Shown here: piece by piece, positions 1-64,000 of the stretch
Numbering within the stretch: the stretch's first letter is position 1
Layout: the number at the start of each line of letters is the position of its first letter
Translations under genes and position numbers: made by a program
Source: Flammulina velutipes
Taxonomy: Eukaryota; Basidiomycota; Agaricomycetes; Agaricales; Physalacriaceae
Length of the DNA stretch: 64,000 bases
Direction: 5' to 3'
NCBI GenBank assembly: GCA_011800155.1
Contig: CM022375.1
Location: 806,001-870,000, forward strand
The notes under the pieces: generated by a model
Told to the model about the DNA's origin: nothing
Database searches by the model: none
Seen by the model: the letters and a program-made list of their open reading frames with translations, nothing else

Positions 1-127
1 TCCCTCGAGACCGCGCGCCCTGCGTCAAGATGAGCTAGACGCTCTTATAGTGCGTTGTTTGACATCTATCTGCTTTGTGGAACTAATAAAGAGCGCTACC
101 AGGAGCACGGCTTGAAAGGCGAATACA

Positions 128-974
128 GTGTCTTGGTCGATCTTCAAGCCTCCCTCTAGACAAGCGAGGCGACGTCAACTTGACGGACATCCTCAATGTC
201 GTCTCCCATTCCCTCTCAAAACCATATCTTGCTCGAGCGAGGCGGATGCTGGTAAATCCAAAACGAATCCTGCGGTGCTAGCCGTCCATCCCGTTTCCAC
301 TGGGATTCTGGCATTGCAGATAGCTCTGGAGGTTCTCATCACAGCAAACTACGACAACAACTCTCTTCTTTGCGATGCCGTCATCAACATCGTCCCCGCA
401 ATCACAATGTGGTCCGCCACCCTCCTACATTTCCTTCCCATCTTAAATGATGATCTCATCGTCCTCCTGTGTTCCGTCTTGAGTTCTCTGCATTTCTCGA
501 CGCCCTCCATCGTCGCCGATATCGTACGAGAGCAATCGCCTCTAACCACTCCCGCAATCCTAGACGTGTACCTGCACCTGTCCAAACTCGACATCTCCAA
601 TCCGCTTTCGTTGCAGGAAATCTACCGTGATATCGTCCCTGCTTTTCTTTTCCACACTCCGAGGCTCAACGAACTACCCGACCGGGGTACCCGCGGCGCT
701 CGATGCTCGCTCGACCGCTCTTGCGGAGACGCTCCTTGGAGACTATAGAGCCGTGGTGGGCGATGTCCGTGGTAGGGCGATGCAGCTTCATCGTCACACA
801 TCACTCATTTGCGTGATGTACGTCGTTTATCATGCGTCACCTTCATTGGTTTACATGATATCTGCATATTCTGATGATCCCCTGGGCTCTACCTTGTCCG
901 CGCGGGGTGATTTCATTGTCCGTGTGCGCCACACTTCTGGCGAACTCACCTCCCAATGGCGGGGGAGGGACTAG
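128..974 (+). pseudogene. Unrecognised partial or decayed gene
   Basis: A leucine/isoleucine-rich, helix-like reading frame of about 200 codons runs from 128 to 748, and a second frame (627-974) takes over with about 115 codons. The first ~60 codons (arginine/serine-rich) read better in another frame (about 180-285), which suggests a frameshift or an unrecognised intron. The composition resembles an alpha-solenoid protein. I do not recognise a family and see no catalytic motif. The window edge may cut off a 5' exon. The changes of frame and the lack of one clean exon chain favour a decayed gene, but a spliced intact gene cannot be excluded. Confidence 0.3.
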
Positions 975-1844
975 GACCCTTTGTAAGCGTTCTATTTTGT
1001 TTTATGTAACGTTTCGATGACGTTTCGCTCAGACGTCTCTTTGTATTGATGAGCAGAATCCATCCGGGTGTGGATTCATCATTCAACTTGGTATGTGGTT
1101 CGTTTGGCTTCATTATTTTCACCTAAAAACTTACGACTCTGGCTCTATCTAGTCGCTATCTAGGCCTATTCATGCGATATGCTGTGTCTATCCCCAACGA
1201 TCCAGTTGATTTCCCGGTAAGTGCATGTTGCTACTCTGTTTCTTCTTGTTCCTGATGCTTCGCGTGCCCAGTGCGCCTTTGTTTAGCGTTGTAACAGTGT
1301 TATATGCAATCGTCTACGTTCCTCATCCATCCCCCTTGCCCCTGCTGCCGATTTCGTCGTCCGAGTGCGCCACACTTGGGTGAAGACAGGTTGCGCTGGG
1401 ATGGGGGTGAGCTGGAATGATTGGTAAGTGGACCATGTGCTGTTCTAGTATAATTCGCTAACGTTTCGCTTAGATCTCTTGCCTTGTATGGCCTAACAGC
1501 GCTATATACATCGGAGGGACGCATACACGGCCGCAGACTGTACATGAGGAGGGAGAGTTCAATCCTGGGTCGAGCGCTGCAACGATCCGGTCCCTGTTGA
1601 AGAGGGCGAGTTTCGTCGTTGAGCCGCAGACGCCCAAGAGGGCACCGGGGACGATAACGCGGACACCGTCGAGCTCGACGAATGTATCGTGTTTTTCTCC
1701 GCTTGCTTCATCCTGTTCTCATTTCCTTCTTCACTCACTCATCACGCGAAAACCTTCAGAATGTCTACCCCTTACACACATATTCAGACACAGTATTCTA
1801 GGTGGACATCTCCTTGTATGACTCCAACTTTGTTCATGTATTGA
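975..1844. other. Gene-poor stretch with a duplicated exon-like segment
   Basis: A segment near 900-1060 (ATTGTCCGTGTGCGCCACAC, then a GTAAGC...CGCTCAG intron-like stretch) recurs near 1335-1480 (GTCGTCCGAGTGCGCCACAC, then GTAAGT...CGCTTAG). This looks like a local duplication of an exon plus intron. No complete gene is visible. Confidence 0.35.
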
Positions 1845-3813
1845 TTACACTTGTGACTCGCCAAAGAATACAGTTCTACAGAATGATAATGCCTCGATCC
1901 ACAGTGATCTACGATCCCTCATATGACGAGAGTGTGTTTGAGGAAGCTGTACTAAATGGTCGTTGAGAATATCTATCTCCTCGTTGGTTAAGGGACAGTC
2001 TGCAGATGGAACCTCTACAAGGGAGAGATGCTGGGGTTGTCGTGTTGGGGGAGGCAAATCGTCAGAGGACAGGAGGGGCTCCAATACTGTAGACGCATCA
2101 TTCTGCTCGTTATGATGACGAAGCAGATCTGCATTATCGAGATCCTCCCAGTCCACTCCATATGCGTCCAGATCATCTGCGTCAGGATCATCTGGTCGTC
2201 TGTCTGGATCCATATCCCTCCACCCATTTTGAAGCTGGCCAAAGAAGAACATGTCGTGAGGACTACGCTCCCGTTCACGGTCTTGTCTAATATTGTGCCC
2301 GTTCCAGCTCTCTGCCCATTCTAGTGCGTCCTCGTTTATGCTGCTCAAAAAGAGATGATGAAGGAGCCATATATGACCATTCCAATCAGGACGAAGATCT
2401 GCGTTCATTTCCAAGTCTTGAAAAAAAGTTTTCCACTTTGAACCCCAGTGACGCGTGACCTCTCGCCACAGACGTTCGACTCTGATATTGTGAACACTTC
2501 TAGATTACAAGAGAAATTAGTAGGTAATATATACTATAGAAGTAGCACATACCTGCCCCATATATATGATCCCCGACCCACACCATATGTAGTCTCCATA
2601 AACTCTGCTACTCGAAGGTTCTCTGTTCCATGATCACCTCTAACGCGGCTAGGGGTACCATGCTCTGCTCGTGCGTCATGGAAGAGTTGGAGCACTGTTT
2701 CAGCCCGATTATTATTACTAGCACGAATTCCAGTGACAAGCCTAGAGAAGCCATCGACAAATGCATGGATGACAATGCGATAATGGATCAAACCTGGTAG
2801 GTGCATTGAGTTTGTGGGGGAAAAAAGAAAATAACTAGCAGACTGACTATGTTGCCCGTCATGATGCCATAGAGCATTCGGACCAGCCACACGATAGACA
2901 CGTCGTGTAACTGAGCGGGAGATAAGCATGGCAGGTGCTCCTTGAACACGCTCATAAGATGCTCGTATACGCTCTCTTGGAATGTGGTGACCCATGTGCC
3001 TGAGATGTCCTGTAATCATGCGCCGACCAAAAGAGGGGAATATCTTGAGAATGTGGCGCATGACATTATCAAGGTCGATATCAGACATGGAAGATGATGG
3101 AGTCTGTTCCCGTTCTGGGTGGTACAGGCGAACTCGTTGACCAGTCTCTTCATCTTCGTATTCGATATAGACAGGTGGGCTTGGCTGGGCTATGCCATAA
3201 TCGAGGGCTCGTCGGCGGATGGTACGTGCAGAGCAATCAAAGACTGGTGCTAAACCTCTAGGTCCTCGAAGATCTAAACCAAGGGCAAGGAATTCTGGAT
3301 TGATTTCTCTGCGAGGACGCCCAGGACGCCCAGTATGGACCAGATAGGATGTCTTGGGTTGATTTAAGATTGAATATGAAGCAGATAAAAGGTGGCGCCA
3401 CACTGACCTCCACAGAGGGATGAGTTGAGTCATCTCGTGATTGAGTCGCCACATAGTCTAGAGCATCTAGCATTTGCTGGACACTTTGAGTCATGACTTG
3501 ATAGTCGGTATGACTTAGAACCTGTTGTTGCTAACTAATATTGAGCGCCACACTTTAAAGACAATTGTGAGGACTGTACCTGATCCAGGGTGATAAGAAA
3601 GCGAGAGGCAATGCGATGCTGCTCCTCAATCTGTGCAAGATCACCAACTTGAGCTGTGATAGCTACTTGCACACGACGGCCCAATTCGCCATATGCACTC
3701 TTGATTGTCTCGACACGCTGCTCCCGGTCCAGAGCATTTTCAGAACTGGCTGTAGCAGTATAAACCAAAAGCAAGAGCCAGAGAGTAAAAAACAATAGCT
3801 TGGAGATGATCAT
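1845..3813 (-). CDS. DDE integrase-core protein (rva_4-like)
   Basis: The best model has four exons, 3813-3580, 3521-3408, 3352-2553 and 2499-1845, giving about 600 aa; phases agree at all three junctions and the introns are 53-58 nt. The middle exon has an HTH-like stretch (GPRGLAPVFDCSARTIRRRA) and then a retroviral-integrase-type core: D in WHHDGQH, D in RGDHGTEN, and E in VERLW just after the last splice junction. The C-terminus is acidic. The pattern matches the 'integrase core domain' family that is scattered in mushroom genomes and outside typical retrotransposons. The residues before the DNA-binding part (from 3813) are hydrophobic, so the start is uncertain. No terminal inverted repeats or LTRs were found around it. 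It could be a domesticated or orphan transposase; the DDE residues all look present. Confidence 0.75.
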
Positions 3814-4917
3814 GATGAGGGTAGGAGAGACGGCGAAAAACCATGAGGTAACCACATGGCTGACAACAAGCAAGATAACGTAAATATATTCAAATGACAT
3901 CCAAACCGTGTATCGGAAATTAGTATAGAAAATGTAATCTTTGGATGAGATTGAAACCAGTAGTCTGAAGTATAGTTGAAAGGTAAAGGGCGTCACTAAA
4001 ATTGAATGTACGAAACGAGAATAAGATCATGATGCCAAAACAGGATTGTGAAACGAAAATGCAGAATTGATGCGAAATGCCGAGTCACATGCAAAATCAG
4101 GGTGCTGACACCAGTGACGAGATTTGGTTAAGACGACCAAAATTATGCAGGTTGAATACAAAAGTACGCCAAATTTGACGAGAATATCAACAAAAACTAA
4201 ACCATGCAAGCAAAACATATTCTTGGATTATGTCCACGGGGAACACCTATACAGTCTGCCTCACCCTTCACACACCCCAACCTCCTTGACCGACTCGCCG
4301 AGTTCAGGATTTCGGAAAGGATATCGTCACTCTCGCATACATACAGGGGAAAAGTGGGAAGATGTGCACAGTAAGGTCAAATTTGTGGTAGTGCAGTGTC
4401 CCCATTGTCTTTAATAACCAGGATGTGTATGGTGTACTTCACTTTCTGAGAGCTGGCAACTTTGAACTGGAAGACAGTCCGAGAGGTGCGCCTATCTATA
4501 AGTACATCCTCTCCCCGACGCTCATTTCTCTCCTGAGGTGGTGTCCTCCTTCGTCCACGTATGAATTCGGTCTTTCCGATACACTGTCCTACTTAAATGC
4601 GTCTCGAGCACGCTGCTTCCCCTGTTCCTACGTCTCGTCACTACCGCCAGACGGAAGCGTATCTCGTCCACCTGGAAGTCAAAGGGCGGATTCGCTAGAC
4701 ACTATTTCAGAGACGAAGAGATATACCGTCAATATCAACGAAAAAGACGTCTAAGAGATTACCAGAAACGCCCGGCAAAAGACCGGTGTAGCTGAAGACC
4801 AAGGACCGGGTTGGACATTCGTTCGTTGGAGGCGAGATTCCGTGATTCATCTGGACGTCGTTCGTAGGAAGACGGGAACTAACCTACCTACTGCACTTAG
4901 CAGTAGCGCGGGGGACT
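3814..4917. other. Intergenic, no recognised gene
   Basis: An open frame at 4425-4754 (+, 109 codons) has no recognisable domain, no visible intron structure and no promoter that I can support. The rest is AT-rich sequence upstream of the DDE integrase-core gene. Confidence 0.4.
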
Positions 4918-5530
4918 CTAGTCATCGAGTTCAGTCAATGTGTACGACAGGGTAGACTCTGTCCATTGCGACGAACCAAGAGCAGCTGCGAATAAGCCAG
5001 ACGGTTCCACTGCTTGCGATGAGCGAAGACTTGAACACCGGACGAGAACGTCGTCGTAATGCAGTCCTCCGACGCATATATGCCTGGTAGTAGTACCGAC
5101 TTCCTGTCGGTCGCGACGGGTCCCCAACTCCACGGATTTCGTAGTTAGAGGCAGAAAATCCACGAGCAACGGTCGAAGATCTGAAAGGAAATGAATATTG
5201 GGACGAGGGTCGAATATATGGAACTTACCTTCGGCGAAATCATGGCGCAGAGCAGCGACTAGTACGACACTGATGCAATAGTGAATATGCCTCCTCGGAG
5301 GGGTCGAACCTCCCCAGATGTTACACTGGGCTCCGAACAGCGAGGAGGAGATGTGGGAAACGAGCTGAAGGCACATGTATCGGCAGTCGTAGTCGATATA
5401 TGGGTGGTATGCGAAGAGTATACACGCAGACTTTGGGAAAGAGATAGCCGCATTTCCCGCAGCCGAAGCTGCAAGATACATGGGCACTTGACCGGTCCGG
5501 CGAGTATACGAGAAGGTGGACCTTCTCCGT
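4918..5530 (-). repeat. Dispersed repeat R, copy 1 (5'-truncated)
   Basis: It reads on the minus strand and is a diverged tandem neighbour of copy 2. It contains the 59-nt hairpin core (5290-5348). Downstream of the core it shares with copies 2 and 4 a block containing 'CGTCGCGACCG'. Upstream it shares 'CATGTATCTTGCAG' with copy 4. Boundaries are approximate. Confidence 0.6.
5290..5348 (-). ncRNA. 59-nt tRNA-like hairpin module, copy 1
   Basis: On the minus strand the ends CCTCCTC and GAGGAGG pair. Inside are an arm CCCAG-loop-CTGGG and a T-arm-like hairpin GGAGG-TTCGACC-CCTCC, which has a pol III B-box-like sequence. There is no D-arm, so it is too short for a normal tRNA. This copy has TTCGACC where the others have TTCGATC. 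Transcription is inferred, not shown. Confidence 0.45.
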
Positions 5531-6410
5531 TGCGATGAGTCATGCCCAACAGCTGCGAAGCAGACGCTTTCACCGTCTGCGATGGCTGGGGACGAGCGAA
5601 GACTCCAGCGAGGGTGAGAACGGCTTGCCATCGTGTTCTAGTTCGGCGTCCGAGGTCGTCGTCGAGTTGTTGAATGGCCACACCTATATGGCGGGTAGTG
5701 GTACCGTCTTCTTGTCCTGAGTTTCGGTCGCGACGGTCTTCAATAAGCCACGGAGTGATCAAATGCACTGTCTGGATGAGCGAAGGTCGAACGTCTTGAA
5801 TCATCAGAACAACGGTCGGATCGATGGAGGCAGACGCACCTCAGATTCCTCGCATAGAGCAGTGACTTGTACGAGCTAGCGAATATGCCCCCTCGGAGGG
5901 ATCGAACCTCCCCAGATATCGCGCTGGGCTCCAAACAGCGAGGGGGAGAGCCAAAGTACCCGGCAACATCCACGGTGAACGATATATGACTGATATGCAC
6001 GGAGGGACGCGTACACGCAGCTGGAATCACAAAGACGTTGCGCGAAACGTACGCGTCGTCTACAACAGAAGCTATCAGATACCAAACGGAAGAAATGGGG
6101 TACGACACACACAGAGGACCACTAGCAATCGCGTCTGACGGAACTGGAGCGTCGCCCTCCTAGCCATATCCTTTCGCCGATGCAAAGCCGTTACACGAAT
6201 CGGGCTGGTCCACGGTCGCCGTCGTTTCGCCTAGGAATTGTCTATGCGGCATATGGGATCCCTGTCGCCCCGTATTATGCGTCAGCGTCGACAAGAGCAG
6301 CGTCCAGAGGAAAGCGTTGCGCAGGGAAGATGGTGGTAAGAGAGAAAAAGCAGTAAGCGACCAAGCATGTACAAATCAAACGTACGCGTCACCATCCCAA
6401 AGAGGCAATG
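5531..6410 (-). repeat. Dispersed repeat R, copy 2
   Basis: It begins (minus strand) at about 6410 with CATTGCCTCTTTGGGATGG, a start shared with copies 4 (56247) and 5 (60808). It then shares with copy 4 the 'CCATATGCCGCATAGAC' block, a block near 'TAGACGACGCG' and the 59-nt core at 5888-5946, followed by a GGTGCGTCTG intron-like segment. No intact protein is visible. Confidence 0.65.
5888..5946 (-). ncRNA. 59-nt tRNA-like hairpin module, copy 2
   Basis: The closing stem is CCCCCTC with GAGGGGG. Relative to copies 1 and 5 (CCTCCTC with GAGGAGG), T-A has become C-G on both sides of the stem, a compensatory change. The CCCAG/CTGGG arm and the GGAGG-TTCGATC-CCTCC hairpin are intact. Confidence 0.5.
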
Positions 6411-6570
6411 AACGCCAAATGTGTCTCCAACGTGTTGGCACAACGAATTGGAAATTATAACCTATACTCCTCCCATCCTGTATCGCAGTCAGCGCTGTCT
6501 CCAAGCCCACCATATCTACAATAAACCAATGCGGGAAATCCCATTACGCAAAGCCGACCGGTGATACTCC

Positions 6571-6745
6571 CGGCCCAACGACGATCTCCCTACCAATCAG
6601 TATCCCAGCAACTTTCAACTCCAACCACACAGCTTTGGAACGCCGCATCGTCAGTCTCGCGCACATCATTGACGATCCCCGTCGGCGTTGCAAGTTATCA
6701 CCGAAACCTTGGTGATCTCCCCATAATCATACATATAAAAAGCCC
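6571..6745 (+). promoter_or_regulatory. Promoter of the small secreted protein gene
   Basis: A TATA-box-like TATAAAAA lies at about 6733-6740, some 130 nt before the ATG at 6872. The upstream ~160 nt, including CCTACCAATCAGTATCCCAGCAA and GTCGGCGTTGCAAGT, is conserved in inverted orientation at about 53945-54100, upstream of the paralogous gene. Such conservation between paralogues suggests functional promoter sequence or a recent duplication. Confidence 0.6.
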
Positions 6746-6871
6746 GGGGCACCTATAATTCATTCCTCATCCCACCAATCAATCATACGCCGGCAAGTCT
6801 CTCATCACACCCACCGCCAACGAATCATCCTAACGCCATCTAACACAGGTCGTATACACCATAAACCACAA

Positions 6872-7405
6872 ATGCACATCTTCACCAAACTCATCTACGC
6901 CGGTACTCTATCCGCGCTTCTCACCAACGCTCTCAGGTTTGAGATGTACGTTTTCTATTATTCCTACAGTCTGTATACATCTCTGACGCTTTGTTTGACA
7001 TTCAGCCCCCAGCCTGACGAGGTTGACGACGTTGTCGACGTCGGTGACGCTGGTGATACCATGGAACTCACGCTACACGTATCGGAGGATTTCGACGCAA
7101 TGATGCATGGCAGCAGGGACTTCACAACCTCTGAGACAGTGACGCTCATACCATCAGGTAGCAACCCATTAGGTCGCAACCTTTGGCAAATCAGAGAGGG
7201 GTGGAATGACACGGCAGAAGCCATCCAATTCGACCAAGACTACGACGCATGGCTCGACGAAGTTTCGGGCGCACACATGGTGCGCTTTCACTCTTATTTG
7301 TTCTCGTTGTTAACTATTCCTTTGTAGACGGATAATGCCACGGCCCTCGCAGCAGGCACTGATGATAGAGATCCTCCTGGATGGTGGATTATTACGAGCC
7401 GGTAA
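6872..7405 (+). CDS. Small secreted protein, cysteine-free
   Basis: Three exons, 6872-6945, 7006-7279 and 7328-7405, keep phase and give about 140 aa; the introns are 60 and 48 nt with GT-AG ends. The N-terminus MHIFTKLIYAGTLSALLTNA is a typical signal peptide. The mature part is acidic (many D/E, no Cys) and ends in GWWIITSR. A paralogue lies at 53378-53839 on the minus strand with nearly the same signal peptide and promoter but a strongly diverged mature part. It is probably secreted; the function is unknown. Element A is inserted about 250 bp downstream. The family is not recognised, though the pattern (shared leader, variable body) resembles that of fungal secreted-protein families. Confidence 0.75.
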
Positions 7406-7648
7406 TGAGGAATGACTCGCAAAGAGTAGAAATATGTTCATGTTTATCACGAAATACATACATCCTCTTCTACTAAAGTTGTGTGGCGTTCGAAACTCAT
7501 TTCAATTCAAAACACGTATCAGGTAGTTGCTCCCTAACCCTTGTTGGCTCAATAGCCCGTCATGTCCGACATACACGGCCTAATCAAAAAGAAATGCCAC
7601 AAAGTAAGCCGAAAAACACACGGTTCGATATACTAAGCCCAAATGAAC
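7406..7648. other. 3' flank of the secreted-protein gene
   Basis: No gene is seen. The stretch ends at the 5-bp target duplication (7649-7653, CACCC) of the outer retrotransposon A. Confidence 0.5.
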
Positions 7649-7653
7649 CACCC

Positions 7654-7826
7654 TGTAAAAGGCCTTACTAGATCACGCAGTAGAACTTGAATCGAGATAG
7701 ATTGAGCAAGTCTACGTGGTGAACATGAAGGTAAAAGACAACGTTCGAAGACGTCGAAGTAAGACTAATATGGTAATATTACGTAACTACGCTTGAACAT
7801 CTGTAAAGGACAGTAAGTGCCTTACA
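7654..7826 (-). repeat. Element A 3' LTR (173 bp)
   Basis: It has TG...CA ends and appears identical to 38881-39053. It is the 3' LTR because element A reads on the minus strand. The left flank 7649-7653 is the target duplication CACCC. Confidence 0.92.
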
Positions 7827-7836
7827 TACCCCCCGC
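7827..7836 (-). other. Element A polypurine tract
   Basis: The minus strand reads GCGGGGGGTA immediately before the LTR start TGTAAGG. A purine run abutting the 3' LTR is the expected plus-strand priming site, and it confirms the minus orientation of A. Confidence 0.75.
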
Positions 7837-7990
7837 TAGATTCCTCCATGGGGATCTAACAAAGCGAAAGTAAGTAAAAAATAAGTACGTAAAGCTAAGA
7901 TGGAATGTTAGTGAAAGACAGTGGCGATAATAAGTAAGGGTAAGGCTACGGCGAAATAGTGGCAGCGGCGTGAACGGTAAGTAGTGGTAA

Positions 7991-8269
7991 CTAATCGGCC
8001 AACGTCATAGCGTCTAACCCCAGTACTGTAATATCAACGGTGCTATTAGCGTTATCACCCACTATGACAGATGGGAGCGTCGGCGCGAACTGGTGCGTTT
8101 CCTTCGACTGCAAGTAGGTATGCCGGCGGCAGTGAGTAAACAGTGGGTCCTGCCCGAGGAGGATCCAATCCTCGGTGTTACGGGTGAAGCGGTCGTACGG
8201 CTCGACGCCTTCCAGTGGGCTAAGCTCTTCTCCCTCGATAATCCCGATAACCGCTTCCTTGTCTCGCGG
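7991..8269 (-). pseudogene. C-terminal tail of element A pol, split off by insertions
   Basis: This is an open frame ending at 7991 (...GLDAMTLAD, stop). If element B and one copy of its GCGG duplication are removed, the frame continues without a stop into 26023-26038, and further into the pol frame at 28841 if foldback 1 is removed. The expected GPY/F-type stretch of pol just after its SPKF motif is missing, so part of the C-terminus seems to have been deleted where foldback 1 sits. The tail itself has no domain that I recognise. Confidence 0.5.
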
Positions 8270-9964
8270 TGATACGCCTTGTAATATTTGGATGGGCAAA
8301 GACCCCATATTTTGCGATTTGGTACAAGGCAAACCAGGCAGAATGGACATAGGAAGAAGGCATTATGGACGGAATATACCACTCCACACCAGGCTAGCAG
8401 TACGGAGAAGGTCCTTGTTACTGGGACTCATCCTTGGAACCTTGAAGTCATGCACTGGTTCAGCCAGGCAATCGACCCCGCTTTCGAAGCGGGAGGAACC
8501 TAAAACTACAATACAAGTAACTCGACTTAGGCCGATCAATAAAACCAGTACTCAGTCTTGCACCCGCCATCGTGTCGGGTACTTAGAAATAAGGATCCCA
8601 CTCTTCCAAGGACAGTTCACGAACCACCCGCCACACTTGGACGGACTTAGCTACCAAAACGCAGAGGACGGAGATCAACCATCGAATCCATCAAAGGCAT
8701 GTTGCGTTATGAGTCATGATCTCAGGGGAAGTAAACCTTATTCCTGAATCACGCTCTGACTCCCTGGATCTCATCAATATAATCCAGATCGGGCAGATCT
8801 TCCAGATCGAGCACAGAAACCCAAGTCCCTCTGTTGGATAGCATTCGGGCTCTGGATATGAAGCGCCAGAGGCACTGTAGGACCCACCTAGGAGTTGAAC
8901 CGCCAACATGACGGGCCCGATTCCTGGGCGGGGCATTATTGGAAATAAGGCCTCTCTATCGAGAGAGGAAAAACACAAGGCAACAGGGACCATGCGGGTG
9001 CTAATTGAAGGCCCGCGCGGATCACCTAAGAATGGAGAGATACACATGGAACAAGCATGCCAGCTGACCTTGGATCACTCAGGAGCTGTGTACCCACGCG
9101 GTGCGCCACTCCTCATTGGGTGCATCCAGGACAAATACCTGGCTAAGAATGATGAAGGCCATATGGCCCAGGGCACAACGAGGTTCACGGGGCCCGCCAA
9201 CGTGGCGGCCGCTCCTGTGGCGGGTAAAAATACAGTAAACCAGCTTTAGTCACGCTCTTTAGAAATACCTATATAATACGCTCGTTAGCATACTGTAACT
9301 AGCTTAGACCCCCAGTAGACGCAGCCCACAAAGCAGTATTTACCGTCGGTTAGCTCGATAGGATTGAATAGAAGTTCTGTCACATAGGTGACTTTGAATC
9401 TGAAAGCAAAAGGAACTTAGAGCCATTGGAGCTACTTTGAGTAATTGAAGTCTAGCCATTGCCTGTGCCATCGACGTTCCCGGCGCTGTCTCAGAACAGT
9501 CATCTAACCACTTGAAAGAATCTGATTGGAAAACCCAGTCCCCGTTGAGTGTGGTTTAGACTGCAGCTAAGCTATCGTTTTAAGCCGCGGACAGAGTCCG
9601 TTGAGTCTTAGGGCATTAGATAGATACCAGGGTATCTGGACGCAGACCTCTTAGCGTGGTTGAAGATTGACGGACCGGTTGGAGCTTTATTAAGTCTGCC
9701 TCACGCATCCCAATCGGCCTGTGACTCTTGTTGGCCTCTAGTTTTCAACTAAAGATCAGATCCCTGTTACCCCTCGAACTTGTTATACATTTTGAACCGT
9801 TGCAATCGAACCCCCATACCTTCCCGAAACCCCAAAGACCAGTTCATCGAACTCTAAACAATTAAAAGCAGACCCGCTATCGAAGCGGACTTGCATTTCC
9901 ACGCCTACTTGTTAGTGTGTGTGTGTGTGTGTGATTTGGTGGTGTTCTTTTGCACTGCTCATCA
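8270..9964 (+). repeat. Element B 5' LTR (1695 bp)
   Basis: It starts TGATAC and ends CATCA. It differs from the 3' LTR at 8275 (g/a), by a 1-nt indel near 8708 and near 9024 (a/g). It contains several CCGC...GCGG palindromes (for example about 8476-8493, 8562-8580, 9192-9225, 9872-9888) and a GT microsatellite near 9915-9933. Open frames inside it are short and probably not genes. Confidence 0.92.
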
Positions 9965-9969
9965 TATTT

Positions 9970-9988
9970 TGGAGCCCACCGCGAGGGG
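9970..9988 (+). other. Element B primer-binding site
   Basis: TGGAGCCCACCGCGAGGGG starts five bases after the 5' LTR. TGG is the complement of the universal tRNA CCA 3' end. Which tRNA primes it was not identified. Confidence 0.6.
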
Positions 9989-10087
9989 TGATAAATTTGA
10001 CTTAGTCGATTCTTCGTAAAACAAGAGTTAACAAGTTATTTCTACACCCAATCCAAAATAGCCCCAAAAGTCAAGCCAACCGCTAAG

Positions 10088-11929
10088 TTGTCGGAAACAC
10101 CAACTAGTCAAAGCTCAGCTTTAGAACAACAAAACAACCGTAGAGCGAACTTGGGTGAAAACTCAGGTGCTCCAGTTGTAAGGAATCTACGCGAAAATCG
10201 TCCTAAACCAGGCGATCTATTCAACGGATATCCAGACGAACGCAGACCGCGTCCGCCAAACAAAAAGCCTAAAAAGCTACCACCCGACTTAGTGTCGGAG
10301 CCAGCCTATCCCCCCGGATTTATATTATCCACAGTCCCGCTTTCGAGTCGTCTTCCAAGACTTTTACCAAGTCCAATACCCCGAAGACCTCACACCCCTT
10401 CACCAAACGAACTTAGTCCGTTTGCAGACCGATTTGATCTCGATCAAGTCCACCCGCTATTTGAGAAATTTAGACAGGCTGTACCTTTAGGACAACCTCT
10501 ATTCCCAATGGCAGATCAGGAAAACAACAACGCAGGAGGGAACGCGGGCCAAGCTGCTGGACAGCCAAACCTAGCTCCCGTTAACAATTTCGTGAACCAA
10601 CTTAGTGCGCAAACACAAGCGGAAATTGCGGGCAAGAAACTACCGGCGCCTGGAAGTAAAGATGCCCCCCGCTTCAGAGACGGGGGAATCAGAGAATACT
10701 TCATGGGACTGGAATGGATCTACTCAGTGAACCGCGTAACCAACCCTCAAGTTCAGATCGAAATTGCAGGAGTCTATGTAGACTATGACATACGGAGACA
10801 GTGGGTCGCCCTACCCGAATACTCGGCGGGTGACTGGTTAGCATACAAAAAGGCCATCCTTAAGCTATACAATAAGGGTGAGCAAGATCAAGAATATACC
10901 ATGCGAGAGGTCGAAGAACTTTTGACGCACTACAAGGCGCGTCCCATAGGCTCAAAGGATAGAATGATGGAGTTCCGCCGAGAAGTCGTGCACAAACTTC
11001 AATATCTAATCGATATTGGAGATGTCACTCAGAAATCGGTACTCGATCTAGTCCAGCAGTGCTTTGTGGGACCCGCTTGGGCGGCGATCTACAATGATTT
11101 ACGAGCGATCCCTGTCCCTCCAAATAGACCGCTGGGACAGCGGTGGACTCTAGGCGAAGTCATTAAAGTCGCAGAAAAGTACTTAGAGGAAATAGAAACG
11201 TTCGGTGGTGCCCCAATGAGAACAGGGAACACGTACGAACGAGAACTCATTTCCCCGTCAACAACGCGGGTCAAGATTGAAGATATGCATGACCAAGTTG
11301 CCAGCATCAATTCGTTGGCAGATACACTCAAGGCCATCGAGAAGGCTCGACAGGACGAAATGAGGGAGTTAGAGAAAGTCCGACAGGAAGAATCCCGCAG
11401 GTTAATGGCTATGATGGATAGGATGGGAACTCGACAAATACAAATGCAGAGTTACCCTACTGAACATATGGGGAACTATGTGCAACAAAACACGTCGTAC
11501 CAAGCCCCTAGACCTCCAATACAGCCTATGCCAAAAGGAATACTTCCTGTCCCGGCGAACTTTAACCCATCACGTGCCCGCTCCCTTAGCGGGAAATGTT
11601 ATTTCTGCGACGAACATGGACATTTCCTCACAGAATGCCCTGAGAAGAACAAGTTCGAGAAAGAAGGCTGGATATATAAACCAGGGAACTCCAATTGGTA
11701 CTTCACAGCCGATGGGATTTCGCTAAGCAAGCGCAAAGATGGCATGTCTCCAATGGAACAAGTACTTAAGTACATTAGAGAACATGGTCCCAACCCACCC
11801 GCTAGCGCGCAAAACTACGAAGGGCTTTTTCAGGAAGACTTCTTTCCTCCGACTGAACAGATAGATCGGACGGTTTTCCTTCAACAGCAGATGATCGACC
11901 CCACCTACTTGCAGGAGGGTTTCGATTAG
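10088..11929 (+). CDS. Element B Gag
   Basis: The frame is open from 10007, after a stop at 10004. It has no ATG until 10508 (MADQENNNAGGNAG), so translation most likely starts there (about 473 aa). The 140 upstream codons are proline-rich and may belong to a longer form started at a non-AUG codon or through a spliced leader. The capsid-like helical region lies around 10620-11250, followed by a charged coiled-coil segment rich in E/K/R near 11320-11420. A canonical CCHC zinc knuckle (C-X2-C-X4-H-X4-C, CYFCDEHGHFLTEC) is at about 11597-11638. The stop TAG (11927-11929) lies just after the slippery heptamer at 11917-11923. The protein should form the virus-like particle and bind element RNA. 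Confidence 0.85.
   Translation: MSETPTSQSSALEQQNNRRANLGENSGAPVVRNLRENRPKPGDLFNGYPDERRPRPPNKKPKKLPPDLVSEPAYPPGFILSTVPLSSRLPRLLPSPIPRRPHTPSPNELSPFADRFDLDQVHPLFEKFRQAVPLGQPLFPMADQENNNAGGNAGQAAGQPNLAPVNNFVNQLSAQTQAEIAGKKLPAPGSKDAPRFRDGGIREYFMGLEWIYSVNRVTNPQVQIEIAGVYVDYDIRRQWVALPEYSAGDWLAYKKAILKLYNKGEQDQEYTMREVEELLTHYKARPIGSKDRMMEFRREVVHKLQYLIDIGDVTQKSVLDLVQQCFVGPAWAAIYNDLRAIPVPPNRPLGQRWTLGEVIKVAEKYLEEIETFGGAPMRTGNTYERELISPSTTRVKIEDMHDQVASINSLADTLKAIEKARQDEMRELEKVRQEESRRLMAMMDRMGTRQIQMQSYPTEHMGNYVQQNTSYQAPRPPIQPMPKGILPVPANFNPSRARSLSGKCYFCDEHGHFLTECPEKNKFEKEGWIYKPGNSNWYFTADGISLSKRKDGMSPMEQVLKYIREHGPNPPASAQNYEGLFQEDFFPPTEQIDRTVFLQQQMIDPTYLQEGFD
11917..11923 (+). promoter_or_regulatory. Candidate -1 frameshift site, gag to protease
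   Basis: The heptamer GGGTTTC sits in the gag frame as G GGT TTC, i.e. X XXY YYZ, followed by GAT and the gag TAG stop. After a -1 slip the next frame is open from 11917 through 13020, where the retropepsin motif lies. This is the expected layout of a programmed -1 frameshift. A downstream stem or pseudoknot was not worked out. Confidence 0.65.
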
Positions 11930-13020
11930 GCTCGAGGACGGACGGGGGTTCCTCTGAGTTACTACTTAAGAGAACTGCCCCTCCTGAGAGCCAGAATACT
12001 ATTCGTAGTACTCGAAGCCATACTGCTAAGGAAAGAGAACCAGTTATACCCAATATACCCAATATACCCAAAGAAAACCCGATAAAGCCCGGCCCCACGA
12101 AGGGACTTAGAGTAGAAGTAGTGTTGCCTAGTAGACCTAAGAAAGTTCAGTTCGTCGCACCTCCTGAAGAGGAAGAGCCAGAACTGAGTGATCTATTGGA
12201 AGAAGTGTTGGAAGGGCCGGAGCCCGCTATCGAAGCGGGTCCCGCTAAGAAACGGACAGAGGCCGCTATCCCGGCGGTTTCTGTAGAGGAAGCAGAGAAT
12301 GCTCCCCCAAAGGAAGAGAACAGTACTCCAAAGGAGCAGGAAAAGCACAAAAGCTATCAGCGCATTTCAAAGCTCAAGGACCTCCTACTCAGAAACCCTG
12401 GTTGGAGATCCCTTTGGAAGACACTCCTTCCAGAGGAACTTCTTGCCACGAATGAAGCCTGGCAGAAGGATTTGCTAGAGAATCTCAAAGCAAAGAATGT
12501 TAAAGTTAACATTCAACAAATGTCTGAATTAGACTCAGGCAGCGGACCCGCTATGGAAGCGGAGTATCACCAAAGTGAAGACCCACGATATTACTCAGTA
12601 AATCTACAAGATACAACCCAGTTACCGCTAGGGTCTGTAGTAGTGCACGACTTAGTCGAGCAACTGTTTAATCATACTGGCTACACGGGTCCGTATCAGA
12701 TGCCGCGCACCAATGTTGCGTCCGAAAGTGCTGATCTCAGAACTCTCTGGCCAACGATTGGCGGGGCAGGAAAGAAAGAGAGCCTCCTAGATAGCGGGTC
12801 GCAAATAGTGTCTATGTCACTTAAGGCCGCGCTAGAGCTAGGGGTTCCTTTCGATCCATCCTTTTCCATCACTATGGAAAGTGCAGACAAGGGTCAGACC
12901 AAGACAGTGGGACTGGCAAGGAACTTGGCGTTCGATTTCGGAGGAATGTATATTTCCTTCAAGTACACATCATTAGGGATCCAGCGTATGAAGTACTACT
13001 GGGCAGACCTTTCGATGTAG
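11930..13020 (+). CDS. Element B protease-region frame
   Basis: It lies in the -1 frame relative to gag and is open from the slippery site to 13020, with no ATG of its own at the start. An acidic linker precedes a retropepsin active site D-S-G-S (LLDSGSQIVSM, about 12785-12815). The protease should continue as a chain like 'DPAYEVLLGRPFDV', which is seen in a different frame from 12963 to 13196. A 1-nt loss near 12963 is therefore likely, and the listed C-terminus (LGIQRMKYYWADLSM) is probably out of frame. The protease of this copy is probably broken unless frameshifting rescues it. Confidence 0.7.
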
Positions 13021-13062
13021 TATCTAGTATCAATACATCCGTACTGCGAGATGGAGGAGTAG

Positions 13063-16000
13063 TTGCTACCATTACTGATCCTAGTAATGGGAAACGACTT
13101 ACACTCCCGACATACAAGCGGGGGCAAATGCCCCGCTACCAACAACAACCTGGCACCGGACCGGTTTTTCCGGAGCACTCGAGAATTGATCGATGATCAA
13201 GGAGAGGTGGCTCTAGTAGTTGGACAAGCAGAGAATGGTGAAATACAGATCGAGCGCACCTTTGTGCCAGAAAAATCCCGTCAGACGTTTGATAGTCAAG
13301 CATTAACCAGCTTGTACTTGTCTCAATCCTCCGATGGTGTTAACAAGGCCGCTAAAGCATTGCGGAATGGGTTTCGTTATGGAACAGCATCGGGTATGTC
13401 CACTTCGGACCACCCGCCAGGAAGTCGGGTCTTGTTACCACAAGTCCGACTAGACTCAGATTGGACTTTAGAGGAGGTCGAACAATATCAGCCTGTAACG
13501 GTGAACTTGTTCGACTCAGTCCCTCGAGGACTTGAGAAAATACTTCAGCACTTGACAGTTAGTATCCCACAGAAGGAACTCACTCTCTCACAGCAAGAGT
13601 ATTTAGACTCGAGAAAACGGGAATCAATTCCCAGACAGGTCTTAGCCACTAAGAAATACAAACCAGTCGCGTTGAAAGTCAAACCCCACTTGGGAACCTT
13701 ACCCGAAGAGTTCAGGATCATCCGCAATATTGTCGGGGATCCACTCGAAGGCATGTTGGAGTTAAATCCCAACCCGCCAAGCTTCACTCCGACGGGCAGA
13801 TACACAGAAGAACGACGTGAACAAGTCCAGAGAGACCATGTCGGGGATTTTCTGTGGCCTCAGGAAAGGGACTTGATTGACGACTTGATGTGCAAACAGA
13901 ACCAAGGCTTTGCCTGGGAAGAGACAGAGAAAGGAAGGTTTCGAGAGGACTTCTTTCCACCGGTAGATATGCCAGTAATACCGCATGTGCCATGGGTATT
14001 GAAGAACATTAAAATCCCACCAGGGATTTTTAATGAAGTCTGCGCTATCATCAAAAATAAGCTAGACTCAGGTGTATATGAGCCTTCGAACTCCTCATAT
14101 CGCTCGAGATGGTTTTGCGTGGTAAAGAAGGACGGCAAGAAACTTCGACTAGTACATAGTTTGGAGCCGCTAAATGCCGTCACCATAGCGCATTCTGGTC
14201 TACCACCCGCTACCGAAGAGTTAGCGGAGGCATTCGCAGGAAGAGCCTGTGGAGGGACTTTGGACTTGTATGTAGGGTATGATGAGCGCCACTTGTCAGA
14301 AAAATCTAGAGACATGACTACCTTCTCAACACCCTATGGGGCGCTGCGATTAAAGACCTTACCCATGGGATGGACGAACTCAGTTCCAATATTCCATGAA
14401 GATGTCACGCATATTCTCAAAGATGAAATCCCGACATATACGCGGCCCTATATTGACGACGTTCCTGTAAGAGGACCCGCCACTAGGTATCAGGACAAGG
14501 AAGGGAACTTCGAAACCATTCCAGAAAACCCAGGAATACGCCGTTTTGTATGGGAACACATGGTGAATATGAATAGAATTATACAAAGAATGAAATATTC
14601 GGGTGGAACTTTCTCAGGACACAAAGCAATAATCTGTGCCAATGAAACAGTAGTAGTCGGACACACTTGTTGTTATGAAGGACGGAAACCAGCTGAAGAT
14701 AGAGTAAAAGTCATCTCAGACTGGTTGCCGTGTGAATGTCTTAGAGATGTCCGCTCATTTCTCGGGACAGCGGGAGTATTTCGAACTTTTGTCAAGGATT
14801 ATTCAAAGAAAGCACTGGCAATGACTAGACTCACCAGGGATGGAGTACCATTCGTCTGGGGAGAGGAAGAACAAGCATCAATGGATGCACTCAAAAGAGC
14901 GTTGGAAACAAGCCCCATGTTGAAGCCACTGAATTATGACTGGCCAACACCCGTTATCTTGTCGGTCGATACCTCTTACATGGCGGTTGGGTTTTATCTG
15001 TCCCAAGAGGATCCAGAAGACCCTAAGAAACGCTATTTTGCTAAGTTCTTATCTATAACCTTGGACGAGCGGGAAGCCAGGTACTCGCAATCAAAGCGGG
15101 AGTTATTTGGTCTGCACCGTGCGTTAATGGCTTGCAAGTATTATTTACTTGGATGTAGGAAATTGAAGATTGAAGTCGATGCAAAGTACATCAAAGGAAT
15201 GTTGTCCAACATAGACTCTCTAACCAATGGGAATCTACAACGCTGGGCAGAAGAAATCTTGATGTTCCACTTCACCCTAGTACACGTACCTGGGAAAGTA
15301 CATGGCCCAGATGGACTCAGTAGAAGGGTAGCATCGCCAAACGATGTGATCATTCCAAGTCCACCAGGGGACGAGTACGAAGAGGAGCTATGGACCTTCG
15401 AATATGAGGAACCCGCTAACTTAGCGGAGGAAGACAAACCTCTACCCTTCGAAGACTTCAAAGACAATATAGACACTAGGACTGGATATCTCTTCGAAGT
15501 TAGCAAACCAGATGAGAACCAGGAGGACTTAGTAGAAGAAACCCCGACAGAAGTCGAGGAAGAGTACAGAGTCACTCAACTAGCCGCTATGGCAGTGGAG
15601 GACTTAGAAAAATGGGTAGCTATCGACGAGTTCCCTGAACTAGAACGATCAGCTAGGGAGCAGCTATGGGAAACCTTACTACCACACGTAGAACCCTACT
15701 TGAAGGATGAGAATTATACACCCGCTATCTTAGCGGATCGACAACTTCAAACCCTTAGGGACTTCAGTGACAAGGAATTCTTCATAGCTGGTGACAAGTT
15801 ATACAAAAAGAATGCAGAAGGAAAACACCGGAGAGTCCTCCTACTAGGCAAAAGACTGCCAGTGGTACAAGTCATACACGACAAGCATGGGCACAAAGGT
15901 CAATTTTCCGTCCGCAAACTTGTCGGGAAAAGATTCTGGTGGCCAGGGATGGATACAGACATCAATTGGTTCGTGAAAACGTGTGTACTCTGTCAGAAGA

Positions 16001-17046
16001 GACAGAAGATGAAAATACACAAAGAACCAACCATAACTCCAACACCAGGGATCTATGAAACGGCGTTTGTAGACACCTTCAGAATGCCGACTTCTGGCGG
16101 CACTGGAGCTCGAAAGAAGTACTCAGGATATAATGCAGTCACAGTAGCACGATGTGGATTGACTGGATGGCCAGAGGCCAGAGCGTTAATCAACGAGAAT
16201 GCCGAGACCTTAGGGGATTGGATTTTCGAAGACATATTGTGTAGATGGGGTTGTATAAAGCAGATAGTCACCGATAACGGACCCGCTATCAAGAAGGCAA
16301 TGGTCCATATCGAGGCTAAGTATGGTGTTAAAGGGATTCTAATCACTCCCTACAACAAACAGGCCAATGGAAAAGTGGAAAGAGGGCACTGGGACATTAG
16401 ACAATCATTGTTTAAAGTGTGCAAAGGCCATCCAGAGGAATGGCCCGCTTTCTTACATGAAGTACTATGGGCCGAAAGGATAACGGTTAAAAGGACTTTG
16501 GGTCATTCACCGTTTTACGCAGTAACAGGATGTGAACCAGTGTTACCACTTGATATCGAAGAAGCCACCTGGCTCGTAGATATCCCAGATACGTTGATTT
16601 CACACTCCGACTTGATAGCGTATCGAGCAACTCAGTTGATAAAGCACAAAGAAGACGTAAAGAAAATGAAACAGCGTGTAACAGAAGCCAAGAAAAGAGC
16701 AGCAGAAAGATTCATGGATGAACATAAAAATAGAATTCCAAAGTACAAGTTCAAAACAGGTGAACTAGTACTGGTGCGCAATACGCGCATTGAAGACGAA
16801 TTAAATTCGAAGTTCAAAGAAAGATTCATGGGTCCATATGCTGTTATTTCTCGAACAACGGCTGGAAACTACGTACTGTGTGAACTGGATGGCTCGATAT
16901 TGAAAGATAAGATAGCCCAGTTTAGGGTGATCCCTTTCTACTCGAGAAAGGACCCAAAACAACTGGGAGATGTATTTTTCAAGAGGCTACATAGGATCCG
17001 CGATAGTGTCGGGCGAGTACTCGACTTGGTAAATAAAACTACGTAG
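13063..17046 (+). CDS. Element B Pol: reverse transcriptase, RNase H, integrase
   Basis: A long frame of about 1300 codons; the first ~40 residues are probably out of frame, and the homologous part starts near RSTRELIDDQGEVA. The RT core (GTLDLYVGYDERHL, then YIDD at 14449-14460) is followed by RNase H (SVDTSYMAVG, ELFGLHRALMACKYYL, KIEVDAKYI). The integrase has an HHCC zinc domain (HDKHGHKG ... CVLCQKRQ), catalytic D (FVDTFRMP), D (VTDNGPA) and E (KVERGHWD), and a C-terminal GPY/F-like stretch (ERFMGPYAVI). No chromodomain is seen. The order RT-RNaseH-IN is that of Ty3/gypsy elements. It makes cDNA in particles and inserts it into the genome. All catalytic residues I checked are present. Confidence 0.92.
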   Translation: MLPLLILVMGNDLHSRHTSGGKCPATNNNLAPDRFFRSTRELIDDQGEVALVVGQAENGEIQIERTFVPEKSRQTFDSQALTSLYLSQSSDGVNKAAKALRNGFRYGTASGMSTSDHPPGSRVLLPQVRLDSDWTLEEVEQYQPVTVNLFDSVPRGLEKILQHLTVSIPQKELTLSQQEYLDSRKRESIPRQVLATKKYKPVALKVKPHLGTLPEEFRIIRNIVGDPLEGMLELNPNPPSFTPTGRYTEERREQVQRDHVGDFLWPQERDLIDDLMCKQNQGFAWEETEKGRFREDFFPPVDMPVIPHVPWVLKNIKIPPGIFNEVCAIIKNKLDSGVYEPSNSSYRSRWFCVVKKDGKKLRLVHSLEPLNAVTIAHSGLPPATEELAEAFAGRACGGTLDLYVGYDERHLSEKSRDMTTFSTPYGALRLKTLPMGWTNSVPIFHEDVTHILKDEIPTYTRPYIDDVPVRGPATRYQDKEGNFETIPENPGIRRFVWEHMVNMNRIIQRMKYSGGTFSGHKAIICANETVVVGHTCCYEGRKPAEDRVKVISDWLPCECLRDVRSFLGTAGVFRTFVKDYSKKALAMTRLTRDGVPFVWGEEEQASMDALKRALETSPMLKPLNYDWPTPVILSVDTSYMAVGFYLSQEDPEDPKKRYFAKFLSITLDEREARYSQSKRELFGLHRALMACKYYLLGCRKLKIEVDAKYIKGMLSNIDSLTNGNLQRWAEEILMFHFTLVHVPGKVHGPDGLSRRVASPNDVIIPSPPGDEYEEELWTFEYEEPANLAEEDKPLPFEDFKDNIDTRTGYLFEVSKPDENQEDLVEETPTEVEEEYRVTQLAAMAVEDLEKWVAIDEFPELERSAREQLWETLLPHVEPYLKDENYTPAILADRQLQTLRDFSDKEFFIAGDKLYKKNAEGKHRRVLLLGKRLPVVQVIHDKHGHKGQFSVRKLVGKRFWWPGMDTDINWFVKTCVLCQKRQKMKIHKEPTITPTPGIYETAFVDTFRMPTSGGTGARKKYSGYNAVTVARCGLTGWPEARALINENAETLGDWIFEDILCRWGCIKQIVTDNGPAIKKAMVHIEAKYGVKGILITPYNKQANGKVERGHWDIRQSLFKVCKGHPEEWPAFLHEVLWAERITVKRTLGHSPFYAVTGCEPVLPLDIEEATWLVDIPDTLISHSDLIAYRATQLIKHKEDVKKMKQRVTEAKKRAAERFMDEHKNRIPKYKFKTGELVLVRNTRIEDELNSKFKERFMGPYAVISRTTAGNYVLCELDGSILKDKIAQFRVIPFYSRKDPKQLGDVFFKRLHRIRDSVGRVLDLVNKTT

Positions 17047-17760
17047 GGAACAGATGGTGCGGACACCATCTATTTTCCTTGGTAGGGGATATAGAGGCGT
17101 TATATATAGGGTTTAAAGGTCAGGTTAAGTCAGGTTAATGACCCACTTTTTGGATTAACCTGACCTTAACCAGTCATTCAATATCATGAAAGTTGATTAA
17201 CCATTAACTGTGACCAGTCAATAAGTGTAACCAGTCACTCAAGACTCAGTTATAACTGGCTATAACCAGTTAAAACTTAATGCAGTTATAATCAGTTATT
17301 AACAGGTTATGACTAGTTAATATGCTATCAACCCTATAATTTAGAGGTAAACCAAGGTTAATAAATCTATTGATTTATCTTTTTCATATTCAAGTCTATG
17401 TTTTCTAGTCTTTCTCTTTATAATAGTAGTGTATTGGACTTTATCAATTATATATATACCATATATGAAATCTTTGTGTTATAGCTCTTTTTCTCTTCAT
17501 ATATTGAGAATATCAAGGGTATTGGTTATAACCAGTTAAGACCAGTCATTGACAGTCATATTAAATTTCTCCAAATACTTTAACTATTAACCTTAACCAG
17601 TCATTCACAGTGACCAGTCGCTCAGGGTCCAGTTAATGTTTCCAGTCAGGTCAGGTTAAGTCGCTCTAAAATGACCAGTTAAGTGACTTAACCTTTAGAC
17701 CCTAGTTATATAGGCCAAAATTTTAAATTTTGTTAAGATTCATTATCAGCCGCCTATATA
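17047..17760 (+). promoter_or_regulatory. AT-rich array of TAACCAGT-type motifs
   Basis: Between pol and the next gene, variants of the octamer TAACCAGT, its complement ACTGGTTA and the related CAGGTTAA / TTAACCTGA recur dozens of times at irregular spacing, in both orientations. No open frame is present. The region could be a regulatory or protein-binding module, or a decayed satellite. Confidence 0.5.
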
Positions 17761-18167
17761 GCGGGCAATCAGAACACCCGCCAACATAGCGGGTGGAAAT
17801 CGGAAATCGGCACGAGTCATGTGGAAGGCACGTGACTTATCACGTGACGAGACGCGTCCAAAACCAATCAAAGAGGAGACTGGTTGCCAGGCATAACAGT
17901 ATTGGAAGTTAAGGGAGGGCAAGCCTGTATAAGGTCAGCAAAAAGAAAGAGAGAATTGAGCTCAGGGACTTAGCGGAACCGAGACAGTCGGAAGCGAACA
18001 AGGCAAGAACAGGGCATCAATAGCAATCCAAAAAGGGAAGATATTGACTCGCCTCGGATGTTTTGATGGGCGATCCATTAAACACCGGACCGGACCCCGG
18101 TAGTGTGAGAAAGAGGGACTTTAACGTTACCCTCTTTCTTTTTCAACCACCACGTCTGAAAGTCAAC

Positions 18168-20059
18168 ATGTCCGCACCTGCCTCGCCCGCACCAACGCCT
18201 GTCGTGGCTACCCCGCCAAACGACGAATCTACTCTGTCGCCTGCGCTGGAGCCCGCCGCTATTGTGTCGCCCATGCCCGAGCCTGCCGCTATGGTGTCGC
18301 CGGCGCCTGAGCCAACCACCACGGTCTCGTCTGCTCCTGTGTCACCACCGGTCGGACCAACTGGACAACCTGGCTCGACAACACCGCTGTTTCTCCCGGC
18401 CCCTTCAGAGGGAAGCTCGCCACTGCCTGTAGAAAAAGAGCCCACCCCGCCTCCTAGGTCGCCAACCCCTGCGAGCCCGGAAGCGACACCACCACCTTCG
18501 AGTGTACTGGGAACGACGGAGTCAGGCATGACCCCGTCGGTTGACGCGTCGGCGACGCGTCAACCAAGCCCAGTACGCGTCGAAACGTGGCCAAGGAACG
18601 AGGAAAGCGAACCGGCGACCCTAGGCCTGGACTATGCGTCCACGGAGGTCGAAGAAGACGAAGACGAGGAGGTGGACGAGCTCATGAGCACGTCCTCTCC
18701 CGAACCAGCTGGAGGAGAAACGAAGGGATCTACGGGAGGTGAACCTCCCGCAGATCCGGATCGCAGCGACGGTCTCACCGTCGCTGAGATCGACTTCGCA
18801 AGGGCAATGCCCCCACCTGTCCCGCAGTCACCGCCGAGGCTGCCACTTCGTCTGGGCTCGCCGCCCTTGATAACGGAATCGCTGTTTGGACCGACATGGT
18901 TCCCAGCACCCATTCCACCACCATCCCCGCAACCTTGGTTGCAACCGACCCCACCCACCACGACCCCGCCCCCAGCATCTCCGTCTGCCGCTGGAACACC
19001 TCCGGCAGCAACAGAGATACCGCTGGCGGGACCTTCCATCTTGCTGTCGCCTCGGATCTGGTCGCCCCCAACGGGTACTCCGCCCAGGATGGCGACACCT
19101 TCAGAACCGGCACCAACGTCCCCGATCCCAACGGCGTCGACAAAACCCAAGTCGGCGTCAAGGAAACGGAAACTGGAAAGGCCTGTCTAGGGGGACTCGC
19201 CAAAGAAAAGGACATGGGGACCAGCAATTCTCAAGACGCCTGCCTGGGTGCCGGTGTCGAAGAAGAGGAAGGAGATGGAGACTGAGGAAGAACGAGAGGA
19301 CGACTCAGAAGAGTCGAGGCAACCGAATCCGCCAAGGAAGCGGGTAAGGCTCACCAAGAGGAGACCAGAGCCGGTCAAAGCGAAGGTTAGTTTTTCTACT
19401 TGGATAAACCAAGTGGATGAGACTAACCAGGGAAAATAGAAACTGCCGACAGCCGAAGAAGTGGCTCTCGCCGCCCAACGAGCGGCTCGAGCAGAGGCCC
19501 GCGAGGCCAAGAAGAACCAGTCGGCCGCCTCAACGTCGGCCCCGCCTGCCAGTCGGGCACGAATCGCTCAGCCCGCCCCGCAGCCGGTGGCGTCATCCTC
19601 GAAAAGAAAACTCGACGACGACAAAGCGGAGCCGAAAAAGAAGAGGAAGCCGCGAACGGTCGTCGACAACCCGACTGGGCGTAAGCCCATGCTCCCCGCC
19701 CGCGAGAAGGACGACCCCCTCCACAACGAGCAGATCTTGTGCAGAGGATGCTTCAAGAAGGGTATCCGCTGCAAATACGAGGGATCGAATCGCTCGTGCA
19801 TAGAATGCGCATACACCAAGAAAGGGTGTTTGAAGCTGGATCCAGAGGATCCATGCCTCCTCAAGGACGAGGCCCAGCTGCGCGTCGAGGAACTGGAGAA
19901 GGAGGTGGCAACGCTGAGGGACAGGTTGACGACGCTCGAGGAAACCGTCAGGTTATCGGAGGCCGTTATCCCGAACCTCGAGGCGGCGTTGTCCATCATC
20001 TTGACTGGTGGGGACACATCGGAGATCCTGCGCAAGTTGGAGCGAGGAAACTACGACTA

Positions 20060-20093
<34 letters not shown>

Positions 20094-20180
20094 GAGCTGG
20101 AAGACCCGAAAGGGAAAGGCAAGGCAAAGGCCCCCGCTAAGAAGAAGGGGAAAGGCAAGGGCAAAGGCAAGGAGAGGTAG
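18168..20180 (+). CDS. Element B accessory Zn(II)2Cys6 coiled-coil protein
   Basis: Exon 1 is 18168-19385 and exon 2 is 19440-20180, with a 54-nt GTTAGT...ATAG intron that keeps frame. The N-terminal third is rich in Pro/Ser/Thr/Glu, followed by KR-rich nuclear-localisation-like clusters (SARKRKLERPV, PPRKRVRLTKRR, PKKKRKPR). At 19740-19829 six cysteines have the spacing C-X2-C-X6-C-X8-C-X2-C-X6-C, inside the consensus of fungal Zn(II)2Cys6 DNA-binding domains. A heptad coiled coil (VEELEKEVATLRDRLTTLEE) follows, as in Gal4-type dimers, then an Asp run and a Lys/Gly tail. An in-frame TAG lies at 19188-19190 in exon 1, so this copy may be interrupted. A role in binding the element's own palindromes is inferred only. 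Confidence 0.7.
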
Positions 20181-20837
20181 GGACTTGGGCAGGCCCAAGT
20201 CCATTGGACTCTAAATAACGGACTGGACGTTTACATAGAAAAACGGGACTTAGTACGACAGAATACGGACTGCTTACGTACTGTATTTTCTTCGGGCGTT
20301 GGGGTCGTCTCCTTTTCTTTGGGCCGTCGGGCAAACAGTAAATATATGGCTTTGATATATAAATCAGGACTCATACTATCTTGGATAAAAGCGAGACTGA
20401 AGAATAAGAGACCGCTAAGTTGTCGGGCATCCAAGAAAGTATGAGAAGAGCAAGAAAATAGGCTGCGCCACACAAGGAATTGGCACCCGACCCGATAGTG
20501 GGTCGGGTCTTCGGACTCTAAGTGGTTCATTCAACAAATGCATTGAGTGAACTAGTAAAACTATAAGAGATAGGCGGGACGTCAAACCATATAAGTCAAG
20601 GGGAGACGCCCGCAAACGAAGAAGTAAATAGGATCTAAGTGGAAAAATTGGACTTAGAGAAATATAGAAGGACCAAAAATAGCTATTCAAAAGCACCGCT
20701 ATGACTAGGGCATTGGAAATAAGAAACAAACAAGTCACAAAAGAAGTTAGAGAAAGTCGGGAACACCCCAGTACTCAACACAGGACTCATCAGGATACTC
20801 GAGGGGAGCGCAAAAGCACATACGCTCGCTGCACTTG
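20181..20837. other. Element B spacer between sense and antisense genes
   Basis: No gene is supported. It holds a strong palindrome (CCCGACCCGATAGTGGGTCGGG type, about 20487-20510), further GACTTAG motifs and CCGCTAAGTTGTCGG near 20411. Confidence 0.4.
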
Positions 20838-21995
20838 TTAAAATGTTTCTGCAATCAATACCAAGTCGTCAGCAAACAAAGGATGGCTCGAGAAAAAGCT
20901 AAAAGCACCAACAAAGACCATAGAAGGTGGAGCTTGACTCTCCGCTTCGATAGCGGGTCCCGAAACGGGAGCGGCCGCTACCATAGCGGGTTCAGTCAAG
21001 ACAGACTGGGCCACCTCCACAGCGACTGGACTACCCATCCAAGCGACGGTGTGAGGAGGTGGAACAGAAGCTGAAGGAGCAATGGGATTGGTAGTTTCGT
21101 CGAAGTCACGATCCGAGGCTAACACGGGAGCGAAGTCCAAGTGAGCAGCGAGACCCGTTGTGATAACGCGCTCGTACATGATAGGACGAGTATCGCAGAA
21201 ACGAGGGAATCGATTAACTGCTAAGAAGCGGGGCCACCAAAGGACAAGCGCCTGGTCGACGGGGGACAATTGACCCAAGGGAAGGGGCAAGTTGTTCACT
21301 ACATCGTAGTTGGCAACGATCCCTCCCAAAGAGTCCTCAGCCCCAAGGTGAAAACCAAGGAGAACGGACGTCTGACAAGGATACATTAGACCTCCGACTG
21401 GAAAGCGGGTGAACCAAACGTACGGCGAAGTCACCCAATGCCTCTTCCATCATCTTAGCAAAATACCGCTCGGGATGACGGAAGCGGGCGGGGATGAGGT
21501 CTTCAAAGTGAAGACCATCGAGTACCACTGAACCCCGCCGCATCCCAAACCAGTTAGAAACAAGACGAAGGCAGCAGACATACAACAAAGCAATGTTGTA
21601 GGCCTGACCCGTCTTGAGGTCGGGATCCTCGATCTCCCAGATAGCCATCGAGCGAATCTATGTCTAAGTCAGAACTAGGAAAACAGGGGACAGAAGACGA
21701 AACCCACCAAACATTGAATCATGAAGCGCAAAGTGGGTGCGTCGAGCATTTCGCTCACACCCAAGGACAAGTCCTCAGTTGGGGAAGTATGAAAGGAAGA
21801 AAGATCCAAGACGTCGAAAGGCGTGGCCACGATAGGGAAGCTAAACGTAGCACGGTACATCGACAAGGCCACAGCTAGACCTGCTTCAGCCTCTAAGAAA
21901 CCGACGGCTTGACGGGAAAAGCGGTCAGAAAGGCCTGGGAGAAAAGCAAGCTTGAAGTTGGTCCAGGGAGGGATTAACGCAAGATTCTGCTCCAT
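20838..21995 (-). CDS. Element B antisense gene, unknown function, frameshifted
   Basis: On the minus strand an ATG at 21995 opens a frame (MEQNLALIPPWTNFKLAFLP...) that seems to splice, across a GTTTGG...ATAG intron near 21655-21710, to a frame with MAIWEIEDPDLKTGQAYNIA. Near 21425 the protein-like reading moves to the next frame (PYVWFTRFPVGGLMYP...) and runs on to 20838. The sequences look like one protein with a one-base shift in this copy. Composition is hydrophobic/helical with no motif I recognise. It lies antisense to the element's genomic RNA, so it would need its own promoter, presumably in the 22000-22400 stretch or the 3' region. Confidence 0.45.
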
Positions 21996-22479
21996 GTTGG
22001 ATAAGGATTCGAGAGGACGTTGCGAGTTTATAAAGGTGCGCGCCCGCTATACTATCGGGCCCCGCAATAACAAACGGATCCGCAACGGCCATCGAATGCA
22101 AGGAGGCAAGGCCCTACCACACGGCTACGCTGAGTAGTATTGCCAATACGACGACCTAGAGGGTGCGGATGGACACCACCAAGTGACCTTCCACCAGGAT
22201 ATGCGCAGGGACTTAACCACCCGCTATCAAAACGGGTCAAGGACGAAAATTAGGCCCCGCCAACATGGCGGACAGGAACTCTATCGTGTAGATTCAGTTG
22301 GTGGCACAGCGAGACATGAGGCAAAACATATTGCAAATTCAGAGTCTAGTTACGAGGCGAATGATGAACTAAAGAGGGAATACAGTAACTAGCTGCAACA
22401 GGGACGTGCCCAACGAACTACAGATCACGGAAAGAGTATTGAGGGATCTACAGCGGAATGTCCAAATCGAAGTGGAGAC

Positions 22480-24101
22480 TAGTCTAGCAAGGACTTCACG
22501 GTGCCTACATACAGATCCTTGGTACGATTGAAAGCCTGGATCTCACCGTGGACATGGTTCAAGATCCGAACCAAGTCCAAGCGGTAGGACTGCTCCGTCG
22601 ACAGAAGTCAAGCACTAGCCTCACGAGGGAACTCGTCGAGCTCGGCAAGGCGATTAACCTGCTTGAGCACGCGAACGACCGACGAGGCGTAGCTCTGAAT
22701 AATAGGACCCGCTAACAAAGCGGACCCGCCAAGTTAGCGGGTGTACATCGAAACTAAGACAACAGGCGTACCTCCAGCAAGCTGGTCCAGGAAAGTCTGG
22801 TCGATATGAAAAGACGAAGGCTTAGGACTCTTCCAGGGACGACTAGAGTTCTCGGCAGTAGCCTTGCGCTTATGGGCAGCGGGAGCAGGTTCGACGAAGT
22901 TCACGGAAGAACCCAGAATGTCTAAGGCCTTCTGGTATTCCCGGGAAGAAGTCAGCATACCTGGGACGAACGCGTAGGGAAGGTAAAATACCGTGCGCTT
23001 CGAGTCCGAGGGAGGCGACTATGAACAAGTCAGCACCCAAAGTAGAAAATCAGCCCGAGTCGAAGACATTACCTCGAGAGGAACCAAGTCGGTACCAGTA
23101 ACACCGTTGCCGTCGATAATGGACAAATCCTGCAAGGGGACTGTCAACGAGTCCAAGTCTAGAAAAATCGTGAAATAAGCTCACGTCGTCCGAAGCAAGA
23201 TCGGATTCAGACAGACCGTCGTCCATATCTTAGCGAAAGAGAAGGCGTCGGGGTTAAAACACAGATTGTGAAAATTGGAGAAGAGGAACTTACCACAGTC
23301 CTCAGGAGGAGGCATAGCCGCTTCCCCGACGGCCTCCAACTTCTCATCGATCACCGCTGGCGACTTAACCGTCTTTCCACCCTGGGAAAACGACTTAGAA
23401 ACCAGAAACACAGTAAGGAAACAATAGCGTACCTTCTTAGCAGCAGGCTTGCTCTTGGGAGGATCCTTAGGAATGTCGACTTTTGGAGCCGCCTCTTTAG
23501 CGGGTCCTTTTCCTTTCGAGTTAAAGGACCGCTGGTTGAAGTGCAAAGGATGAAAGTCGGGCAACTTAGGCGCTATGAAGTCGGTGTGTCGACTAGTGAC
23601 AGCCGTAAGAGGCGTGAACACGCCAGCAAGATTAATCCGCGGGAGTTGAGGATTAACCCCCAACTCCAGCAGGTAGCAAGCTAGCCAGTTGCGAACGTTA
23701 TGAAAGAATGAATGAATTTCAGCCGTCGCGGTAGCGGTCGTGCGATTAGCCAAAGATAGGTTAACAGCCTAACTTGGGTCAGACACGCACGAACATAGAA
23801 GAACAAAGGCACTCACCAATAACTTGGGAAAGAAGCGATCAAGAGAGTCCACGCGGGCTTCCAGAGCGATACCCGGCGTGTTAGACAAACGAACGATGGC
23901 CATAATCGGTCCAGAAAGTTGTTCGATCGCGTCCTTGATAACCCCCTCGACATGAGTGGGGACCGCGTAGTTCATGATGAACTCAGAGATAGCGGGTCCC
24001 AGCTCCGCACGAAACTGCGTAACCTCAGGCGCAACGGTCACTGGATCGACTGCCAGCAGTGGGCGAATGGTAGTCCAGTGCGGGGTTTTAGGAGGAGCCA
24101 T
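22480..24101 (-). CDS. Element B antisense multi-exon gene, unknown function
   Basis: It begins at ATG 24101 (MAPPKTPHWTTIRPLLAVD). Exons 24101-23817, 23768-23433 and 23381-23294 join in phase over GT-AG introns of about 47-50 nt. An acidic exon follows at 23228 (DMDDGLSESDLASDD). Later exon-like frames include GVTGTDLVPLE (about 23090), SPPSDSKRTVFYLPYAFVPG and the helical MLTSSREYQKALDILGSS (to about 22750), then a coiled-coil-like tail near 22700-22500. Phases at about 23190 and after 22750 were not resolved. The KGKGPAKEAAPKVDIPK region is basic. I do not recognise the family. Its orientation is opposite to gag-pol. Confidence 0.5.
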
Positions 24102-24319
24102 TATGCAGAAAAGACAGAAGTTGGATAAGAGTTGTAGTGGACGCGCCAACGAAGCGGCGCGCCTACAACAGCTTTTAAGCCAGGACTTAGAATAACCAGA
24201 TCGGGCCCGCTTCTGAATCGGGTCGATCTAAGTAGAATCCAAATCTGGAGTTATACGATGACCCTGTATTCTACCAAAGGTAGAAGGCAGAGGATGTCGG
24301 GGACGACATCAAATAAGTC

Positions 24320-24328
24320 AAGGGGAGA
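24320..24328 (+). other. Element B polypurine tract
   Basis: AAGGGGAGA abuts the 3' LTR start TGATAC at 24329. It is the expected second-strand priming site and fixes the LTR boundary. Confidence 0.8.
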
Positions 24329-26022
24329 TGATACACCTTGTAATATTTGGATGGGCAAAGACCCCATATTTTGCGATTTGGTACAAGGCAAACCAGGCAG
24401 AATGGACATAGGAAGAAGGCATTATGGACGGAATATACCACTCCACACCAGGCTAGCAGTACGGAGAAGGTCCTTGTTACTGGGACTCATCCTTGGAACC
24501 TTGAAGTCATGCACTGGTTCAGCCAGGCAATCGACCCCGCTTTCGAAGCGGGAGGAACCTAAAACTACAATACAAGTAACTCGACTTAGGCCGATCAATA
24601 AAACCAGTACTCAGTCTTGCACCCGCCATCGTGTCGGGTACTTAGAAATAAGGATCCCACTCTTCCAAGGACAGTTCACGAACCACCCGCCACACTTGGA
24701 CGGACTTAGCTACCAAAACGCAGAGGACGGAGATCAACCATCGAATCCATCAAAGGCATGTTGCGTATGAGTCATGATCTCAGGGGAAGTAAACCTTATT
24801 CCTGAATCACGCTCTGACTCCCTGGATCTCATCAATATAATCCAGATCGGGCAGATCTTCCAGATCGAGCACAGAAACCCAAGTCCCTCTGTTGGATAGC
24901 ATTCGGGCTCTGGATATGAAGCGCCAGAGGCACTGTAGGACCCACCTAGGAGTTGAACCGCCAACATGACGGGCCCGATTCCTGGGCGGGGCATTATTGG
25001 AAATAAGGCCTCTCTATCGAGAGAGGAAAAACACAAGGCAACAGGGACCATGCGGGTGCTAATTGAAGGCCCGCGCGGATCGCCTAAGAATGGAGAGATA
25101 CACATGGAACAAGCATGCCAGCTGACCTTGGATCACTCAGGAGCTGTGTACCCACGCGGTGCGCCACTCCTCATTGGGTGCATCCAGGACAAATACCTGG
25201 CTAAGAATGATGAAGGCCATATGGCCCAGGGCACAACGAGGTTCACGGGGCCCGCCAACGTGGCGGCCGCTCCTGTGGCGGGTAAAAATACAGTAAACCA
25301 GCTTTAGTCACGCTCTTTAGAAATACCTATATAATACGCTCGTTAGCATACTGTAACTAGCTTAGACCCCCAGTAGACGCAGCCCACAAAGCAGTATTTA
25401 CCGTCGGTTAGCTCGATAGGATTGAATAGAAGTTCTGTCACATAGGTGACTTTGAATCTGAAAGCAAAAGGAACTTAGAGCCATTGGAGCTACTTTGAGT
25501 AATTGAAGTCTAGCCATTGCCTGTGCCATCGACGTTCCCGGCGCTGTCTCAGAACAGTCATCTAACCACTTGAAAGAATCTGATTGGAAAACCCAGTCCC
25601 CGTTGAGTGTGGTTTAGACTGCAGCTAAGCTATCGTTTTAAGCCGCGGACAGAGTCCGTTGAGTCTTAGGGCATTAGATAGATACCAGGGTATCTGGACG
25701 CAGACCTCTTAGCGTGGTTGAAGATTGACGGACCGGTTGGAGCTTTATTAAGTCTGCCTCACGCATCCCAATCGGCCTGTGACTCTTGTTGGCCTCTAGT
25801 TTTCAACTAAAGATCAGATCCCTGTTACCCCTCGAACTTGTTATACATTTTGAACCGTTGCAATCGAACCCCCATACCTTCCCGAAACCCCAAAGACCAG
25901 TTCATCGAACTCTAAACAATTAAAAGCAGACCCGCTATCGAAGCGGACTTGCATTTCCACGCCTACTTGTTAGTGTGTGTGTGTGTGTGTGATTTGGTGG
26001 TGTTCTTTTGCACTGCTCATCA
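24329..26022 (+). repeat. Element B 3' LTR (1694 bp)
   Basis: Nearly identical to 8270-9964. The right flank 26023-26026 (GCGG) matches 8266-8269 on the left side of the element. Confidence 0.92.
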
Positions 26023-26038
26023 GCGGGTTCAGGACGAT

Positions 26039-28840
26039 CACCCTATGCTATACAGATAACTAGTTAATAGGTGATAGTGGCGGGGCCAAATAACTAGTTG
26101 CCAGCTCTTATTAATTAGGCCATTTTGGCAGGCTAATATGGCTGGCTGGCGGGCAGGGGGCGGGCTGGGATGGGGCGGGATGGGTCCCAAATATGGATAG
26201 GAATTGATGGGAGCATGTAGGGATTGATGGACAGGGGGAGGGGGAGCAGGGGATGGGGAAATGTGGCCACACATAAATCCGGACCTAGGGATTGATGGGT
26301 ACTGATGTCATTGATTGACCAGGGGGATGGGGGATGGGGATAGCAATTGTGGCACCAGGAAAATCCGGACCTAGGGTTTGATGGGGGCAGTGGATGGGGG
26401 ATGGGGACAGGGGAAATGTGGCCACAGGAAAATCCGGACCTAGGGATTGATGGGAACTAATGGGATTGATGGGGGAGGGGATGGGGGATGGGGCAGGGGG
26501 ATTGGGGGCAGGGGACAATTGTGGCACCAGGATAAATACTGGGCTATTGCCAGGGTATGAGGAGGGTATGGGAGGGATGATTGTAGGTTGAAAAATAAAA
26601 TTCTTTCTAACTATCAGAAACATGAATGGGGGTGTGGCAGCTACTGAAACCAATAATAAAACGATGTGTGGCGCATTTTTAATCGAGGAGCACATACCTC
26701 GGATCAACCTGGGGTTGTTCTAGATGTCTTCCTATTGAAAAATGGATGTGTGCAGCACAAAGAACCATGTAAAAACACGAAGATTTGGCTGAGAAACAAG
26801 CAGAACATTATTGAAAATCCATCAAAAAGCACCAAAAAGGGAGCAGCACTTTGCCCTCGCTTGGGGGTGACCTGGAACCACTTGTAGGTCGTCTAGACAC
26901 CTTTGGGGCATTGTATATGTCACTCAGTTAGGTCCCCAGGTCAACAGAACCCTTGGATATGATCAAAATGCCAAAAACCCGGACCACACAGGTTTGGGCC
27001 ACACTATCAACTTTCCATGACCTGGGGACACCTTATATTCGAAGATATATGTATATAATGCTCTAATCATGAGTTAGATGAAGTCTGGAGTGTGAAAAAT
27101 GCGGTCAAAACCTTGGATATACCCCAAATAATGTCCCCCAAGAAAGCACACATACCATCAACTTCCCCTGACCTCTGGATCGTCCCAATGTGTTCTATTA
27201 TCATTATAGATGATGTATTAACATCCCAGAGGTGTCCCCAGTATGTCAAAATGCGAATATAAATGGTACAATAATTTATATCCCCTCCTTCTACACCAAG
27301 AACTACCCCAACTATCACACATCTGAGTGGTGGACTATTGATTTTAACATCATATAATGTGTTTTTAGCTTCCCAGAATATGTCCCAGGTTGAATACCCT
27401 TCAATATAGAGCATGGACATTTGAGAATTAGTACAAAGATCATATCCTCACCATGTACCAAAGGGGTGTATCTTCGAGGTCTACCTGTGACCTGGGCCCC
27501 AAGATATCATCTATATGATGTCAAATGACTATTAGAACAGTCCTAAAGATGTAGATATGCGAACCAATGGGTGTACTTGAGGAGGAAGGGTGAATAAGGG
27601 TTCACCTAATATCATGAATGTTCGCATTTTGACACATTGGGAACACCTCTGGGATGTTAATACATCATCTATAATGATAATAGAACACATTGGGACAACC
27701 CAGAGGTCAGGGGAAGTTGATGGTATATGTGCTTTGGTGGGGGACATTATTTGGGATATATCCAAGGTTTTGACCGCATTTTTCACACTCCAGACTTCAT
27801 CTAACTCATGATTAGAGCATTATATACATATATCTTCGAATATAGGGTGTCCCCAGGTCATGGAAAGTTGATAGTGTGGCCCAAACCTGTGTGGTCCGGG
27901 TTTTTGGCATTTTGATCATATCCAAGGGTTCTGTTGACCTGGGGACCTAACTGAGTGACATATACAATGCCCCAAAGGTGTCTAGACGACCTACAAGTGG
28001 TTTCAGGTCACCCTCAAGCGAGGGCAAAGTGCTGCTCCCTTTTTGGTGCTTTTTGATGGATTTTCAATAATGTTCTGCTTGTTTCTCAGTCAAATCTTCG
28101 TGTTTTTACATGGTTCTTTGTGCTGCACACATCCATTTTTCAATAGGAAGACATCTAGAACAACCCCAGGTTGATCCGAGGTATGTGCTCCTCGATTAAA
28201 AATGCGCCACACATCGTTTTATTATTGGTTTCAGTAGCTGCCACACCCCCATTCATGTTTCTGATAGTTAGAAAGAATTTTATTTTTCAACCTACAATCA
28301 TCCCTCCCATACCCTCCTCATACCCTGGCAATAGCCCAGTATTTATCCTGGTGCCACAATTGTCCCCTGCCCCCAATCCCCCTGCCCCCATCCCCCATCC
28401 CCTCCCCCATCAATCCCATTAGTTCCCATCAATCCCTAGGTCCGGATTTTCCTGTGGCCACATTTCCCCTGTCCCCATCCCCCATCCACTGCCCCCATCA
28501 AACCCTAGGTCCGGATTTTCCTGGTGCCACAATTCCTATCCCCATCCCCCATCCCCCTGGGCAATCAATGACATCAGTACCCATCAATCCCTAGGTCCGG
28601 ATTTATGTGTGGCTACATTTCCCCATCCCCTGCTCCCCCTCCCCCTGCCCATCAATCCCTACATGCTCCCATCAATTCCTATCCATATTTGGGACCCATC
28701 CCGCCCCATTCCAGCCCGCCCCCTGCCCGCCAGCCAGCCATATTAGCCTGCCAAAATGGCCTAATTAATAAGAGCTGGCAACTAGTTATTTGGCCCCGCC
28801 ACTATCACCTATTAACTAGTTATCTGTATAGCATAGGGTG
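26039..28840. mobile_element. Foldback element 1 (2.8 kb, giant inverted repeat)
   Basis: The ends are CACCCTATGC and GCATAGGGTG. Two arms of about 1.2 kb are inverted copies of each other, around a central ~350-bp segment (about 27260-27616). The outer part of each arm is G/C-strand-biased and built from repeats of about 70-85 bp starting TCCGGACCTAGGG, plus runs of GGGGATGGGG. No protein coding is credible. It lies at the end of element A pol. Its flanks (GGACGAT left, AACGAAC right) are not a duplication, unlike foldback 2. The arms of this copy match each other at the termini (AATAGGTGATAG) better than they match copy 2. Confidence 0.85.
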
Positions 28841-31800
28841 AACGAACTTGGGACTAAGCTTCTTTGTTCGTCCCTTTGGTAAGTTGAAGTTCACGGTGGA
28901 TACATAAACTAACATTCCCTCCTTGAGAAGGGGTTCCGGGCCACGACGTTGATTTGCATAATGTGTCTGAAACACGCGGCTGGCGATTATGGCGTCATGC
29001 GCATTCGCCAAGTTTGCCAATGCTTGTTGCGCGAACGTCTTGATGCCTGGCGGCGCGGGATTTCTAGTGCGAATCTCGCGAATCATTCGGGGCATGTATC
29101 CTCCATTTAGCTCAAAGGGTGCATACTTCGCAGAGCTCGTGACACTAGAGTTAATCGCGAACTCCGTCATATCTATGCGGTCAAACCAGTCCTTCTGATC
29201 TGGTCGAAGTTCAGCGCGGAATATTTGTCCGACGTTACGGTTCATACGCTCTGTGGCGCCATCTGTTTGTGGGTGAAATGATGTGCTCATCAACAACTGC
29301 GTGCCCAAAATGCGGTGGAGTTCCCGCCACCATTTTGAGGTAAATTTAGAATCACGGTCGCTAACTATTGATGATGGTAAACCATGCAAGCGAACGATCT
29401 CTCTTTTGTATATCCATGATAGTTCGGATGCCTTCGTCCTTGTATTGACGGGGATGAGGTGAACCATGCCTGTCATGCGGCAGATTATTACCCATAGATA
29501 GTTGCACCCTTTTATCTCCGGGAATGGGCCAATAAAGTCCATTCCAATAGAATCCCAAGGTCGAATAGGGATAGGTAGTGAATGCAATTTACCCGCCGGT
29601 AGCATATTCGAGGGTTTAGCAGTTTGACAAAATTCACAGGATTTGCAAAAGGTGTCGACATCCTTGAATATTCTTGGCCACCAGTACCATCGTCGTAAAT
29701 ATTCTGACGTTCGTTGCGTTCCGAAGTGGCCCAGCGTACGGTGGGCTTGCTCAATTATAGCCCCTCGGATGGTCTGTTCTCCATACATTCCACTCGGTAA
29801 GCATAAAACATCGATTTGATCAGGTTTAGTGAACCATACCAGGTCATCGCGAACGGTGAAGTGTGAGTGATCATTCGGATTATCAATGATTTTCTTTAAT
29901 AGGGCGTCGTTCGGTGTACATTGACGGATAGCCGCAAGAAATTTGTCCTCTGGCGGTTCCATGGGAACAGACTCGCCTACCGCGTCAATCATGTCTTTGA
30001 CGGATAAGTCCGTGGACACTGTAGAGGCGAATGTGCTCGGAGAGGTGACTACATTGACATTGGTAGAGTTCCCACGGTCGACATTAACTTCGCGATACGA
30101 GTTGTCTACTACTAACGCGTCAGCCTCAATATCACACATTTCCCGTCGTTCTTGGATACGCTTGCTGCGACGGCGCTCCTCTGCTTGCATCGCGCGTATC
30201 TCGACAGAACGACTCATTACTTCGTCGTACCGTAGTATAGGCAAGTCATGACCTTGTGGATCGATACGAATATCAGCTCGTACATATTCGTTCGCGGCGT
30301 GAGTATCATCTACGGTATCGTTCTCGTAGTATCTAGATAGACAGTCTGCCACTTTGTTGTTCTCACCTTTTACGTAGGTGATATCAAAGTCAAAGCGTGC
30401 CATGTAATCTATCCAGCGCAGTTGCCGCGGTGATAATGTTTTCTGTGTTTGAAAGAACTCAAGGGCTTTATGATCAGTAATGACGTGGATCCGGTATCCG
30501 ACTAACTTGTCTTCCCACTTTAGTAATGCTTCTAATATAGCGAGTGTTTCCAATTCGTATACGCGGTAATGCTGCTGAGCATTAGAGAATTTCTTAGACA
30601 TAAATCCTGCGGGGCGGCAAGTATCCCACGATGGACCTTGTCCCAACATGGCCCCGACGCCGGTCTGGGATGCGTCACATATTAGCCATATTGGGTCTGG
30701 GTTCTTGGGATCTATAGGTTGTAATATAGGTACCTTACAGCATATTTGCTTGATCATGTCGAAGCATCGTTGATGTACTGGACGCCACAAGAAGGGGTGA
30801 CCGTTCTGGACCATTGACATCAACGGGCCGGTATATGCTGTAATATCTGGCAAGAATGCAGCGATATATTGGACTAACCCTACGAAGCGTTGTATGTCGT
30901 GATAATTTCGCGGCGTATGCCATTCACGTATCCTGGAGAGCTTGTCGACATCAGCATGAAGCCCTTTATCATCAATTTTGTGTCCGAGGCAATCGATGAC
31001 GGGTGCATACAGTTCACATTTTGGTTTTTTGAGATATAACTTCTGATGTCGTAGTCGGCTGAGTACTACCTCCAAATGTTTCTCGTGGTCCTCAATTGTG
31101 TCGGAGAACACGAAGATATCATCGAGGTAGACATGGACGTATACCCCAATAATGTCTCGGAAGATCGAGGTCATCAGTCGTTGAAACGTGGCTGGTGCGT
31201 TGCAGTCTCCCTGCTGCATTACCTTGCTGAGGAAAGTATCACTTACGGTTACAAATGCGGTTTTTGGCCAATCTCGCTTCAATATTCGTACCTGCTCGTA
31301 TGCGTCAGATAGATCGATCTTTGATCGGTACTTAGCGCGCGCCACATCTTCGCGGATCAGTTCTTGATCCGGGAGTGGGGTAACATCTTTAACTGTGTTC
31401 TCGTTGCGTTGGCGTAGGTCAACTACGGTGCGTAACCGTCCATCCTTCTTGCATACACACAGCATTGGTGCAGCCTGTGTCGAAGTAGCCTCAACCCACC
31501 AGCCGGCACGTAAGTATCGCTGTGTTTTCTCGCGTAACTCATCCCGGAGTGAATGTGGACAGTACGGTCGTCGATAGATGTATTGTTTATTCTCATCAAT
31601 TAGATTGATCTCGTGATTTATATCGCGCAGTGGTGGCATGGTATCTGACGGTACACCTTGCATCATGTCGGAGTATTCTTCATACCAATGCTCCCTAAGT
31701 TTGGGGATGTCTTCGTCTCGGTACGTAGCATCCTTAGTCTTTCCTTTCGCGATGCTAGGTGGTGATGGTGGTTTCCAGTCCCGGTTACGGATACGAGCCT

Positions 31801-32554
31801 CATTCTCAGCAATAGTCAGTCTTAGTGATTCCATCTCGTCGTTTAGTTCGAATTCTGAGTCAACCTCCATTTTCATGAGGTTGTCACGTTGTTCGGGCAT
31901 AAAGCGATCCCGAGTGAATTCTACGGGACCTACAGTATCAAATATCCCACTAAACGGCCCCATCATTCCCTCCGATTCAGTAGAGTCGGGTATATGAGGG
32001 TATACCTCAAGACTCTCCGGGCGGCAATGCATAGTATATTCGGTCATTGCTCGGGACAGGGCTATAAATTCAACGGGTAGTCCCTGGTCAAATACTCGAT
32101 CCATACCGGGAATGGTTGGTACTCTGCGGGCAAAACGCTCAACGGGTCCGTGTCCTTGTTGATTGGCTTCAAGCTCTAGGTCGGTTAATGCCAACTCGTA
32201 ATCCTGTTTCTCGGTGGTCAAGTGCTCGACTAAAGTTTTAGACGACGATGGCTGACAGTACTGCACGTCAGTATGGTGCACATAGTGGTCGTATTTTATT
32301 GATTCGCGGGACGGATTATTGATTTTTGATTGCACTGGTTCGGGATCAATATGCTTCGAGTGGATCTCGGGGGTAGGTTTGTAGTTAGTATTGTCGGCAG
32401 ATGAGTAGTTATACTGTTGAAATTCGCGGAATTCAGTCTCTGTCATAAGTATTGGGTATTCTTTCTCGGGTGGAAGCGAAGGTATGGATCCGGAGTCACT
32501 CAAATCATCATCTTCGGTATCTTCGATACGTGTACGTTGGCCCACCGAGTGTAG
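28841..32554 (-). CDS. Element A Pol: RT, RNase H, integrase
   Basis: It is in the same frame as gag-protease, separated from it only by the TGA at 32557-32555. RT (KKDGRLRTVVDLRQRN, SDAYEQVRI, YLDD about 475 codons in) is followed by RNase H (ICDASQTGVGAML, ELETLAILEALLKWE, ITDHKALEF). The integrase HHCC motif (HRTLGHFG ... CEFCQTAK) precedes D (MDFIGPFP), D (VSDRDSKF) and E (GATERMNRN). The frame breaks at SPKFV, where foldback 1 enters, so the GPY/F region is lost or displaced. The nearest ATG is far downstream, so expression most likely depends on reading through the stop. Typical fungal Ty3/gypsy Pol. Confidence 0.9.
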
Positions 32555-32557
32555 TCA
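32549..32557 (-). promoter_or_regulatory. Gag-Pol stop readthrough site UGA CUA
   Basis: The minus strand reads AAT AAT TGA CTA CAC, with gag before and pol after in one frame. UGA followed by CUA is the best known high-readthrough context, used by alphaviruses and by fungal peroxisomal isoforms. It predicts a Gag-Pol fusion made at low frequency. Confidence 0.75.
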
Positions 32558-34408
32558 ATTATTTACTAAGTTTTCTACCTTTGCTGTTGAATCGTTGTCA
32601 TCCTTACGTCTCATCCGATGTCGCTGCGCCACGTCGGGATTGACGGGTGCGATCTCCCCGGGTAAGGTGACGTTGCCAATACGTACGCATTTATTTGCAA
32701 AGTCTAGGATCACGCCATGCTTCAACATGAATGGCGCACCAATTAGCATGTCATACCGATCCAAATTGACGACGTCAAAGTAAGTGGGCGACGCCACATT
32801 AGCGATGTCGACGTTGACCATTGCACCAAAGTTGATCTTTGATTTGCTTCCAACGCACCCTAGAAATAATGGTATGGGCTCCTTGAGCATGCGAACATCT
32901 AATTTGGCTATGCTGGAGAACGTAGGGCTAACGGATGACGTTGTACTCCCGCTATCCCATAGAGTTAAAGCGGGTACATCCGGTGATTCGATGGTTCGGG
33001 TATAAGTTACCAAGCATCTCTTCTCGTTAGGATGCAGCGTCGGCCGGACCATAGGTTCTGAGGGTACCAATAGTTGGACTTTAGCATTACCCTTGCCTTT
33101 GAGTTGGACGGGTGTCAGGCCATTATCGTCGCCTGCTACCGTCATGGTGTTCACTTCAATAGAGTGGTCGAGAGGTGTCTCGTTAGTGTCGTTAACGTGC
33201 ATGGCACGTATCGATTCTGTACTATAATCGTCCGAAGTATAACTCTCGCGCTCTAGGATATCATAATCGTCCCGTTCGGTATCGAAGTTAATGCGGGTGC
33301 GTATAGATGGAGCTGAGCGCTCTGAATGTCCGGATGCTATCGATAGGTTATCTCTGTCAATGTCTGTACGCGCAGCTCTGATACGCGGAGCAGCGTCTGC
33401 TTTTGGTCCGGGGCATCCCTCGTGCCCCCGCTTCACTCCCGTCCTTCCACAATCCCAGCAGCTTAAAGTACGGTCCCTATCATTACGGGGTTTAATATCC
33501 TTGTCCCGAGGTCGGTTTCGGTCTCTGGGAGGGTTTTCCCGTTCACGGTTACCTCGTTTCTCCTCGGTGCGGGGACGATGATCGTCTAACTTTCGGTCAT
33601 CACGTTCCACTACTGGTTGAGTTTCCCTTCGATCCTTTCCTTCGATCCTATCCCGTCGACCGCTTGTTCTAGGTTCTTCGCGGTTGTCATTTTTGTCGCG
33701 GCGGCCATCACGGCGTGCATATCTTGAGGAATTAGGTGCTCGATGGTCGAAATAATGGTCTTTGGTGAATGAGAGGCGTTCTTCTTCAATTGCATCGTTC
33801 AGTAGATCCTCTAGGCTATCTTCGACTGGATCGGATCCGTGATTGAGCATCGCACGTACATATGTAGTAGGTACATTATCCATGAACTTCTCGCGCAACG
33901 AGTCATGTACTGGCGGTTCTGCCATTGAGTCCGCGATATCCATCATGTCGTCATAGAAGTCCTGCACCGTATGGCCATCTTTCCACTTCAAGCCCTTGAA
34001 CTTGTAGTAGTTATCGTGTAACGTTATAGTACGAACAAACCGTTTGAAAAGTCCAGCAATGATGTCCTCCGAGGACCAATCTGCTTGGGTGCGGTTAATG
34101 CTCATGACATTATTCTTATGCCACTTTAGTGCGGATCCTTCGAGATAGTTCTTCATGTGAATTTTCCTCTCGAAGTCTCGCGTATCCCCAATTAAATGAT
34201 TGGCGGCCATATACAATGCCACATCCATGACCCATTGTTCTAGTACATGAAAGTCGGCGCTACCTGTATACTTGGTTACTTTCACATCAATTTTTGCAGG
34301 CTTAGCGTCCTTCGGTATTGCTCCCGTGGCGTATACTTGGTTGCGGTATATTGCTAGTAGACGATCTACAAGCACCTTGTTCTGTTTCTTCCGACTGCGG
34401 TGGCGTTC
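32555..34408 (-). CDS. Element A Gag C-terminal part and protease
   Basis: It continues the gag frame from 37212 once foldback 2 and its 7-bp duplication are removed (codons ...DER/HRSRKK). It has a capsid-like helical region (HVLEQWVMDVALYMAANHL..., LKWHKNNVM..., FMDNVPTTYVRAML), then a long Arg/Asp-rich linker. A cysteine-histidine knuckle is CWDCGRTGVKRGHEGC (C-X2-C-X8-H-X2-C, a variant common in mushroom gypsy elements). The retropepsin motif is LWDSGSTTSSVS, with a later hydrophobic YDMLIGAPFM. Ends at TGA 32557-32555 (see the readthrough site). In this copy the ORF starts artificially inside the foldback flank. Confidence 0.85.
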   Translation of the reverse strand, partial: ERHRSRKKQNKVLVDRLLAIYRNQVYATGAIPKDAKPAKIDVKVTKYTGSADFHVLEQWVMDVALYMAANHLIGDTRDFERKIHMKNYLEGSALKWHKNNVMSINRTQADWSSEDIIAGLFKRFVRTITLHDNYYKFKGLKWKDGHTVQDFYDDMMDIADSMAEPPVHDSLREKFMDNVPTTYVRAMLNHGSDPVEDSLEDLLNDAIEEERLSFTKDHYFDHRAPNSSRYARRDGRRDKNDNREEPRTSGRRDRIEGKDRRETQPVVERDDRKLDDHRPRTEEKRGNRERENPPRDRNRPRDKDIKPRNDRDRTLSCWDCGRTGVKRGHEGCPGPKADAAPRIRAARTDIDRDNLSIASGHSERSAPSIRTRINFDTERDDYDILERESYTSDDYSTESIRAMHVNDTNETPLDHSIEVNTMTVAGDDNGLTPVQLKGKGNAKVQLLVPSEPMVRPTLHPNEKRCLVTYTRTIESPDVPALTLWDSGSTTSSVSPTFSSIAKLDVRMLKEPIPLFLGCVGSKSKINFGAMVNVDIANVASPTYFDVVNLDRYDMLIGAPFMLKHGVILDFANKCVRIGNVTLPGEIAPVNPDVAQRHRMRRKDDNDSTAKVENLVNN

Positions 34409-37211
34409 CACCCTATGCTATACAGATAACTAGTTAAGAGGCCATAGTGGCGGGGCCAAATAACTAGTTGCTGGCCGATGCTATAGGGCCATATTTTGGC
34501 TGGTAGAAATGGCTGGCTGGCAGGCTGGGGCGGGCTGGGATGGGGCGGGATGGGTCCCAAATATGGATAGGAATTGATGGGAGCATGTAGGGATTGATGG
34601 GCAGGGGAAGGGGGAGCAGGGGATGGGGAAATGTGGCCACATATAAATCCGGACCTAGGGATTGATGGCTACTGATGTCATTGATTGACCAGGGGGATGG
34701 GGGATGGGGATAGCAATTGTGGCATCAGGAAAATCCGGACCTAGGGTTTGATGGGGGCAGGAGATGAGGGATGGGGGCAGGGGAAATGTGGCCACAGGAA
34801 AATCCGGACCTAGGAATTGATGGGAACTGATGGGATTGATGGGGGAGGAGATGGGGGATGGGGGCAGGGGGATTGGGGGCAGGGTACAATTGTGGCACCA
34901 GGATAAATACTGGGCTATTGCCAGGGTATGAGGAGGGTATGAGAGGGATGATTGTAGGTTGAAAAATAAAATTCTTTCTAACTATCAGAAACATGAATGG
35001 GGATGTGGCAGCTACTGAAACCAACAATAAAACGATGTGTGGCGCATTTTTAATCGAGGAGCACATACCTCGGATCAACCTGGGGTTGTTCTAGATGTCT
35101 TCCTATTGAAAAATGGATGTGTGCAGCACAAAGAACCATGTAAAAACACGAAGATTTGGCTGAGAAACAAGCAGAACATTATTGAAAATCCATCAAAAAG
35201 CACCAAAAAGGGAGCAGCACTTTGCCCTCGTTTGGGGGTGACTTGAAACCACTTGTAGGTCGTCCAGACACCTTTGGGGCATTGTATATGTCACTCAGTT
35301 AGGTCCCCAGGTCAACAGAACCCTTGGATATGATCAAAATGCCAAAAACCCGGACCACACAGCTTTGGGCCACACTATCAACTTGCCATGACCTGGGGAC
35401 ACCTTATATTCGAAGATATATGTATATAATGCTCTAATCATGAGTTAGATGAAGTCTGGAGTGTGAAAAATGCGGTCAAAACCTGGGATATACCCTAAAT
35501 AATGTCCCCCAAGAAAGCACATATACCATCAACTTCCCCTGACCTCTGGGTCGTTCCAATGTGTTCTATTATCATTATAGATGATGTATTAACACCCCAG
35601 AGGTTCCCCCAGTATGTCAAAATGCGAATCTAAATGGTACAATAATTTATATCCCCTCCTTCTACACCAAGAATCACCCCAACTATCACACATCTGAGTG
35701 GTGGACTATTGATTTTAACATCATACAATGTGTTTTTGGCCTCCCAGAATATGTCCCAGGTTGAACACCCTTCAATATAGAGCATGGACATTTGAGAGTT
35801 AGTACAAAGATCATATCCTTACCATGTACCAAAGGAGTGTATCTTCGAGGTCTACCTATAACCTGGGGCCCAAGATATCATCTATATGATGTCAAATGAC
35901 TATTAGAACAGTCCTAAAGATGTAGATATGCGAACCTATGGGTGTACTTGAGGAGGAAGGGTGAATAAGGGTTCACCTAGTATCATGAATGTTCGCATTT
36001 TGACACATTGGGAACACCTCTGGGATGTTAATACATCATCTATAATGATAATAGAACACATTGGGACAACCCAGAGGTCAGGGGAAGTTGATGGTATATG
36101 TGCTTTCTTGGGGGACATTATTTGGGATATATCCAAGGTTTTGACCGCATTTTTCACACTCCAGACTTCATCTAACTCATGATTAGAGCATTATATACAT
36201 ATATCTTCGAATATAGGGTGTCCCCAGGTCATGGAAAGTTGATAGTGTGGCCCAAACCTGTGTGGTCCGGGTTTTTGGCATTTTGATCATATCCAAGGGT
36301 TCTGTTGACCTGGGGACCTAACTGAGTGACATATACAATGCCCCAAAGGTGTCTAGACGACCTACAAGTGGTTTCAGGTCACCCTCAAGCGAGGGCAAAG
36401 TGCTGCTCCCTTTTTGGTGCTTTTTGATGGATTTTCAATAATGTTCTGCTTGTTTCTCAGTCAAATCTTCGTGTTTTTACATGGTTCTTTGTGCTGCACA
36501 CATCCATTTTTCAATAGGAAGACATCTAGAACAACCCCAGGTTGATCCGAGGTATGTGCTCCTCGATTAAAAATGCGCCACACATCGTTTTATTATTGGT
36601 TTCAGTAGCTGCCACACCCCCATTCATGTTTCTGATAGTTAGAAAGAATTTTATTTTTCAACCTACAATCATCCCTCCCATACCCTCCTCATACCCTGGC
36701 AATAGCCCAGTATTTATCCTGGTGCCACAATTGTCCCCTGCCCCCAATCCCCCTGCCCCCATCCCCCATCCCCTCCCCCATCAATCCCATTAGTTCCCAT
36801 CAATCCCTAGGTCCGGATTTTCCTGTGGCCACATTTCCCCTGTCCCCATCCCCCATCCACTGCCCCCATCAAACCCTAGGTCCGGATTTTCCTGGTGCCA
36901 CAATTCCTATCCCCATCCCCCATCCCCCTGGGCAATCAATGACATCAGTACCCATCAATCCCTAGGTCCGGATTTATGTGTGGCTACATTTCCCCATCCC
37001 CTGCTCCCCCTCCCCCTGCCCATCAATCCCTACATGCTCCCATCAATTCCTATCCATATTTGGGACCCATCCCGCCCCATCCCAGCCCGCCCCAGCCTGC
37101 CAGCCAGCCATTTCTACCAGCCAAAATATGGCCCTATAGCATCGGCCAGCAACTAGTTATTTGGCCCCGCCACTAAGGCCTCTTAACTAGTTATCTGTAT
37201 AGCATAGGGTG
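34409..37211. mobile_element. Foldback element 2 (2.8 kb, giant inverted repeat)
   Basis: It has the same organisation as foldback 1: termini CACCCTATGC/GCATAGGGTG, arms of ~1.2 kb and a central ~350 bp. It is flanked by the perfect 7-bp duplication GGCGTTC (34402-34408 and 37212-37218). It is inserted in element A gag, and removing it with one duplication restores the gag frame. At the termini its two arms match each other (AAGAGGCC...) and differ from foldback 1 over the first ~120 bp. No transposase is encoded, so it must be mobilised in trans. Confidence 0.9.
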
Positions 37212-38802
37212 GGCGTTCATCGTTGTCTACTCCGTGGCGCCGAGACATATGACGTGATCGTCGATCTCTGTGATCGCGGCGTCGATCATCATAGTCACTC
37301 TCGGAATCGGACTCGGAATTGCTACTATCACTCCCGCCTCCGCCTCCGTTGCCTCCTTTGGGTCGACGGGATTTATGAGAGTGGTGCTTTCTGTTGCGGG
37401 GTTGACCCCGCTTCTGACGTTCGTCCTCATCTCGTCTTGCATCGTCATCATACGGAGGTTCGTCGGGTGGTTCAATCTGTGAATTACGAGTGCGTGGTCG
37501 TTGTGTCCCAGGGGATTCTTGTTCAGGTGTCGCTGGCGTCTTTCGATATGGGGTAACGTTATGTTCACAGCCTTCCCTGAGGCGGACAAGATAATTGCTT
37601 CCAGGGGCCAACTCGTATTCACTGGGTAAGTATTCATTAGATTCATGGTGTAATTCGTATATGGTACGGTGATTATCGATCCATATACCTGGATCAGGAA
37701 AGGTGATGCGCTGCCTAGTGATCTCTTGTTTGGATCGCTCGTTGTAGTTTATCATCTTGGCTTTGATGATACTGAATCGGTTCGATTGTTCTGCGGTCAT
37801 GCCCGCAGGTTGTTTACCTTTCTCTATTGGCTCGGGTAGACCAGATAGCGTAGCGGTTTCGGTGATCGGGATGAGGTCAGGTGGTGATTGGTCGATGATT
37901 AATCCATACATTTTACGGAACCTAAGGTCAAAAGTTGCTATTGCTGCTCCGACCACGTTCAACGTGGACTCAATATTGATTCCCGCTTTGCGAGTATTCA
38001 GGTCCGTAAACATAATCTTAATTTGTTCGACAAGTTTAAGCATCTCGATACGATCCTCTTCTGGTAACGCGCGAGTTTTTGCTAGTACTTTAGAATGATC
38101 ATTCCAAGCGTCTAATACTTCCACATCATCCAGGGATTCATCAACGATCTGGGGTAAGCTATCTTTATCAACGGGCCATTTACTTAATAGCTTCGCAAAC
38201 GGAATCTTTGGGATATCCGGGAGGGGCGCATATATTTGCGCCACAATATTGCGTTTGATGGCGGATGACCCATTATTCTCCGGGGTATCATGCATGTGAT
38301 CCACTCGTGGCGCATTATTCTTATTTGGACCACCTCGTGGGCCATCTTCGCGCAGCGTGTCCTTTAATTGGACGAGAGGAGTGATAGGTTTACCTTTCTC
38401 ACTAGCTGTCGTTCCGGTATTAGACCCTGGTTTCGCAAAAGCGAACGCATTCGCGGTTATCGTCGGGGACGATGTTCCTGTCGGTGCCTGCCCAGCGCCA
38501 CTATCAGACTGTTCCATCGTTGTTTTCGGGGATTTCGGATCTTTGGCAGATACATGCTGTGCATCAATCATTACCTCAGCATTTTGGGGGTCAGCGGCGG
38601 TTTTCAGTTGCTCAATTACACGGCGCCCCCCCGCTTCTGCTGCGTCAAGAGAATCATCGTCTATAGTGTCTTCAACGGTGGATCTGGTGTTGACTTTCTG
38701 CTGCTGTGCGGGTTGTCTTTCAACGGTATCATCACGGTTGCGCTGAGTGGAATTGACGGTAGTTCGAGAACCAGGCTTGGGCGGCATAGTGGATGTTTGC
38801 AA
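37212..38802 (-). CDS. Element A Gag N-terminal part (interrupted)
   Basis: It starts at ATG 38802 (MQTSTMPPKPG; a second ATG at 38787, MPPKPG), only about 80 nt from the 5' LTR. The N-terminus is low-complexity (Q, T, S, D, E), followed by a structured middle (LDDVEVLDAWNDHSKVLAKTR..., FRKMYGLIIDQSPPDLIPI) and an Arg/Ser/Gly-rich end. It is cut at codon DNDER by foldback 2; the frame resumes at 34408. The whole Gag-protease is over 1,100 codons, larger than in most gypsy elements. The first ~500 residues have no domain that I recognise. Confidence 0.75.
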
Positions 38803-38880
38803 TGGCGGCGGTGAATATGGAGGATTAACGGCAGGAATTCAACGGTGTAGACTTTTAATCTACGATAGAGTTCAAAAAAA
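38803..38880 (-). other. Element A leader with tRNA-Lys anticodon-arm-like sequence
   Basis: The strand opposite to element A reads GTAGA-CTTTTAA-TCTAC, a perfect 5-bp stem with a 7-nt loop holding anticodon TTT, like the anticodon arm of tRNA-Lys(UUU). It is some 15-30 nt from the 5' LTR, where a primer-binding site should be. No TGG-type site adjoins the LTR. Priming by an internal tRNA fragment is possible but not shown. Confidence 0.4.
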
Positions 38881-39053
38881 TGTAAAAGGCCTTACTAGAT
38901 CACGCAGTAGAACTTGAATCGAGATAGATTGAGCAAGTCTACGTGGTGAACATGAAGGTAAAAGACAACGTTCGAAGACGTCGAAGTAAGACTAATATGG
39001 TAATATTACGTAACTACGCTTGAACATCTGTAAAGGACAGTAAGTGCCTTACA
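38881..39053 (-). repeat. Element A 5' LTR (173 bp)
   Basis: Appears identical to 7654-7826. The right flank 39054-39058 is the target duplication CACCC. Confidence 0.92.
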
Positions 39054-39058
39054 CACCC

Positions 39059-39498
39059 GGTCTCAATAACCCTTATCTCCCCACGAACAGAGGATATCAT
39101 CGAGGGCATCTGGGACGCTGGTAACCTCGAACACCTCAATAGCACATAGTACATACAGAGCATTCAGGTGTCGCAGGTCGTATAGCTCTACGGGTCAAGT
39201 GAACATTCCGTTCAGAATGAAACAACAATCTTGAAGCATTATTCACCTACTTGGGTATCAAAGTAGGGAGTATAGCATCCTAAAATATGAATAGACGAGC
39301 ATCGGAAGCGTAATTTGTATAGAAACTGGCCATAATCATAGGGAGAAGGAAAAAAACAGACATGACTCGCCGGCCCGGCATTACCCCGAACATGCATTTC
39401 TTGTGCGGCGCAGAAAACATGCATATCCTGACAAAGGCGTGCATCAGAAAGTTGTGGCATTGTCTCCGGCAATGCGGATTGACGCCCTCCATTCGTTC
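39059..39498. other. Flank of element A, no recognised gene
   Basis: This is the continuation of the host locus that lay next to 7648 before insertion. No supported gene is seen. Confidence 0.4.
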
Positions 39499-40150
39499 AT
39501 TGCCTAATTGGGGTTGCTGACGTGCCCGTGTTTGCTTCTTATTTTCCGGGATTTGCCATGCTTGGTTCTTTCACTCTGCTACCACCATCATGTATGTACG
39601 ATTGGAACCTCCTCCTCTTGACGCTGAAGCCTGTTCTGTCGCTCAAGGGCTCAGTAATCATCTAGGCAACTCAACAGAAGTGCGAATCCAAGTATCTGGC
39701 TTGCTATTGGCGGGATTCGTTACTCGTTCCTTTCAAAGAGGTATCGAATACACTAGTGATGCAACGAAAATACCGCAACGAAGGAGAGCTGGAGATGGTT
39801 AATTTTGCCAGATGTTTTCTTGGTGCGTCACATTCAATTTCTTTCGTTTCTTATCTCATATATCCTGCAGCTTCCCTTTGGACATGTAGGACGATGAGAC
39901 GTCTTGCCTGAATTTTTATGGTGCGTCTATACCTTCCTTGACACCTATCATTCATAAATCTTCCACAGTCCCTCCGGGCGTCGCCGAATTCTCTTCCTCC
40001 TGGCTGTTCGGAGCCCAGTGCAATATCTGGGGAGGTTCGATCCCTCCGAGGAGGTATGTTCGCTACCGTGTTGTTTGTTGCCATCCAACGACCATACATC
40101 GGAGGGCTCTCTAACACTTGAACGCAAGGGATACCTGACAATTAGATCTC
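39499..40150 (+). repeat. Dispersed repeat R, copy 3
   Basis: It begins CATTGCCTAATTGGGG, followed by sequence shared with copy 5 (TACCACCATC..., 'AATACCGCA.CGAAGG', TTGCCAGA.GT). It holds the 59-nt core at 39996-40054 and lies upstream of the F-box gene at 40632. Diverged; the right boundary is uncertain. Confidence 0.55.
39996..40054 (+). ncRNA. 59-nt tRNA-like hairpin module, copy 3
   Basis: CCTCCTG pairs with GAGGAGG except for one end mismatch. The CCCAG/CTGGG arm and the GGAGG-TTCGATC-CCTCC hairpin are conserved. The A-box-like TGGCTGTTCGG is the best match among the copies. Confidence 0.45.
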
Positions 40151-40631
40151 TTCATCACACCGGATCTCCTATTCTTCTCCAGCAACGCCAAATAGAATCT
40201 ATCTTGCGCAAAAGTGGGGCGTCACCGACATCGACAATGTTCATCGCAGTGGAGTTTACGTTTCGTTATTCTGTTCGTCGTCGAGGGAGCTGGCACGAAC
40301 GTCTTACAACCCACGATGACGCTGCCAAAATCAGCTCGGGCGCTGGCACTGTGTTAAGGAGCTCTGCATATCGCCGCGCGGAGGCAAGAGAAGAAACGGA
40401 AATTGCGAATGATGAGATGGGGAAACGGAAGGACCGGGCCGAGATCTTTGGATTTTATCATCACTTACCTTCTCTCCACGACGATGGTGCGCCCAATATG
40501 TTCTCCGTATGCCGCTTCATTACTGATAGATATGTACGCTAGGAGGATATATCCTCTGACCCTCAAATGTGTAGTACAAACGAGGTTCGTTCACTTGAAA
40601 CGAGGTGAGTAAACCCTCAAGCCTTCCGGCG

Positions 40632-42287
40632 ATGCAATACTTAATCGAGTCATTCAGCCAAAGCCATACACTACCAAATGGACAAGAAGAATGTCCAATC
40701 AGCCACTTCGCAGCGTTGGAGATTCCCAAAGTCCCCGATGCATTACGAACCGCCCTATCGACCGTGTATCCCCTCGATGATCCTGTCCAACAATCTTTGT
40801 TGACCGGCCTCGACGCTACTCGTTTTGTATCCGACGGCATCGAAAAATGCATGTCCGCCATGCAGGCTATCTTCGAGCAGATGCGGAGCGCAAAAGACAG
40901 TTGCGCGCTAACTATCGAGAAATACGAAGCAGCCTTGCATCCCATTCATTCCCTTCCCGACGACATCCTTCTAGTCATCTTCCATTGGCACGTCTTTTTG
41001 GAATTCGAGGCGCATGTCGATTACAATTCCATATCCGTGCATTCGTCGCCTTTGACATTATCTCGCGTCTGTCGGCGCTGGCGTGCGCTGACCCTCTCAT
41101 CCCCTCTTCTATGGAGGAATATCACTGTTCACTCCGACTATCGTCCATCCGCCGAAAACCTACCCAAGTTCGAGACTACCGTTCAGATGTGGAAACTGCT
41201 GCTCGAACGATCCGCAGACTGCGATCTTTGGATACGTATCACTGGCTATGGTCCTGTTTCCGATGATAAATTGCTGGATGAGCTCGTCCATTTTCTGATG
41301 CCCACGACGATCCGATGGAAAAGTGTGGAGATCATATCAACCTCGATGACCGTCCTCGCGCCGTTGACCATCTGTTCATTCGAACGCCTCACAGATCTTA
41401 CATGGCGATGGTTTCCAGGAGAAATGGACGAGAATGTAGAGGAGTCCGACGTAGTTTCGAGCATGTTCAAAAATGCTCCGAACATCAGTCGTCTGACTCT
41501 GCGAGGGCCTGTAGGGGTCGATCTGAGATGGGAGGGGATCCGAGAATACTCCTGTGGCGTCCATGGAATCCTCAACCTGCGCTATCTCTCCGCGATGGAC
41601 CGTCTTACCCTCGATCTCACGCCACCCACAAATATCACTGGGGTGAGGTACCTCATTGCAGCCAACTCTATACCATTTTCGCTCCCGAATTTACGTTCAC
41701 TGTTCATGGCGGAACTATGTAATAGGTGCTCGTATATCCGCCAAGTATCGCAACCTCTACATCTCCCCTCACTAACCACTCTCGTGATCAACGCTAAAGA
41801 AGAAGCACGTCTCCCCGCATTCACAGGACCCTTACCTCTCCTTCGAAATCTCTCTATAACATCCTCCGCGTCTTCATCCGAGATCTCGGCGTTTCTCGCA
41901 GCGCACAACCGCGTCACAGTGCTTTCCACCGGGAATCTCTATGTTTTGCGACTTTTACGCGTTGCCCAAGGGCATACAGTCCTTTTGCCGAGTCTAACGC
42001 GCTTGTATATCGATGCAAAAATGATGATGGACTCTCCGAAAGCGGTCGTTCGTGTCTTAGAGTCACGTTGCGGTGACGATAGACTCGGGGGAGATGTGGC
42101 GCGTCTTGAGGGGTTGACGATCTTGGGCGCGGACAAGACAGGGAGGCAGGCGAGGAATGCGATGTCATGGAATCCTAACCTTCTGAGGAGATGGACTGCA
42201 TTATCCGGGAAGTCAAAAGTGGTGGAGATGGACGAGAATGTGGTGGACCCGGTTTTCTTGGTTTCTAAATTATATGATAGAATATAA
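40632..42287 (+). CDS. F-box domain protein
   Basis: Single-exon frame from ATG 40632 (551 aa); an earlier in-frame GTG at 40605 is more likely part of a GTGAGT sequence than a start. The F-box-like domain lies at about residues 112-175 (IHSLPDDILLVIFHWH ... SRVCRRWRALTLSSPLLWRNITV). It is preceded by a helical segment (EKCMSAMQAIFEQMRSAKDS) shared with the other family members here and followed by a long leucine-rich C-terminus. F-box proteins link substrates to SCF ubiquitin ligases. This family is expanded in Agaricomycetes, with several paralogues and pseudogenes in the same window. The substrate is unknown. A copy of dispersed repeat R lies just upstream. Confidence 0.85.
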   Translation: MQYLIESFSQSHTLPNGQEECPISHFAALEIPKVPDALRTALSTVYPLDDPVQQSLLTGLDATRFVSDGIEKCMSAMQAIFEQMRSAKDSCALTIEKYEAALHPIHSLPDDILLVIFHWHVFLEFEAHVDYNSISVHSSPLTLSRVCRRWRALTLSSPLLWRNITVHSDYRPSAENLPKFETTVQMWKLLLERSADCDLWIRITGYGPVSDDKLLDELVHFLMPTTIRWKSVEIISTSMTVLAPLTICSFERLTDLTWRWFPGEMDENVEESDVVSSMFKNAPNISRLTLRGPVGVDLRWEGIREYSCGVHGILNLRYLSAMDRLTLDLTPPTNITGVRYLIAANSIPFSLPNLRSLFMAELCNRCSYIRQVSQPLHLPSLTTLVINAKEEARLPAFTGPLPLLRNLSITSSASSSEISAFLAAHNRVTVLSTGNLYVLRLLRVAQGHTVLLPSLTRLYIDAKMMMDSPKAVVRVLESRCGDDRLGGDVARLEGLTILGADKTGRQARNAMSWNPNLLRRWTALSGKSKVVEMDENVVDPVFLVSKLYDRI

Positions 42288-42588
42288 GACTAGGTATAGA
42301 CTGTTCACTGATTTTTTTCCACAGAGGGTGCCACAGAGTTATATCCCCGCTACTTGAAGCTACCGTCATTGCGCCAGCCATACAATGCATTTATGTACAC
42401 GAATAGGTATTAAGCACTTCAAAAATCAATCCTATCAATATAACGAACATCAATGATCTCACATAGCGCAGCCCATCTGCGTCTCAAATCTGTCTGTCGT
42501 ACAATAGATTCCACCGAGGGACATAGACACTGCCCTCGGTCGTTCTCCATGTACATATCGTCTGTTTTAGAGAACCTGACCTCCGTGA
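42288..42588. other. Intergenic, up to the Plavaka element
   Basis: No gene seen. It ends at the left terminal repeat of the DNA transposon. Confidence 0.4.
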
Positions 42589-42618
42589 TACATCAGGAAA
42601 ACCGTCCTTCGGGAATTT
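42589..42618 (+). repeat. Plavaka left terminal inverted repeat
   Basis: TACATCAGGAAAACCGTCC, then a less conserved TTCGGGAAT. Matches the reverse complement of 49406-49435. Confidence 0.85.
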
Positions 42619-43139
42619 CTCGAGAATTGCTGACTTTTTTTTGACTTTTTCTGAGAATTGTAAGAATCGTAGGAATCGTACAATATCTGCGGTCCCCCTC
42701 CTGTTTGTCGCATCTTTGTGACTTTTATTTGACTTTTTCTTGACCGTTTGGTGGGCAAATTGTCGGGCATTTACCATATATATGCGGCGTATTTTGGGGT
42801 TACTCAGGTCAACCAGGAGAAGGCAAAGCATCATAGATTAAATTGTGCAAGTACGATAAATACGTAGTAGGTATATGTATCTCTAAGGTGCGACAAAGCA
42901 GACGGTATGGCTACAATGATATAGATAATGTCCAAGGTGCATGTAAGCAAGTAATGACGAGAAAACGCAAAGCCCTCAATGGGTATACTTGGTCATATGA
43001 AGTCCGTGTCCATAAACGAGCGAGCCAGAATAAGGGTAGAAGGAATGTCGGGCCTAGTGGCCCATAGCGGCCCAGTCTATCTCGAAAATGCTGTCTGCAT
43101 TGGTGCAAAAGGCAGCTGAATCGGGTCTACAAGAACACA

Positions 43140-45609
43140 TTAGTGATGGAACATAGAACAAAGAGAAACTACAAACGCGTAGTCAAGATAGAAGCCATGC
43201 ATGAGCTTGTGATACGCATCAATGTTTTTCTCCCAGTACGTCTCAATCATGTCAATGTGTCTCTTGTAGACGCCTGACATTTCAGGTCCGCAGAATTCGA
43301 CTCGTGCATTCCTCGCATGACCCAAGAGGATGTTATGGATCTTTCCAACCGGTTAGAATCAAAAGATTGAAGAGACGAGAAAGCAGACGCACAGCCGTAC
43401 CAGCTAGGGCAAGTGTCGCTGGCGCAATCTCTTTCTCATCAGGAAGACCGGGATGCGCCGAGGTAAGAAGATGTTGATGAGCGTCGAGGATCTTGCGGGT
43501 GGTGCTCTTGCTAGCGAAAACGACACGAGAAAGGTATGCGCTGTACACTGGTGCAGTATACAGTTCCGTCCTGATAGGTTTTCCCTAGGGATAAAAAATG
43601 TAAATGAGTGAATGCGATGTAGTCAATGCACGTACATCAGTATCAATGGTGAACATGTAGTCAAACGAGTGAGCGAGTGCCAGAGCATTTGACCGTCCAG
43701 CTGGACTGTTGTTGAGTTTGAAATGATCCAGCACGATAGATTCTCCCTTCGTTTTCAAAGCTAGCCTGAGATTGTTGAGCGAGGAAGTAACCTAGAACAA
43801 ATCAGAAATGCAATGACAACGTAGCGGAAACGCACATAATTCCGGAGTGGGACTAAGTAGATTTCTTGTTTGTCTCGCTGGAGGCGGTCGAAGATGTCTC
43901 CAAGTCCGTCGAAGCCACCGTCTCTTGCCGCCTCAAGGAGGGAAGACGTCACGATTGTTGATGTTCCGTTTGAATGGAAGGGGTTCGGAGCGACCTTGAA
44001 CAACATCCTACGAAGGCCAATGTCGAGGGCGGCACTCATCACCGTGTTGATACTCGCACTTTGCTTCTTCTTACCGATGCGAGATTTATCAAGCATGAGC
44101 TCCGTATGAGGAAGCCAGCTCAGGGGATGACCATGATAACGGGGTAGCATTTGCGTATTGGCAGGCGGAGGTGCTGTCATTGAAGTTGGAACAGGTGATG
44201 CAAGCGTGTCTGGAATTTGGGGCCTCTGACACTGGTGGTTAGAAGTGGTATCGAGATAATGATAGCCTTACCTCGTCGTTTAACTTGCGTGATTGTGTCT
44301 CAGTGAGCTCGGTGCGAGGGCGACGTTTGGATGGCTAGGAATTATGGTAAGTAAAGATAGGTCATACCAAAAAGACCGCTGGAGGACTAACCTTTGACAT
44401 TTCAACATCTTCCCTCATATCTTCATGATTATGAGGGTCGATGTCGATGTCGTCGACGACGGTGGAGGTCAAGTCGGGATCTGATCGGAGTTAGAATATT
44501 CCCGTTCAGGCAGTCGCACTTACCATCAACTTGAACATCATCCTCGATCTCGTCTCCAGCCTCAAGATTTGTTGTCCATACAGCACCCTATCGTAACAGT
44601 CAGCCAGCTACAGCAATAGTAAAGTATGTATACCTCATTCAAAATCTCAGCTGACGCTCCAGTGAAATCATTGGCACGCTCCTCTACACCTGGCATGTCG
44701 TCGTCACCCTCTTCAGCCTCGTCGGCACTACCTTCCGAGTCGCTTTTATCCTCTGGAGGACCTGCACTTATAGGAGGATGACTCTCTCTGGACGAATGAG
44801 CTCTGTGACCTAAAATCGAAGTTCAAAACGGTAAAGATACTGCAAGCTATGAACTAACCTTTGTCTTTGGCGGCTGGCGTCTTTGCCTGGATCATATTCC
44901 AGTCAGTATCATCCTCTGCCTCGTCCATATTGGGAGCTCTGTATTGATGAGTCACCGGTCGTTGGAGCCTGAGCATAATCTTAGGCGCGTCACTGAGGCT
45001 TTCTCCCTTCTTGGACGGTGTCGAGACCTTGGGTGTAGTAACGGTGGGTTTGATGCTACTTCGCTTGGTAGCAGACGTCGGGGGTGTCACCTTTGGAATG
45101 ACATCTGGGGTGGCAGGAATTGTCTTCGGAACAGCGGCTGGGGTGGCGGGTGTCGTCTTTGTGATAGCGTGTGAAGCACTCTTAGCGCTGGTCTTCTTTG
45201 CTGGAGCCTTCGGAACAGTGGTGGGAACCGTCTTCTTGGTGATAGAGGTAGCAGGAGCCTTCTTTGCAGGAGTTCGAGTCTCAACTGCTGATACGGAATT
45301 CTTGGCCCTCTTTGCGTTCGGCTGGGATGTTGCAGCATTTCCCTCAACACCGTCCTCGGGTGGTGCCTCGGGCTTTCGCTTTTTTTTCTTGCTGCCAGTC
45401 GTGTCCAATGCCGCAGTGGCCTTGACCTTAGCTGCACGGGAGGCTGAGTAACAGGTAAGGCTAGTTATCCGCGAACATATTTCGGGTTACTCACGTCGAC
45501 CTTGTTTAGATTCTGCTGCCTCTGGCGTAACAGCTGGCACACCATCATCGTCACCTCCAAAAAGTCGCGCACGCGCAACTGTATATTCGGAGGCATATTT
45601 CGGTGGCAT
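43140..45609 (-). CDS. DUF6532-like protein, Plavaka passenger or accessory gene
   Basis: Ten exons keep phase and end at TGA/TAA in frame: 45609-45495, 45443-44859, 44809-44634, 44587-44524, 44480-44392, 44334-44272, 44225-43836, 43791-43636, 43584-43393, 43340-43140 (676 aa). The N-terminal half is disordered and rich in Lys/Thr/Pro/Ala (TPAKKAPATSITKKT) with acidic stretches (EDDIDIDPHNHEDMREDVEM style). The C-terminal ~270 residues are helical (LPHTELMLDKSRIGKK, APVYSAYLSRVVFASKS, ATLALAGTAVIHNILLGHAR, VYKRHIDMIETYWEKN) and resemble the DUF6532 domain of basidiomycetes. The gene sits inside the terminal repeats, divergent from the transposase, so it is likely element-encoded. The function is unknown; by analogy with TnpA it might bind subterminal sites. 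Confidence 0.8.
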
Positions 45610-45937
45610 CTTAAAGGAGTGGAGTGTTTGGTTTGAATGAGTGGGGAATGTCGGTTGGGATGACTTGGAGTGAAACGGAAATGGAGAAGAATATTGTTGT
45701 TTGGTCCGACAAACAGCGCGAAGGCCGAGGCGCGAGGCTGGACAAACAGCGCACGGCGCGTGACTAGGAAGCGGTACGCCAGGATTAGTCAACAAACTTG
45801 ATTACCCTGACTGGCTCTTTATCAGAACTATCATCTCGCGTCTATCCTGACTTCTGTGTTTGCCATTCACTTTCTCTCTACCGTTCATCTGCTGTCGTTT
45901 CCTGGTGTACTCTATATTATCCTTCCAATTCACCATC
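45610..45937. promoter_or_regulatory. Divergent promoter region of the Plavaka genes
   Basis: The 328-bp gap between the two divergent start codons must hold both promoters. No clear TATA box was identified. A short direct repeat-like stretch, CCAACAAACA..., lies near 45710-45745. Confidence 0.4.
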
Positions 45938-48900
45938 ATGACATCCACCACTCCAATCCAGTGTAATTCCTGCAAACGACTTTTCAACCGACGCTCTGAC
46001 TACACCCAACATGTCGAAAAAACACGTTCGGCACCTTGCCGGAGGGCTAGAGAGAGTACTACTATATTTCCCGCCGTCATGACTGCTGGTTCCCGGCGTC
46101 CATCTCGTCGATCGTCTCCCTCACCAACGCCGCGCTCGAGGGAAGGATCTCAGAGTCCAATGCCAGTAGACGACGAGGCTTTCAACGCCTTCACTGGTGA
46201 CCTCTTTGGTGATGATTACACCTCCCAAGACTTCCCAGGATATGACGACAACTCCGACGGGAACTCTGACCAAGACTCTGGTGCGGACTCTGATGAAGAT
46301 GAGTTCAGCGTAGAGACGGAGGCTAGATGGGAACGACCAAGAGTAGTGATTGATGATAATACGTCGGACTTCGATGACACCGAGCCGTCTACCGGATCTG
46401 ACTTGGATGAGGCTTCAGTCATTGGCGAGCCTTCGTCCGACAGCGATGGAGATACAGAGATGGGAGACACTCGTTCAAGTACTCAAGGGCCCTTTGTCAC
46501 TCTGTTTGGTGGCAAAGCTGGATGTGCCGCTCACATGGATCGCGTGGGCCATGGATACACGAGCTACGAGAATGAGGTTGAGGGACTAAAGCAGAATCAG
46601 TACGCGCCATTTAGCAGCCGCATTGACTGGGAAACTGCACGTTGGGCAAAACTCAGAGGTCTTGGCTCAACCGCATTCTCTGACCTCTTGAGTATCGACG
46701 GGGTATGTTCTACGATTTTCTATGTCGTTGATATGTTAACGTACTAAAATGTCTTCAGGTAGTCGAAGCCCTCGGCCTCTCCTACAAAACATCGAAAGAG
46801 CTCAATGCTATTATCGACAAGGAACTGCCAACGAAGCGGCCGCAGTTTGTGCGAGAAGAGGTAGTCGTTGCGGGAGAGTCGTTTGATCTATTCAAACGTG
46901 ACATTATCCAGTGTGTCAAGGCACTTTATGGCGATCCCAGACACTGCCGTTATCTTGTTGTTGCTCCAGAACGACATTATTCGGACGCCGACAAGACTCA
47001 ACGTCTCTACCATGACTTGCATACAGGTCGCTGGTGGTGGGACACACAGGTGATCATTAGTTTTATTGATACGAGCTATATACTGATAGAAATGACATTT
47101 TTAGAAAGTCTTCGAATCTAACGAAGAGACAGCAGGCGCGACAATTATTCCAATCATTCTTTCATCCGACAAGACTCAAATCACCCTATTCCGCAACAAA
47201 TCTGCCTACCCCGTCTACCTCACTATCGGAAATCTCCCCAAAGAAATCCGAAGGAAGCCATCTCGCCACGGTCAAATTCTCCTTGCCTATCTTCCAACGA
47301 CTCGGTTGCAACATATCACCAACAAGGCTGCACGTCGTCGCGCAGTGGCCAATCTCTTCCACGCTTGCATGGCTCGGATCGTTGAGCCGCTGATTGAGGC
47401 GGGTATCTCTGGTATTGTTATGACCAGCGGAGATGGAGTTCAACGTCGATGCCATCCCATCTTTGCTCTTTATGTTGGTGATTATCCGGAGCAGGTCCTC
47501 GTTACTTGCACATACAGCGGCGAATCTCCGGTCTGTGAATGCCCACCTGATGAACTCGGAGACTATCCATGCTCCTACAATTTCCGAGACTTTGACGCTG
47601 CGGTGCGGGCTGCGGAGAAATTGGGAGATGTGGATTGGACAAAGGCTTGTGACGAGGCAAATATCAAGCCTGTGCAGCATCCCTTCTGGGAACGACTGCC
47701 CTACGCCGACATATTTCGTTCCATCACACCAGATCTCCTCCACCAGATGTACCAGGGAGTCATGAAGCACCTTGTTGGCTGGCTGACTGATGTGGTTGGG
47801 GAGGATGAGATCGATGCCCGTGTCCGTCGCTTGCCACCTAACCACAGTATTCGCATTTTCCACAAAGGCATATCAACTTTATCCCGTGTTAGTGGGACGG
47901 AGCATCGCCAGATCTGCGCATTTATTCTAGGTGTCGTGCATGATGCACCAGGTCGTACGCGGGCCGAATCGCTATGTCTCATTTCATCGACTCGTTCCCT
48001 TCTTGACGCTCTCTATCTCGCCCAATTCCCTGTCCAAAGTAATCACTCACTTGATACGTTGGACGAAGCCATCCAAACCTTCCATAAAAACAAGCATATC
48101 TTTGTTGATCTTGCTGTTCGCGACCACTTCAACTTCCCGAAGTTGCACTCCCTTTCCCATTACACTCGCGCCATTCGCCTCTACGGAACCACCGACAATT
48201 ATAACACCGAATCCACTGAACGTCTCCACATTGACTTCGCGAAGGACGCCTACCGTTCCACTAATCACAAAGACGAGTACACTCAGATGACAAAATGGCT
48301 CGAACGTCGGGAAAAGGTTATCTTCCATAGCGACTATGTACGCTGGCGAGATCAACCTCCGCATATGCAGGAACTGGAGCTGGAGAATATCTCTCTTCCT
48401 GTCGCACACACTCTGGAGGATATTGGACATCCTTATCAATCGAAGACGAGCCGTTTTCCAACTCTGAAGAATGTCCGACTTGACACCATCACATCGGAAT
48501 CGATCAACGGTGGCTACGGGGCAACGCTCTTTGTTGCAGCTTTGGCGCGTTTCATCACCTACTATCGCAACCCTCGTCTGAATGCCCGCCAAGCAGAGGA
48601 CGAGGCATCCACCGTGGTACTCCCATTCTCTGGTATACCCGTGTTCCACAGAATCAAGTTCATCGATGAGGTACATGGTGATTCGGAGACGTTGGATTCG
48701 CTCCATGTTTATCCGCGCAGTATCAATAACCGCAATCATGTTACGCGCTTCTCACGATTTGATACGGCCTTGATAAGGGTACGGACGAGTAGTGGCATGG
48801 GTTCTGAATTGCCCTTGACAGGTATGTATCTCAGAACCCCACACGACTATTGATCACTTACTGTATATCACAAACAGATATGCGCATTGGACGAATCCGT

Positions 48901-49275
48901 GTAGTTTTCAAGATACCAGACAGCCACGTTAGCAAACTCTTCTATGCCAGGGCACCTCTGGATCGATTGGCCTACGTCGAATGGTTTTCTAATTTTACTC
49001 CTACACCAGAACTCGGATCAAGCTTGTATCGAGTTAAGAGGCAAAAGGCGCCAGATGGAAATCCGCTTGTCTCTGTTGTACCGCTCTCGGCTATCCAAAA
49101 GAGCGTACATCTTCTCCCGAAATGGGGAACCACTGTGCCGCCACAATGGACAAGTGAAAATGTGTTAGATCGTGCGCCTTCCTTCTTACTCAACGTTTAT
49201 AAGGATAGACATACATACTTTACGTTGAACCGTCATGTACTATGCCCGTCTCTTCCGGCGAATGAAGGAGAATAA
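45938..49275 (+). CDS. Plavaka transposase
   Basis: Four exons keep phase: 45938-46702, 46759-47049, 47105-48821 and 48878-49275 (1056 aa; introns 55-56 nt). The N-terminus has a C2H2 finger (CNSCKRLFNRRSDYTQHV), then an acidic, Ser/Asp-rich region. The catalytic core shows the Plavaka signatures: ERHYSDADKTQRLYHDLHTG, IILSSDKTQITLFRNKSAYP, TNKAARRRAVANLFHACM, ASGDGV-like TSGDGVQRR, and YVGDYPEQ. A Cys-rich insert CECPPDELGD follows, then DLLHQMYQGVMKHL and TERLHIDFAKDAYRSTNHKDEY. This is a DDE transposase that cuts and pastes the element. No stop or frameshift is seen. Confidence 0.92.
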
Positions 49276-49405
49276 TAGTATATTTCGTTAATGGTTTAGA
49301 ACGAAATTGTTACGGATTTGTCGGGATTTGTACAACGGGAAAATGGATTAGCGGCGGGTTTGTCAAAATTTCGTCATTTCTCGAGAATTCAGGGAAATCC
49401 GTCAC

Positions 49406-49435
49406 AAATCCCTGAGGGACGGTTTTCCTGATGTA
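49406..49435 (-). repeat. Plavaka right terminal inverted repeat
   Basis: Its reverse complement starts TACATCAGGAAAACCGTCC, matching the left end. Confidence 0.85.
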
Positions 49436-49780
49436 CGAGACACTCCAGGCTGCTGGGCTCGTTGTTCAAGCATAGAAACGACAGCATTCCGCATCAGTAT
49501 TTCCGCATCCGACTTGTTTGGACTTGTTCCCCGCCAAATTTGATCAAACAAGTGCACAAGCCACAAGCTTCCAGCTAGGTCTGATTTGACCCAAGTTGAG
49601 TTTTTTGCTGATGCGCTACCGACTGGATGAGGGACTAGAGCTATCGGAAATTTTTACTATGCGTTAGAAATGATTATATGATACACTTTTCATTATTTCC
49701 GAGCCACAGGACACGCTATGGTTAGCTACGATTCGACAGGAAATGGTGCAGACAAGCCAAAAAGCCGGAAAAGCCGGCAA
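49436..49780. other. Intergenic
   Basis: No gene recognised between the Plavaka end and the F-box gene on the minus strand. Confidence 0.4.
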
Positions 49781-51142
49781 TCAAAATGTAGGTTTACTGA
49801 TGCGAGTCGCGTTCTTCCGCATCGATGGCAAGAACAAAGACAATGTCTTCAACTGCGGGAGGAGTCCCCTTCCTATCGCCTCCAGAACGGCTGGTACAGC
49901 GACGTTGGATCCCAAGAAAAGAGTCGTAACTGATGACGTGCGGGAGAGAAAAGCCACAACAATAGCCACCTGCCAGGCCATCGACCCCAACATCGTATGC
50001 CCCAGGCAATCCAGAGACACGACGGAATTGATGGACAACTTGGTCAAGCTGTCGAAGGTTTCAAAGTCGGGGAACCACGACAGGTTGGGGTGAGTGATGT
50101 TTTGGTAATTCTGCAAAGCCAATTTGAGTGTCTCCAAGGCCGGGGCGCGCAATTTTCTGGAAAGCTCCCCGATGAGGGAGTTGGAAGGGAGGTAGTAGAT
50201 AGTCATGGTGTGGAGTCGGGGGAGGACAAAGGGAGAAAGTTGTTGCATTTCGGATAGCAGAAGATCCAGTTCAATGGGTCTATCAAATGATACCCATCTG
50301 ATATACAGCTTCTCTAGCTGTGGCATATGTGGAAGATGGATGAGTCCGTCGATTGGAGCAGTATAGTTGCGGATCCCACTCAAACTCAAACGAGGAAGCT
50401 CGATACTTCGCGTTCCGCCCAATTGAAGCTCAATTGGCCTGTTACTTTGTAGTCCGAGTTTCGTGAGACCGTGAACGTGTTTGAAAACGTTGAGTCGTCT
50501 CTGATCTTGGCTTTCCTTCCATAAAACCACGTTAAGGTTCCGGAGACGCTCAAAAGGGCATGATGCGAAGACATCCATGAGTTCGGAGAACCCGGATAGG
50601 TCCAGACATCGCCAGCGCGAGGCAGTGGGAAGAAGAATGGGGATCAGAGTGCGGATAAAGTCCGTACGCCTTTTGCCAGCAACCTTGGTGTCGGTTAGCA
50701 TGACACGGAGATCGACGTTACGTGATCGTTGTATGGTTAACTCCAGAAGGAATGGGTAGGCCTCTACGACGAATCCGGGGCATTTATTGTATCGCTCGGC
50801 GTTAATTCGGATGTCAGACCATAATAGCGGTGAAGTGAGAACGATTGCGCGCCAGCGTCGGCACACGTATGATAGGATCCAGTGAAAATCGTTTGTTCGG
50901 ATGGTATCATGCATATATATCACGGGAGAGTGGCGATCTGACGATGATTCGCAATGCTCGAAGATTAGACTCAAGACCTCGTTGGGGAGAGTGTGGATGG
51001 CGCAGGCAGCCGCGCGCAAAGCCAGGTCTTGCCCATGAGCGGGTTCGTTATCGACTATGCGCGCCATACAAGAACGTGTTCGGGAAGGAGGCAAGACTCT
51101 CATGGCCCAGGACTCTGGCGTTATATATGGCCCAACAGTCAT
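49781..51142 (-). CDS. F-box-like domain protein
   Basis: Single frame from ATG 51142 (453 aa; an internal ATG at 51067 is an alternative start). The F-box-like domain is at about residues 49-112 (IHTLPNEVLSLIFEHCE ... YVCRRWRAIVLTSPLLWSDIRI), followed by leucine-rich segments (FERLRNLNVVLW, LPHMPQLEKLYIRWVSF, LETLKLALQNY). The sequence is more distant from the 40632 and 51310 genes than those are from each other. It lacks their N-terminal Cys motif, so an upstream exon may be missing. Likely an SCF substrate adaptor; target unknown. It is adjacent to 51310-52833 on the same strand, which suggests tandem family growth. Confidence 0.75.
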   Translation of the reverse strand: MTVGPYITPESWAMRVLPPSRTRSCMARIVDNEPAHGQDLALRAAACAIHTLPNEVLSLIFEHCESSSDRHSPVIYMHDTIRTNDFHWILSYVCRRWRAIVLTSPLLWSDIRINAERYNKCPGFVVEAYPFLLELTIQRSRNVDLRVMLTDTKVAGKRRTDFIRTLIPILLPTASRWRCLDLSGFSELMDVFASCPFERLRNLNVVLWKESQDQRRLNVFKHVHGLTKLGLQSNRPIELQLGGTRSIELPRLSLSGIRNYTAPIDGLIHLPHMPQLEKLYIRWVSFDRPIELDLLLSEMQQLSPFVLPRLHTMTIYYLPSNSLIGELSRKLRAPALETLKLALQNYQNITHPNLSWFPDFETFDSLTKLSINSVVSLDCLGHTMLGSMAWQVAIVVAFLSRTSSVTTLFLGSNVAVPAVLEAIGRGLLPQLKTLSLFLPSMRKNATRISKPTF

Positions 51143-51309
51143 TGTTTGAGTCAGGTGTCCCTACGTGAACAATAAAAGCCCCTGAGGCCCGATTCAAGAC
51201 GTTTTACATTGGGGTAGTCCCCGTGTTATGACTATCCACTTGAGCCGCATCGAACCACAAACCCTCCCCGTCCGCCCCAGGGTTCATGCACATACATCGG
51301 AGTAAAAGC

Positions 51310-52833
51310 TCAGAACGCACCCTCCATCCCAATCCTCTCATCCGCATCAACAATCCCCAGCTTCGCACAAGCAGCATCCCACCTCTCCTCCAACCCATCA
51401 ATCTTCGAAATCACGTCCCTCGCCTTCGCGAGCGCCATCTCCTTTCCCGAGATCCTCAACTCGACCCTTTTCTCGCAGGGGGACTCTAGGGCATGGATGA
51501 CACGCACGGGATCAGACGTCAGCGTCATCGCAGCCATACGCAAGATCGCCAAGTTAGGCAAAAGCGTTGAATGTGAGTGCCAAAGCTGGACGATGTGTGG
51601 GCTAATGAGGTGCAGCGACGTGATGGAGGGATACCGCACCAGGAATGCATCAATTTCTGCAGGAGGCGCGGTGGAGAAGAGCGAGATATGGCGGAGGTGA
51701 GGAAGCTCTCCTGGGAAAGCAGGCAATTTCATGTTCCAGGAACGGATCAAGAGAGTGGTGAGCGACGGGACGTGGAGGCGTTCAGAGGCGTATCGACAGA
51801 ATGAACGTTCTTCACTAGATTGTGTGATCTCCAAGGACCGTAGCCTGGGGAAGGAAAGCGACCTCGGCATCTTGGCCATGAAATCACGCCATGGACCTTT
51901 CTCATCCATCAGATCCGCGTGAAGATCCAATGCGAGAGTTTCGACCGCTGTCAGTTTGGGGAGGTTCGAAAGCCCGTGGATGTCTGTGGAGAACATCGTG
52001 AGCCTCTCCCATGGAACGTCGATGCTTCCTTCTCCCCGCACGGTCAGCCGTCTGAGATTCCATGCTTTCTCGAATACAAAACGCGCCTGTGCTGGTGGGC
52101 GATAGGACAAGCTCCATCTAACCGATACCTCGACTAGGTTGTCGAACGGACATGCAATGAGAATCCCTAATAAAGTTGCATCCCCCACGACGTCCAGGGA
52201 CCTCCAGCGTCCCGTGGTAAGTAACAGCTGATCCAGATTTTGAGACAGAGAGGAATTGCAGAGCATTGGCTTATCCGAGAGGCGAATCGCAAGATCACAG
52301 CCTTCCGAACGACGCAAAACCAATTCTAGTTTGGAGAGTAAGAAGAGACCATGTTTCTCGCTCTTCATGCTATTGTGGGGGATTATGTTGATTGTCGACC
52401 ACAGCCGGGGAGAGGAAAGGACCAATGACCGCCAGCCCCGAGAGACGCGGGATAGAGTCCAAGGAGAATATTTGGAAGACACTGGATCGTTACATGAGGT
52501 TTTTCGCCCATATTCGGATGTGACGAGCCAGTGGAAGATGGTGCGGAGGATGTCGTCGGGGATGGAACGAATGGGGTGTATAGCGCCTCTGTACTGTTGA
52601 ATAGATAGGGTGCATGCGGCTTTCGCGCTCTTCATAGTCTCCAGGATGGTTTGGACGGTGTCGATGCATTTATCTATGCTGGTAGAAAGGGAAAGAGCGT
52701 CGTCGAGGCCTGCTATCAAGGATGGAAGGCTGTTCTCGTCCGGAAGAACATTGGTCGAGATGACCCGTTTGACACTATCAGACACAACAGGCGTCTCCAA
52801 TCCTTCAAACACGCAATACGGGCATTCATGCAC
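51310..52833 (-). CDS. F-box domain protein
   Basis: Single frame of 507 aa from ATG 52833. The N-terminus has MHECPYCVFEGLETP, a C-X2-C motif repeated in the pseudogenes nearby. Then come a helical segment (IDKCIDTVQTILETMKSAKAAC), the F-box-like domain (IHPIRSIPDDILRTIFHWLV ... SRVSRGWRSLVLSSPRLWSTINI, about residues 83-147) and a leucine-rich C-terminus ending in LEERWDAACAKLGIVDADE. It is the best preserved reference for the four degenerate copies in this cluster. An SCF ubiquitin ligase adaptor is inferred from family; no substrate is known. Cysteines near the start may bind zinc. Confidence 0.85.
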   Translation of the reverse strand: MHECPYCVFEGLETPVVSDSVKRVISTNVLPDENSLPSLIAGLDDALSLSTSIDKCIDTVQTILETMKSAKAACTLSIQQYRGAIHPIRSIPDDILRTIFHWLVTSEYGRKTSCNDPVSSKYSPWTLSRVSRGWRSLVLSSPRLWSTINIIPHNSMKSEKHGLFLLSKLELVLRRSEGCDLAIRLSDKPMLCNSSLSQNLDQLLLTTGRWRSLDVVGDATLLGILIACPFDNLVEVSVRWSLSYRPPAQARFVFEKAWNLRRLTVRGEGSIDVPWERLTMFSTDIHGLSNLPKLTAVETLALDLHADLMDEKGPWRDFMAKMPRSLSFPRLRSLEITQSSEERSFCRYASERLHVPSLTTLLIRSWNMKLPAFPGELPHLRHISLFSTAPPAEIDAFLVRYPSITSLHLISPHIVQLWHSHSTLLPNLAILRMAAMTLTSDPVRVIHALESPCEKRVELRISGKEMALAKARDVISKIDGLEERWDAACAKLGIVDADERIGMEGAF

Positions 52834-53377
52834 TCCATTACGGCACCGACTGGATGGTGTATCAGCGAGAAGTCAAACATTGAGATGAAAATGGTGCTTA
52901 TTTACCTACCAGTGTTTGCTTGCTTATTCTTTAGATCCCGCAGTTGGGATGATTGGAAGAAGCTGCCCTACGGATGAAAATATGAGTCAATACGAGGGAA
53001 AGGGGCATAAATCGACGACCTACAGAGGGCGCCATGGGAGAAAGCAGCAAAGAGGGTGCGAAACGATCGGTCCGAAACACATGCCGGCGCCACTGGGTAT
53101 CGCCGGACGAAACTGAAGCGTCTCTTAGTGCGTGTATTCGGCTCATGGGAATGTCGAGCGAGTCTTCGTGACTCGTGAGATGTCAATATTAATCTTCAAT
53201 GGTAGGCCTCCCTCAGACACGCATAGCATACTTATGGTATTTTCAGATATGAGAAATTAAATACTACGATGTCCAAGCGCAGCACATACACGCCAATGAA
53301 GATCTAAATGTATCCCCTTGCTAATCATTCCTCATAGAATCCCGATTCACCATTCTCAGTTGTGATAATCCACCATC
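52834..53377. other. Intergenic
   Basis: No supported gene is seen; it contains the upstream region of the minus-strand F-box gene at 51310-52833. Confidence 0.4.
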
Positions 53378-53839
53378 TCACAGGGTCCTTTTCCTCTCTG
53401 CCTGCCAAACGAAAGGTCTTATCTTTTTTCTACAAACAAATATCCAAGTTGATCGTGACGACAACAAATTATAAGCGAAACACATATCCTTAATTCGGTC
53501 GTACGACATATCGAATAGATCGTCGGGGAAGGACTCGGCATATACTTCTGTGGGACCTTCCACCTTGTCTACGACTTCCCAAGTACGTGGCATGAGCGTC
53601 ACTGGGGCATAAGCCTTGTAGCTCCCCTGGTTGTTTGCTATTGCTTGCATATCGTCTATTCCCATTAGCCTGAGCTGTATGGTATCCATGGTATCGTCGG
53701 ACGGGGGGCTATAAAGTTGTGAGATCACATCCATGAATTATCCTAATGATAAAACGTACACCCCTCGCCCGACAGTGAGAGCGTTGGTGAGAAGCGCTGA
53801 TAGCGTCCCGGTGTAGAAAAGCTTCTTGAAGACATGCAT
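53378..53839 (-). CDS. Small secreted protein paralogue, probably altered C-terminus
   Basis: It starts at ATG 53839 with MHVFKKLFYTGTLSALLTNAL, almost the leader of the 6872 gene. Exons are 53839-53760, 53708-53484 and 53429-53378. The mature part is diverged except for short stretches (VTLMP; compare VTLIPSG). At the second intron the donor reads GATAT|GTGTTT, where the paralogue has CACATG|GTGCGC. One G is missing, so the last exon is read in another frame (KKIRPFVWQAERKRTL) and the homologous WWIITTE reading lies in the next frame. The C-terminus may therefore be changed or the splice altered. Secretion is predicted; function unknown. Confidence 0.6.
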
Positions 53840-53944
53840 CGTGATGGCGTGATCTGTGTCGTATAGGTCGTTGGCGGCAGATGTAATCTGAGACTTTACT
53901 AGTGTATGATGGATTGATAGGATTGAAGAGCGAATTGCTAGTAC

Positions 53945-54100
53945 CGTGACTTTTTTATAAGTACGAGTATGAGGAGATCACCAAGGTTTCCGTGATGACT
54001 TGCAACGCCGACGGGGATGCGGGCGAGACTGACGACGCAGCTGCCGTAGGTTCTTCAATGTTGCTGGGATACTGATTGGTAGGGTGATGGCCGGGTAAAG
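53945..54100 (-). promoter_or_regulatory. Promoter of the secreted-protein paralogue
   Basis: A TATA-like CTTATAAAAAAG lies at about 53950-53962 (minus strand), ~115 nt before the ATG at 53839. The upstream block matches 6571-6745 closely (CTACCAATCAGTATCCCAGC, GTCGGCGTTGCAAGT, ACCTTGGTGATCTCC). Confidence 0.6.
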
Positions 54101-54499
54101 TTACGTAGGTAGGGGACCTCAACAAGGTCGTCTATGAGACTTAGGATCCTGCGAGATACGCGAAAGACGACAACGAGAGCGGTCATATCTCCCCGGCGGA
54201 GGAACGACGTTCCGAATCTGATGGTTCGTATATCGACTACATTGAACAAACCCGACAAGATCTCGAAGCATCCCGTCGCGACTTACATCACATATTAGGT
54301 TGGTAGCATCCTATCATTGCAGCATTCAATATCGTATCTTCTTCAAGCCTCTATCAAATCTATGACGCACTAAATTCGAAAAATACTACAATATCGACAC
54401 CGCGCCCCAACGACTTTGATCTTCCCAACAACCTCAACATCCCATCCTTCCACAACCTCCCGTGCATCCCCGACCCAAGCCGCGCCACCCCAGGCTCCT
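54101..54499. other. Intergenic
   Basis: No gene recognised; it is upstream sequence of the secreted-protein paralogue. Confidence 0.35.
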
Positions 54500-55440
54500 T
54501 ACACCGCGCTTCACCAAAACCGCATCAAGACTCAATATCCGCAAGCTCGATCGTCCGGATATGAAGGGACGTGACAGCCGAACCGTACAGTGCGAAAAAT
54601 CGGAGGAAGGCCTCGTAGAGCGCAGGCAGAGCTCTCGGAGGTGGGGAAGGAGAATATGGGGAGTGAGAGGGTGGTTAAAGAGGGGAGGCGGAGATGCATG
54701 GGGACATGGAGGGTAGGCAGAGACAACGGGACGGAGACCTCGGTGTCAGTGTTTCCTGGCGTCGTGAAGAAATCCAGCACGAGATGTTCCAGCGCGGAGA
54801 ATCTGTGGAGATACCGAAGACCATGGAACGGATGTGATCCTATCCCACAGGACGTATCCATCCAAGTAAGGTTCGGCGCGCGGGTGAACATTCCGGATTT
54901 CCAAACAACACGAGCTGGGCCAGACGGCAAAGCGCAGGGAAATCCGTCCGCGTCGAGGCTTCGTCGTCGGTGGCAACACACGGACGGAAAGGTCAGACTG
55001 CATAGAGCGCTGGAGTGTGATATCCCACTTTGACGCCAATCCTCTTTTGTCACCACCGCGCGACGAGGAATGACCATAGCGAGGCGGACGATAGCGCCAG
55101 CGCTGGGAGAGTCCCCATGGCGCACGGATCAGACCCGACCAGGAATGCCAGTCGAAGATGTTGAGAAGGATGTAGCGGATTGGATGCACGACCGCCTCGT
55201 GCTTTGTACGCACGTTGCTTTCGCGTGGTGCATTTGGGTCAGTGCGGATTGCATTGCGTCGATGCAGGTTTGGATGTTAGTAGATGCGGAGCGGACGGCG
55301 GTGAGGCTGGCTAGGAAGGAAGGAAGGAAGGATATCGTCGTTTGGGGGATCGTTGGCGGAGAAGAGGTTTGAGACGACTTTGGGGACAGTAGGTATCACC
55401 AGTGCTTCGAATACGCAGATTGTGCACTCGTGGGGACCAT
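54500..55440 (-). pseudogene. F-box gene pseudogene 1
   Basis: The minus strand shows the family N-terminus (HECTICVFEALVIPTVP, 55440 downward), the helical segment (ASTNIQTCIDAMQSALTQM) and a damaged F-box (HPIRYILLNIFDWHS). Later pieces match the leucine-rich part (FSALEHLVLDFF, LPSLTTLSLPIFSF). The pieces lie in different frames and parts of the F-box are deleted. Not expected to make a full protein. Confidence 0.7.
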
Positions 55441-55759
55441 GCCGCGGGGCATGACAGTGGCTAAATGTCGATGATTAAATTTGGCGAACGTGAAAAGAAC
55501 AGGGATACTTACTTCCTTGGGCGCTCTTGCGAATGAGAAAGGAATGGGGTATCATCCTATAATATCGACTCAGTAGCTTTTGAGTGTGTGTTATATACAA
55601 AACGTACGAGGCACATCGTGGAGGGAAGCAAGTAACGTTCGGAAGTATCGGCCCGAAATACAGAACGAGAACTTGGGGGAACATATCGCTCGCTCTGTAC
55701 GTTCTATGTATGTTATACTATATTAATGTATAACTGAAAGCATTGATTATGGAGGACCG
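55441..55759. other. Intergenic
   Basis: No gene recognised between the two F-box remnants. Confidence 0.4.
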
Positions 55760-56060
55760 CCTGAAGCTCGTACATTCTGGTCAGGCTTTCAGTTCCAGTC
55801 CCAAGACATCGGGGAGTGAGCGGATGGTATGTACGGCTGCCTCGTTCCCGATGATTAGTGCACCCGCGTCTTTCGCGTGCTGTATTGCGGTGAGATGTTT
55901 TCCTATCTCGGTGGACAGGGAACGAGAGGCTGGAGCGCAAGGACGGGAGGAGAGCGTCGTTGGGAAGATCATTGGTCGAGAAGATATCTTTGATGACATG
56001 GGGAAAGCAGGTAGTCTCTAGTATTTCGAATGCACAGACGGGGCATTCATATATGGTAGC
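55760..56060 (-). pseudogene. F-box gene N-terminal fragment
   Basis: The minus strand carries only the N-terminus of the F-box family: a C-X2-C-V/A-F motif (CPVCAFEILETTCFP), 'STNDLPND' and the start of the F-box (VHTIRSLPDVLGLE). It stops before the F-box is complete. Truncated duplicate. Confidence 0.65.
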
Positions 56061-56246
56061 ATGTAACGCAATATGGTGGCTACAGGTCGACGGAATGTTT
56101 CGTTCAGCGAAAGACGAAGATATTTAAGTATTGTTCGCCTCATTGTTGGATTACGCGCATGCCGTATGCGTGAGATGAGGCTGCCATTTCTAATTCATTG
56201 TAGCGCCATCACACAAGACAGGTCGGAGGTTTGGTTTCGGCGTTCA

Positions 56247-57120
56247 TTGCCTCTTTGGGATGGTGACGCGTACCTTTGATTTGCACGTGCTTGGTCGCTT
56301 CCGTCGTTCTCTCTCTTACCACCACCATCGCTGCGCGACTCTCACCTCTGGACCCTGCTCTTCTCGACGCCGAAGCATGCTACCGGGAGAGAGGGCTCCC
56401 ATATGCCGCATAGACGATTCCTAGGCGAACCGACCGCACCGTTGACAAGCCTGGCTTGCACGAGCGAAGGGATACTGCTAGGATGGCAAAGCTGGGAATG
56501 GGAAAGCTGCGGATAGGCAGTTCCGTCGGGCGTGATTCCTCCTTGTGCGTGGTATCCCAGTTCTTTCGTCTGGCACCTCATGTATCTTGCAGGTTCTGTC
56601 GTGGACGACGCGGATATATGCGCTGCGTCTCGCTCAAAGCCTTTATGATTCCAGGTGCACGCATATTCCCTTTCCTCCGCGCCATATCCCATCCGCAGCA
56701 GGTCTTGCCTCCCGATAGAGCTGGATGCGTTTCCGACATCTCCCCCCTCGCTGTTCGGAGCCCAGTGCGATATCTGGGGAGGTTCGATCCCTCCGAGGGG
56801 GTATATTTGCCAGCGCGTCGTACGAGTCGTTGCTCTGCGCCATGATCTCGAGGTGCGTCTGCTTCGATTCGACCTTTCGTTCAGATATTCATTCTCCTTC
56901 AGGCCTTCGACCTTGGCGCATCCTGACGGTGTATTTAAGCCCTAAGTCTTCCCCCAACATCGAACTCCCCGATGTTAGACCCGTCGCGACCGAGACGCAG
57001 AACAGGAAGACTGTCGAAGAGCGATTCGCGGGCCGATCAGCTCCGGTTGTATTGTTCGTACTACGCGCAAGTGCAACAATGAATATTTTGTGTGCGATAT
57101 AAAGAGCTGAATCATCACAA
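56247..57120 (+). repeat. Dispersed repeat R, copy 4
   Basis: It begins CATTGCCTCTTTGGGATGG. It shares CCATATGCCGCATAGAC, the 59-nt core (56744-56802), a GGTGCGTCTG...CTTCAG intron-like part and the CGTCGCGACCG block with copy 2. It ends shortly before the F-box/LRR-like gene at 57152. Confidence 0.65.
56744..56802 (+). ncRNA. 59-nt tRNA-like hairpin module, copy 4
   Basis: The stem CCCCCTC pairs with GAGGGGG, like copy 2 and unlike copies 1 and 5. The inner arms CCCAG/CTGGG and GGAGG-TTCGATC-CCTCC are intact. Confidence 0.5.
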
Positions 57121-57151
57121 CGTCCTACCCCCAGTTTTGCACAGATCACGA

Positions 57152-58371
57152 ATGTCGCCCATTCCGTTGCCATTGGAGCTCAAGGCTCTCATCGTCCATG
57201 AACTCGCACACGATCCAAAAGCTCTATCATCGGTCAGTTATGTATGGCCGGAGACAATCTCATATATTCGACAACATCGTTTCAAAAACCTCGAAATTTA
57301 CGGATTCGACTCTTTATCGCGCTTCCTCGAAATCATTGCCGGCGCTCCAGCCATTCTGTCCGGGATCCGTTCCATCTCCTTCACCACCTCCTACACTGTA
57401 ACCGACGCACCGCTACCAACGATCAGTCGCTACACAGACCTAATCGCTTTTGTTAGGATGGCACCCAACCTCGAGGAACTATCTACAGAGAACACTAATC
57501 TCGCCAAACTCAATCTCGCCTTATCTACACTCCCTCCATCCCCCAATCCAAACCTCAAAACATTCACCATCAAGAAATCACACACATCATCCCTCACAAT
57601 TCTCCTCAATCTCCTCTCTTCCTTTCCCCATCTCACCACTCTACACCTCCTAGACCTAACCTTCTTCAACCTCCACCAAATTGGCAGAAAAATCTGGGAC
57701 GTCACCATATTCCATTCCAACCTCCACCCCGAGAACTGCGCCATGTGGGATACACACAATTTCAAAGCGCCGAAGCAGATCCCACATATCACTTCCCTAT
57801 ATATCCACATCGAAACAACGTCACATCTAATGTTGTTAGACCTCCTCGCGAGTCCCAAAACACCCTTCCCGAAACTCGAGGAAATCACGTTCGCAGATCA
57901 CTTCCTCCCTTCGTGTCGTCCCGTCCGTCTCCCAGCGCTTGTGGATCGCTACAAAGACACGCTCCGCGTCCTAGACCTACAGGGTACCTCCTTCATCACC
58001 CAAAGTAAGTCTCCCAACCTACTCTCCTCATCGTCCCTTCTGACCACAACACCACAGCACCCATCCTAGCATTTCCCCCGACGTTAGAGCATTTCAAGTT
58101 CGCTATAGGCAGGACAGCAATTCCGGACAGCATCCTCGAGACTCTGTCGTGTTCAACGAGCTTGCGGAATGTGAGGATCAATCTCCGGGGGTGCGATGGT
58201 ACGGATACGGGGGCGTTAGACAAGGTGTTAGTGGGGATGCGAGGATTGGAGCAGTTGGATCTGGATGTGTGGGTGCATATGCGGAAGACAATTGAGGATG
58301 GATTCTCGATGTGTTTGGCGGAGGGGCGACTGAGGCTCGTTTGGCATGTTGAGGATATGAAGAATGGGTGA
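57152..58371 (+). CDS. F-box/LRR-like protein
   Basis: Two exons, 57152-58004 and 58058-58371, with a 53-nt intron (GTAAGT...CACAG) and conserved phase, give about 388 aa. The N-terminus (MSPIPLPLELKALIVHELAHDPKALSSVSYVWPE) has the LPxEL...L pattern of fungal F-box-like domains, and the rest is leucine-rich with weak repeats (FPHLTTLHLLDL, FPKLEEITFAD). This type of protein is highly multiplied in Agaricomycetes. It differs from the cluster family by a much shorter N-terminus. Copy 4 of repeat R precedes it directly. Function in substrate recognition is inferred from the family only. Confidence 0.75.
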
Positions 58372-59217
58372 CGGAAATATGAGTAGCAGCCATTGAGGTT
58401 TTTTGATTCAATGGACGTTCTTTGAGCCAAAGTAGACCAATTTCTATATTCTAGCGACGAAAGAAATGAGCGACGTGTGCCCGTTGTATTCTAGGGCTGG
58501 TTGTATTCATGTGTCGTTCTTTGTTCTGATGTGCGGATGCAGCACTAGGATGACTTTGACCTTATTACGCACACTTTCCCACCCGTAGATCTCTTTAGCA
58601 TCCAAACGCAAATAAACGTCAACAAAGCAAATACTTCGAATCTTGTAACGGACTGGCATGCATGATCTTGGTGGATTACTTACGGTTGGCATTCGGTATG
58701 TTTGACGACGGAAGTTGTTAAAATTCTGTACCGTTACGTTCGCCAAGTTCCTTACATGCACACGAGGATTACGTACAGTACTTATTAAGTGATCTCGTAG
58801 CGTACTCTTTGTCTTCGTAATCAGCAAGGCTCGTCTGTTCACCTAGCGAGCAGCTGCTTCTTACAATTCTATGGATGAGAATCACAGGTCGACTCTGTTA
58901 ATATTCACTAGATAGTAAGTGCCGCTTTAGACCCCACATCCATTGTATAAACGTTGGGTTGTCATTTTACTAGGGCAAATTGATGGTGGCGTGTTTCGGG
59001 CCGATGATTCCGCATCATTACCATGATGGTGTTCTCTGTACGTCCTCGATCGCACCCATACTGACATCTATTCCGACATCTATTCCGATCCGTAGGATAG
59101 CATATCTGTGGTGCCACAACAGCGAGAAGTAGTGAACAATAAACAGTACGATCACCTCAATTGCAAGCGACGGTTTACTATAGCTAACACCATGATCCAG
59201 ATGTCATACCGCTCTAA
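58372..59217. other. Intergenic
   Basis: No gene supported. A near-duplicate CTATTCCGA string occurs at about 59070-59100. The rest shows no pattern I can interpret. Confidence 0.35.
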
Positions 59218-60562
59218 ATGGTACTGATGAATGCCCGTCATGTGTTTTTGAAGACCAGTTGTACCCGAGTTGGTGAAAACACTGCTCCTCACCAACGATC
59301 CCCCCGGCGACACAATCCTTCCATCCTTGTTATCTACCGCTCTATCTGTGTCCGAAAGCGTTGGAAAATGCATCGCGACCACACAGGCCATCTTGGAAAA
59401 GATGAAAGACGCGTGCACGCTATCTATCAAGCAACACAAAGCAGCCATCCATCCCCTTCGCTCCATTCCCGACGACCGGCACATCGCGAGAAGCGGGGCA
59501 GTATACATGATACACCATCCTCTTCCTATTCCCCTTGGACACTCTCTCGCGTCTGTGCGCGGCCTAGTCATTTCCTCGCCTCAACTATGGTCGTCGTTCC
59601 CAACGACGAGCGCTATAGGGGATTTATGGTATCCAGGCAGGCACGCGCTCGGTGGATTGCGATCTTTCCATCTGTATCAAGGAAGACGCTGGTAGAGCAA
59701 GGCAGTTGCCGACGACGGGACGTTGGAAGTACCTCGAGCTTTCCGCGAGTGTGGAGCGCTGATGGTGTGCTCGTTTGACCGACTTACGGAGTTGGTATGG
59801 ACCCTTCCCTTCCCATTTCACCCTGATCCGGAAACGGTGTCGATGTTCAGAAGCGCACGGAACCTTAGACGACCGACACTAAGGGATTCAATGAATGGGA
59901 ACATCGACCTCCCCTGGGATCGAATCACGGACTATACAACAGATGTCTACGGGATCTCGAACTTGCCAAAACTGATGGCAGCTGAGTTTCTCAAGCTGTC
60001 CTTTTTCCTATATGTAGATCAGGATGCGGTGTGGCGTACTTTCCAGGCCACTATGACTGCTCTTTCGAGTTTACGTTCCTTGTCCATGACACATGCCGCT
60101 GGCACCCTCCCATTTGTGTTTCATGTCTCCCGACTCCTGTTTCTTCCTTCGTTGACCACTCTCTCAATCGTGTCCCCAAAGGTGCCCCTGCCCGAATTCC
60201 CAGGCCCACTTCCGCACCTCCCACTCGAATCCTATGCACTTCCCGCCGAGATTCACACATTTCTCGCTCGGTACCCTTCCGTTACATCGCTGTACACCTC
60301 AAACATGATCGTCGTCCATCTCTTGGGGTTACACCCAACCGAACTTGGGGATCCCGCGATAGCTTTGATATCATATCCGTTACGTGTCATCGAGCGTTGC
60401 GAGAGTGAGGTTCCGCTGGTTGAGTTCAGGATCTCAGGGAAGGAGACGGCGTTGGAGGGGACGAGGGATGCAATAACAAAGATAAATGGGTTAGCAGAGC
60501 GGTGGGACGTGGTTTGCGGAAAGCTGAGGGTCTCGGGTGCATACATAGGAGATTGGAGGTAA
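59218..60562 (+). pseudogene. F-box gene pseudogene 2
   Basis: The plus strand starts with the family Cys motif (DECPSCVFEDQ), then ESVGKCIATTQAILEKMKDAC and a broken F-box (IHPLRSIPDDRHIARSG, where the IL..IFHW helix is lost). A further frame at 59723-60562 carries a long leucine-rich C-terminus (SNLPKLMAAEFLKLSFF, LPSLTTLSIVSPK, INGLAERWDVVCGKL) that closely matches the 51310-52833 protein. At least one frameshift and a deletion separate the halves. It could still yield a C-terminal protein, but no F-box function is expected. Confidence 0.7.
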
Positions 60563-60807
60563 TAGATGAGTGGCGTGGATATATAAAAAGAATGTATGCG
60601 AGGTGGTCGGATTTTTATAACTAAGGATCGTATGTGAATGAGCTTCGACTGGATACTTGCTTACCTGTGTTACTCGTGAATAAGTATCAGATAGATTCGC
60701 CACGATGAAATACTCGCCGGAGATGTGAATGTGCATCTACCATGTTATAACCCCGTGCTCTTTGAGATTGATGCCTAATAAGTACCACAAACCAACTATG
60801 CCCTGGT
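60563..60807. other. Intergenic
   Basis: No gene recognised. Confidence 0.35.
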
Positions 60808-61700
60808 GTTCATTGCCTATTTGGGATGGGTGATGCGTGCCTTCGATTTGTGCGTGCTTGGCTGCTCCGTCTTTCTCTTTCCTACCACCATCTTTCATAT
60901 CCGACTACTACCTCTGGGCGCCATTCTCCACGACGTTGACGCGTACTCTGTTGTCTGAGGAAGCCCGTATAGAACATATCAGCGACACGGCGGTAGTGCG
61001 AATCCATGGTCTGGCTTGCCGTCTGCGGGGCTCGTAGACCGACTATGCATTGGAACATACTAGTAGGAGGCTGAAAGGACGGGAATACCGCAGCGAAGGT
61101 GGACAGTGTTGCCAGACGTCGTCGTTCCGTGCGTCGTATCCATGATTTCTCCTATTTCATATCTCATATTCCATGCAGCATCCGATACGGCCACCTGGAG
61201 TGCCTTCTGGACAATGCCTTCGCAGGATCTCCGGTGTGTCACTACTTTCGTTGACCCCTATCAAGCTTAAACCCCCTGCAGTCCTCATGCACCCAGGATC
61301 TTCCCCTTCTCTCATCCTCCTCGCTGTTCGGAGCCCAGTGCAACATCTGGGGAGGTTCGATCCCTCCGAGGAGGCATATTCGCTTCCGCGTCGTTGTCGT
61401 GCGTCTTAGGCTTCCTGTACACGTCCATGGTGCGTCTCTCTGTAGATCCGCATATCGTCGCTATATTCACCCGCCGTCAGATATCCTCCAAGCGCCTGAT
61501 CGTGGATGCATACTCTGGGCGAATTCGCCTTCCGTTACATTGGGATCGACGTGTTGAGGTGTCCATCATTCTCTGAGACCTGGATGCTACCAATGTCAAC
61601 CGTAAACGAGTTCTATCCAACACCTCGGGAACTTCACGCCTTAACAATCCCTTCGACCGACTTTGATTGTCGTTTGCGTCGACACTTCTGACCCCGATAT
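60808..61700 (+). repeat. Dispersed repeat R, copy 5
   Basis: It begins CATTGCCTATTTGGGATGG at about 60808 and shares long stretches with copies 3 and 4, including the 59-nt core at 61316-61374. The end is uncertain. It lies upstream of the zinc-finger gene at 62264. Confidence 0.6.
61316..61374 (+). ncRNA. 59-nt tRNA-like hairpin module, copy 5
   Basis: CCTCCTC pairs with GAGGAGG; the CCCAG/CTGGG arm and the B-box-like GGAGG-TTCGATC-CCTCC hairpin are intact. Confidence 0.5.
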
Positions 61701-62263
61701 TCGGGTCTTGTTCATCGAGCTTCCTACTCCTAATGTTGCCCATTTTACGTTGCAATGTTGATTACTGTGAAACTTCGACTTGCTATCATTCATCGTGGAC
61801 TTGTAAACGATATTCAGCACCGATCTCCCGCTCTTCTAGCCATAGAGATCGATCATTCTGGACTGCGCGGTTAGCGTCTTTCCCTCTCTATGTACTCGTT
61901 ACTTCAACTCGTTTCAGACGTCCCCACGAAACGATACACTTCAGGCTGGCGAGGAAACTTCATGGCGCAATCACCGTGTCGTACTCCCTTATGGAACGAA
62001 CACTCCAACAATGTCGATGACGGACTCCAGTCCTCGTTCATCGCCTTCGGGAAACTGATCAACAGGCGCCGTATCTATATTAGGTACCCTTGACGGCATG
62101 AACGAACGACGTCGTTGTATCTGGAAGGATCATCAAGCCACAGTTCTTAGAACGCCTCCCATGATCCTTCGGGGTATGGATAAGCGCCCAACTGTATTCT
62201 AACCTTCAGACCCCAGAACGTGGAGGTTTTCATATGGCTTAAAAGGCGCTTTGGGTCCAGGGT
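61701..62263. other. Intergenic, likely upstream region of the zinc-finger gene
   Basis: No gene recognised. No clear TATA box was found. Confidence 0.35.
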
Positions 62264-63590
62264 ATGACTCCCCAGGACTTACTGATAGCCGCCATGGTCG
62301 ACGTCCATGATTGCTCTCAGTGCCGCCGTACGTTCTCGAATAAAGACTCTCTCCACAGCCATTGCGTCTCAGCTAAGGATCATCTCTACTGTTCGGAGTG
62401 TCGCCATCTGTTCTTCCAAGCTGAGTTCTTGGAGCAGGTACGTCAACGTTGTACAGATCCATCGATACGATGCTTATCCCTGTTTCAAAGCACCTCCAGT
62501 CGGTCGTTCATGTTGCAAACGGCGGCCCAGCACCCGTGACGTGTTATATTTGCCATCGGGACCTTCATCACTGGGGTCGATTCGTCTATCACTGTTTCGG
62601 TAAACACGAAGACCACTTCTTCTGCAACGAGGAATGCACCAAGGTTTTCACGACAGCTCCGCAACTCCAAGAGGTGAGTTGCTATCATGCTACCATCATC
62701 TCATCCATCTTCTAATCTTTCCATCTCAAGCACATGAAGAACTCTCGACATCGACATCCTGCGCGATACGATAGCCAATTCGACGGCTATGATGATTTTC
62801 GTTGCAAGAAATGTGTACTGCACTTCGAGTCAAAGGCGGATATGGACAATCACCTCACCTCGATGCATAACTGGTGCTTCGACTGCGCCCAAGGTTTCAA
62901 GGATTTGGACGCTGTACGTATATCTCCTCCTCCTGTCTCATCAACACTGATTCTCTGCACAGCATAAACGTTCCATCGCCCATAAACCACGGACGATGAA
63001 ATGTGCTCTATGCCCCCAACTCTTCAAGGAGCCATCTAGCATCGCACTTCACATCGAATCTGGCGAATGTACACCGGGGCTCGATCGTCACCATGTCACC
63101 CAAGCTATCCAGTCGCTCAAGGTCAAACCTTCCATTCTCATCGGCGAGGACGAAAGTACCTCAGATGTCGGCGCCTCCATCTCGGGCATTAACGAGATCT
63201 TCTCGAGCGCGACGTCGGTGTCCAGCTCCATGGCCATCTCGCACGGGACGGTTACCGCCGAGATCGCCACAGAAGACGCATTCAACGGCATGGCGTACGA
63301 ATGCCCAACGTGCGAGAAGAGATTCGATACTCTTGATTCTTTGAATCTGCATATCAGGTCCGCAGCTCATGACGATGACAAGTTCAAGTATGTTCTTTTT
63401 CCTTACTGCCACTGGTAGTGCGCTCATTAGGCTCCGTAGGTGCCCGGACTGTAGCACGACGTTCACATTGTGCTCTGGCCTTATACAGCATCTAGAGAGC
63501 GAGTCGTGCGGTGCGGCGTCGATCGGGAGAGTGGAGAAGGAAGCGAATATGTTGACTGCGCAGTTCGCTAAGCTGCTTTGTGGCGCTTAG
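62264..63590 (+). CDS. Multi-C2H2 zinc-finger protein
   Basis: Five exons (62264-62437, 62491-62673, 62731-62913, 62963-63387, 63440-63590) keep phase through four introns of 49-57 nt and give 371 aa. It holds about seven Cys-X2-Cys / His motifs, e.g. CSQCRRTF, YCSECRHLFF, CYICHRDLHHWGRF, RCKKCVLHFESKADMDNH, KCALCPQLF, ECPTCEKRFDTLDSLNLH and KCPDCSTTF. Several adjacent fingers share the 'L..H' spacing. Introns 1-3 are all phase 0 and sit just before the first zinc-ligand His of a finger (LEQ/HLQ, LQE/HMK, LDA/HKR), which suggests module duplication. A nucleic-acid-binding role is likely; the target is unknown. Mushrooms have many such proteins. Confidence 0.85.
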
Positions 63591-64000
63591 TTGTAGCTGG
63601 CTCGTGATTTGTTTCTTGACGAATGTGTTCAGCCCCAGATCCAGGACATCAGTTTTCCAGCTTCATACAGAAGGAGCACAGGTCTGCGTTATTGAGTTCC
63701 GTCTATATTATATCCCGCACAGTTGTAAGGCCTCCATGGTTGAGGTCCATTTCTCTTCTTCGGTGTTCGGAAGGCTGAAAGACATTGGAAAGTACGGCTG
63801 TGTGGGGCACTGTAACACAGTGTAGGAGCAGTGTAGAAGTACAACATTGATTATCAGCAAAAGGCTGTTCAAGGCTGGCTGTGTGTTGAATTTGCTTCCC
63901 AACGGGAGAGAAAGAGTGAAGGTCAGTAGGTAGTGTCCTTGTTAGTAAGAATCAAGCCCCCCAATGTCTTCGCAGTCAATGTTGTACCCTTCTAAACGTG
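63591..64000. other. Window end, no recognised gene
   Basis: Beyond the zinc-finger gene no supported gene is seen. It includes the 3' untranslated region and flank. Confidence 0.35.

Follow-up and report, generated by a model that had tools for sequence, protein, structure and literature searches.

Element B, a retrotransposon in the genome of Flammulina velutipes, raises the question of why one mobile element should be strewn with a short, dyad-symmetric motif and also encode a protein of DNA-binding type. An earlier note on this locus had described palindromes of the form CCGCT...AGCGG throughout B and proposed that the element's own Zn2Cys6 protein binds them. We analyzed B within its window, the whole stretch of 64,000 nucleotides under study, together with the whole genome, related copies and other Gypsy elements. 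Our analysis suggests that B probably encodes a dimeric DNA-binding protein of the Zn2Cys6 type and that the body of the element has been selected to carry its predicted site.

Architecture of element B

B occupies 8270-26022 and belongs to the Ty3/Gypsy type of LTR retrotransposons. Its two LTRs are 99.8% identical, and their positions show that these bounds, already proposed in the earlier note, are right. The features of B are as follows, with the starts of CCG-N9-CGG sites (see below) in parentheses.

8266..8269 and 26023-26026, no strand: left and right copies of the target-site duplication GCGG flanking B
8270..9964, + strand: 5' LTR, TG...CA; 7 sites (8478, 8564, 8900, 8917, 9194, 9209, 9874)
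9970..9986, + strand: putative primer binding site, TGGAGCCCACCGCGA..., its position inferred from the sequence
10088..11929, + strand: gag-like ORF with a CCHC zinc knuckle; 6 sites (10284, 10669, 10815, 11129, 11255, 11578)
11857..13020, + strand: ORF with a weak aspartyl-protease match; 3 sites (12224, 12263, 12548)
13063..17046, + strand: pol ORF, 1327 aa (RNase H, integrase H2C2); 12 sites (13107, 13414, 13722, 14213, 14431, 14751, 14951, 15413, 15722, 15912, 16472, 16998)
17047..18062, + strand: spacer 3' of pol; 2 sites (17750, 17778)
18063..19190, + strand: ORF rich in Pro, Ser and Thr, sharing its reading frame with the Zn2Cys6 ORF; no CCG-N9-CGG sites
18190..20440, + strand: hypervariable cassette, containing the Pro-rich ORF and the Zn2Cys6 ORF
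19440..20180, + strand: ORF of the Zn2Cys6-type protein, 246 aa; 5 sites (19471, 19525, 19542, 19573, 19945)
20181..24328, no strand: 3' region; 19 sites (20412, 20492, 20942, 20960, 20975, 21113, 21394, 21609, 21901, 22044, 22221, 22257, 22709, 22726, 23190, 23318, 23489, 23723, 24207)
20841..24227, - strand: six antisense open frames; F2 copies match them in the same order (35-58% identity)
24311..24328, + strand: polypurine-like tract 5' of the 3' LTR, read from the sequence
24329..26022, + strand: 3' LTR; 7 sites (24537, 24623, 24958, 24975, 25252, 25267, 25932)

Two further sites lie at 10080, just 5' of the gag-like ORF, and at 19329, upstream of the Zn2Cys6 ORF. The RNase H and integrase H2C2 matches in pol are above the Pfam cut-off, and neither RVT_1 nor rve matched this ORF at E 0.001. 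The zf-CCHC match in the gag-like ORF (E 0.0015) and the aspartyl-protease match (E 0.012) fall under the cut-off. The six antisense frames are probably exons of one gene; a Pfam search with them returned no match at E 1. The window also contains a Plavaka transposase, which points to an agaricomycete host.

Some loci of B (L012, L013, L018 and L020) carry few sites. At least three of them (L012, L013 and L018) lose their match to B partway, and L013 and L020 contain pieces of a neighboring element, C; we read these loci as nesting.

A dispersed pair of CGG triplets

We scanned B for everted and inverted CGG pairs, and for direct pairs in two arrangements, at spacings of 0-25. Only the everted pair with a spacer of nine passes z 5, the next being the inverted pair with a spacer of two (z 4.2). 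CCG-N9-CGG occurs 56 times in B without its 3' LTR (16,059 bp) and 63 times with it, compared to 3.6±2.0 (maximum, 11) in 100 dinucleotide shuffles; the remainder of the window has 5. The density is 3.49/kb in B and 0.194/kb across the genome (7377 sites over 38.1 Mb); the genome-wide count does not exceed that of a reversed control (7605), indicating that the excess is local. The exact form CCGCT-N5-AGCGG is found 13 times in B when both LTRs are counted (starting at 8478, 9874, 11129, 11578, 12224, 12548, 15413, 15722, 20942, 20975, 22709, 24537 and 25932) and never in the other 46,247 bp of the window. Genome-wide, it occurs 337 times compared to 53 for the reversed control, and 39 of the 50 distinct places listed were assigned by coordinate to copies of B or to B LTRs.

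The palindromes are thus concentrated in B, as the earlier note had observed, and the pattern is stronger than it described, but its strict palindrome was too narrow a description of what are CGG pairs at one spacing. The actual repeating unit is CCG-N9-CGG. Of the positions it had picked out, those near 8562, 17780, 20490, 22045, 22220 and 24205 are imperfect palindromes and share only this unit; its example at 12224 was off by one, as CCGCT starts at 12224 and the preceding C is at 12223. The inner bases of the unit resemble a degenerate half-site preference rather than required pairing, and the motif can be written as two RKCGG half-sites, everted and separated by nine bases, recurring about once per 290 bp. 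Site density is 3.0/kb in pol, 3.3/kb in gag and 4.1/kb in the LTR. The sites within B are not evenly spaced; the gaps look random (CV 0.89, P 0.27).

Site counts within coding sequence also exceed what the encoded proteins would predict: pol has 12 sites compared to 0.99 in synonymous-codon shuffles (maximum, 5), gag has 6 compared to 0.60 (maximum, 4), and the Zn ORF has 5 compared to 0.71 (maximum, 3), each above every one of 1000 shuffles. The sites are conserved in other copies of B, as the earlier note's reading implied. Every half-site contains a CpG. CpGs inside sites are kept in 308/348 comparisons between copies, compared to 2162/3060 outside sites (P 0.0024, Mann-Whitney test on individual CpGs); when CCG-Nx-CGG pairs with a different spacing serve as the reference, P is 0.005. 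We consider it probable, for our best explanation taken as a whole, that the body of B, including its LTRs and coding regions, has been selected to carry a putative binding site.

The Zn2Cys6-type protein and a sister family

The fungal Zn2Cys6 (Zn_clus) cluster has the pattern CX2CX6CX5-12CX2CX6-9C. The pattern that the earlier note had placed at 19740-19829 is present there and in B alleles as CX2CX6CX8CX2CX6C, with X9 in the sister family F2, so that both proteins have the Zn_clus cysteines. The cluster is followed by a predicted long helix or coiled coil, an acidic run and a Lys-rich end, and all six cysteines are retained in 14/14 members of A2. In Pfam searches, the B protein had no match to PF00172 (Zn_clus), and the F2 protein reached E 0.048 with 14.2 bits, below the curated score of 21. 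PPR1 was the top hit of a PDB profile search (E 0.048), and the four Foldseek matches are all Zn2Cys6 domains, every one at an E over 2. The full-length structural model is poor (mean pLDDT, 57.5), and that of the domain is somewhat better (68.5); support for a Zn2Cys6 fold is weak. A protein database search requiring shared 5-residue words found only 6 and 4 relatives. The Zn ORF is under purifying selection (dN 0.041-0.106, dS 0.29-1.02; nine comparisons with B copies). The surrounding cassette varies much more than other parts of the element in B and F2 alike: across 18190..20440, copies are mostly 60-95% identical to the window, compared to 92-100% just downstream where aligned.

The protein shares its six-cysteine pattern, linker and coiled coil with PPR1, PUT3, Leu3, HAP1 and GAL4, as its putative motif shares with theirs CGG half-sites at a fixed spacing. 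Leu3 also uses an everted CGG pair. These proteins are host regulators of a few promoters; the predicted site in B differs in its everted spacer of nine, and sequence similarity to them is marginal (E 0.048 at best).

F2 is 81% identical to B in pol and 33% in the Zn protein. Its dispersed motif is related to that of B yet different: everted pairs occur 21 times with N9 and 15 times with N10, and inverted pairs with N6 occur 18 times, with about 2 expected for each. A second F2 copy has 22, 15 and 19, respectively (raw counts without shuffles). An outer GG six bases past the half-site, on at least one side, accompanies 25/36 F2 sites, compared to 7/32 control pairs and 7/56 B sites. At 8 pol sites of B that are absent from F2, the F2 sequence aligns without gaps, indicating gain or loss by substitution; the amino acids there are exactly the same in 2/8, differ by one or two residues in 4/8 and differ by more in 2/8. 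A candidate third family on C4, F2b, proved to be F2 (97.4% over its initial 9.5 kb), and its Zn ORF is broken.

Seven other Gypsy stretches had neither the Zn2Cys6 pattern nor such CGG pairs; the strongest dyad of any kind in them scored at most 6.2, on four copies, whereas B reached 30.1 and F2 reached 12.8. The motif is therefore present in 2/2 families with a Zn2Cys6-type protein and in 0/7 Gypsy stretches without one, six of which are 9-kb pieces beyond which a Zn gene may lie. The sister family suggests that protein and motif change together, in which case each family would serve only itself. Among B alleles with 62-66% Zn identity, the 52 half-sites are too few to claim a shift in motif. 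The earlier note's central proposal is partly supported: it fares well on fixed spacing, co-occurrence by family, the changed F2 motif, site conservation and the codon signal, and less well on the lack of a Zn_clus match in Pfam and on the weak fold evidence; we conclude that the B protein probably binds the CCG-N9-CGG sites.

Possible roles of the protein

We propose that the accessory gene yields a dimeric Zn2Cys6-type protein that would coat DNA of the element itself, acting most probably as an anti-silencing or activating factor with sequence specificity, in convergence with the VANC proteins of plants. The sites span the whole element and not the promoter alone, which lends weaker support to an action on chromatin. 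The likeliest such action is that binding would protect copies of the element itself from silencing, as VANC proteins do in Arabidopsis, although we put this at slightly under an even chance. Equally tentative is a self-recognition code, in which the protein of the hypervariable cassette and its selected sites, even in synonymous codons of gag and pol, may protect that family alone.

The same protein and sites could instead form an ordinary transcriptional autoregulator, activating or repressing the LTR and internal or antisense promoters, with the gag and pol sites merely strengthening or buffering regulation. Most Zn2Cys6 proteins are transcription factors, the LTR holds 7 sites, and the 3' region, with 19, contains a probable antisense gene with a presumed promoter of its own. 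However, density in pol and gag is similar to that in the LTR, and a promoter-only role would not need coding sites in excess of synonymous shuffles; we regard this reading as unlikely. That a host-encoded factor is exploited by the element is improbable: numerous fungal Zn2Cys6 factors recognize CGG pairs, but the motif tracks possession of the element's own gene, and one host factor would not explain different motifs in sister families of the same host.

Tethering of the integration complex, or of copies to one another for own-copy targeting, clustering or pairing, would fit the clustering and nesting of copies, in which 3 of the 19 external 5' flanks fall in B and 1 falls in F2. Yet insertions obey another rule, a 4-bp NCGN target, and CCG-N9-CGG was absent to a distance of about 60 bp from all 10 joined empty sites. 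This speaks against motif-guided integration, and we regard tethering as quite improbable. RNA hairpins serving packaging or stability of the transcript are very improbable: some palindromes would form perfect short stems around a 5-nt loop, but inner pairing (75/168) does not significantly exceed that with right halves shuffled (68.0±5.7, P 0.12), and T-G, which pairs in the + RNA, is as common as nonpairing C-A (9 and 10). Mobile palindromic micro-insertions, of which comparable cases are known elsewhere, or base-composition bias have almost no likelihood, since F2 aligns gaplessly across the 8 pol sites that it lacks, and dinucleotide and synonymous shuffles fall short of the counts.

In the anti-silencing reading, B would work like VANC-type systems, by its mode and not as a member; VANC is, to our knowledge, not a Zn2Cys6 protein. 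B combines an element-encoded protein of DNA-binding type with a family-specific motif recurring along the element. As outlined in published accounts, VANC proteins of Arabidopsis VANDAL transposons are element-encoded and DNA-binding, with a motif that recurs across their own element, and related elements have diverged proteins with variable regions and different targets (PMC5735166, PMC10398659), which B and its diverged sister F2 resemble in their recurrent short motif and variable protein region. VANDALs are plant DNA transposons, whereas B is a fungal LTR retrotransposon; VANC21 binds noncoding regions, and VANC targets are often tandem repeats, whereas B sites also lie in gag and pol; and binding and hypomethylation are demonstrated for VANC (PMC5735166, PMC10398659) and inferred for B. 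Retand and other plant Gypsy elements are described with extra ORFs between pol and the 3' LTR (PMC11963269, PMC7264820), resembling B in this long region, antisense ORFs and a proposed DNA-binding accessory protein; they differ in their plant hosts and TRP28 domain, and the available portions of these accounts mention tandem-repeat arrays without binding sites scattered along the element. Fungal DNA transposons that carry genes for TET/JBP dioxygenases share a proposed escape from methylation-based silencing, but by an enzymatic route that, in mushrooms, its author speculates is not target-specific; that account found no TET/JBP gene in a retrotransposon (PMC12730594). No report of an element like B was recognized in the open-access literature, covered mostly through titles and abstract openings.

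The ways in which transposons evade silencing are known for just a handful of plant and enzymatic examples. If the proposed code is true, B would give retrotransposons an equivalent of the VANC system of plants, built on an unrelated type of protein, and two sister families in one genome would already use different codes. A single genome contains the inferred protein and its site, a sister protein whose site differs, and control elements, making the coevolution of a selfish protein and its recognition code directly testable. B and F2 provide a natural swap experiment for the spacing specificity of Zn2Cys6 proteins, and the coding sequence of a retrotransposon is seen to carry a second, DNA-level message.

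Putative recognition sites in element B

Element B, a Ty3/Gypsy-type LTR retrotransposon, lies in the window (C8:806001-870000 of a 38.1-Mb genome in 23 contigs) and is organized as follows.

Features of element B (window coordinates)
8266-8269 and 26023-26026: flanks of B, a 4-bp duplication
8270-26022: element B, with LTRs of ~1.7 kb that are 99.8% identical to each other
5' coding part: gag-like ORF, then protease-like ORF (ORF2, 11857-13020), then pol ORF of 1327 aa
3' of pol, 7.3 kb: P-rich ORF (18063-19190), Zn2Cys6-type ORF (Zn ORF, 19440-20180) and the antisense ORFs listed next
20841-24227, minus strand: six antisense ORFs, their order matched in copies of the sister family F2 at 35-58% identity

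A Pfam search found no match for the six antisense ORFs, which probably form one spliced antisense gene. A Plavaka transposase is present elsewhere in the window, which may point to an agaricomycete.

The earlier note proposed that the B-encoded Zn protein binds CCGCT...AGCGG palindromes within B. Such sites are indeed dense, but the unit is wider than claimed: CCG-N9-CGG, an everted CGG pair. We counted 56 sites in B (16,059 bp, 3' LTR left out) against 3.6±2.0 in 100 dinucleotide shuffles (maximum, 11), and five in the remaining 46,247 bp of the window. Across spacings of 0 to 25 in everted, inverted, and two direct arrangements, everted N9 is the only one in B with z>5, followed by inverted N2 (z 4.2). 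The density reaches 3.49/kb in B versus 0.194/kb genome-wide, but the genome total of 7,377 does not exceed that of a reversed control (7,605), so the excess is a local one; pairs at spacing 8 number 4,620 genome-wide and 6,505 in the reversed control. Pooled over the B sites, the half-site reads RKCGG, with the next base mostly G. Relative to expectation from the remainder of the window, CGG is scarcely enriched in B (209 versus 206), CCG occurs 217 times versus 178, and AGCGG 38 times versus 8.

An RNA hairpin would predict pairing of the inner bases. At three inner positions of each of the 56 sites, 75 of 168 pair, against 68.0±5.7 after shuffling of the right halves (P = 0.12), and T-G, which pairs in plus-strand RNA, is as frequent as nonpairing C-A (9 and 10 occurrences); we therefore reject the hairpin. 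A protein dimer on DNA would produce such sites, with fixed spacing and almost independent half-sites.

Seven further Gypsy stretches from this genome served as controls: the neighboring element C minus one LTR, and 9-kb pieces, possibly less than whole elements, around six of 137 integrase matches. In these stretches, the Zn2Cys6 pattern is absent, no CCG/CGG dyad ranks among the strongest, and everted or inverted CCG/CGG pairs number at most five at any spacing from 0 to 15 (raw counts, no shuffles). The top dyad score of any kind is 6.2 (four copies) in the controls, versus 30.1 in B and 12.8 in F2. The LTRs of element C (26035-28844 and 34408-37212) are 2.8 kb long, each a near-perfect inverted repeat, with arms of ~1.2 kb in the right-hand one.

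Sites in coding sequence and in the sister family

Synonymous-codon shuffling (1,000 rounds, preserving protein and codon usage) gave far fewer sites than observed in B pol (12 versus 0.99 expected; maximum, 5), gag (6 versus 0.60; maximum, 4), the Zn ORF (5 versus 0.71; maximum, 3), and ORF2 (3 versus 0.28; P = 0.003). The P-rich ORF of B contains no CCG-N9-CGG. The sites are also conserved among aligned B copies: site-core CpGs were kept in 308 of 348 comparisons versus 2,162 of 3,060 for other CpGs (per-CpG Mann-Whitney P = 0.0024; P = 0.005 against CCG-Nx-CGG of other spacings), although the copies are related, some being probably duplicate contigs, and retention events are thus not independent. 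This test covers 3.7 kb around the Zn ORF in local alignments of 70-98% identity, with sufficient copies for 26 of the 28 CpGs inside sites and for 239 of the 254 outside them.

Protein searches of the genome returned many B copies and the second family, F2; in one of these searches, 35 of 269 candidates were scored. F2 pol matches B pol at 81% of amino acids and 71% of nucleotides over 1,297 aligned residues (84-85% in the protein search), while the Zn proteins are 33% identical. An F2 copy on C5 (13,049 bp) carries 21 CCG-N9-CGG, 15 CCG-N10-CGG, and 18 inverted CGG-N6-CCG, each versus ~2 in 200 shuffles; raw counts in a second copy (C4, 15.5 kb) are 22, 15, and 19. Direct CGG-N18-CGG also occurs 10 times in F2 (z 6.0), as combining the N9, N10, and inverted N6 pairs would give; CCG-N8-CCG (10 times, z 5.6) exceeds z 5 as well. 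Against synonymous shuffles, N9 is in excess in F2 pol (8 versus 0.95), Zn ORF (4 versus 0.49), and ORF2 (3 versus 0.26), and marginally in gag (2 versus 0.38; P = 0.047). Inverted N6 is in excess in gag (5 versus 0.29), pol (4; P = 0.004), and Zn ORF (3; P = 0.007). N10 exceeds the shuffles in the Zn ORF alone (3; P = 0.013), with no excess for gag, ORF2, or pol.

An outer GG six bases past the half-site, on at least one side, accompanies 25 of 36 F2 sites versus 7 of 32 control pairs of other spacing and 7 of 56 B sites. The CGG pair is thus common to B and F2, but its spacing and the outer bases are different in the two families. Two of the 12 B pol sites occupy the same columns in F2, two overlap a shifted F2 site, and eight are missing; these eight align gap-free, which implies gain or loss through substitution. 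At C5:582111-599000 (L035, L036) and on to C5:607321, an inverted F2 LTR stands where the 3' part of the plus-strand copy breaks off, with a second F2 pol beyond it in inverse orientation, reflecting either an inversion or an assembly fault.

The Zn cassette and integration

B copies are otherwise close: LTR ends are 97-100% identical (40 best-scored matches per search), and the best pol matches 98-99%. One C12 element is 98% identical to the window copy in pol and 65% in Zn (matches paired by coordinate). Over a cassette at ~18190-20440, identity to the window is mostly 60-95% for the 22 other loci in the alignment, the extremes being L022 (96-99% over most) and L019 (as low as 35% in one bin); 3' of it, identity returns to 92-100% in the 18 loci aligning there. 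Mean identity over the 45 pairs of 10 B copies is 82.7% in the cassette and 97.2% in the 1.2 kb downstream. Between the two F2 copies (C5 and C4), LTR, gag, and pol are 97-100% identical, the Zn cassette (F2 offsets ~9250-12000) 73-96%, and the next 1 kb 98-99%. The variability, common to both families, could stem from recombination of old alleles or from diversifying selection between copies. Zn and pol matches recur on the small contigs C15 and C22 with equal or nearly equal scores, and those for Zn form mirrored pairs, suggesting that the assembly contains duplicated or palindromic pieces here.

We examined LTR ends on both sides, 21 each (L045-L084, which are 40 of the 80 listed ends, plus the window copy). 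With internal ends left out (two left, four right), all 19 left and all 17 right flanks fit NCGN, and of the 13 loci for which both ends are known, 10 have identical 4-bp duplications. The single F2 left flank examined, GCGT, also fits. CCG-N9-CGG was absent within ~60 bp in all 10 joined empty sites, which makes it unlikely that the Zn protein directs integration through this motif. Two opposite-orientation B insertions at C12:692082 and C12:670792 (L053, L054, L061, L062) have exchanged flank tetramers, ACGC/GCGG in one and GCGG/ACGC in the other, a pattern that recombination between the two would produce.

A possible anti-silencing protein

Most likely, B encodes a Zn2Cys6-type dimer that would bind dozens of sites along the element. 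The main rival is that the Zn protein is a plain autoregulator, but an action on the promoter only would not call for sites in gag and pol at almost LTR density. We infer that the protein may instead act in sequence-specific anti-silencing. VANC21 is reported to bind a 9-base motif within VANDAL21, which loses methylation through it, and a related VANC to act on other elements (PMC5735166); B's Zn protein, as proposed, would likewise coat its own element. VANDALs are already known to combine a dispersed motif with an element-encoded binder. As far as our literature search shows, the new aspects are an LTR retrotransposon as carrier, a Zn2Cys6-type protein as putative binder, sites embedded in synonymous codon choice, and a cassette that is hypervariable in both families. 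CG methylation in Agaricus bisporus is reported to be nearly limited to transposons, and fungal DNA transposons are reported to encode TET/JBP enzymes, with no retrotransposon found so far to carry one (PMC12730594). An anti-silencing protein of B, if true, would fill this retrotransposon gap left by the TET/JBP enzymes.
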